Below are positions 1 through 34,745 of a DNA stretch of 34,745 bases, in pieces. The position numbers were made by a program, and so were the translations under genes. Source of the stretch: Bryobacterales bacterium (lineage in GTDB: Bacteria > Acidobacteriota > Terriglobia > Bryobacterales > UBA6623); contig JAJDTX010000045.1 in assembly GCA_022826925.1 (NCBI GenBank), positions 1-34,745 on the forward strand, read 5' to 3'. Positions within the stretch are counted from its first letter, which is position 1, and every line of letters begins with the position of its first letter. The notes below the pieces were generated by a model. It searched no databases. It was not told the DNA's origin and saw nothing but the letters and a program-made list of their open reading frames with translations.

Positions 1-137
1 CGTCGCATCCCAGCGTTTGTCAAAGGATAACTCCTTTAGAATCAAGCAATTGCGGAATCACGAACGCAGGGAATCGAAAAGCTGCCCTACACTTCTCCGT
101 AAGTGCTTGATTCCATTGGACTTTAAGCGGGACAGCC

Positions 138-1079
138 GTGCCTTCTCCACCTATTTTTCTCCATAAGACTCTCGACGACAATGGTGAGGCGACTTACCAT
201 GTTGTCGACGGCAAACAACGGCTCCAAGCTATCATTGAATTTGTTAATAATAAAGTATATATACCTGACGATTTCTCAGACATCAATCTTCAGAACAAGC
301 ACTGGAAAGACCTTGGAGTTGAGATCAAAAACGACTTTTGGAACTACTCCCTAAACGTAGAGATGCTTCCCGACGTGAGTGATCCGATAATCCGAAGTAT
401 ATTCGACAGAATCAACCGTAACTCTAAAAAGCTGACTCGTCAAGAAATGCGCCATGCTAAATACGATGGATGGCTGATCAACACTGCCGAATTTGAAGCT
501 AGAGAGAAAGACTGGTCCACCCTCGGTGTCGTTACGAATGCCCGTGCTAAACGGATGCAAGACGTACAATTCATATCAGAGCTTCTTGCAGTAATTCTTA
601 CGGATAAGATTATGGGATTTGATCAGAATTATCTAGATGCCCTGTATGCTGCTTATGACGATATCGATGAACTCGATACGTTCGACGAAGCTCAGTTTCT
701 TTTGGGACTCTCCCTAGCGAAAGATGCGCTTCTCGCGCTTCTGAAGCAGAATCAGACCCTCAGTAGCTTGTTCCGCATACAGGCCCACTGCTATTCTCTT
801 TGGGCATACGTGTATCTTGAATTCGAGAGATTGCCAGCCGATATTGAGTTTGCCGCCCGCTACGGCACCTTCATGTCGTTCGTCAAGAAAGTGCAGGCCA
901 CGGACGACCCTGAAGAACATGCCATGATACTTAATCGAGTCGAACACCAGCAATGTATATTAGATTATGCTAGCAACTCGAGGGGAGCTAGCACTGATCT
1001 TGCCCAAGGGCAGAAGCGTCACGATGCGTTGGTCACGGCCATAAGTGAGCCGGCCAGTTTGGAAGATGAAAGTTGCTAA
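138..1079 (+). CDS. DUF262 (GmrSD N-terminal-type) protein, N-terminus damaged
   Basis: The 313-residue product carries two hallmarks of the DUF262 family, whose ParB-like fold occurs in GmrS/GmrD-type modification-dependent restriction enzymes: VVDGKQRL near residues 22-29, and a downstream INRNSKKLTRQEMRHA segment near 92-107. The GTG start is only the first usable codon. Family members normally have about 50 more N-terminal residues holding an IPxFQRxYVW-like motif. Upstream, the same frame reads LSGTAVPSPPIFL, which is family-like, but it is closed by TGA at 108-110. Pieces such as RRIPAF appear in another frame at position 1. The gene is therefore probably frameshifted or truncated at its 5' end. 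It overlaps the next gene by up to 35 bases, suggesting translational coupling. No DUF1524 nuclease half is present. Family call confident; functional state doubtful. Confidence 0.75.
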   Translation: MPSPPIFLHKTLDDNGEATYHVVDGKQRLQAIIEFVNNKVYIPDDFSDINLQNKHWKDLGVEIKNDFWNYSLNVEMLPDVSDPIIRSIFDRINRNSKKLTRQEMRHAKYDGWLINTAEFEAREKDWSTLGVVTNARAKRMQDVQFISELLAVILTDKIMGFDQNYLDALYAAYDDIDELDTFDEAQFLLGLSLAKDALLALLKQNQTLSSLFRIQAHCYSLWAYVYLEFERLPADIEFAARYGTFMSFVKKVQATDDPEEHAMILNRVEHQQCILDYASNSRGASTDLAQGQKRHDALVTAISEPASLEDESC

Positions 1080-2034
1080 GCCAGTACGCGACATTTACTA
1101 CGACCAGAGACCCAATTATGATCTCTTGGCTAGTAGAGTGGCGGACATCCTGAAGGTCCGTAGCGAGGAAATGGGATGGTTCTATATTTCGCGTGTTAAG
1201 TCTATGGAGAGCTTTGCTCAGAAGATCGAAACAGGTCGCGTTAAGTGCCCGTCAGCGATGGAGGACTTCTTTGCTTGCACGCTAGTCGTTCCAACAAGTG
1301 ATCACGTTGGGCTCGCGAGCAACTTAATCCGGGCGCAATTCGAAGTCAGCTATCAGCGACCACAGAACGTACGTAAAACTCACAAGCCCTCGTCGAGCTT
1401 CGTCTTCGATGATTTTAGAATGTATGTGAAGATGAAGGGCATAGATGTTGATAGAAAGCGAAGCCTAAAGGGAATTGTATTTGAGGTGCAAATCAAGACA
1501 ATCCTCCAGCATGCTTGGGCAATTGCAACTCACGACCTAATCTACAAGAGCGCATCAGCGGATTGGCCGCTCGAGAGAATTGCTTATCAAATCAAGGCGA
1601 TGCTTGAGCATGCGGAGATTGCGATTTTCAAGGCGACTGATCTTGCACAAGCACCGGCGGTCGATAAGAAAGACAAAAGGACTGCTGATATTACACAATT
1701 GCTTCGTTACATCGAAAACACATGGGATCGCGACAGGCTGCCAGAAAACCTCCGACGTCTGTCAGAATCCATCTTTGAAGTGCTCACTATTTGTGACCTC
1801 AGAGTTGATCGATTTCCGACGATCATCGAAGACGAGCAACGCCGTTTCGGTGGTCTTCCACTAGATCTTTCGCCTTATGCATTTACGGTTCAGGCGCTAG
1901 CAAACAGTTCGGTTATAGATCTTGAAGAGAAACTGAACAGTGACCGGACCGATGTTCGGGTTGTCACACATTCGGGAATGGAGTTGCCGGATTGGATGTT
2001 GGGTGATCACTCAAGAATCGTGTACTTGGGATGA
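1045..2034 (+). CDS. RelA/SpoT-fold nucleotidyltransferase domain protein
   Basis: A 329-residue protein with a RelA/SpoT synthetase-like core. It has an R-K-S segment (YISRVKSMESFAQKI, about 47-61), MEDFFACTLVV (about 72-82) with D74 at the family's conserved DxxGxR position, and FEVQIKTILQHAW (146-158) followed by H163, matching the usual E-I-Q-x-R-T...W...H signature. The G and R of DxxGxR are replaced (A-C-T), so ordinary (p)ppGpp synthesis is not assured. The family includes alarmone synthetases and toxic small alarmone synthetases that pyrophosphorylate tRNA or make (pp)pApp. The C-terminal ~150 residues are of unknown fold. Start: GTG 1045 is the longest; ATG 1066 is also possible. Both overlap the DUF262 gene, so the two are probably co-expressed. 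Its base composition is more A/T-rich than the restriction gene to its right. Confidence 0.75.
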   Translation: MSRPVWKMKVAKPVRDIYYDQRPNYDLLASRVADILKVRSEEMGWFYISRVKSMESFAQKIETGRVKCPSAMEDFFACTLVVPTSDHVGLASNLIRAQFEVSYQRPQNVRKTHKPSSSFVFDDFRMYVKMKGIDVDRKRSLKGIVFEVQIKTILQHAWAIATHDLIYKSASADWPLERIAYQIKAMLEHAEIAIFKATDLAQAPAVDKKDKRTADITQLLRYIENTWDRDRLPENLRRLSESIFEVLTICDLRVDRFPTIIEDEQRRFGGLPLDLSPYAFTVQALANSSVIDLEEKLNSDRTDVRVVTHSGMELPDWMLGDHSRIVYLG

Positions 2035-2173
2035 AGGTCGTCAATCAGGGGAAAGGAACTTATGTTTATGGCAGAGCGCAGTGAGGACGTGTGCGTACAT
2101 TGGGCTGTGCGCCGGACTCTCAAGATCCTCGAAGATCCGGATTTCGGTCGGGGTACTCGGGGATGACACCAGA

Positions 2174-4702
2174 TTAAGTTCCTTCCGACTCATGAGGGCC
2201 AAGAAACCGTTCCCCGTCGAAGTGGATGAGATGCGTTGGAGTGTCGGCGCACCAGACTTCTGTCTCCCAAGATATTTCGCCGAGATACCGACCCATCACA
2301 GTTCGGTTAGGAAATGCTGTAACGTAGATGATGCCTGCGGTCGCGCCGCAGAAGAGTTCAGCCAGCTCGTTATGTCGTTTTGGGTTCACTGGGCCATGGC
2401 TAGTTACCGATTCCACTAACAGGAGCCAGTTCTTTTTTTCGAGGTACAGGACGACGTCTGGCATCTTGCCATGGCGGTCGACAGTGACGCCGAGGGCCGT
2501 GAGGCGCTTCTCCTCTAGGATTCCGCTCTTGTCTCCCGTATCGCCTACATAGATGACTTCAGCGCTTGGAGCAAACCGGGGTGCGAAGGATTTGATTATG
2601 GCTCTGATCAATTCACTGTGGGCACCTGGTGTGAGCAAGACTTCTTGCTGAGGACTCAATGAAACCGGGACCATTTGCATTGCGCGTTCTTGAGCCCATT
2701 TTTCGGAAAGTGTCTCCCGCGCATCGAGCCAAGCAGTAAGTGCAGGTTGCCATTCATCGGTGCCGTAGGTCTTCATAACCTGGAAGGCCTCTTCGCTTAT
2801 CTGGTAACAGGCGCTTGGGCTGTTGACAGGCCGAGCCGGATCGTCTGGGTTGTAGAGTGCGATGCCCGCTTCCACGAATTGGTGCATCGTCTGTCGCCGG
2901 AAGGTCTCCCGCGTGTTGGGCGCATACTCCCGACCATAGTACTGGCGTGAAAAGTCCATGATTGGTGTGATACCCATTAGAGGCCTCTTCAAGTTGTTCC
3001 AGTCACCGCTCGGCTTGAGATCGAGTAGCGCGAGCAGCGTCAGCGCCGAGCGGTCATTCTGCTGTCCTCGCGGCATCTCAACCTCCTTCAGGATCGCCAG
3101 CGCCTCGTCGATCTTGCGGCGCGCTTCAAGCGGGTTTTCGTCGTCCACCATATGGAAGATCTCCTTCTCGATAATCGTGTCAATGTCCTGCTGTGAGATT
3201 CCTTGGTTGTCGTACCGCTCTCCGAGGTGTTCAAGTGTCGCACGGTCCGGGTAGCGTAGCGATCGCAGATCGGTAGCGTTTACTTGCGTGTGCCCGTTGA
3301 ATTGCCTGAAGTACCGGTCCACGAGGCTGCAATTCAGGAACAGGCTGAGCCCTACCGCCAGGGCACGGGACACTCCTTCCCGCCCCCAATGAAAGACATT
3401 GAGATGGTTCTCGAAGCCGACCAGCTCACCCGGCAGATCCGAGGCGTAAACCGATGCTACGATTCGACGGCGTTCTTCTTTGGACGTGAACCGCCGAGTT
3501 ACAACATAATTCCCCCTGTTCGCCCACAACCATTTCCGGCTTGCGCTCGACAGGCGAATAGCATTCGGCTTTCGCATGACCTTAGGCCAGGAGAGCGTCC
3601 CACCTTGGAAATGTGCAGCGTACAGTAGGGGTACTGCACCGTCCCCTGGCTCCGAACACAAGTCGCCCTTGAGGCGGAAATCTACCACAGGACCTGTCGA
3701 AACCTCGACTCCGATATCCGAAATGCTCGCCGTCAAACGGGCCATGCGGTCAACAACGCCTTGTTCGGTTTCATCTGCGGCGATATGCACGAACAGGTCT
3801 GGATCTCCGTCGTGGATTACTGCGTGGTAGGGAACAGTTCTCCTAGTCATGTCTTCGGCAGCACATTCGCGACGTGTTGGATCGACCTCGAAACCGGCGC
3901 CGCAACTCGTCGAAATGGTCACTCCGGAGGCACCACGGTCCTTCACCGCGTGAATGATGATGTTCTCCTGAAGCACGTCATCGTCCCGGAAGGCGTGGTT
4001 TCGTTTCTCGAACACATGTACATGGCGGAGGCTCATCATCGAGAAGAATCGCTCGCGGAATGGCTTGAAGTATAGGCCGTTGCAGAAGGAGCGCGGGACG
4101 ATCGCGACCATCTCTCCGCCGGCGCGGAGATGCTGCGCCGCCACGAACATGAAGCCGCTGTATAGATTGGAGGTTTCTAATCCCGCTCTGCGCAGGGCCG
4201 CACGATAGTCCGAGCCTACGTTGATCTTCCGGTATGGCGGGTTGAGGATAGCGTGGGTGAACCTAAGGTCATCGTTCGTGTTGCCATCGAACAGATCCGG
4301 CTGCCGGTCAACGCGGTGGTGGAGAATGAAGTCCTTCTTGAGTAACTGGCACATCGCTTCGATGCGTGCCTCCTGGCAACGTGCTTCCACTTGCGCAAGC
4401 GTGCCGCCAAGATAGGTCGCCAGGACAGCGTCGATTTCATAGCAGACGAATTCGACCGAGGTCGGTCGAACCGACTCTGCACACACCCGCTCGGCGAATG
4501 CCGCAGTGAGAGATCCTACCCCCGCGCCTGGGTCGAGAACACGTACATCTCCGTGCGTTGCTGAAAAAAGGCTTGCCATGAAGCGGCCGATTGGCAACGG
4601 TGTCAAATACTGGCCCAGCGCAGCGCGTCGTTTAGAGTCGAGCTTCAGCGAGGCGGCAACGCGAACGAAATCGGTAGTTTCGGCGAGCTCGACTCCGGTC
4701 AT
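2174..4702 (-). CDS. Fused N6-adenine DNA methyltransferase and BsuBI/PstI-type restriction endonuclease
   Basis: An 842-residue single polypeptide with both activities of a restriction-modification system. Residues ~20-330 are an Eco57I/TaqI-like gamma-class adenine methyltransferase: GQYLTP near 30-35, SAM motif I LDPGAGVGSL at 56-65, catalytic NPPY at 154-157. Residues ~540-700 match the BsuBI/PstI helical N-domain (QQNDRSALTLLALLDLKP, APNTRETFRRQTMHQF, NPDDPARPVNSP). Residues ~705-842 match the PstI/BsuBI nuclease domain (YVGDTGDKSG, MPDVVLYLEKKNWLLLVESV, TSHGPV, SWETEVW). By family, cleavage and methylation at CTGCAG is plausible but not proven. An ATG at 4702 is preferred over the upstream 4804 start because the extra 34 residues look non-coding and AAGGGCAG lies about ten bases upstream of 4702. 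Classical PstI and BsuBI have separate R and M genes. Confidence 0.9.
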   Translation of the reverse strand: MTGVELAETTDFVRVAASLKLDSKRRAALGQYLTPLPIGRFMASLFSATHGDVRVLDPGAGVGSLTAAFAERVCAESVRPTSVEFVCYEIDAVLATYLGGTLAQVEARCQEARIEAMCQLLKKDFILHHRVDRQPDLFDGNTNDDLRFTHAILNPPYRKINVGSDYRAALRRAGLETSNLYSGFMFVAAQHLRAGGEMVAIVPRSFCNGLYFKPFRERFFSMMSLRHVHVFEKRNHAFRDDDVLQENIIIHAVKDRGASGVTISTSCGAGFEVDPTRRECAAEDMTRRTVPYHAVIHDGDPDLFVHIAADETEQGVVDRMARLTASISDIGVEVSTGPVVDFRLKGDLCSEPGDGAVPLLYAAHFQGGTLSWPKVMRKPNAIRLSSASRKWLWANRGNYVVTRRFTSKEERRRIVASVYASDLPGELVGFENHLNVFHWGREGVSRALAVGLSLFLNCSLVDRYFRQFNGHTQVNATDLRSLRYPDRATLEHLGERYDNQGISQQDIDTIIEKEIFHMVDDENPLEARRKIDEALAILKEVEMPRGQQNDRSALTLLALLDLKPSGDWNNLKRPLMGITPIMDFSRQYYGREYAPNTRETFRRQTMHQFVEAGIALYNPDDPARPVNSPSACYQISEEAFQVMKTYGTDEWQPALTAWLDARETLSEKWAQERAMQMVPVSLSPQQEVLLTPGAHSELIRAIIKSFAPRFAPSAEVIYVGDTGDKSGILEEKRLTALGVTVDRHGKMPDVVLYLEKKNWLLLVESVTSHGPVNPKRHNELAELFCGATAGIIYVTAFPNRTVMGRYLGEISWETEVWCADTPTHLIHFDGERFLGPHESEGT

Positions 4703-5451
4703 TTTTGCATCTGCCCTTGGCAATACGGGTTTACAACGCCGAGTCGAGCACCTCTCCGCCCGAAGATAGGCCGAAGTTCGACGACGGCCCTTCGCGCCAG
4801 CCATTCAGGCGAAACATGGTGACGATTCGATAGAACGGAGATGGAGGCGTGGGAGCCGCTGGATGGGCTTAGATGAATGCGGGTGCTCTTCTTCGACCGG
4901 ACCATCGTATATCCTCTCCGATACGCGGTGATTTAGGGGCGTCGGTTCGTCTAATCACATCTTACTGATTCGCCGTTGGTCTTGAGATGTCGCCATTGCC
5001 ACTGGAGATGAGCCTGCATGCGGACGTTGAATCTTGTGGGGTCGAACCGGGTATCATCTAGGGCATGGTCGTCTCGAGCAGCTCGCTCACGGAGCTCGCT
5101 TACTTGGCCAAAGCCGGTCCGGTGTTGTTCTGCGTGGGTCCGGTTTCAATCGGCGATCCCACCTCCCGACAACTGTTCTGACCGCTAGACAAGGGGGGCT
5201 TGCTTTTCCTCTTGGCTGTAGCGGTTGGGCGCAAACCCGAAGTGCGCTTGCCGGATCCTTCGATGAAGGCCGTACTCGGCCTGTTGTGCTGGATGTACGC
5301 TGCTTGAGGCACCCCCGTCTGCGATCCGCGGCACGGAATCAGGAGGTCCAACACTGTCCGATCTGCGAAGGCCGGCATTCGTCCAAATGCCGAAGTGGTA
5401 ATTCAAGCGATAACCGAAGCGGCAATTTCTTGATCAGAATAGTCGGTGTGG
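4703..5451. other. Non-coding or decayed stretch between the R-M gene and the hicA remnant
   Basis: About 750 bases. Open frames here (for example 5034-5486 on + and 5100-5378 on -) overlap each other on both strands, lack recognisable domains and have no convincing ribosome sites. The methyltransferase-nuclease promoter should lie just above 4702. I see no clear promoter, terminator or repeat. Confidence 0.5.
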
Positions 5452-5637
5452 AACGGAACAACGGCAGGCATGTCCCCATGCTCTAGGAAGACGGGTAGGT
5501 GCATGCCGCCACGAAGGGGGCCATTGGCAGTTCAAGCATCCAACCAAGCGCGGGCGGGTGATGGAGTCGCACACCAACAAGGACATCGCGCGCAGCACTG
5601 TAGCTTCGATTTATCGGCGCGCGAGGAGCACAAACCG
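5452..5637 (+). pseudogene. hicA-like toxin remnant 1 (stops and frameshift)
   Basis: Immediately upstream of hicB copy 1, the three-frame reading reassembles a HicA mRNA-interferase. One frame gives PML-stop-EDG-stop-VHAATKG (about 5475-5519). After a one-base shift near 5519, the next frame gives GHWQFKHPTKRGRV (5519-5560) and NKDIARSTVASIYRRA. HicA proteins have an EDGW segment, a GSHHHFKHP active-site region and a NKDIPRGTLASIYRQAG tail. The two in-frame TAGs sit where sense codons such as Glu and the EDGW Trp would be. The active-site GSHHH is changed to GGHWQ. The tail has lost about 13 bases compared with copies at 7019 and 28086 and has no stop of its own before hicB. Not expected to make a functional toxin. 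Confidence 0.72.
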
Positions 5638-6039
5638 ATGCGCTGTGTGTCCTTCATCCACCGAGGCGATGCTGGCTACGGCGTCAGCTTCCCCGACATT
5701 CCGGGCTGCGTGGCCGTCGGCGAGACGGTCGAGGCAGCTGTGCGTCATGGGTGCGAGGCCCTAGCGTTTCACGTCGAGGGCCTCTTGGAGGACGGGGATT
5801 CAATTTCGCCGCCACGCTCAAGCGATGCCATCAAGGGCGACACGGAACTCGTTGACTGGCGCCGTGGCGCAGACATCGTGCTGATTCCACTGCTGCTCGA
5901 CCGGGGAGCCTCTCGGCGGGTCAACGTCTCCTTCGACCGCGGGCTGCTCGAAGCGATCGACGACGAAGCTAGGCAGCGCGGTATGACCCGCTCGGCCTTC
6001 ATCGCAACGGCCGCTCGCCATGAGATCGAGGCCACTTGA
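5638..6039 (+). CDS. hicB: HicB-family antitoxin, copy 1
   Basis: A 133-residue HicB. The N-terminal half is the degraded RNase H-like HicB domain (GDAGYGVSFPDIPGCVAVGE, about 10-29, then EALAFHVEGL). The C-terminal half has a ribbon-helix-helix-like segment (SRRVNVSFDRGLLEAIDDEA, RQRGMTRSAFIATAARHEIE) that would bind operator DNA. The ATG is preceded by GAGGAG at a suitable distance; the open frame extends upstream to 5446 but that part overlaps the hicA remnant. HicB normally binds and blocks HicA ribonuclease and represses the operon. Here the partner is broken, so this is an orphan antitoxin. By eye it differs from the copies at 7095 and 28162 at about 15-18 of 133 positions. Confidence 0.88.
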   Translation: MRCVSFIHRGDAGYGVSFPDIPGCVAVGETVEAAVRHGCEALAFHVEGLLEDGDSISPPRSSDAIKGDTELVDWRRGADIVLIPLLLDRGASRRVNVSFDRGLLEAIDDEARQRGMTRSAFIATAARHEIEAT

Positions 6040-6304
6040 TCTAGCTAGGTCACGGTCTATCTTGATGGGGAGCAGCCTAGGAAGGACAGAACTTGGGAAC
6101 TCCGAGTTTGGCGGCGGGCCGAGACTGATGTTCCAGTCCGGGTGGCGCAAATGAGCGCCGGTCGGTGCCTGTGGCGGACACGCCACTCGTACGACGCTGG
6201 CCGTGTGGCTACGAGGATCCGTTGCTATCATCACGGATGGGTGAGCGTGGAAGCCGCATTGCGGTCCGATGGCCGTGAGAGCGGCACAGGCAAATGAGCG
6301 GTGT

Positions 6305-6589
6305 ATGCACCCCCTAATCGAATCTCACCGTTCCGAAATCCGTGCCTTGGCCGAGCGCCACGGCTTCCACGATGTGCGCGTGTTCGGCTCCATGGTGCGT
6401 GGCGATGTGGATAAACGGAGCGACGTCGATCTACTGGTGACGCTATCGGCTGGCAAGACAGGCTTAGCTCTGGGCGCATTACTGATGGACGTCCAAGATT
6501 TGCTGGGGCGACGGGTCGATGTGGTGACTGAGAATTGCCTGCATCCAGCCTTTCGAAACCGGATGCTGCGAGAGGCACAGATCCTTTGA
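6305..6589 (+). CDS. MNT-type nucleotidyltransferase (MntA-like antitoxin), copy 1
   Basis: A 94-residue minimal nucleotidyltransferase. VFGSMVRGDVDKRSDVDLLV (26-45) contains the family motif G28-S29-x10-D40-x-D42, the metal-binding active site. In MntA/HepT systems the MNT protein AMPylates a tyrosine in the RX4HXY motif of HepT and so neutralises this RNase. The start at 6305 fits the usual ~95-residue size; 6269 would add 12 unsupported residues. TGCTATCAT at about 6225-6233 in the upstream spacer may be a -10 element. The downstream partner gene begins three bases after the stop and carries an internal stop codon, so the pair is probably non-functional as a toxin-antitoxin module. Confidence 0.85.
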   Translation: MHPLIESHRSEIRALAERHGFHDVRVFGSMVRGDVDKRSDVDLLVTLSAGKTGLALGALLMDVQDLLGRRVDVVTENCLHPAFRNRMLREAQIL

Positions 6590-6591
6590 GG

Positions 6592-6945
6592 ATGGATCCT
6601 GAACGGGACTTGGTGCTCCTAGGGCACATCCGTGAGCGTATCGCCCGCATCGAAGAGTACACCGGCGGGGAACGATCAAGGTTCTACGATTCGCGGTTAG
6701 TGCAGGACGCCGTAGTACGCAATTTGCAGACAATCGCGGAATCTACGCAGCGGCTCAGTGACGGCCTCTAGGGAACCGAGCCCGAAGTGCCTTGGCGTGC
6801 TATCGCTGGCTTTCGCAACGTGCTTGTGCATGACTACTTCGAGATCGACCTCGAGGCGGTCTGGGGCGTCGTGGAGCAGGACCTGCCAACGTTGGTTGGT
6901 GCAGTCGACCGGATGACGCACATCGTAAGGACTCGCCGGCCATGA
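6592..6945 (+). pseudogene. HepT-like HEPN toxin with internal amber stop
   Basis: From ATG 6592 the frame reads MDPERDLVLLGHIRERIARI, continues as a DUF86/HepT HEPN protein, and stops at TAG 6769-6771 after 59 codons. The same frame then continues without further stops to TGA 6943-6945 and encodes the missing half, including GFRNVLVHDYF, which holds the HEPN catalytic RX4HXY motif (R75, H80, Y82). The whole frame would be 117 codons, close to normal HepT length. A single sense-to-TAG change therefore removes the active site from the product. It lies three bases after the MNT gene, in the usual order. A sequencing error or stop suppression cannot be excluded. Confidence 0.78.
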
Positions 6946-7018
6946 GCGAAATCGCCCAATTCCAGGGTGGGAAAACGGGTTAGACCTATATTCCGACTAT
7001 CTGACCGTGCTGCGCCCG

Positions 7019-7090
7019 AACAAGGACATCCCGCGCGGCCCGACAGCTTCGATCTACCGGCAGGCGGGCTGGAAAGCCAGAGGAGCGTAA
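7019..7090 (+). pseudogene. hicA-like toxin remnant 2 (C-terminal stump)
   Basis: Twenty-three codons plus TAA read NKDIPRGPTASIYRQAGWKA RGA (spaced), which is the conserved HicA C-terminal tail. It ends four bases before hicB copy 2, the normal hicA-hicB spacing. The upstream part of the frame does not resemble HicA: the helical start and GSHHH active-site region are missing. The stump still carries the ribosome-binding sequence for hicB. Confidence 0.7.
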
Positions 7091-7094
7091 ACCG

Positions 7095-7496
7095 ATGCGC
7101 TACGTATCTTTCATCCACCGGGACGATGCTGGCTACGGCGTCAGCTTCCCCGAATTTCCGGGCTGCGTGGCCGTCGGCGAGACCATCGAGGCAGCTGTGC
7201 GTCATGGGTGCGAGGCCCTAGCGTTCCACGTTGAGGGTCTCTCGGTGGACGGCGATTCGATCCCGCCGCCACGCTCAATCGACGCCATCAAGGGCGATAT
7301 GGAACTCGCTGGCTGGCGCCGTGGCGCAGACATCGTGCTGATTCCGCTACTGCTCGACCGGGGGTCCTCGCGGCGGGTCAACATCTCCCTCGACCGCGGT
7401 CTGCTCGAAGCAATCGACGACGAAGCTAGGAAGCGCGGCATGACCCGCTCGGCCTTCCTCGCGACGGCCGCTCGCCATGAGATAGAGGGCACTTGA
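7095..7496 (+). CDS. hicB: HicB-family antitoxin, copy 2
   Basis: 133 residues with the same layout as the copy at 5638: HicB domain (DDAGYGVSFPEFPGCVAVGE, 10-29) and C-terminal ribbon-helix-helix-like region (SLDRGLLEAIDDEARKRGMT, SAFLATAARHEIE). The ATG follows the hicA-tail TAA by four bases, with an AGAGGAG ribosome site inside the stump. No functional hicA adjoins it. Downstream homology to the other copies ends soon after the stop (about 7545), so this copy lacks an MNT/hepT pair. Retained open frame with only amino-acid substitutions suggests it has been under selection or was duplicated recently. Confidence 0.88.
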   Translation: MRYVSFIHRDDAGYGVSFPEFPGCVAVGETIEAAVRHGCEALAFHVEGLSVDGDSIPPPRSIDAIKGDMELAGWRRGADIVLIPLLLDRGSSRRVNISLDRGLLEAIDDEARKRGMTRSAFLATAARHEIEGT

Positions 7497-7737
7497 TCTA
7501 GCTAGGCCGCTGTCTATCTTCATGGGACACAGCCCAGGCATTCTGGGCTGGCTATCAGCTCGCACAGGTTCGGCGGGAGTCCGCATGAACGAACCGGAAG
7601 CGACTTGGTCTCAAGCGTGGAGAGATCGAGACGTGTCGACGCCCTGTCTCGAATGACTCTCATTGCTCTGGTGCCTGCGAGCGCGGTTGCTCGCTCCTGA
7701 GTCAGCGCTGCCGCCTCGCTGCTACCATTGGCCTTCC

Positions 7738-8766
7738 ATGCTGGCTCGGCTCGCAGCGGCGGTTTCGATTCTCACCGCGATGGGTGCCGCCCAAGTCCCC
7801 GCGCCGCCTCACGAAGACCCAGGCTTGACGATCCGGGTCGAATCGAACTTGGTTCTTGTGCCTCTCCATGTTTCGAAGAAAGGGACTGCCGTGACCGGGC
7901 TCGGGCCGGAAGAATTTGAGGTCTTCGAAGACGGAGTCCTCCAGGAAGTTGCCTTCGTTGAGGGTCCGGCCGCCCAAGGCGAGAGCACCTTGCACCGCCG
8001 CAGGGTGCCGAAGGAGATCATCTTTCTGATTGACGTAAGCCTCAGCGTATCGAGATGGAGGCTGCTGGATGACGAAACGCTCCGTAAGGGTATCCTCGAC
8101 GCATTAACCGAGGACTTCCTGATTTCGATTTACGGCTTCGGAAGCCGGCTCAGGCACTACGCCGGGCCAACTCGCGACCCCGACGAGTTGGTACGTGCCC
8201 TGCACCAACTGGCGGTGGCTAGGGAAGGGCGGAGCCTCGTTTACAACTCGATCTTCAGCACGCTCAGCCATGCCGAACAGAGAGGAGGAAATGCTCGGAG
8301 GAGGCTGCTAGTTTTTTCAGACGGCATGGACACGACCAGATTCAATCCGTCTAGGGTCGTGGAAGCTGCCAACGCATTGGGAATTTCCATCAGTCCTGTC
8401 TTAGTTGCCCCTCGAGAATCGCTTGCCACTTCTGGGCCACCTGCGAGAACAGGACCCAAGGCAATTGATCTGAATATCTCCAAGCGCCGGGCAGCTCTAA
8501 GGTCAAGCGACTATCGCGCCCACACCGGTAAGTTCCACGGTCTCGGCCAGAAGACAGGCGGAAGTAAGTACGTAATCGACGTGATGGACTGGATGTCTTT
8601 GTCCCGCATCACAGAGTCAGTCTCGAAGTTGGCGCAGACAGAGTATCTGGTGGGCTACTACCCACGCAACGTTGACGAAGGGATCACGATGCACGAAGCC
8701 AAGATTCGATTGAAAGACAAGAGGATCGGCAAGCTACGTGGTGGCCGGCGGCTCGTCGCTCATTGA
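7738..8766 (+). CDS. vWFA-related Acidobacterial-domain protein
   Basis: A 342-residue exported protein. Residues 1-~19 form a signal peptide (MLARLAAAVSILTAMGAAQV). It is followed by the beta-rich segment typical of the family (VESNLVLVPLHVSKKGTAVT, GLGPEEFEVFEDGVLQEV) and a von Willebrand A domain with the metal-site D99-V-S101-L-S103 in IFLIDVSLSVS. The C-terminal TEYLVGYYPRN segment is also characteristic of this family. Function is unknown; vWA domains usually bind protein ligands through Mg2+. ATG 7738 is preferred to an upstream 7663 start because the signal peptide begins there. No clear Shine-Dalgarno is seen; TACCAT lies nine bases upstream. The 3' end from about 8497 is duplicated at 30170. 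Confidence 0.85.
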   Translation: MLARLAAAVSILTAMGAAQVPAPPHEDPGLTIRVESNLVLVPLHVSKKGTAVTGLGPEEFEVFEDGVLQEVAFVEGPAAQGESTLHRRRVPKEIIFLIDVSLSVSRWRLLDDETLRKGILDALTEDFLISIYGFGSRLRHYAGPTRDPDELVRALHQLAVAREGRSLVYNSIFSTLSHAEQRGGNARRRLLVFSDGMDTTRFNPSRVVEAANALGISISPVLVAPRESLATSGPPARTGPKAIDLNISKRRAALRSSDYRAHTGKFHGLGQKTGGSKYVIDVMDWMSLSRITESVSKLAQTEYLVGYYPRNVDEGITMHEAKIRLKDKRIGKLRGGRRLVAH

Positions 8767-9019
8767 TTCGCCAAGGTCGGCGATGGCGTGATGGTTGCCC
8801 CTGACTGTCCACCAGACTAAGGCGGGCACACTTGAGAAGGAGCCGTTAGCCGTCGGCCCGTTCAAGACCGAAAGTCAGCCGCATACGTGTTGCTTTGGCA
8901 TGACGGCGCAGGGTCCTGACCGACGGCAATAGCCTGCCTCCCTCCAGCCGAGCAATTGCCGATTGTGTTGTTCCGATACGCTCAGCCAGTTGCGATTGAG
9001 TCAGGTTCGCTGCCGTCAA
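8497..9019 (+). repeat. 523-bp duplicated segment (vWFA 3' end plus XRE 3' end), copy 1
   Basis: Bases 8497-9019 match 30170-30692 with a constant offset of 21,673 and no net gap. The match covers the last ~90 codons of the vWFA gene, the short convergent spacer and the helix-turn-helix part of the XRE gene. It stops abruptly at both ends: before 8497 and after 9019 the two loci are unrelated. Substitutions are scattered, so the duplication is not brand new. Confidence 0.9.
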
Positions 9020-9163
9020 GATCCCTCGGTTGATTTCGTATGTGAATTCGGTCTGCCCGTCCGCAGGCCGTCCAAGCCCCCGAACTGTGCGAGTGATGGT
9101 TTGCTGACTATGCCGAGGGGGCGCGATGGAACTCAAGCGTTTCGGCGGAGATTTCCGCAGCAA
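8846..9163 (-). CDS. XRE-family HTH regulator / antitoxin-like protein
   Basis: The C-terminal ~55 residues are a classic XRE/HTH_3 domain (LTQSQLAERIGTTQSAIARL, then EGGRLLPSVRTLRRHAKAT), as in HigA-like antitoxins of the type that partner RelE/HigB toxins. The N-terminal ~45 residues (TTG start at 9163) are poor: only EFTYEINRGIL looks family-like, and a short deletion around there is possible. The true start is unclear. No RelE/HigB reading frame is visible upstream; instead the decayed gene at 9126 overlaps on the other strand. It ends convergently with the vWFA gene. It may be an orphan or degenerating antitoxin. Confidence 0.6.
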   Translation of the reverse strand: MLRKSPPKRLSSIAPPRHSQQTITRTVRGLGRPADGQTEFTYEINRGILTAANLTQSQLAERIGTTQSAIARLEGGRLLPSVRTLRRHAKATRMRLTFGLERADG

Positions 9164-9430
9164 AGATAACGGACAGCACTACCCGGCTTGGATTGAACTA
9201 CTGGTCCACCAGATCTTCGTCCAGATTTGGCTCGAGGTGTCCATGCCCCCGGATCTGCCCGGCACCACCCACACGCCGGACTTTGAAGCGAGAGGTCGAA
9301 CGGTACCAGCGTGTTTGCCGAAGCAACGGTCGTCGCCCCGGACAAAGACCCGTGCGCATCGTCGCGCTACGAGAAAGACGCCTAGGACAAATTCACGCCC
9401 ATGGCGTCTCCCGAACAAGCGATCGCGAAC
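9126..9430 (+). pseudogene. Decayed gene, possible nuclease-fold protein of unknown family
   Basis: One frame gives WIELLVHQIFVQIWLEVSMP followed by DLPGTTHTPDFEARG. After about 9310 another frame gives VFAEATVVAPDKDP and SSRYEKDA, then TAG at 9383-9385, then DKFTPMASPEQAI. Together these read like one protein with a TPDF...V-E-A-T pattern, a layout often seen in PD-(D/E)xK-like nucleases, broken by a frameshift and a stop. I do not recognise a named family. The 5' end overlaps the XRE gene on the opposite strand. Confidence 0.45.
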
Positions 9431-9900
9431 AGAACCGATGCTAGGTCCCGTCGTCCTGCCACGGTAAGAGTTCCAGCCTGTGGGACAGCCACGCCCGAGG
9501 CAGCAGGACTTGCGTCCTTTGAGGAGGTAATTCACTGACACGGCCTCCCCGATTCTCAAGCGGGCCTTCGATATTCGATCAATCAGGTGCGTCTCGAGAT
9601 GAAGGTCGCAGACAGCTCGAACTTCGCTTCGTATGCACCCCACGCCTGGGCTTGTGCTGATTGACGGTGACCACATTACGGCATCTGCAAGGCGGCGGGA
9701 ATCCGCTGCTGACTGAATGAGATGGCCCATCCGCGCGACAACGCAGGGCCGCCAGTCACTCTTGGGCAGCCGCGCCTCGCGCCCGACAATGCAACTGCTC
9801 GCCGCAGTGAGTCACCAACAGTCCGAGGCTGGTGCGAGAATGGCTGTTTCCCAGGTCGCTTTCCGATACTGCCGATTCCGTGCCTCCCTAGTCCATTCGC
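9431..9900. other. Non-coding stretch before mcrBC
   Basis: About 470 bases with overlapping short frames on both strands and no recognisable domain, RNA gene or repeat. It separates the left toxin-antitoxin debris from the defence island. Confidence 0.45.
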
Positions 9901-9929
9901 TTGGCGAAGACCGCGGGGGCGCATAGCTA
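9901..9929 (+). promoter_or_regulatory. Possible sigma70-type promoter for mcrBC
   Basis: TTGGCG at 9901-9906 and TAGCTA at 9924-9929 are separated by 17 bases. The -10 ends 12 bases before the mcrB ATG, so transcription would begin only a few bases ahead of the start codon. There is no clear Shine-Dalgarno, which fits a nearly leaderless message. Prediction only. Confidence 0.35.
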
Positions 9930-9941
9930 GGCCGAGCACCG

Positions 9942-12272
9942 ATGAAGACTGTGGACAACATTGAACTGCACTCACTTTTGCGAAGGGAACTCGAGCACGC
10001 GCAAGAAAGACTTCGCGCCAGCGGCGAACTTCGTTCTCCAGAAAGACTCGGACACTACTACCGGACTTTCTGGGAGCGGTTCGGCCCTGACACGTTACTG
10101 GAGCATGACGGTGAGGCCTTGCTCTCGCTCATGCACGAGTCGACGCGCGACGGGATGGTCTACTGGCTGGAGTTCAAGGACGACGACGAGTTTCCGTCGG
10201 TCTTTGGAAGCATCGCGGGCGGCTCTGCCCTCAAGTACGGCCTTTATCGGCGCCAGGAGACGGGCGAGTGGACTACGGGCCCGTCCAAGGCCCAACGGAC
10301 GATCACTGTCGCGGAGGCGGTCGCCCGGGCCCGTCGCAATCGAGACCAACTCGTTGCCGCATCGAAGTTCTTGGCCGAGTTCCCTTCCGGCGCCCCGAGC
10401 GAGGCATACGGCCAACTGCAGCACGATCTGGAGGGCGTGGCGCCGGATGTCCAGAACACGTCATGGGGACACAAGTACCTCTCATTAATTCATCCCGACA
10501 AGCTCGCCAACTTTCACGCCGTCTCCCACCAGCGGTTCCACCTCGCCAAGCTCTTCCAGGAGCCGTCGCAACAGGAGGGCAGGTACGTCAACGAATCCCG
10601 TTTCGTCTCGCTGAGCCAAGCCCTGAGGTGCCCGCTCAACCACGTGATGACCGTATTGCAGCGGCGAAACGGGCCGCCGCATCGCTACTGGAAGGTTGGC
10701 ACGCGGGTCGACGGCAAGGGAACAAGCTACTGGGACCGCATGCGGCGCGAATCGGTCGTAGCGGTGGGTTGGTCCAAGCTGGGAGACCTCTCCGAGATAC
10801 TGGCGGATCAGCGATTCCGGGAACTCATCCGGGGCGGCCTTGCCCAGTCGTATCCGAAAGATCCGAGGGCCACAGGGCGCGAAGCAACAAAACTCTGGAA
10901 CTTCTGCAAGCAGATGGCGGATGGTGACATCGTTCTCGCCTGTCACGGAGCAATGGTCCTTGGTGTCGGGCAGGTGACCGGTGCCTACCGATACGCACCC
11001 GGCGAAGAGTTCCCGCATGAGCGCCCCGTCAGGTGGCTCGATCTCGACGAGTGGAAACTGCCAACGACGGAAGGCCTTCGCACAACCGTGCACGAATTCC
11101 GGAAGCACTTCGACAACTGGGTTGCGATCGAACAGCGAGTGTTGGAGCCGACTTCGCCGCCCGCCCCCAACGGGCGTAAGTCCCCCGGGATTCCCGAACC
11201 TGCCCCACGGAGGCGTGCGAAATGGATTGATGGCGGAACGATCGGTCGCATTCAAGACCTCTTGGAACGCAAGAAACAGGCCATCCTCTACGGCCCACCC
11301 GGAACGGGGAAGACATACTGGGCAGAGTTGGCCGTTCGGAACATTGCAGCCCTATGGAACTACGGAGTGAGATTCGATGACCTCTCGGAAGAACAGCGCG
11401 GCCGGCTCGTGGGAGATCAGCCGGACGCGTTCGTGCGGAGTTGCACGTTCCACCCGAGCTACGGTTACGAGGACTTCATTGAGGGCTTTCGCCCCAAGAC
11501 GGCTGAAGGGAGCCTGAGCTTCGCCATACAGGATGGCATCTTCAAGACGTTTTGCCAAGCAGCTCTAGAGGATCCTGAAGGTCGCTATTATCTGATTATT
11601 GACGAGATCAATCGGGGCGATATCCCCCGGATCTTCGGCGAACTCCTAACGCTCCTAGACAGGCCGAGGCGGGGCTCCGCCGTTCTGCTTCCGCTGAGCG
11701 GTGACCGCTTCTCGGTGCCCAACAACGTGTTTGTTGTCGGCACGATGAACACCGCAGATCGCTCGATTGCCTTGCTCGATACTGCCCTCCGTAGACGCTT
11801 CGGCTTCATCGAGCTCATGCCCGACCGCAGTGTGCTTGGAGACACCGTCATCGAGGGGATTGCCCTTGGTCCGTGGCTGACTGCCTTGAATCAACGGGTC
11901 ACCGAGCATGTCGGGCGGGACGGCCGGAATCTGCAAATCGGTCACTCTTACTTGATGTCTGCGGGGCGTCCAGTCCAAGACTTCCGGCACCTTGCCCGCG
12001 TCCTTCAGGAGGACGTGCTCCCCTTGCTCGAGGAGTACTGTTACGAGGACTGGGAGGCATTGGAACGCATCCTGGGATCGGGGCTGGTGGATATCGGGAA
12101 GCACTGCTTCAAGGCCGAGCTGTTTCAACCCGAAAGGCAGGGTGACCTTGTGCAGGCGATCCTTGCCGTCACGCCGGAAGTCAGTGCCTCTGCCGCATCC
12201 GTCGAGGCGGACGCCTCCACGGACGGGGATGCGGCTGACAGTGAGGGCGAGGAAATCGACGAGGAGTCGTAG
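9942..12272 (+). CDS. mcrB: McrB-type AAA+ GTPase with PUA/EVE-like reader domain
   Basis: 776 residues. McrB is the NTP-hydrolysing, DNA-recognising subunit of the McrBC modification-dependent restriction system. The AAA+ module has Walker A GPPGTGKT (451-458), the McrB-typical Walker B IIDEINRGDIPRIFGEL (D554, E555), the signature GTMNTADRS (600-608) and LDTALRRRFGF. Residues ~1-230 are a helical region with KYLSLIHPD. Residues ~249-390 (YWKVGTRVDGKG, GDIVLACHGAMVLGVGQVTG) resemble the EVE/PUA-like domains that read modified bases. It thus probably recognises a modified cytosine, though which one is unknown. The acidic tail (after ~745) is low-complexity. The mcrC gene starts three bases after its stop. 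Confidence 0.92.
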   Translation: MKTVDNIELHSLLRRELEHAQERLRASGELRSPERLGHYYRTFWERFGPDTLLEHDGEALLSLMHESTRDGMVYWLEFKDDDEFPSVFGSIAGGSALKYGLYRRQETGEWTTGPSKAQRTITVAEAVARARRNRDQLVAASKFLAEFPSGAPSEAYGQLQHDLEGVAPDVQNTSWGHKYLSLIHPDKLANFHAVSHQRFHLAKLFQEPSQQEGRYVNESRFVSLSQALRCPLNHVMTVLQRRNGPPHRYWKVGTRVDGKGTSYWDRMRRESVVAVGWSKLGDLSEILADQRFRELIRGGLAQSYPKDPRATGREATKLWNFCKQMADGDIVLACHGAMVLGVGQVTGAYRYAPGEEFPHERPVRWLDLDEWKLPTTEGLRTTVHEFRKHFDNWVAIEQRVLEPTSPPAPNGRKSPGIPEPAPRRRAKWIDGGTIGRIQDLLERKKQAILYGPPGTGKTYWAELAVRNIAALWNYGVRFDDLSEEQRGRLVGDQPDAFVRSCTFHPSYGYEDFIEGFRPKTAEGSLSFAIQDGIFKTFCQAALEDPEGRYYLIIDEINRGDIPRIFGELLTLLDRPRRGSAVLLPLSGDRFSVPNNVFVVGTMNTADRSIALLDTALRRRFGFIELMPDRSVLGDTVIEGIALGPWLTALNQRVTEHVGRDGRNLQIGHSYLMSAGRPVQDFRHLARVLQEDVLPLLEEYCYEDWEALERILGSGLVDIGKHCFKAELFQPERQGDLVQAILAVTPEVSASAASVEADASTDGDAADSEGEEIDEES

Positions 12273-12275
12273 GCG

Positions 12276-13586
12276 GTGCCCACAATCGAACTGTCGGAGT
12301 GGCAGCATGCAACACCTGCGTCAAATGCGGAACTGCGGAATCTCGATCTCGGCCTCGGACCGCCGGAACGAGCCATGCTCGCCCGCCTCGATCAACAGTC
12401 CATGGTCACAGTGCAGGAACTCCGCGATGGAGTGGCGGTCAAGACCACCTCGTACGCCGGCTCGGTGCGCGCGGGCCCACTCACCGTCAGGATCACGCCG
12501 AAGCTCACGGGCCGCCCGTTCTCGGCACTCCTGGGTTACGCCGTGGGCTTGCCGGTAAGCCTGTTGGCGAAACATGAAGTGGCCCTCACCACTTCGGCTT
12601 TTCAGGACCTGATAGTCTCCAGCCTCGCCTCGGAAACTTCACGGTTGCTCGTCGGCGGGATCTACCGCACGTACCTGACCCGCCAGAACTTGTTACCTAG
12701 CCCCCGAGGGCGAATCCTATTCTCCCGTCTCGCGCGCGAGCCCGTGACAACGGCGACGTTACCTTGCCGCTTTGACGAGCGGCATGAGAACGTGCTCCCG
12801 AATCAAGTGTTGTTGGCGGGCCTCGATCTCGCGGCTCAGGTGGCCATAAGTGGTGAGATCAGAGCCCTCGCCCAACGACTCCGGAGCATACTGGCGGACC
12901 GTGTGGAAATGGTGCCGCTTAACGAAGACACGTTTCAGGCGCTCCGGCGCAGTGAGAGTCGCTTGATAAGTGCGTACGAACCGGCCTTCGCGCTGATTCG
13001 TTTGCTGGCTTCCGGATCCGGTATCGGACTGGGTGACGGTGCAGCACGGGCTCAACTGCCGGGCTTTCTGATTGACATGAATCGGTTGTTTCAGGAGGCC
13101 CTCGAGCGTTTCCTGCGCGAGTGGCTCGAAGACGTAAACGTCTTGCCGCAATATCGGTTGCAGCATATGTTTCGTTACGATCCGAACTTTAACCCTCGCC
13201 TACAGCGTTCGCCGATACCGAGGCCGGACTTCGTGCTGCGCCGCCGGGGCCGTGTGGTCGCCATCGCCGATGCGAAGTACCGAGACCTGTGGAGGCACAG
13301 CCTGCCTGCCAGCATGTTGTACCAGCTCAGCGTATACGCCTTGAGTCACGCGGACTGCAGAACCGCGGTGATTCTGTACGCGACTAGCTCCACGGCCGCA
13401 CGCGAGGCGCGGATCTCGATCTCGGACCCGATTAGTGGGGGTGCTCGTGCAAAGATCGCCTTGCGTCCCGTGTGCCTACCGTTCCTTGCGGACTTAATCC
13501 GCCGGAAGCGGAACGCCGCGGATGATCGACACCGCCATGAATACGCAGCTCTCTTGGCCCACGGTACACAGCCGAAAGTACCGTAG
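12276..13586 (+). CDS. mcrC: McrC nuclease subunit
   Basis: 436 residues, the partner of the upstream McrB. The N-terminal half matches the McrC family: an early SYAGSVRAGPLTVRITPKLT segment and FDERHENVLPNQVLLAGL. The nuclease core is PD-(D/E)xK: RPDFVLRRRG with D318, then VVAIADAKYRD with D332 and K334. McrC stimulates McrB NTPase activity and cuts DNA when two McrB-bound modified sites communicate. The GTG start lies three bases after the mcrB stop with GAGGAG upstream, so the genes form one operon. It converges on the nuclease-helicase gene, about 175 bases away. Confidence 0.92.
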   Translation: MPTIELSEWQHATPASNAELRNLDLGLGPPERAMLARLDQQSMVTVQELRDGVAVKTTSYAGSVRAGPLTVRITPKLTGRPFSALLGYAVGLPVSLLAKHEVALTTSAFQDLIVSSLASETSRLLVGGIYRTYLTRQNLLPSPRGRILFSRLAREPVTTATLPCRFDERHENVLPNQVLLAGLDLAAQVAISGEIRALAQRLRSILADRVEMVPLNEDTFQALRRSESRLISAYEPAFALIRLLASGSGIGLGDGAARAQLPGFLIDMNRLFQEALERFLREWLEDVNVLPQYRLQHMFRYDPNFNPRLQRSPIPRPDFVLRRRGRVVAIADAKYRDLWRHSLPASMLYQLSVYALSHADCRTAVILYATSSTAAREARISISDPISGGARAKIALRPVCLPFLADLIRRKRNAADDRHRHEYAALLAHGTQPKVP

Positions 13587-13762
13587 GTGGGTCTGACACC
13601 TCTTCGGTTGCGTGAGAGCGTAGCACCGACTATGCCGCGAACGACGGGCAGTCACGTCGGACAGGTAGAGTCTTCCGTCGCCCGCTGGCCTTCTGCAGAA
13701 CTATCTTTACTCAACCACCAGTCCCGAGAGTCCGCAGAGCATGGGGACGAGCGAAGAACGGG

Positions 13763-16700
13763 TTAGGCCCCACTGATGTCGCCCACCGAGGCGACCTCCG
13801 CCACCGCACCGTCGTCAAGGTGGAAGCGTCGGCTGCGACCGTCCGTGCGAGCGGTATGGACGAGTTGACGCATGTAGGAAAGGCCCGTGGCAACCGTCGG
13901 CGAATCGAGCACCTCCGGGCTGGCATCGAGCAGTGGCTGCGGCAAGAAGACTATGGACTTGACCCTTGCACGGGTGATCGCCACGTTCAAGCGATTGCGG
14001 CTGTAAATGAAGTCCGCCTCCGAAGCGGCGAACTCGGGGTCAGCCACTCCGTACGAAATCAGGACCACGTCTGCCTCCTGGCCCTGCATCTTGTCGACGG
14101 TGCCCACAAAAGGCTGCGCGCTCCAGTCGCGACGGCGGGCAAGCGCTTTGCGGATCGCCCGGATCTGCGCATGATGCGGGCTGATTATGAACAGGCGCTC
14201 CCGCCAGAAGGTGCTGTCGTCCCCGGGGTCGGCTATGTCTTCCCGCAGAACCACGGCCAGTTGGCTCACCAGGTCCGCTTCGACGGCGTTGACGTTGGTC
14301 GCCTCGACACCCTCCAAGATCACGACGACCAGCGGCGTGTCGGGAGAGAGGCACGTGCCGGTGAAGGACCTGCGGCGCTGACGCAGCCCGAGTCGCCTTG
14401 CCGCGATCTCCGCGGAGGCACATTGGTACCCGGCCCCATACAGCGGGCGAGCCGCCTTTGTCAGCACGTCGCACATCCGCCAATTCTCGAGAAGCTGACA
14501 TACCGGTGCTCCCTCCCGGCCGCGGCCATCCCGCAGCAGGTCGAATATCGAACCGTGCAGAAAAGGTTCGCCGTCGGGGGGATCCGGATAGACGCCAGAG
14601 AGGATCGGCCCCAGTTGATGATGGTCACCAGCAACCACCAAGCGACCCCGTCCCCCGATCCGCTCGATGGCTAAGGCCGCATCGGGGACCTTTACCTGGG
14701 ACGCTTCGTCGATCACCACGAGGTCGAACTTGTCGCTCGACTTGGCCAGACCCCACACCGTGCTCCCCAGAACAGCTATGGGGTGATCCCTCAACCAGCC
14801 GTCGGCAGTCGCTGCGTCGATCGCTTCGACATCGCCCCCCGAATCAGTTTCGGGGCCACCCACCTTTGCCATCGCGGGGACCGGCCGATCCAGAGCCCGG
14901 GCGAGTTGCACGACCTTACGCAACAGATTGTCGATTGCGGCGTGAGTCATGGCGGTGATCAGAACGCGGCCCGGAAGCTCCGTTGGAGGCCCCTCGCAGA
15001 ATCCGAGCACGAGCGCTGCCAGAAAGTGCGTCTTTCCGGTTCCCGGCGGCCCCCATACCGACGTTACGCGCGACGCGGCTACGGTACCCCACGCCTTCGC
15101 TTGACTCTGAGTGAGCCCGAACGCGGAGCCATCGGTGGCCAGGGCTCCGTCGCCCGGCTGCGGCAAGAGCGCCGCCGAAGCCGGGTCGTGCAGCAGTTCA
15201 ACGAACATTCCGCCGCGTTGGTCGAGCCGCGTCAGTCCCTCAAGAACCTTGTCGGTATTGAAGTCTAGGTAGCCCGGCATCAGCAACACGCGGGCGTGCT
15301 CTTCGAGTGGTGGGTCGGGCTGACGAGTCCAGCCGATGCGAACTCTTCGGGCGAAACCCAGAGGACTCTCGTCGACCTCAATGACTCTTCCGACTCCGAA
15401 GTCAGGATCGGCCCCTCCTACCCACGGCCGTGCCCGATGTGCCCAGTCATTGAATCGAGCCTGTGCGCGCAGGCCTGCCGGACTGTCGCGCACGATTAGC
15501 CAGCGGTTGAATCTAGACGCCTCGATCTCGAGACCGGCGGCGGTCAACCGGAACCATTGACCCGCTTCGCAGACCATTGGCCTCAGCACTCCGCGGGCGG
15601 CCAGCGATGCGCGCGCATCGAAGCGCTCCGCGCGAACCGCGAGGCACTCCATCACGCTCTCGTAGCGCGCCAAGAACGCCAGCCGGGACAACTGGGGACG
15701 GGTGATGCCGACCGATGGAAGCAGGCGGTGCTTCGGCGGCCAGGCAACTAGCTGGCCGCCGGCGAGAGTCCGGAGCCTTGACAGCACATGGCGGTAGGCG
15801 CGCAGGCGCCGGGCAGCCTCCCGAACGACAGCCTGGAGGTCGATGTCCGCGCCGTTGCATGCGCGGTACACATCGTCCGGTCGGACGCCGTGGCCAAAGG
15901 GATAGTGGAATCGCTCTGAACGGGAAACCGCGAGGCTCGAACCGAGCGCATCGAGCGTCTCGGACAGCGTGTACGAGACATCCACGGGCAACGCAAGGAG
16001 GCTCCCGACGGCCGAGACGAGCGGGATCACCGGGTGCGGAACCACCTCCTCTGGATGATCGTCGGCCAGAAGCATCTCGGGAGCCTGCAGGTGGAAGAGG
16101 AGGGACATCGCTAGCAACGACAGTGCAGGATCGTGCAGCGATTCCATCAGGACGCGCACGAGGCGTTCGCGCTCCTGCTCGCTGTAGCAATAGAGTTGGA
16201 CCGACAGCTGATCCCGCCACTCGCACTGCCTCGAATTCCAGAGGTCAACACGGCGCAGCACCTCATGGAGCCGACGGATGAATCGCGCCCGGACATCGAA
16301 GCACTCCTCGCGTTTTGATGCGATCGCCACGAACGGCCGGGGGGAGCCTTGCTCCTGGAAGAGCTGGTGCCGTACGTCTTCGCGAGCACGCACGAGCATG
16401 CCGAGCAACCACGTTCGGTCCTCTACCGGCTCCGTTTGAGCTGTCAGAAAGATCGCCACGTTCTCTCCCACGGGTAGTGCCGGGTGGATTCCGCCCACCT
16501 CCTGGGGTGCGTCCTCTTGGTACGCATTGACGCGTGCTTCTAGGCCCGGGCGCTCACCGGCAAGCGACGCGCAACGTTGCAGCTGCGCGTCAGCATCCGA
16601 GCGGCCCAATGCAGCCGACAGATCCGGCAGCGTACGTACGCCGAGAGCCCGGCCGAGGAACCGCTTGCCATGCGTCGTGAGTCCTGCGAGGCGGGAGACG

Positions 16701-17503
16701 CTGTTGGTCGCCACCATCTCGGATTGACAGTGATCGAGATAGTCACACCACTCGCACCGAAAGCGGACGTGCCACTCGGCCGCCCCGGGCGGCTGCCCGA
16801 GCAGCGCCGGAAGACGCATCAGCAGATCCTCCAGATGGGGCCGGATGACTCGCAGGTCGAAGTCTTCGGGTTCGGGCGATCCGCCCAGCCACGCCGCACC
16901 GGTGTCGAGATCGACACTGCCGCCCACCCGGTGGGCGCGCACGATATGCTCGAGCTCCATTGCATAGAACAGCACTTGGATGCGATACGGCAGCCGGACT
17001 GACGCCCCCCGCTTCATGTCGATCACTCGAAACCGCCGACCTCCTGCGCCATCGCTTGCGACCTCCACGAGGTCGGGCCGGTTATCCACGATCTCGATGA
17101 ACTTCGGATCTAGGTTGAACTCCGCATACAGGGAGGGGGGCGCCCGCAGCGTCAACTGGTAGAGAAACTGCCCCGGTTGCGCTTGCCGCAGCTGTTCAAG
17201 GCTCTCTTCGACGGACCAGACCCGGTCAGAGAGCTTGCCGTCTCCTTCCGCAATGAGCGCGTGATTGGAGAGATGCTCGGTGAGAACCTGTTCTTCCCAG
17301 TCCCGGCCGCTGGCTAGCACAGCCTGCGAAACAGATCCCGACTCAAAGGCCCGAGAAGGGACACCATTCTGGGTGGGCCTGCGCGTGGCGCGGAACCGGA
17401 GAAACCGCTCGCAGTCGTGGAAAAAGTAGCGCGCTACGACCGAAGGGCTCAATCCGAAGCTCGGGTTGTGTGGCTCCGGCGAGCTACGCATCCTGCGGCT
17501 CAC
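13763..17503 (-). CDS. Dna2-like protein: Fe-S RecB-type nuclease plus SF1 helicase
   Basis: 1246 residues. The N-terminal ~270 residues form a Cas4/AddB/Dna2-type nuclease: LSPSVVARYFFHDCERFL with C31; PDLVEV...FRVIDMKRG, supplying the D...D-x-K active site; YRIQVLFYAMEL; and C250-E-W-C253-x5-C259. The four cysteines fit a 4Fe-4S cluster. The C-terminal half is an SF1 helicase of the Dna2/UPF1 type: Walker A GPPGTGKT (K824), Walker B VVIDEAS (D932, E933), DKMQGQEADVVLISYG (~1135) and SRNRLNVAITRARVKS. The middle ~500 residues are unassigned. The GTG start overlaps the TGA of the upstream ATPase gene (GTGA), indicating tight translational coupling. Likely role: DNA unwinding and degradation in phage defence or genome surveillance (inference). 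Confidence 0.85.
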   Translation of the reverse strand: MSRRMRSSPEPHNPSFGLSPSVVARYFFHDCERFLRFRATRRPTQNGVPSRAFESGSVSQAVLASGRDWEEQVLTEHLSNHALIAEGDGKLSDRVWSVEESLEQLRQAQPGQFLYQLTLRAPPSLYAEFNLDPKFIEIVDNRPDLVEVASDGAGGRRFRVIDMKRGASVRLPYRIQVLFYAMELEHIVRAHRVGGSVDLDTGAAWLGGSPEPEDFDLRVIRPHLEDLLMRLPALLGQPPGAAEWHVRFRCEWCDYLDHCQSEMVATNSVSRLAGLTTHGKRFLGRALGVRTLPDLSAALGRSDADAQLQRCASLAGERPGLEARVNAYQEDAPQEVGGIHPALPVGENVAIFLTAQTEPVEDRTWLLGMLVRAREDVRHQLFQEQGSPRPFVAIASKREECFDVRARFIRRLHEVLRRVDLWNSRQCEWRDQLSVQLYCYSEQERERLVRVLMESLHDPALSLLAMSLLFHLQAPEMLLADDHPEEVVPHPVIPLVSAVGSLLALPVDVSYTLSETLDALGSSLAVSRSERFHYPFGHGVRPDDVYRACNGADIDLQAVVREAARRLRAYRHVLSRLRTLAGGQLVAWPPKHRLLPSVGITRPQLSRLAFLARYESVMECLAVRAERFDARASLAARGVLRPMVCEAGQWFRLTAAGLEIEASRFNRWLIVRDSPAGLRAQARFNDWAHRARPWVGGADPDFGVGRVIEVDESPLGFARRVRIGWTRQPDPPLEEHARVLLMPGYLDFNTDKVLEGLTRLDQRGGMFVELLHDPASAALLPQPGDGALATDGSAFGLTQSQAKAWGTVAASRVTSVWGPPGTGKTHFLAALVLGFCEGPPTELPGRVLITAMTHAAIDNLLRKVVQLARALDRPVPAMAKVGGPETDSGGDVEAIDAATADGWLRDHPIAVLGSTVWGLAKSSDKFDLVVIDEASQVKVPDAALAIERIGGRGRLVVAGDHHQLGPILSGVYPDPPDGEPFLHGSIFDLLRDGRGREGAPVCQLLENWRMCDVLTKAARPLYGAGYQCASAEIAARRLGLRQRRRSFTGTCLSPDTPLVVVILEGVEATNVNAVEADLVSQLAVVLREDIADPGDDSTFWRERLFIISPHHAQIRAIRKALARRRDWSAQPFVGTVDKMQGQEADVVLISYGVADPEFAASEADFIYSRNRLNVAITRARVKSIVFLPQPLLDASPEVLDSPTVATGLSYMRQLVHTARTDGRSRRFHLDDGAVAEVASVGDISGA

Positions 17504-20500
17504 TCCTCATCAACGACCAGATCTCCCGCAAGATCGCCGGGGTCCAGCGGTTCCAGTCCCTCAAGAGATAGCTCCGAAACAGTCTCTGCGGTCACGGTGG
17601 CGGGCCGCTCGGCGTCGGCAACCCAAGCATTCGCGTAGAATCCGTACCGCAAGTGCGACGGGTGCCGCGTCCATGGGATCGGGAATACCCGAGGGCTCGC
17701 GGTCTCCGTGGAGTCGACGACATAGAGCCAGTAATCCACTCCTTCTTCGTTGTGCTGCACCGCGTCGTGAACTTGCCGAGCCGTCAGTACCACGCTGGCA
17801 TCGGTTTCAAAAAGTCCGCTGACGCCCTTTACCTCGATTCGTCGCTGGTGCCCTGTGGCGTCGTCGATGCTGAGCACATCGAAGCCCGGATGTTGATCGT
17901 CCATCTCCTCGGCCCGTCTCCCCCGGTGGTTCTCGTAGCGGACCACGGCCTGCCGGGCGGCATAGTCGTCTTTGCGACGGCCTCCGCCCGAATCCGCGCC
18001 TTCGCCATTCGATGCCAGTTCACTTCGTCGTGTCACAAGCAACGCAGCAAAGTGATCGGCCGCTCGGACGGCGCGAGATGGCGAACGCACTGGGAGGGCT
18101 CGTCGGGTCCCCTCGCCACCTTCCAGTTCTGCGCGTCCCGCGAGGCCGGAAGGACTGCGCACGCTCGTGAAGGACGATCGACTTGGGGTTCGGAGCCCGT
18201 TCGTTTCCGTTGCTATCGTCGGCGTGTGCTCCTGCTCCGTAGGTTCTGCCGTCGGCGCTTCTTCCTGTTCCTCAGCCCCATTGGGAACCGTAACGGAATC
18301 TCCTGTAGGCTCGTCGTGCAGGTCCGGCTGCGGAGGAGAGGGCTCGACGCCGAGCCCATCTGCCAGCACCCGAAGGTTGCGTAGGAAATCGTCTGCGTCC
18401 TCGAGTGCGAAGAGGGCGCCGGTGAGCCATGGGATCTCGTTTCCGCGCTGCCCCAACTGGAAGTGCTCGACGAGTTGCCCCGTGGCTTCCACAGCGAAGG
18501 AGGCCGGGCGTCCCACCAACATCAAAGTCCCGTCGTCAACATAGGCTTGGATAGCGTGATCCTTACCGAACACTTCAAGCGAAAGCGCGTCGAGGAACTT
18601 GACCTCGCTGAGCGGCCGTCGGTCTTCGAGCCGGGCAAGCGTTTCTAACAGCCGATGCAATCGATCAACCCACGGCGGGTTGCCGAGAACCGCTCCTGAA
18701 TTGACATGTACATCGTCGGATACCAGATCGACCTTAAGAGCGTACGCTACTCGGTGGATCTGGTCGCTGGTGTCGCCAAGGTGAGCGGAGGCAACTGCGA
18801 TCCTGTCCTTCGGCAAGAATTGGTGGATGAGCGGGGACTGGACATCATCGATGGCGATACTCGGGCCGACGCGGTGCCACTCGCGGCGACCGTACAGGCA
18901 AGTCTCCGTCCGGACGGTGCTCCAATCAACGGCTGGCAGCAGGCCCGAGTCGCGGTCATCGAGCACATAACGGTACGCTGCTGCGAGGCGGCCGCGGAGG
19001 TTCTCGACACGGGAGGGTTTCCGATTCCAGACGTCCTTTAAGAAGTCGAGCGCCTGTCGCCCAGTCGTCGTCTCTGGTATATCCAGCGGGAGGCTCATCA
19101 CCGCATCGGCCAGCTCGGGATCGAGATCCGAGAGAACGACCACCCAGCCCCCGAGATCACTTCGTTGCCCGCTCCCCGGCCCTGCTCGCTTCACAGTCCG
19201 GCCAGACAGAGGAACCCCATCGAGCCGGACGGCATCCAGAGCGCAGAGCACCTCCTCCTGTGTTGCACCGCCCTCTTCGAAGAGCGTGCACACTTCACGG
19301 AGAAGGTCTGCGAGTTCGTTCTCCGGCACGTTGCTGCCTCCTCGCCGCTGCAGGCGACGCAGAATTGGAGATTTGAGTACTTTGAAACCGAAACGGACGC
19401 CCTCTTCCTCCAATCGCGACGCCAATTCCGGGTCAATCTCGGCGATCGGTGCGTCCTCGAAATCGGGATGGGATTCGAGCAAGGTCTCTTCGGGCCGACG
19501 CCGTTGACCGTCAGTGCAAAGCAGCCATGGATGGTCCTGCAGGTCGTGCACCCAAGCGGTCGGTGCCTTTCCGGACTTCCGCTGAGGGGAGTAGTAATGG
19601 CTGTGCGCAGTCCGCCGCCCCTTTCCCTCGAGGGCTGTGTGTTCATGAGACAACCAGTCCTGTAGCGCCTGGTGCGGGACGGATTCGACCGTAAACGGGA
19701 AGTGGTAATTCACTACAGAGTAGCCTCTCCAATTCGCGGCTAGAACCTGCTGCACCTCCACGCCGATCAGTTCAGCCACAAGCTGGCGAGCATACTCAGG
19801 GACTTTGCGCTCCCGCTTCTCCAGCACACCTCCCCCAGAGACCCCAAGGCGCTCAAGAAACCGCACAACGGCCCTACGGTCTTCGATAGCGGCGTATTGC
19901 GGTGCTATAGCCGGTAGGTTAGGGAAGAGCTGCCGTCGACTCCGTCCGCCCGCGACGAACGGATCTGCGAGAAGTGCTTCGGCCGGACTGCGGGCACCAG
20001 CCTCAGTGAGTACGAGAGGTACCAAGTCCTGACGTCGCTCACCCCTATGCAATGCCCATTCCATGAGCTGGACTAGCGGAAGATCGTCCGGATCATCGGC
20101 GTAGTCGCAGGCACGTTGGACCACCGCGCTCAGCTTTACTTTCTTGTGCTGGTCGGTCAACCACTTGGTTCCCGCGTTGTCAGTTTGGTTCACGTATCGT
20201 CGCAGCCTAGCGGGCAGTCGCTGGTCGGGACGCGGAAGGTATTCCGCGAGCGAAGCCGCAACGGCAAGCCCGCCGGGCTCCTTTTCGGTCGGTGGCTCCT
20301 CATTCATCCAGATGGTCCCGCTCGCCTGCATCCATTGGCCCGCCTCCGTCGGGACAACCGGCACATCCTCCCAGCTGCATTCGGCGACTCCGCCCCATAG
20401 AGCCACTAACGCTTTACGCTGCTGTTTCTTCGAGAGCGCATCCCACCAATGCGGCAGGGTCTCACCCCACTCCACCTCATCCGGATCGATCTCATTGCCC

Positions 20501-21879
20501 CATCCCAACCACCGGGCGAAGGCGGTGGCCCGTTCTCCCAAAAGTGTTTCGTCCATGATGTCGCGGCCGAACAGCAGCTCCGCCCGCCACCCGGACGCGA
20601 ACGTATCGCGGAACGGGCCGGGTAGGAGCGCCACTTGGTCCGGCGTACAGAACCGTCTGTGACTCCTCCCGTGGACCGGGATGACCGGCTGGTCGGCGAG
20701 GATTCCGCTGAGGTCGCCCCGGAGGATCCGGAACGATTCCGCCACGGGGCCGTCATCGCCGCTGGGGTCGCACAGTGCATCGTACCCGCGAGACCGCATC
20801 TCGTCCGATTCCTCGGCCAGCCAAGCCAGGAATTGCCCAACGATGTCCGGCACTTGGCGCACGATTGCCTCCTGCCATGGACTGCCCTCAACTTGGCGGA
20901 GGCTCTGCCGATCGATGTCGACTAGCCAGTCCGCCTGTAGATGGAATCCGAAAGGGATCCGGGCCTGCGTTGGAAGTGTTGAATAAACGCGTCCGCGCGC
21001 TGGGGGGCGTGGCAGGCCGTCTTCATCGAGAGGCAGCAGTCCCACGACGCTCCGCTCGACTCGGCGGCCCTCCGCGTCGATCTGGTCCTGAAGACTCTGT
21101 CTTACACCCAGGAACTGGCGCATCGCCGCGTCATCCGGTCGGTACCGGGAGACGAATGTCTTCCACCGCCAGAGCCCAAGGCATCGGGAGCGACGGATAG
21201 ACACGATCCCGTCGTCAACAGAGAGTTCCCAGACCTTGTCGCCGACACGCACCTCCGTGAGCCCGCGCAGTGCCAAGACAGCGAGAGGTGTCGGGTCCTC
21301 CACTGATGCGAGATATTCGAGATCCTTCCCGACCGATAGAGCCGGGTCGGTCGGACGCTGGAGGCGAAACGCGGTCGTATAGCTCTCGTCAGGGTCGGGT
21401 GCGTCGTCATCCCAGTGTGGACACAGCGTGTCGAACCATTCCGGCACGGTGGATCCGAGTGCCCCCGTCCGGACGTTGACATCGAACCCGAATCTCCATC
21501 CGAAACCTGATACCTGTGCCTCTCGAAAGCGAGCGAAAACGGACTTGAAGCCAATACCCATGAAACCGACCGCCCCGAGGCCCTTGGTAGATGCGCCGAG
21601 CGATGCGATGCCGCGGACATCGGATTCGTCCAACCCGTCGTCACCATCGTGTTGGAATAGTGCACCATCGCCATCGACGCGCCAACATATCCGCCGTGCG
21701 CCTGCGTCGAGCGCATTCTGGGTTAGCTCGTAGACATACATCCAGGGGTGCGGCAGGGCGGGAGTGAGTAGCTTCTGGACAGCTTGACGCGCTAAGTCCC
21801 CGAAGTGGTCCTCGTTCTCCTGCCGAATCCTTGCAACAGCCGATCGGCGGTCGGCAACACAGGCTGCCCTTATGTCCAT
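17500..21879 (-). CDS. GHKL-ATPase / DUF3883 (NO VEIN-like) protein
   Basis: 1459 residues from ATG 21879; a TTG four codons earlier (21891) is possible. The N-terminus is a GHKL (Hsp90/MutL/MORC-like) ATPase: YELTQNALDAGA with E51, N55 and D58 (N box); HDGDDGLDESD near 77-87; GFMGIGFKSVF near 105-115. The C-terminal ~120 residues are DUF3883 (PF13020, NO VEIN C-terminal): GFDVLSIDDATGHQRRIEVK, with E1349 and K1351 consistent with a PD-(D/E)xK-like core, then YWLYVVD. The long middle resembles other sacsin/NOV-type ATPases but is not assignable. A proline/acidic/threonine linker precedes DUF3883. First gene of an operon with the overlapping nuclease-helicase, suggesting a two-component machine: ATPase clamp plus helicase/nuclease. 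Confidence 0.85.
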   Translation of the reverse strand: MDIRAACVADRRSAVARIRQENEDHFGDLARQAVQKLLTPALPHPWMYVYELTQNALDAGARRICWRVDGDGALFQHDGDDGLDESDVRGIASLGASTKGLGAVGFMGIGFKSVFARFREAQVSGFGWRFGFDVNVRTGALGSTVPEWFDTLCPHWDDDAPDPDESYTTAFRLQRPTDPALSVGKDLEYLASVEDPTPLAVLALRGLTEVRVGDKVWELSVDDGIVSIRRSRCLGLWRWKTFVSRYRPDDAAMRQFLGVRQSLQDQIDAEGRRVERSVVGLLPLDEDGLPRPPARGRVYSTLPTQARIPFGFHLQADWLVDIDRQSLRQVEGSPWQEAIVRQVPDIVGQFLAWLAEESDEMRSRGYDALCDPSGDDGPVAESFRILRGDLSGILADQPVIPVHGRSHRRFCTPDQVALLPGPFRDTFASGWRAELLFGRDIMDETLLGERATAFARWLGWGNEIDPDEVEWGETLPHWWDALSKKQQRKALVALWGGVAECSWEDVPVVPTEAGQWMQASGTIWMNEEPPTEKEPGGLAVAASLAEYLPRPDQRLPARLRRYVNQTDNAGTKWLTDQHKKVKLSAVVQRACDYADDPDDLPLVQLMEWALHRGERRQDLVPLVLTEAGARSPAEALLADPFVAGGRSRRQLFPNLPAIAPQYAAIEDRRAVVRFLERLGVSGGGVLEKRERKVPEYARQLVAELIGVEVQQVLAANWRGYSVVNYHFPFTVESVPHQALQDWLSHEHTALEGKGRRTAHSHYYSPQRKSGKAPTAWVHDLQDHPWLLCTDGQRRRPEETLLESHPDFEDAPIAEIDPELASRLEEEGVRFGFKVLKSPILRRLQRRGGSNVPENELADLLREVCTLFEEGGATQEEVLCALDAVRLDGVPLSGRTVKRAGPGSGQRSDLGGWVVVLSDLDPELADAVMSLPLDIPETTTGRQALDFLKDVWNRKPSRVENLRGRLAAAYRYVLDDRDSGLLPAVDWSTVRTETCLYGRREWHRVGPSIAIDDVQSPLIHQFLPKDRIAVASAHLGDTSDQIHRVAYALKVDLVSDDVHVNSGAVLGNPPWVDRLHRLLETLARLEDRRPLSEVKFLDALSLEVFGKDHAIQAYVDDGTLMLVGRPASFAVEATGQLVEHFQLGQRGNEIPWLTGALFALEDADDFLRNLRVLADGLGVEPSPPQPDLHDEPTGDSVTVPNGAEEQEEAPTAEPTEQEHTPTIATETNGLRTPSRSSFTSVRSPSGLAGRAELEGGEGTRRALPVRSPSRAVRAADHFAALLVTRRSELASNGEGADSGGGRRKDDYAARQAVVRYENHRGRRAEEMDDQHPGFDVLSIDDATGHQRRIEVKGVSGLFETDASVVLTARQVHDAVQHNEEGVDYWLYVVDSTETASPRVFPIPWTRHPSHLRYGFYANAWVADAERPATVTAETVSELSLEGLEPLDPGDLAGDLVVDEE

Positions 21880-23132
21880 ATATGGATCCAATGTTAGCGA
21901 CGGTCAGCAGGCCCGGCGAGCGAACGCTTTCCCGTACCGAACTCCGGGGGGCGCTCGCGAACCGGAGAGTCCAAATCCTTGCCTCCTTTGGCGACGTTCC
22001 GAAAGCTGGCAGGGACCCCCGAAATCCAGTGGGTCGTGCAGAGCGCGTCAGCCGTGGCCGTGGCCCTCCCATTCGGACACCGCACTCCTCCCGCACCTCG
22101 ATCACCGTCAACATGTGCTTGGCGCGAGTTCTCGCGACATAGCTGTTCGCATAGGCCCTAGTGCTGTCGCCGGTCCGCCAACTACAAGCGCAAGATCACG
22201 CATCCGCGGTTGATGAGCTTAATCGCGAGCCACCTCCCACACCAAGACTTCGCCTTAAGCCAATAGACCGGGCAGTCTCGCCACATATCGCTAGAGAACT
22301 CCGGCCCGGCTAGAGGCGTTCCCATTGATGCAGTCATCGAGATCACATAATGTGTCGCGGAATGCCACTGCAGGTCCCCGGGCAAATTCGTGTCGTGGGA
22401 AGCGATAAAGGCCGCCGCGGAGGCCACCACTCGTGCCCCCGAGCATTCAACAGTGGACTGACGCAGCGATAGCGTTCTCTCTCGCTAGCGTGGCTGGCGG
22501 TGTCGGACAACAGGCTAGCATCCGTTTCCGCCCCAGTCGTAATCTAGCGCCGTGCGGCCTCGCCGCTCCCAGACGTGCCCGAAACGGGTGGCCGCTGACG
22601 GGAAATAGATCAGTCCAGCTAGCCGACTGGGCCTCGAAAACCGCGTTCTTCGCTACGGGCTGGACAAGATCTGTGACGCTACATGTTGTGACTGGAAGAG
22701 CTCGACAAGCCGGGACCCCGATCGCAGCCGCCAAGAATCGGGCTTATCTCCTGTGATTGACTGGTGCGAGTTCCGGGCTTCAGCAAAACCCATCGCAGCG
22801 GTACCGAATCCGTTGCGGTATGGGACGCGCTCGAGGCTCGCTGTGGAGCCAATTTGCGAGCTCGTCCCGCCGCAGGTCAACGGCGACCGCGTCTAGGCCG
22901 CCTACTGCGCGCCGAGCAGTTCGAGCGCCCTAGAGAGATCATGCAGGAGTGAGCCGACAACACCTAGAGCCCCTGATGAGAGCGTCCTCGAAGTCTCTCA
23001 GCTACTGCGGCGCTTGCTCCCCTGATTCGCCTCGCTGGTCGACACGCAAAACTCATCGCCGCACGCTTCGCCAAGGGCAGCGGGTGCCGTCGTCCTGCTA
23101 TGCTGGCTCATCCTACGGTCAAGGAGTCGGGC
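21880..23132. other. Long gap with no supportable gene
   Basis: About 1.25 kb between the ATPase gene start and the GIY-YIG gene. Frames such as 22182-22430 (-), 22433-22756 (+) and 22447-22734 (-) overlap one another, with no domains or clear ribosome sites. It should contain the promoter of the leftward ATPase operon near 21.9 kb and of the rightward nuclease gene near 23.1 kb (TGCTATGCT at 23096-23104 could be an extended -10). It may be decayed coding sequence. I see no tRNA, hairpin array or repeat. Confidence 0.45.
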
Positions 23133-23918
23133 ATGCCCAGTGAAATGTCATGGAAGCAAGCGATAGTTCAAGTCCTGCGGGAGGAAGGCGGGCCTTTGCA
23201 TTACGACACGATCGTCGAGAGGATCTCGGAGTCCCAACTACGCTCTTCATTTGGCGCAACGCCAGCGGCCACGGTGGCCTCCGTCATTAGCCAGTCGCTG
23301 AAGAACGATGCGAACCCACTGTTCGAGCGGGTCGAACGAGGGCAGGTTCGCCTCGCCGATGATAGTTCTATCGCCGCTGGCCAGAAAGACGACGAGCAAC
23401 CGGATGACGTTGCAGGAATCGTGACCGCCTTTGGGATGTACTGGGATCGGTCGTACGTAGATTGGGAACCGACAAAGCCTAGGCTACTCGGCCAACAGAG
23501 CAAGAACTCAGACGAAGTGGATTTCTCGGATCAGATTGGCGTCTACCTGCTGTATGACCGGCGCGAGATCGTATACGTGGGCCAGTCTAACGAAGAACGG
23601 AAGCACTCTTGCATCGGGCAGCGACTGAAGCTCCACACCAGAAACCGACTGCGATCTCGCTGGGATCGGTTTTCTTGGTTTGGCCTGAATCCGGTTGGCA
23701 AGAGCGCTGCGTACTATCCTTTGGGCAATGGAACTGCTGGCGGTCAGAACAGTGCAACAAAGGCCATAATTGATGTCATGGAAGCGGTGCTGATCGAGGC
23801 CATCGAGCCACGACAGAACAGGCGGCAAGGGGACTACTTCAGAGGACTCGAGTACTTGCAGGTCGAGGATCCGCAAGTCGCGAAGAAGAAGCTCATTCAA
23901 GCACTGCAAACGCCCTAG
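23133..23918 (+). CDS. HARE-HTH and GIY-YIG nuclease protein
   Basis: 261 residues. Residues ~1-70 form a HARE-HTH winged-helix domain (SWKQAIVQVLREEGGPLHYD, TIVERI, ATVASVISQSLK), a DNA-reader domain found in RNA polymerase delta and in chromatin and restriction proteins. Residues ~130-260 form a GIY-YIG nuclease: GVYLLYDRREIVYVGQS (variant GVY...YVG), the arginine in IGQRLKLHTRN, the glutamate in VLIEAIEP and the asparagine in RQNRRQGD. ATG 23133 is chosen over 23100 because AAGGAG sits six bases before it. It probably acts as a single-protein restriction-like nuclease, perhaps sensing modified DNA (inference). Nothing co-directional adjoins it until the AIPR gene 560 bases on. Confidence 0.85.
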   Translation: MPSEMSWKQAIVQVLREEGGPLHYDTIVERISESQLRSSFGATPAATVASVISQSLKNDANPLFERVERGQVRLADDSSIAAGQKDDEQPDDVAGIVTAFGMYWDRSYVDWEPTKPRLLGQQSKNSDEVDFSDQIGVYLLYDRREIVYVGQSNEERKHSCIGQRLKLHTRNRLRSRWDRFSWFGLNPVGKSAAYYPLGNGTAGGQNSATKAIIDVMEAVLIEAIEPRQNRRQGDYFRGLEYLQVEDPQVAKKKLIQALQTP

Positions 23919-24477
23919 TTCGGACATGACTCGCGACGCCTCGAAGGTATTGGGCAGGTCCAACTAGGCCACGCGCGGCACCAGTTTCGACATCCCCAGT
24001 CCCGCACCGCTGAGCATCCCTTCCGCAGTTGCCCTTGCAGCCGCAATCGGACGAGCAGGCCCGCTAGTCGGACCGCTAGCACGAGTAGTTCGGCCGACCC
24101 ATCCTCACCCCCAGGAGTCGAGCGCCCCCTTGGTGACACGTTCGCCCTGCGGAGCGAGACGGGCGTACAGCCGGACGAGGACACGCGCGCCAACAGGGAT
24201 GGAGCGGACACCCACCCACCCCTCCGATCTCCTTGGTGTTTCCATCTGCAGCCTCGTGAATTCATCGCCTCCGTCGGGAATCCCCTGAAACCCCAGGCCG
24301 TCCAGCGTGATGACAAGTTGCTGGTGGCGGTCGGCGGCTAGGTTCGTGGCCGCCCGCAGGAGGCAAGAGTGATTCCACAGCGCCAAGCATCGTCCCAAGA
24401 GCTTGGGGGCTCTAGTGCTAGAATATTGACCGCTACTTTGACGTGTCGGAGACTGACAGACGTCATGACAACGCGCA
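23919..24477. other. Intergenic region between GIY-YIG and AIPR genes
   Basis: About 560 bases. A minus-strand frame (24105-24488) has a protein-like stretch (RHQQLVITLDGLGFQGIPDG and VRSIPVGARVLVRLY), but I know no matching family and it runs into the AIPR start, so it may be a decayed fragment. GAGCTTGGGGGCTC at about 24400-24413 can form a short hairpin. TAGAAT at 24419-24424 could be a -10 for AIPR but lacks a good -35. Confidence 0.4.
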
Positions 24478-26184
24478 ATGCCAGGCAACTCTCAACTACT
24501 TCTCCAAGACGTCCTTGATCAACAGCGCAGCGAGCGGGCCCCTGACTCATCGCAGCAATATTACTTTGAGATTTTTTGTGCGGAGCAGATCCTTAAAGAC
24601 TATAACTTGTCTTATGAAGAGTTGCAGACTGGGATCGTTGATGGTGAACACGATGGCGGTGTAGATTCCGTCTACTCTTTTGTCAATGGCGAACTCGTGG
24701 GTGAGGACTTTGACTGCTCACATTTCAAGAGAGGGGTCGTTATCGAGCTACACATAATTCAGTCCAAGACAGCAGCAGGATTCAGCGAAACACCTCTCAA
24801 TCACCTAATCTCTATGCCTCGATACCTCCTGAGTCTTGATTCCACTTATGCTGATATGCCACAGTATAACGACTCATTGAAGTCAATTATAGATAACTTC
24901 CGCAACGTCTTTCGAGGTCTTGCATCGAAGTTCCCAGATTTGAAAATTTCGTACCACTATGCTGCAATGCGGTCCGACGGCCAAATTCACGAGAATCTAG
25001 CTCGCAAAGCCGATGAGCTTGAATCAGTTGCCAAGGAACTCTTTGACAGTGTGTCTGCTGAGGTAAGATTCCTTGACGCTAGGAAGTTGTTGGATTTGGC
25101 ACGGCGGCATCCGCCGACTTCTCACGACCTTCGCGTGTCGCGAAACCTTAGTGACACCGGAGGATATGTTGTCTTGAGCTCTCTAGGGGATTACGTCAGA
25201 TTTCTCAAGGGAACTGAGGGAAAAATCCAGGCCGAGTTGTTCGAGTCGAATGTTCGCGATTTTCAAGGAAATACAGAGGTCAACAATGAAATAAAAAACA
25301 CATTGGTCAATGAGAGATCGGTCGATTTTTGGTGCATGAACAACGGCGTCACCGTACTAGCAAGCCGGGCGACTTTGAATGGAGATATCGTAACGATGGA
25401 GAATCCGCAGATTGTTAATGGACTTCAAACGTCAAGACAGATTGCTGAGTACTATCAGCCTGACGCCGAAGATAATCGCACAATTCTAGTAAAGATTGTG
25501 TCTTCGGAAGACGAAGAGATTAGAGACAAAATCATCAAATCAACGAATAGCCAAAACGCCATTCAACCCGCTACGCTACGGGCTACAGACAAAGTGCAGC
25601 GAGATATCGAAGCAGCGCTACAGTCCGCCGGACTACATTATGATCGGAGGAAGAACTTTTACAAGAATCAAGGGAAGCCGGTGTCTAAGATTATAAGTAT
25701 TCCGCTGATGGCACAGTCGATAATGACGATCTTGCTTGCAAGGCCCGACACCGCTCGAGCTAGGCCCGCATCGCTGATCAAGAACGACGATGATTACTCT
25801 CGAGTCTTCTCCGAGGAGTATCCTATTCAGCTCTACACAAATGCAGCGATACTAATTAGGCGAGTAGAGGCCGTTCTCAAGGATCAGTCCGAGATGACCG
25901 CAAAAGACCGTAATAATCTTCGCTTCTACGTGCTCTTCTGGCTTATTGCCGTTCTCACCAATAGTCCGAGACCGACAGCATACAAGGTCGCGCAACTCGA
26001 TGGGGAGTCTGTGAACGACGTGGACATTGAGTTGGCCATGGAGAAGGTTCGGGATCATTACTGGTTCCTTGGGGGGACTGACGAAGTCGCAAAGGGGCCT
26101 GATCTCCGGACCGCTACAGTTGATGGCGTAGCGGTACATATTGAGAAAGTCAACAGATCGAAACAAGTGCAGAGTATCGGATAG
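24478..26184 (+). CDS. AIPR-family abortive infection protein
   Basis: 568 residues of the AIPR family (PF10592, abortive infection phage resistance, first described in lactococcal Abi proteins). Core signatures: NVRDFQGNTEVNNEIKNTL (~258-276), FWCMNNGVTVLASRA (~283-297), NPQIVNGLQTSRQIAEYY (~310-327), STNSQNAIQPATLRATDK (~358-375). The N-terminus has GGVDSV with D63 and IELHIIQSK with Q95-S-K97, resembling a PD-(D/E)xK fold with Gln in place of Glu. Thus a DNA-cutting effector is possible (inference). AIPR also occurs in MZA-type systems, but no Z1, MutL-like or other partner is adjacent. The gene is visibly richer in A/T than mcrBC and the helicase operon, suggesting separate acquisition. 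No clear ribosome site precedes the ATG. Confidence 0.9.
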   Translation: MPGNSQLLLQDVLDQQRSERAPDSSQQYYFEIFCAEQILKDYNLSYEELQTGIVDGEHDGGVDSVYSFVNGELVGEDFDCSHFKRGVVIELHIIQSKTAAGFSETPLNHLISMPRYLLSLDSTYADMPQYNDSLKSIIDNFRNVFRGLASKFPDLKISYHYAAMRSDGQIHENLARKADELESVAKELFDSVSAEVRFLDARKLLDLARRHPPTSHDLRVSRNLSDTGGYVVLSSLGDYVRFLKGTEGKIQAELFESNVRDFQGNTEVNNEIKNTLVNERSVDFWCMNNGVTVLASRATLNGDIVTMENPQIVNGLQTSRQIAEYYQPDAEDNRTILVKIVSSEDEEIRDKIIKSTNSQNAIQPATLRATDKVQRDIEAALQSAGLHYDRRKNFYKNQGKPVSKIISIPLMAQSIMTILLARPDTARARPASLIKNDDDYSRVFSEEYPIQLYTNAAILIRRVEAVLKDQSEMTAKDRNNLRFYVLFWLIAVLTNSPRPTAYKVAQLDGESVNDVDIELAMEKVRDHYWFLGGTDEVAKGPDLRTATVDGVAVHIEKVNRSKQVQSIG

Positions 26185-26304
26185 GCAGAACCGTACTGGG
26201 AAAGTGCGTTGGCTCGATTTCACGTGCGAAGTTCACCGTTGAGTGCGGGTTCGGCACGGATCTGTCATCGCTCTTACGCTGGAGCCGCCTAGGGGGGCAC
26301 TGTC

Positions 26305-26691
26305 TTGAATGGGGGTTCTGGAACGGCACACAGAAGGAGTTCGAATTCCTGTTGGACTTGTGTCAGATCGTCTGGGGGATCCGGGGCTAACCTGTCGGGA
26401 GCCTGTCTGCGTAACACAGACTTATCCGAGGCTGACTTGACCGGAGCCGTTCTATCCCGAGCAACACTTCTCGAATCGGATCTCTCAGAGGCGCGCCGAT
26501 CCAATGCAGATCTGTCGGGGGCGGTCCTGTCTCCTCCCTCCGAAGAAGCCGAATCACGCGCAGACATCACCGGTCTGACCCAATCGCAGTTGGACAAAGC
26601 GATCAGTCAACCGGAGCACCCCCCGAGACTAGGTTGCGAAGTCCGGGATCCGAGAACTGGCGAGCGGTTGGTGTGGAGGACATCAGACTAA
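26305..26691 (+). CDS. Short pentapeptide-repeat protein
   Basis: The middle contains about nine A(D/N/V)LXX units in a row (ANLSG, ACLRN, TDLSE, ADLTG, AVLSR, ATLLE, SDLSE, ARRSN, ADLSG; roughly residues 32-76), which would fold as a right-handed quadrilateral beta-helix. The tail GLTQSQLDKAI...PPRL, followed by DPRTGERLVWR, is typical of proteins of this class. The TTG start at 26305 is weak, and the first ~30 residues are not repeat-like. Another frame just upstream reads WNGTQKEFEFLLDL, so the gene may be frameshifted near 26385 and originally longer. Role unknown. Confidence 0.6.
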   Translation: MNGGSGTAHRRSSNSCWTCVRSSGGSGANLSGACLRNTDLSEADLTGAVLSRATLLESDLSEARRSNADLSGAVLSPPSEEAESRADITGLTQSQLDKAISQPEHPPRLGCEVRDPRTGERLVWRTSD

Positions 26692-26865
26692 CACTACACT
26701 CCTGTAGCGACAGACTGTTCGGCCAGTGTCTCCTATCGTTGGGTCTGCTCCTGTGCCGCCGTGTTGTCTTCGGAATTTCTCCGAATTCAGATTGCAGATT
26801 CCGATGAAGCCATCGCTGATTTCGATCTGAACCGAAGTTCGCCACCAGCGTTGTCGTTCGTATGT

Positions 26866-27246
26866 TCAAGCAGTTGGCTGCCTTGGAGCGATCAGCGGAA
26901 TGTCCAACTTCACATGGCTATAGGGGGCCCGCGGCACCAATGTGCCACGCCGTCCCTGTTCCAACTCCACCAGGCCGTAGCGTGACATTGTCTTCAAGGT
27001 CCGTGACAGATTCGACTTGCTGCGCCCCGCGAGCGCAGCGAGCGCAGTGAGCGAATCTGGATTCTCCCGTGCGATCACCGCCAGAAGCTCGCGATTGCGT
27101 TCCGAGAGTACTTTCGCAAAGCTCTCGATCGATGCGAACCAGACTGTGGGTTCGCCCCTCCCAGGCGGGTGCTCGCCGCGAGCGATCGCCATAGTGCGCG
27201 CCTTCATCCGCTCGTAGCTGGCAATTCCGATTTGCAGTGTCTTCAT
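26866..27246 (-). CDS. HTH regulator (antitoxin-like, partner of DUF6516 family)
   Basis: 126 residues. The N-terminal half contains VWFASIESFAKVLSERNREL; the second half is a winged-helix-like DNA-binding region (SLTALAALAGRSKSNLSRTL, KTMSRYGLVELEQGRRG). Proteins of this type are commonly encoded immediately after a DUF6516 gene, as a putative toxin-antitoxin pair. ATG 27246 has AGGGGAG eight bases upstream. The upstream DUF6516-like gene ends one or two bases before or overlapping this ATG, consistent with an operon, but that gene is badly damaged (27247-27611). This member is intact. Confidence 0.75.
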   Translation of the reverse strand: MKTLQIGIASYERMKARTMAIARGEHPPGRGEPTVWFASIESFAKVLSERNRELLAVIARENPDSLTALAALAGRSKSNLSRTLKTMSRYGLVELEQGRRGTLVPRAPYSHVKLDIPLIAPRQPTA

Positions 27247-27611
27247 TGGATCGCTCCCCTATCCTTTAGAACCGCGTTGACTTCCTTTCAAAAATCCTCA
27301 AGGAGCGTCGATGCGTTCTTGTAGTCATATGGCCGAATCGTACTCGATCGGTGCCGATGGTCGTGCTCCCCGTGCCGCCGTGTACCCCGGGCCTCGCCTG
27401 TCCCTCACCGGGTGAGGATTGTCGAAGCCGACCAGCCTAGTGCCGTCCGGGGCGTGCAGTGCGAGCGAATAGCTCAGCCCATGGGGCTGTTCCACTGTCA
27501 CTTCGGTTTGGAACACGACGAACTTTACCCAATGTCCGATCTCGTCGATGAACATCGTCTCGCCGTAGATGTCGAGCAGAGTGTTGATCCCGACGTCACA
27601 CTCAGCCTCCT
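27247..27611 (-). pseudogene. DUF6516-like gene remnant (frameshifts and stop)
   Basis: On the minus strand, an AGGAGG ribosome site (27606-27611) precedes GTG 27599. Just after it the useful frame reads VGINTLLDIYGETMFIDEIG, then HWVKFVVFQTEVTVEQPHGL, then SYSLALHAPDGTRLVGFDNP, typical of DUF6516 proteins. Around 27415 the frame must change. The continuation HDHRHRSSTIRPYDYKNAST then reads LLEDF, TGA (27288-27290, where Trp is expected), and KEVNAVLKDRGAIQ, ending at the ATG of the HTH gene. There are thus at least two frameshift-like lesions and a stop. No intact product is expected. Confidence 0.72.
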
Positions 27612-27767
27612 GTGTTGATAAAGGTTATCACAAACTGATAACACAAGAAAGACAGAACTTGGGTGTCGCGAGCTTGGTAACTGGCTGAGACTCCCGTCGC
27701 AGTCTCGTCGGTGCAATCGAGCGGCGGTCGGTGCGTCTGATGGACGCGTCAGCGGTCAAATCGCCCA

Positions 27768-27890
27768 CAAATAGGTCAATACTCCTCACAAATGCACGAA
27801 AGCCCGCGCCGGAGCGCGGGCCTCGGAAGGAGGGCAAGCTAAAGCTTGCGTCTCGATCTTGTGAGTAGGCTAGCCCCCAGGACCATGTCA
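27768..27890. repeat. Hairpin repeat, copy A (with first four codons of a DUF3800 gene)
   Basis: About 110-120 bases matching 30039-30161 at a constant offset of 2,271. It contains a perfect 8-bp stem GCCCGCGC-CGGA-GCGCGGGC (27802-27821) and a second stem GCAAGCT-AA-AGCTTGC (27834-27849). On the minus strand the element ends with TTGACCTATTTG, identical to the start of the DUF3800 gene at 30050, but here followed by unrelated sequence and an early TGA. This copy is thus the leader of a DUF3800 gene that has lost its body, or an element that inserts at such leaders. Confidence 0.75.
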
Positions 27891-28085
27891 AGGGCACTCC
27901 AGGCTTATGTCAACCGAAGCCAAGAATCGTTGCTGTGTGAGGCCATGACTGTCCAGTTTACGGCCATTATCAGTTCCATAATCACGAAGATTTCTTGCCT
28001 GGCGGCGCGGCAGACGGGTGTTGGATGCGGGGCAGAATGTCCGGGGGCGCGCCGCTGTGGAAAGAATCAGATGGGCTAACGCTGT

Positions 28086-28157
28086 AATAGGGACATCCCG
28101 CGCAGCACGGTAGCTTCGATCTATCGGCAGGCGGGCTGGAGTGCGAGAGGAGCATAA
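28086..28157 (+). pseudogene. hicA-like toxin remnant 3 (C-terminal stump)
   Basis: Codons read NRDIPRSTVASIYRQAGWSA then RGA and TAA, i.e. only the last ~23 residues of HicA, four bases before hicB copy 3. Upstream there is no HicA-like sequence. Same truncation style as the stump at 7019. Confidence 0.7.
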
Positions 28158-28161
28158 ACCG

Positions 28162-28563
28162 ATGCGCTACGTATCCTTCATCCACCAGGACGATGCTGGC
28201 TACGGCGTCAGCTTTCCCGACTTTCCGGGCTGCGTGGCCGTCGGCGAGACCGTGGAGGAAGCTGTGCGTCGTGGGTGCGAGGCCCTAGCGTTCCACGTTG
28301 AGGGTCTCTACGAGGACGGCGATTCGATTCCGCCGCCACGCTCAATCGACGCCATTAAGGGCAACACGGAACTCGCCGACTGGCGCCGTGGCGCAGACTT
28401 CGTGCTGGTTCCGCTGCTGCTCGACCGGGGATCCTCTCGGCGAGTCAACGTCTCCCTCGACCGCGGGCTGCTCGAAGCGATCGACGACGAAGCTAGGCAG
28501 CGCGGAATGACCCGCTCGGCCTTCATCGCAACGGCCGCTCGCCATGAGATCGAGGCCACTTGA
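28162..28563 (+). CDS. hicB: HicB-family antitoxin, copy 3
   Basis: 133 residues; HicB domain (DDAGYGVSFPDFPGCVAVGE, 10-29) and C-terminal ribbon-helix-helix-like part (SLDRGLLEAIDDEARQRGMT, SAFIATAARHEIEAT). The ATG has AGAGGAG upstream, inside the hicA stump. By eye it differs from copy 1 at about 15 positions, and the last ~45 residues are almost identical. As with the other two, no working HicA is adjacent, so its role would be as a repressor or a free antitoxin, if expressed at all. Confidence 0.88.
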   Translation: MRYVSFIHQDDAGYGVSFPDFPGCVAVGETVEEAVRRGCEALAFHVEGLYEDGDSIPPPRSIDAIKGNTELADWRRGADFVLVPLLLDRGSSRRVNVSLDRGLLEAIDDEARQRGMTRSAFIATAARHEIEAT

Positions 28564-28828
28564 TCTAGCTAGGGCACGGTCTATCTCGATGGGAAGCAGC
28601 CTAGGAAAGACAGAACTCGGGGACTCCGACTTTGGTGGCGGGCCGAGACAGATGTTCCAGTCCGGGTGGTGCAAATGAGCGCCGGTCGGTGCCCGTGGTG
28701 GACACGCCACTCGTACGAAGCTGGCCGTGTGGCTACGAGGATCCGTTGCTATCATCGCGGATGGGCAAGCTCCGAAACCGCGCTGCGGTCCGATGGCCGT
28801 GAGAGCGGCACAGGCTAATGAGCGGTGT

Positions 28829-29113
28829 ATGCACCCCCTAATCGAATCTCACCGTTCCGAAATCCGTGCTTTGGCCGAGCGCCACGGCCTCCACGATGTG
28901 CGCGTGTTCGGCTCCATGGTGCGTGGTGATGTGGATGAACACAGCGACGTCGATCTGCTGGTGACGTTACCGGCTGGCAAGACAGGCTTAGCTCTGGGCG
29001 CGTTACTGATGGACGTCCAAGATTTGCTGGGGCGACGGGTCGATGTGGTGACTGAGAAGTGCCTCCTTCCTGCCTTCCGAAACCGGGTGCTGCGAGAGGC
29101 GCAGATGCTTTGA
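28829..29113 (+). CDS. MNT-type nucleotidyltransferase (MntA-like), copy 2
   Basis: 94 residues, nearly the same as the copy at 6305, with the active-site motif VFGSMVRGDVDEHSDVDLLV (G28-S29-x10-D40-x-D42) intact. The family AMPylates HepT toxins. The following hepT frame is only a 35-codon stump, so this antitoxin-like enzyme has no cognate toxin here. Confidence 0.85.
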   Translation: MHPLIESHRSEIRALAERHGLHDVRVFGSMVRGDVDEHSDVDLLVTLPAGKTGLALGALLMDVQDLLGRRVDVVTEKCLLPAFRNRVLREAQML

Positions 29114-29217
29114 AGGTGGCCCCCGAGTCCGACTTGGTGCTCCTCGGGCATATCCGTGAGCGCCTCGCCCGCATCGAAGAGTACACCAGCGGCGAACGAT
29201 CGAGATTCTGCGTTTGA
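29110..29217 (+). pseudogene. HepT-like toxin stump
   Basis: A frame beginning with TTG 29110 (overlapping the MNT stop) reads LVLLGHIRERLARIEEYTSG then ERSRFCV and TGA at 29215-29217. It matches the first ~40 residues of the hepT at 6592. Beyond it the sequence still resembles copy 1 for about 15 bases, then diverges. The RX4HXY catalytic part is absent. Confidence 0.7.
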
Positions 29218-29307
29218 CGGTTGGTGCAGGGCGCGACGACAAGAACAACCAAGAGGAGCAGTAGGGAGGGGCTGTCCTACTTGCAGGACCTAAGGAACCG
29301 CAACGGG

Positions 29308-30050
29308 TCAGCTACGGAGTCCGCTGCGACGCTGGACGTCATGGAGCCGCTGTCCGAAATAGCGGCGGAAGATCTCGTTTTCTGGGAAAGCGCTTGGATC
29401 TGCCCAAAACGCTCCTAGGCGTCCTACGAGTCCCGCTATCCAGTCCGCGGCCTGCAGGGTCTGATAGCGGTGGCTTTCCGCCTGGAACGGAGGCTCGATC
29501 AGGTGACGGCGAGGCTCTTGTCCTCCGTACATGCTTCGGGAAGCCTCGGTGATCAGCGCAGAACGCTGGTCATGTTCGTCGAGAACTAGGAGGAGATTGT
29601 TCGACCGTTGGACATCTTTCTCACAGAACTCGTTTAGCCTCTTGATCGCCTCAACGAGCACCATGGCGTAGAGCCGATTCGGGTTGTGCTGGCCAGGTGA
29701 GTGGGTCTTCGTGCCCCCGACATAGAGGATGAACCCGCCGATGCTCTTGATTTTCTTGAAGAAGCGGTTAGTGAATGTCCGGAGTTCCCTGTAGCGCCCT
29801 ACCTTCGTCACCGTGTAGAGGCTGGAACCCTTCTTCTCCCAAACGGCGGGGTGCTTCCGGAACGCTGTATCTCGAATGCCAATAGATTAGCCTTCCGCTG
29901 GAAGAACCAGGTTCCAAACCCGCGCACTTCGGTCGCCGGCAGCACGAGACCGGCAAGTCCGAACACCGGGCTGTCATTGTGCTTCGAGTCCGACCGACCA
30001 ACATAAGGACCAATGTGTCCGAACTCATCCAAATAGGCCAAATAGGTCAA
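29308..30050 (-). pseudogene. DUF3800 protein gene with a frameshift
   Basis: From TTG 30050 the frame reads TYLAYLDEFGHIGPYVGR (family start YLDExG) and DSPVFGLAGLVLPATEVRGF, then GTWFFQRKANLLAFEIQRSG to about 29872. The continuation lies in another frame: KHPAVWEKKGSSLYTV, TKVGRYRELRTFTNRFFKKI, LLLVLDEHDQRSAL, LIEPPFQAESHRYQTLQAAD, WIAGLVGRLGAFWADPSAF, ending at TGA 29308. A single frameshift near 29872 separates the halves, which together give a normal-length DUF3800 protein (about 247 residues). DUF3800 proteins have an RNase H-like fold with conserved acidic residues (D and E near the start; DEHD and QxxD later) and are common in mobile and defence regions; no activity is established. 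A sequencing error could explain it. Confidence 0.78.
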
Positions 30051-30161
30051 GACTTCTTACAAATGCACGAAAGCCCGCGCCGGAGCGCGGGCCTCGGAAG
30101 GAGGGCAAGCCAAAGCTTGCGTCTCGCTCTTGATAGTAGGCTAGCCCCCGGGGTCTTATCA
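30039..30161. repeat. Hairpin repeat, copy B (leader of DUF3800 gene)
   Basis: Second copy of the element at 27768-27890. GCCCGCGC-CGGA-GCGCGGGC is at 30073-30092; the second stem is GCAAGC-CAAA-GCTTGC. Relative to the DUF3800 gene, the two hairpins lie in the leader, followed by TTTCGTGCATTT, AAGAAG and the TTG start. That arrangement could be a terminator/attenuator for the gene, or the end of an upstream transcription unit. Confidence 0.7.
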
Positions 30162-30169
30162 ACGTCAAT

Positions 30170-30439
30170 CTAAGGTCAAGCGGCTATCGCGCCCACACCG
30201 GTAAGTTTCACGGTCTCGGCCAGACGACTGGCGGAAGCAAGTACGTAATCGACGCGATGGACTGGATGTCTTTGTCCCGCATCACAGAGTCAGTCTCGAA
30301 GTTGGCGCAGACAGAGTATCTGGTGGGCTACTACCCTCGCAACGTTGACGAAGGGATCACGATGCACGAAGCCAAGATTCGATTGAAAGACAAGAGGATC
30401 GGCAAGTTGCGCGGAGGTCGGCGGCTCGTCGCTCATTGA
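30170..30439 (+). pseudogene. vWFA-related protein, C-terminal fragment
   Basis: The frame encodes SGYRAHTGKFHGLGQTTGGS, then the conserved TEYLVGYYPRN segment and the terminal GKLRGGRRLVAH, the same as the end of the protein at 7738-8766. The signal peptide, beta domain and most of the vWA domain are missing. An ATG at 30257 could start a 60-residue peptide, but there is no reason to expect it to be made. Confidence 0.8.
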
Positions 30440-30518
30440 TTCGCCAAGTTCGGCGATGGCGCGATGGTCGCTCCTGACCGCCCAAGAGACTATGTCGGGC
30501 ACACTTGAGAAGGAGCCC

Positions 30519-30692
30519 TTAACAGTCAGCCCGTTCAAAACCCAACGTCAGCCGCATGCCGGTTGCTTTGGCATGGCGGCGCAGGGTCCTGACCGACGGC
30601 GATAGCCTGCCTCCCTCCAGCCGAGCAATTGCCGATTGTGTTGTTCCGATACGCTCAGCCAGTTGCGATTGAGTCAGGTTCGCTGCCGTCAA
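30519..30692 (-). pseudogene. XRE-family HTH fragment
   Basis: The last ~57 codons of the gene at 8846-9163: LTQSQLAERIGTTQSAIARL followed by EGGRLSPSVRTLRRHAKAT. The 5' part is absent because the duplication ends here. A TTG at the boundary could in principle start the helix-turn-helix domain, but no ribosome site is seen. Confidence 0.65.
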
Positions 30693-30891
30693 ATCAACGA
30701 GTCTCTTGCACTAAACAACGACGTCATGATTGTGTCTTTTCGGCCGTACGTAAAGTACCGTTTGGGCGAACGCGGGACGGCCGCTCCCGCAGCCCGTCCG
30801 CCAGACCATGCGGAGGGGCATAACCGTACCATTCCCCAATAGACCGGCCTAGTCATTTCCATAACCGGCGTTGAGGCTCCGGAACACCCGC

Positions 30892-31842
30892 CTACAAGGG
30901 GACGGCGTTGGCGTCTACGTATTCGCTGACCCGGTCATGCGACGGACCGATGTAGTGGAACGGCTCCGCATACTCGACGCCGTATCGCCGTCCCCACTCC
31001 CGGTTGGGCTCCAAGACGAACTCCCGGATGTAGTTCCGGTTGGCGGTCTCGTCATCACTGCCAAGCAACGGAAGCCGCTTGCCTTCCGCAGCGAGGCGCT
31101 GGCGCAGTCTCGCGCCGTTGTCGCCAGCGGGTCCTTGCGTAACGTTCGCTCGGTTCACGTCGATCTTGCCTTCGACATGCGACGAGATATCGACCACTCG
31201 AGTCACTAGCTGGGGTCCCCGGGCGAAGTAGTACTTCTCCTGCACGGAGTGCGGCTCGAGCCCGGCATCGAAGTGCTCCCGATAGTCCCACTGGGAGCCG
31301 GCCATCCAGCACGCCGCCTCGACGCAGCTCGCCGTCACATAGTGGTCAGGGTTTTCCTCGTAATGGCCCCACGGGTCGTAGCAGATCACGGTATCGACCT
31401 TCATGAGCCGAAACAGGAAGATCAGGCGGGCGCGGAGTTCGAGCCGCTCGATGCCGTCCATGAGGTGATTGCGGTAGCCGAGGTCGTAGAACTTCTCCAG
31501 GCCCATCAGCCGGCCGACCTCAATGGTGTCGCGCTCGTTGTTCAACACGACCTCGCCGAAGGTCGCTCCGCGACCGGCCATCTCGTCGTTGCTGGTGCGG
31601 ATGAGAATGCCCCGATAGCCTTCCGCCATCAGCTTCAGGACCGTTCCACCTGCGAGGATGGGAACGTCGTCGCAGTGCGGCTGGATCGCCGCGAGCATCT
31701 TTCCCTCGTGGGGCCTCCCGGGGAGACTCCTCTCTACAACGACTTCCGGATCGCGGCCGATATGCTCGGCGGGCATGGCGATGCCGGCCCCAGCCATGGC
31801 TCCTCCGGCAAGGGATCCTTCAATGAACCGACGGCGTCTCAT
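30892..31842 (-). CDS. Secreted PIG-L family deacetylase-like protein
   Basis: 316 residues. An N-terminal Tat/Sec-type signal (MRRRRFIEGSLAGGAMAGAG) is followed by a PIG-L fold: QPHCDD (54-59; family consensus PHPDD, with H56, D58, D59 as zinc ligands/base), TSNDEMAG, and NPDHYVTA with the second histidine motif. PIG-L enzymes are zinc N-deacetylases that act on N-acetylglucosaminyl or related amides, and bacterial members act on sugars, mycothiol precursors and others. Cys replaces Pro in the first motif. It is last in a leftward cluster, 13 bases after the RidA-like gene, so probably co-transcribed with it. Predicted to act in the periplasm. Confidence 0.85.
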   Translation of the reverse strand: MRRRRFIEGSLAGGAMAGAGIAMPAEHIGRDPEVVVERSLPGRPHEGKMLAAIQPHCDDVPILAGGTVLKLMAEGYRGILIRTSNDEMAGRGATFGEVVLNNERDTIEVGRLMGLEKFYDLGYRNHLMDGIERLELRARLIFLFRLMKVDTVICYDPWGHYEENPDHYVTASCVEAACWMAGSQWDYREHFDAGLEPHSVQEKYYFARGPQLVTRVVDISSHVEGKIDVNRANVTQGPAGDNGARLRQRLAAEGKRLPLLGSDDETANRNYIREFVLEPNREWGRRYGVEYAEPFHYIGPSHDRVSEYVDANAVPL

Positions 31843-31855
31843 TCTGCAAATGACC

Positions 31856-32308
31856 TCATTCCTTGTACGCGATGCAGTCGATCTGGAGCAGTTGGCCCGG
31901 CCGCCGGAACCCGGTGGCCCCGAAGTACGAGCGCACGGGCCGCGGCTCAGGAAAGAACTCGTTGTACACCTCGTTCATCCCGGGCCAGTTCCTCTCAGGG
32001 TCCACAAGCGCAACCTGAACCTTGAGGACATTGGCCATCGAACTGCCCGCCTCCTCAAGGCTCTCCATCATGATCGTGAGCGCGTCCGCAGTCTGCTGAC
32101 GCACATCCCCCGGGCCGTCGGGACGCCGGTTCGGGTACCAGCCTCCAATCCCTCCCATGAACAGGAGGGGGCCAGATCGGACCAAACCGCCCACACGCTC
32201 CTTTCCGGGACGCCAGTCCTGGGCCTCCGCAACGGGAACTGCTGCTAGGCCCAGCGTGGCGGCGACGGCCGCTTGGCGACGCGAGAGGGTGCATCGGTCA
32301 GGCATCAT
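31856..32308 (-). CDS. Exported RidA-family (YjgF/YER057c/UK114) protein
   Basis: 150 residues with a hydrophobic N-terminal signal (RRQAAVAATLGLAAVPVAEA) and a RidA domain: SGPLLFMGGIGGW, QQTADALTIMMESLEEAGSS, LKVQVALVDPERNW, and the end RPVRSYFGATG...LLQIDCIAY, where the arginine corresponds to the catalytic one in RidA. RidA proteins hydrolyse reactive enamine/imine intermediates released by PLP enzymes. The ATG (32308 or 32305) overlaps the end of the SelA-like gene by about 11 bases and has AGGGA upstream. Its place beside a PLP ammonia-lyase-like gene fits this chemistry. Confidence 0.88.
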   Translation of the reverse strand: MMPDRCTLSRRQAAVAATLGLAAVPVAEAQDWRPGKERVGGLVRSGPLLFMGGIGGWYPNRRPDGPGDVRQQTADALTIMMESLEEAGSSMANVLKVQVALVDPERNWPGMNEVYNEFFPEPRPVRSYFGATGFRRPGQLLQIDCIAYKE

Positions 32309-33917
32309 TTCTTGTCCCTGCTGCGATCTTGCCGGACGTGGCTGGGTCCGTCGGCATCGTTCCTCCGTAAGAGTGCTTCGTGGCAGCCCAGGTCCCTTTG
32401 GGATACTCTCCGAGATCCAGGTTGCCTTGGAGCCGCCCGTACTTGACTCGGCCTTGGAACCGGTACCTGAGTTTCGAGCCCTCGACCGGGAGGACGCTGG
32501 TTAAAGTCACAACGTCACCATCTACAGTGCCCTCCACCGGACCGCTGGCCACGCTGCCGACGTGCGTTCCTTGCAGCCGATTCCCGCTGGCCTCCAGGAA
32601 GAGCACGTGCTGCGCTTCCCCGACAAGGAAGCTAACCGTGACGTCCCAGCGCCCGGACAGGTCCGCGACTGGGGCCTTCCAGACCCGTTCGGTCGGCTTG
32701 GGGGCGGTCCGGAGGACCTCCCGGAGGCGGTCGGCCACGATCCTGTACTCGCCGGGTTTGAGGGCCACGGGACGCAAGCGGAATTCGTGCCCGTCCCCGG
32801 CAGCGTGCGTCTGGATGGCCGGGTCCCCGGAGAGCAGCAGGTCGTGTAGAGCGCCGGCAGTCAGACCGATGCGCTGCGGGTCCCACGCAATGGTCATGGT
32901 CGGGAAGGGACCGCCCCTTGTCGGCCCGTCAACTCTCGCCGACACGCCCGGCACCTTCGTGATGCGATCGGAGATGTGGGCGTACCACGCTTCCCACTCG
33001 CGATACTCGGCTTCGATGTCGCGTTGGCGGACCCACGCGTCGACAGCCACCGTCATGCCGAGGACTTCTTCCTTGCTGACCTTCATCGGGCGGCCGAAAG
33101 CGTGGTGCGGGGCGCTGTTGGCGAAGGCAGCCCGGACGAGATCCTCCCGTCCCAGCAGGAGGCCGGCAGTCTGCGGTCCCCGCAGGATCTTCCCGCCGCT
33201 GTAGGCGACCAAGTCTGCTCCGGCCGCCAAGTAGGGGTCAGGACTGACCAGAATGTCGGCCGCAGCGTCAACGAGTACCGGAACTCTGTGCTGCTTCGCC
33301 ACCGGCACAACATCCTCCAGGCTGACCCGGACCTGGTCGAAGGTATTCCCGAGCACCATGACAAGCGCGGTGCTGGAACCGATCCTGGCTTCCATCTCGT
33401 CGACCGAATCGACTTCTACTGTCTTTAGCCCCACCATGCGGACCGCGTGGTCGTACGCGTTCCGTGAGGATTTCGGAATGATCACTTCGTCCTTGAGACC
33501 GGTGAGATCCGGCAGTTGCTGCATGCGCTCAGGGTCTGTCCCGGCGACACACGCAGCCGCTGCGTGGGCGAGGGCACCAGCAGCGCCGGACGAGACCATC
33601 GCCCAAGGGACGTCGAGCAGCGTGGCGATGCGCTTGCCCGCAGCCTCCATCAGCTGGTCGAGATTGACGTGGTAATGCGACGCCTGTTCGACCGCTTCGA
33701 TGACTTGAGGCATCAGGCGCGAGCCACCGTTGATCGTGACGGTGGCGGTGCAATTGATGAACGGCCTGGCACCGATCGCTGAGTACGGTTCCGCCGGTAG
33801 GTTGGCGGCAGAGGCCGGGACACCCGAAGCCTCCGCCATCAAAGCGGCAACCAGGGAACTGGTCCCCAACCATTGGCGACGGCTCAAGCCGCCAGGTTCC
33901 AGATTTCGGTCCGTCAT
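32298..33917 (-). CDS. Tat-exported SelA-like PLP enzyme with C-terminal extra domain
   Basis: 539 residues from ATG 33917, chosen because GAGGAGG lies seven bases upstream; the frame extends to 34010 without support. A Tat-type signal (LSRRQWLGTSSLVAALMAEA) precedes a fold-type I PLP domain of the SelA/DgaE group: GARPFINCTATVTINGGSRL, MVSSGAAGALAHAAAACVAG, VPVLVDAAAD, and YSGGKILRGPQTAGLLLGR with the probable PLP lysine K243. SelA-like relatives include D-glucosaminate-6-phosphate ammonia-lyase and selenocysteine synthase; with no tRNA context here, a deaminating lyase is more likely. Residues ~425-520 form a separate beta-rich domain (LSGRWDVTVSFLVGEAQHVL, LQGTHVGSVASGPVEGTVDG). First gene of the SelA-like/RidA/PIG-L cluster. 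Confidence 0.85.
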   Translation of the reverse strand: MTDRNLEPGGLSRRQWLGTSSLVAALMAEASGVPASAANLPAEPYSAIGARPFINCTATVTINGGSRLMPQVIEAVEQASHYHVNLDQLMEAAGKRIATLLDVPWAMVSSGAAGALAHAAAACVAGTDPERMQQLPDLTGLKDEVIIPKSSRNAYDHAVRMVGLKTVEVDSVDEMEARIGSSTALVMVLGNTFDQVRVSLEDVVPVAKQHRVPVLVDAAADILVSPDPYLAAGADLVAYSGGKILRGPQTAGLLLGREDLVRAAFANSAPHHAFGRPMKVSKEEVLGMTVAVDAWVRQRDIEAEYREWEAWYAHISDRITKVPGVSARVDGPTRGGPFPTMTIAWDPQRIGLTAGALHDLLLSGDPAIQTHAAGDGHEFRLRPVALKPGEYRIVADRLREVLRTAPKPTERVWKAPVADLSGRWDVTVSFLVGEAQHVLFLEASGNRLQGTHVGSVASGPVEGTVDGDVVTLTSVLPVEGSKLRYRFQGRVKYGRLQGNLDLGEYPKGTWAATKHSYGGTMPTDPATSGKIAAGTRNDA

Positions 33918-34211
33918 GGCAGTCCTCCTCGGTCGTGTGGCACCGACCGGCGCCACGGGCCCGCAACCTCCGAAACAGTCGTTGCCCACGGCGTGCGTTC
34001 GCTCCGCCACTCACAGAGACGGGCACGGGAGCCCGAGCTTTCTCCGCCGCACCGCCAATGCGGTCCGTCCCGAATTTCCCGAACATCCGTCGCCCATCAA
34101 CGCAAGCAATGCAGCCTGCCGGAGCCGGACGGCCACAGTGTACACAGCAGAGTCGGGGGCGGTGCAAAATGCGCCGCTTGACAAGAGGCACGGAAGCTAC
34201 AATCTCTGGGC
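33918..34211. promoter_or_regulatory. Divergent intergenic region between two SelA-like genes
   Basis: 294 bases holding the promoters for both directions. For the rightward gene, TTGACA (34178-34183) and TACAAT (34198-34203) are good boxes but only 14 bases apart. TACAAT ends eight bases before the ATG, and no Shine-Dalgarno exists, so a leaderless message is possible. No obvious operator repeat was found. Confidence 0.4.
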
Positions 34212-34745
34212 ATGAGCACCTCTTCGGGCAATTCCCGTCGCCAGTGGCTGAAGGGAGTCGGACTCGGGTCGCTGACCCAGGTTCTTCCGGCAGCGGAGCC
34301 AACATCGCCGCGCCGAACCGTCTACGAGCGATTGGGTGTGAGGCCAGTGATCAACTTCCGTGGCACGTACACCACGATCGGCGCCTCGAAGCAGTGGCCG
34401 GAACTGTTCGAGGCTCAGGCCGAGGCCGCGCGAGAGTACGTCGTCCTCGAAGAACTCCAGGACGCCATCGGCCGGCGGCTCGCCGAACTGGCGGGGACGG
34501 AGGCCGCGATGGTATCGACCGGAGCTGCGGGATCGATCGCCATCGGAACCTACGCGTGCATCGCGGGTGAGGACCCGGACAGAATCAAGCGCCTGCCAGA
34601 CCTGACTGGCATGAAGGACGAAGTGATCATCCAGAGGGTGCACCGGATCTCGTACGACCATGCGGTGCGTGGCGCCGGCACCAAGATCGTGGAAGTCGAG
34701 ACGCCGGAGCAGCTTGAACGCGCTATCGGCCCCAGAACGGCGATG
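34212..34745 (+). CDS. Second SelA-like PLP enzyme, cut by window end
   Basis: 178 codons are present and the frame is open at the end. A Tat-type signal (SRRQWLKGVGLGSLTQVLPA) precedes TVYERLGVRPVINFRGTYTT, LAELAGTEAAMVSTGAAGSI, DRIKRLPDLTGMKDEVIIQR and HRISYDHAVRGAGTKIVEVE, collinear with the protein at 32298-33917 (for example LPDLTGLKDEVIIPKS). It is therefore a diverged paralog, probably also a periplasmic PLP lyase. The catalytic lysine lies beyond the window. Confidence 0.85.
   Translation, partial: MSTSSGNSRRQWLKGVGLGSLTQVLPAAEPTSPRRTVYERLGVRPVINFRGTYTTIGASKQWPELFEAQAEAAREYVVLEELQDAIGRRLAELAGTEAAMVSTGAAGSIAIGTYACIAGEDPDRIKRLPDLTGMKDEVIIQRVHRISYDHAVRGAGTKIVEVETPEQLERAIGPRTAM

Follow-up and report, generated by a model that had tools for sequence, protein, structure and literature searches.

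The closest described counterparts of the locus reported here belong to Tiamat, a one-gene system, and to the Dpd (7-deazaguanine) system. Passages of a 2026 review place Tiamat among the defence systems of unknown mechanism (PMC12926258), and a table elsewhere terms the DUF3883 domain a novel REase domain (PMC3710099). Two further groups are of interest. In passages of PMC12137116, the authors of VcSduA/paraMORC3 (Shedu type I-D) model this protein as a dimer with a clamp-like cavity, and the CoCoNuTs are presented in parts of PMC11090510 as systems in which an McrB-like GTPase is joined to a helicase of the UPF1/DNA2 type.

The window, by which we mean the whole stretch of 34,745 nucleotides that was analyzed, contains two large minus-strand open reading frames, both confirmed at their positions. 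Gene 1 (17500-21879) starts with ATG and encodes 1459 aa; an in-frame TTG is also present at 21891. Gene 2 (13763-17503) starts with GTG and encodes a Dna2-like nuclease-helicase of 1246 aa. The two genes overlap at a GTGA junction on the minus strand (17500-17503) that combines the TGA stop of gene 1 with the GTG start of gene 2, as the first-pass annotation had described. Their neighbors in the window include AIPR/AbiU, McrBC, BsuBI/PstI-type R-M and GmrSD_N genes. A scan of positions 13500-23200 returned no promoters and six terminators, a number not above that of shuffled sequences.

Domain architecture of the two proteins

Gene 1 residues 24-461 (20497-21810, minus strand) comprise a GHKL ATPase and an S5/middle-domain-like region with E51, N55, D78, G105/G108/G110 and K112, and residues 1308-1398 (17686-17958, minus strand) a NOV_C/DUF3883 domain of the PD-(D/E)xK type (PF13020, E 9.4e-10) with E1316, D1334, E1349 and K1351. 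The GHKL boxes and the DUF3883 ExK core had been proposed for opposite ends of the protein, where both are indeed present and conserved across relatives. E51 and N55 are kept in 61/61 filled rows and K112 in 62/62 (alignment A3, 64 rows), the exceptions to invariance being D78 (57/61) and D58 (60/61 filled rows), and the four DUF3883 residues are each kept in 29/29 rows of alignment A1, which holds 29 of the 98 listed gene-1 relatives. The sacsin-type ATP-binding domain scores 53.9 bits, above the curated cut-off of 50, and a sequence profile comparison with sacsin gives E 4.8e-4. A Pfam scan at E 0.01 yields NOV_C and SACS only, with no match to DUF4263 (Shedu SduA), and no Pfam domain is found between GHKL and DUF3883. 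The predicted structure of residues 1-1189 (pLDDT 88.5, pTM 0.52) matches Hsp90/TRAP1, MutL, GyrB and MORC2; since the structure matches listed span residues 24-461 only, residues 462-1300 are not to be called a new fold. These results support the assignment of gene 1 as a NO VEIN/sacsin-like GHKL-DUF3883 protein, with an ATPase that in the model appears Hsp90/MutL/MORC-like.

Judged by sequence, gene 1 is also a distant relative of TmtA, the Tiamat protein. Its residues 53-410 (frame from 21891) align with 47-425 of the 1655 positions of PADLOC model PDLC03966 (E 3.5e-24), and residues 1207-1405 with 1291-1483 of the 1563 positions of PDLC03969 (whole-protein E 1.4e-34). The best TmtA-matching stretches are the two ends of the protein, and the middle lies outside them; in three distant gene-1 relatives (L017, L022 and L060) the TmtA matches are long.

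In gene 2, RecB/Dna2-type nuclease motifs (E70, D144, D162-x-K164, Q176xxxY180) and four cysteines (C31, C250, C253, C259) occupy residues 31-260 (16724-17413, minus strand), and an SF1 helicase core with GPPGTGKT and later motifs occupies residues 797-1197 (13913-15115, minus strand; AAA_11 E 4.8e-21, AAA_12 E 5.5e-20), its fold being of the UPF1/Dna2 class. The cysteines, nuclease motif and helicase had all been recognized at first reading and prove to be conserved across relatives: E70, D144, D162, K164, Q176, Y180, C250, C253, C259 and K824 are each kept in 50/50 rows of alignment A4, and C31 in 45/46 filled rows (a subset of the 120 listed gene-2 relatives is included in alignments A2 and A4). 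Residues that the first-pass annotation had numbered in the two proteins (E51, K1351, K824 and C250) each occur at that number. The cysteines follow the order C-x(n)-C-x2-C-x5-C, which we take to be that of Dna2. The predicted structure (pLDDT 88, pTM 0.84) has Dna2 (5ean) as its top Foldseek match (E 4.3e-27); because whole-chain superposition on 5ean is poor (rmsd 30 A, TM 0.36-0.40), the likeness to Dna2 holds domain by domain. The PDDEXK_1 match is weak (19.8 bits against a cut-off of 22), and the nuclease call therefore rests on the motifs and the Dna2 fold match. Taken together, gene 2 is supported as Dna2-like, with nuclease activity and an Fe-S cluster predicted from sequence and model.

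Conservation and co-occurrence of the pair

The pair is real and rare. The genome G206, a distant relative in the same phylum, carries the same pair with the same GTGA overlap (55%/66% identity), and type I R-M genes lie about 4 kb away from it. A full-length copy of gene 2 is present in 2/396 sampled genomes of the phylum, with gene 1 adjoining in both; gene 1 was found in 3/392, and an overlapping gene 2 accompanies it in 2/2 full-length loci of the phylum sample. Among 200 genomes of the order, gene 2 occurs in its own genome only. Both pair loci sit among restriction and abortive-infection genes.

Beyond these genomes the distribution is patchy. Plasmids hold distant relatives only (4 records for gene 1, 70 for gene 2), and in viral contigs gene 2 had a single match, weak and partial, and gene 1 had no relative. 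At 10 of 22 gene-1 loci without gene 2, 20 neighboring ORFs revealed no recurring alternative partner of gene 1. Locus L011 has, just upstream, a DUF932 gene and an AddA-like UvrD-PDDEXK gene.

The divergence of gene 1 and gene 2 correlates over 8 pairs (r 0.98; 76/40320 relabelings as high), a value that rests on three clusters of pairs (2, 5 and 1). Note that 2/10 pairs, in which gene 1 is a short fragment, were omitted, and that in 2 of the 8 retained the gene-1 protein is truncated to 1144-1170 aa. This correlation between clusters and the overlap kept in G206 make the two genes look like a unit, in line with the original proposal.

The strongest competing explanation, which we nevertheless consider unlikely, holds that gene 1 suffices by itself, as a Tiamat-type single-gene defence, and that gene 2 is an independent passenger, of defence or repair, translationally coupled to it in one clade by chance. 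Outside the clade, full-length gene 2 was found in 0/22 other gene-1 genomes, either with gene 1 in the fetched loci or elsewhere (two partial SF1 matches), and the neighbors of gene 1 there are mixed, several of them housekeeping genes. Within the cluster of five pairs the divergence correlation vanishes (r 0.11; 46/120 relabelings as high). On a gene-1 tree of 97 of the 98 listed relatives, G206 and 5/22 loci, tips with a detected pair group together no more than chance would predict (7 changes; 96/500 shuffles as low), and pairing has thus been gained or lost several times, or is under-detected. In Planctomycetota, gene-2 relatives occur in 4/294 genomes with no gene 1 near any of the four in the fetched stretches, and two share an ordinary sulfatase neighbor; consequently, the wider gene-2 family need not be defensive. 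All these patterns suit a passenger. Against it stand the GTGA overlap, kept in G206 at 55-66% identity, the agreement in divergence between the three clusters, and the closest gene-2 relatives. Among the 23 closest ones listed (56% or more), at least 8 probably share a contig with a gene-1 relative (six such contigs recognized from matching contig sizes and two more via gene-1 fragments, not read as DNA), and 7 lie on contigs too short for both genes; on the contigs of another 8 there is room and no gene-1 record. The suspicion that the two genes rarely co-occur therefore receives a mixed answer, correct for the 22 gene-1 genomes but not for these paired relatives.

Less probable again is a DNA-repair or replication-fork module, in which an MMR/Hsp90-like clamp licenses Dna2-like resection of the cellular DNA itself. 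Both Dna2 and MutL act in repair, and the fold matches to them are compatible with such a role, as are the ordinary chromosomal surroundings of some Planctomycetota gene-2 relatives. However, the rarity and patchiness of gene 2 (2/396 in the phylum, its own genome among 200 of the order), the restriction and abortive-infection genes around both pair loci, and the kinship of gene 1 with TmtA argue against it.

A predicted clamp and resection module

We regard gene 1 and gene 2 as most likely a Tiamat-like ATP clamp/nuclease and a Dna2/DpdJ-type resection engine. On balance, the pair is predicted to act against phages as a restriction-type module: an ATP-gated clamp would grip and cut foreign DNA, and a nuclease-helicase would unwind and degrade it from the break. 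As Hsp90, MutL and MORC do, gene 1 would dimerize via its ATPase end; ATP binding would close it on DNA and license the DUF3883 nuclease; and gene 2 would load at the resulting DNA end, as Dna2 does. Phage or plasmid DNA would be the target. The two pairs have different methyltransferase genes nearby, making it more likely that self is told from non-self by DNA structure or modification than by a cognate methylase. A bolder version, which we advance tentatively and with more doubt than conviction, is a methylase-free two-nuclease 'clamp, cut and resect' machine built from Tiamat and Dpd parts, whose clamp recruits a dedicated Dna2-type engine. If true, it would also suggest how solitary Tiamat and plant NO VEIN work. 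Translational coupling to a Dna2-like nuclease-helicase offers a concrete, testable partner for a GHKL-DUF3883 protein and suggests that its substrate is DNA ends or DNA structure.

The relationship of gene 2 to Dpd raises the question of whether the pair is a reduced or re-used Dpd restriction arm acting on deazaguanine-modified or unmodified DNA, which we find very improbable. The best PADLOC match of gene 2 is DpdJ (positions 47-462 of 2112), in the SF1 helicase core. Furthermore, in 3/3 plasmids compared gene 2 aligns in order along two neighboring genes, first one for a protein of ~770 aa and then the N-terminal part of DpdJ; PADLOC names DpdJ in the one plasmid scanned (an alphaproteobacterial Dpd cluster). 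The nuclease residues, four cysteines, SF1 core and their order are shared, and the ~770-aa relatives keep all ten nuclease/cysteine residues (3/3 compared). Yet Dpd divides between two genes what is fused in gene 2, and its partner is different. The larger C-terminal part of DpdJ, an SF2/YprA helicase in passages of PMC12458937, has no counterpart in the 1246-aa protein. DpdA had no match in G000 or G206 (2/2 genomes; a search run without a positive control), and no annotated name in the Dpd plasmid stretches suggests a GHKL-DUF3883 gene (the comparison covers names and some of the hypothetical-protein sequences). The nuclease and SF1 unit, present both next to and within one DpdJ type, may be a portable engine that also occurs in fused form and outside Dpd.

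The mcrBC genes, once proposed as part of the system, drop out as a third component, and a McrBC/CoCoNuT-type type IV system, combining an McrB-like GTPase with a UPF1/DNA2-like SF1 helicase as passages of PMC11090510 describe, is the least credible reading: mcrC ends ~177 bases from the pair, but mcrBC is encoded on the other strand and converges with it, and tblastn (E 1e-3) found no McrB or McrC in 25 stretches, 22 of them gene-1 loci (some short) and three covering the G206 pair (225000-272868).

Comparison with described systems

Defence-system libraries and the literature searched (mostly without subscription papers) yielded no named two-gene Tiamat/Dna2 system. The earlier view that no named system matches is correct for the pair as such and fails for its parts, gene 1 matching TmtA and gene 2 matching DpdJ and its upstream neighbor. 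Tiamat shares with gene 1 the N-terminal GHKL ATPase and a matching C-terminal end, and the size of gene 1 is in the range spanned by the PADLOC TmtA models (1063-1782 positions); Tiamat, however, is a one-gene system, whereas gene 1 is overlapped by a second gene.

The remaining likenesses are partial. Hachiman (HamAB) offers the same two-gene nuclease-helicase logic, with DNA-damage sensing, but has an SF2 Ski2-like helicase and another nuclease, and passages of PMC12278908 mention no GHKL ATPase. VcSduA/paraMORC3 combines, as does gene 1, a GHKL ATPase with a C-terminal PD-(D/E)xK nuclease (PMC12137116). It is encoded in one gene and has DUF4263 instead of the DUF3883 of gene 1. Finally, eukaryotic Dna2 has in common with gene 2 a cysteine-bearing RecB-type nuclease followed by an SF1 helicase; the whole chains do not superpose, and gene 2, unlike Dna2, has a GHKL ATPase as its partner protein.

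Organization and surroundings of the pair

The two genes occupy 13763-21879 on the minus strand. Gene 1 (17500-21879; 1459 aa), a GHKL ATPase with a C-terminal DUF3883 (NOV_C) domain, ends in a TGA that overlaps the GTG start of gene 2 (13763-17503; 1246 aa), a Dna2-like nuclease-helicase, forming a GTGA junction. Gene 2 also has an in-frame ATG 12 bases downstream of the GTG, so its exact start is uncertain; if the ATG were the true start, the genes would be separated by 8 bases. The residues singled out in the first-pass annotation were all found where it had placed them in both proteins.

The block comprising McrBC, the pair and an AIPR gene is flanked on both sides by long direct repeats. 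One, at 5619-6710 and 28143-29234 (91%, 1093 bases), includes HicB-like antitoxins; another, at 8496-9023 and 30169-30695 (93%, 528 bases), includes the 3' end of a VWA gene. The arrangement looks like that of a block that was inserted or that recombination could remove. The AIPR gene (24478-26184), a near full-length match to PADLOC AbiU (E 7.5e-181), adjoins a HARE-HTH gene (23100-23918).

Distribution and proposed joint descent

Both genes are adjacent again, with the identical GTGA overlap, in G206, a genome of the same phylum, where a scan of 10 ORFs of the region revealed a type I R-M operon about 4 kb away, an AAA_21 gene on the opposite side, and a SIR2-domain gene within 20 kb. Of 396 genomes sampled from the phylum, 2 contained full-length gene 2 (9 more matched the helicase part only); the source's order gave 1 of 200 (its own genome) and the class of G206 gave 1 of 193 (G206 itself). 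Gene 1 occurred in 3 of 392 phylum genomes, namely both pair genomes and G168, which holds a broken copy and is absent from the gene-2 matches of the phylum sample.

Protein-database searches returned 98 relatives of gene 1 and 471 of gene 2; for gene 2 the listing covers the best 120. Co-occurrence was counted for the 23 gene-2 relatives with at least 56% identity among the matches listed; clusters give the longest contig only, and contigs of equal length are taken as shared. Six had a contig equal in length to that of a gene-1 relative and two more to that of a gene-1 fragment, seven had contigs under 8.2 kb, where both genes (8.1 kb) and anything else do not fit, and eight had contigs long enough, yet no gene-1 record among the matches listed, which, given such clusters, is weak evidence of absence. 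Across eight pairs (the six inferred from equal lengths, the window and G206), the identity matrix of the gene-1 proteins correlated with that of the gene-2 proteins at r 0.98 (76 of 40320 relabelings as high). The correlation stems from three clusters of pairs and vanishes within the cluster of five (r 0.11; 46 of 120 relabelings as high), a pattern that supports joint descent of three pair lineages and not fine-scale co-evolution. Since correlation is lacking inside the largest cluster, our confidence is slightly reduced: a restriction-type anti-phage module, with a clamp/nuclease gene 1 and a resecting gene 2, is slightly more likely than not, and the clamp-cut-and-resect reading less likely than not.

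The genes also occur apart. Gene 2 was not found flanking 22 gene-1 loci of other bacteria and archaea (some flanks being short), and none of the 22 genomes holding them yielded it at full length. On the gene-1 tree the label of detected pairing was not clustered (7 changes; 96 of 500 shuffles equally low). Gemmatimonadota held gene 1 in only 2 of 240 genomes, both already among the 22 loci and lacking gene 2. In Planctomycetota a gene-2 relative was present in 4 of 294 genomes, and gene 1 was not found in the stretches fetched around these four; two share the same sulfatase neighbour, which suggests a settled chromosomal gene. Gene 1 and gene-2 relatives can thus each exist alone, and the pair is therefore a derived or recurrently lost combination. 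Some gene-2 relatives (P0186, P0198, P0206, P0210, P0211, P0212, P0216) measure about 2000 aa, with parts of UvrD-type helicases among the Pfam domains listed for them; the two named ones come from Pirellulaceae and Planctomycetota.

Domains and proposed mechanism

The NCBIfam sacsin-type ATP-binding model scored above cut-off at residues 53-125 of gene 1 (frame from 21891), and Pfam NOV_C above threshold at its C-terminal end. In a 64-row alignment E51, N55, G79, K99, G105, G108, G110 and K112 were invariant in filled rows; of 61 filled rows, 57 keep D78 and 60 keep D58. A second alignment, with 29 of the 98 relatives, shows all four DUF3883 residues in 29/29 rows. The N-terminus of an AlphaFold model of residues 1-1189 (pLDDT 88.5, pTM 0.52) matched Hsp90/TRAP1, MutL, GyrB and MORC2/3 in structure comparison, and a sequence search of solved structures at E 0.01 recovered sacsin only (best E 4.8e-4).

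GHKL proteins occur in restriction systems (PMC2292703), an analogy used here for gene 1; VcSduA (PMC12137116) provides a second analogue for its mechanism, and PMC3710099 terms DUF3883 a novel REase domain. Beyond domain assignment we infer every step: the gene-1 protein would dimerise through its ATPase end, and the ATP-bound dimer would close on DNA and license DUF3883 cleavage. Gene 2 would then load at the DNA end, unwind it and degrade it, as Dna2 does. The methyltransferase genes seen near the two pairs are unlike: at 2177-4804 in the window a single 876-aa frame encodes methyltransferase domains together with those of a BsuBI/PstI-type restriction enzyme, and G206 has the type I system. 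This makes discrimination by DNA structure or modification more likely.

Comparison with known systems

At L011, the locus of a distant gene-1 relative, a UvrD-PDDEXK (AddA-like) gene, a DUF932 gene and then a 26%-identical GHKL-DUF3883 relative lie on one strand (5903-14512), a possible independent pairing of such an ATPase with a nuclease-helicase. At the plasmid locus L057 (9989-18642) a gene of about 770 aa lies upstream of DpdJ, a component of the Dpd (7-deazaguanine) restriction arm, and L056 and L058 carry similar genes. It had no PADLOC match and retains four cysteines and nuclease residues of Dna2/RecB type; with the DpdJ of L057, which has an SF1 helicase N-terminus, it is possibly an overlooked nuclease-helicase arm.

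PADLOC models of TmtA, the Tiamat protein, matched both ends of gene 1 and long stretches of three more distant relatives (L017, L022, L060), and we accordingly place the gene-1 family as a branch near TmtA. Tiamat acts as a single gene; gene 1 here may depend on the second gene or may act without it, and the name was not adopted. Nor was the pair assigned to Dpd, McrBC/CoCoNuT or Shedu. The two genes together resemble a Tiamat-like protein combined with a Dna2/DpdJ-type engine.
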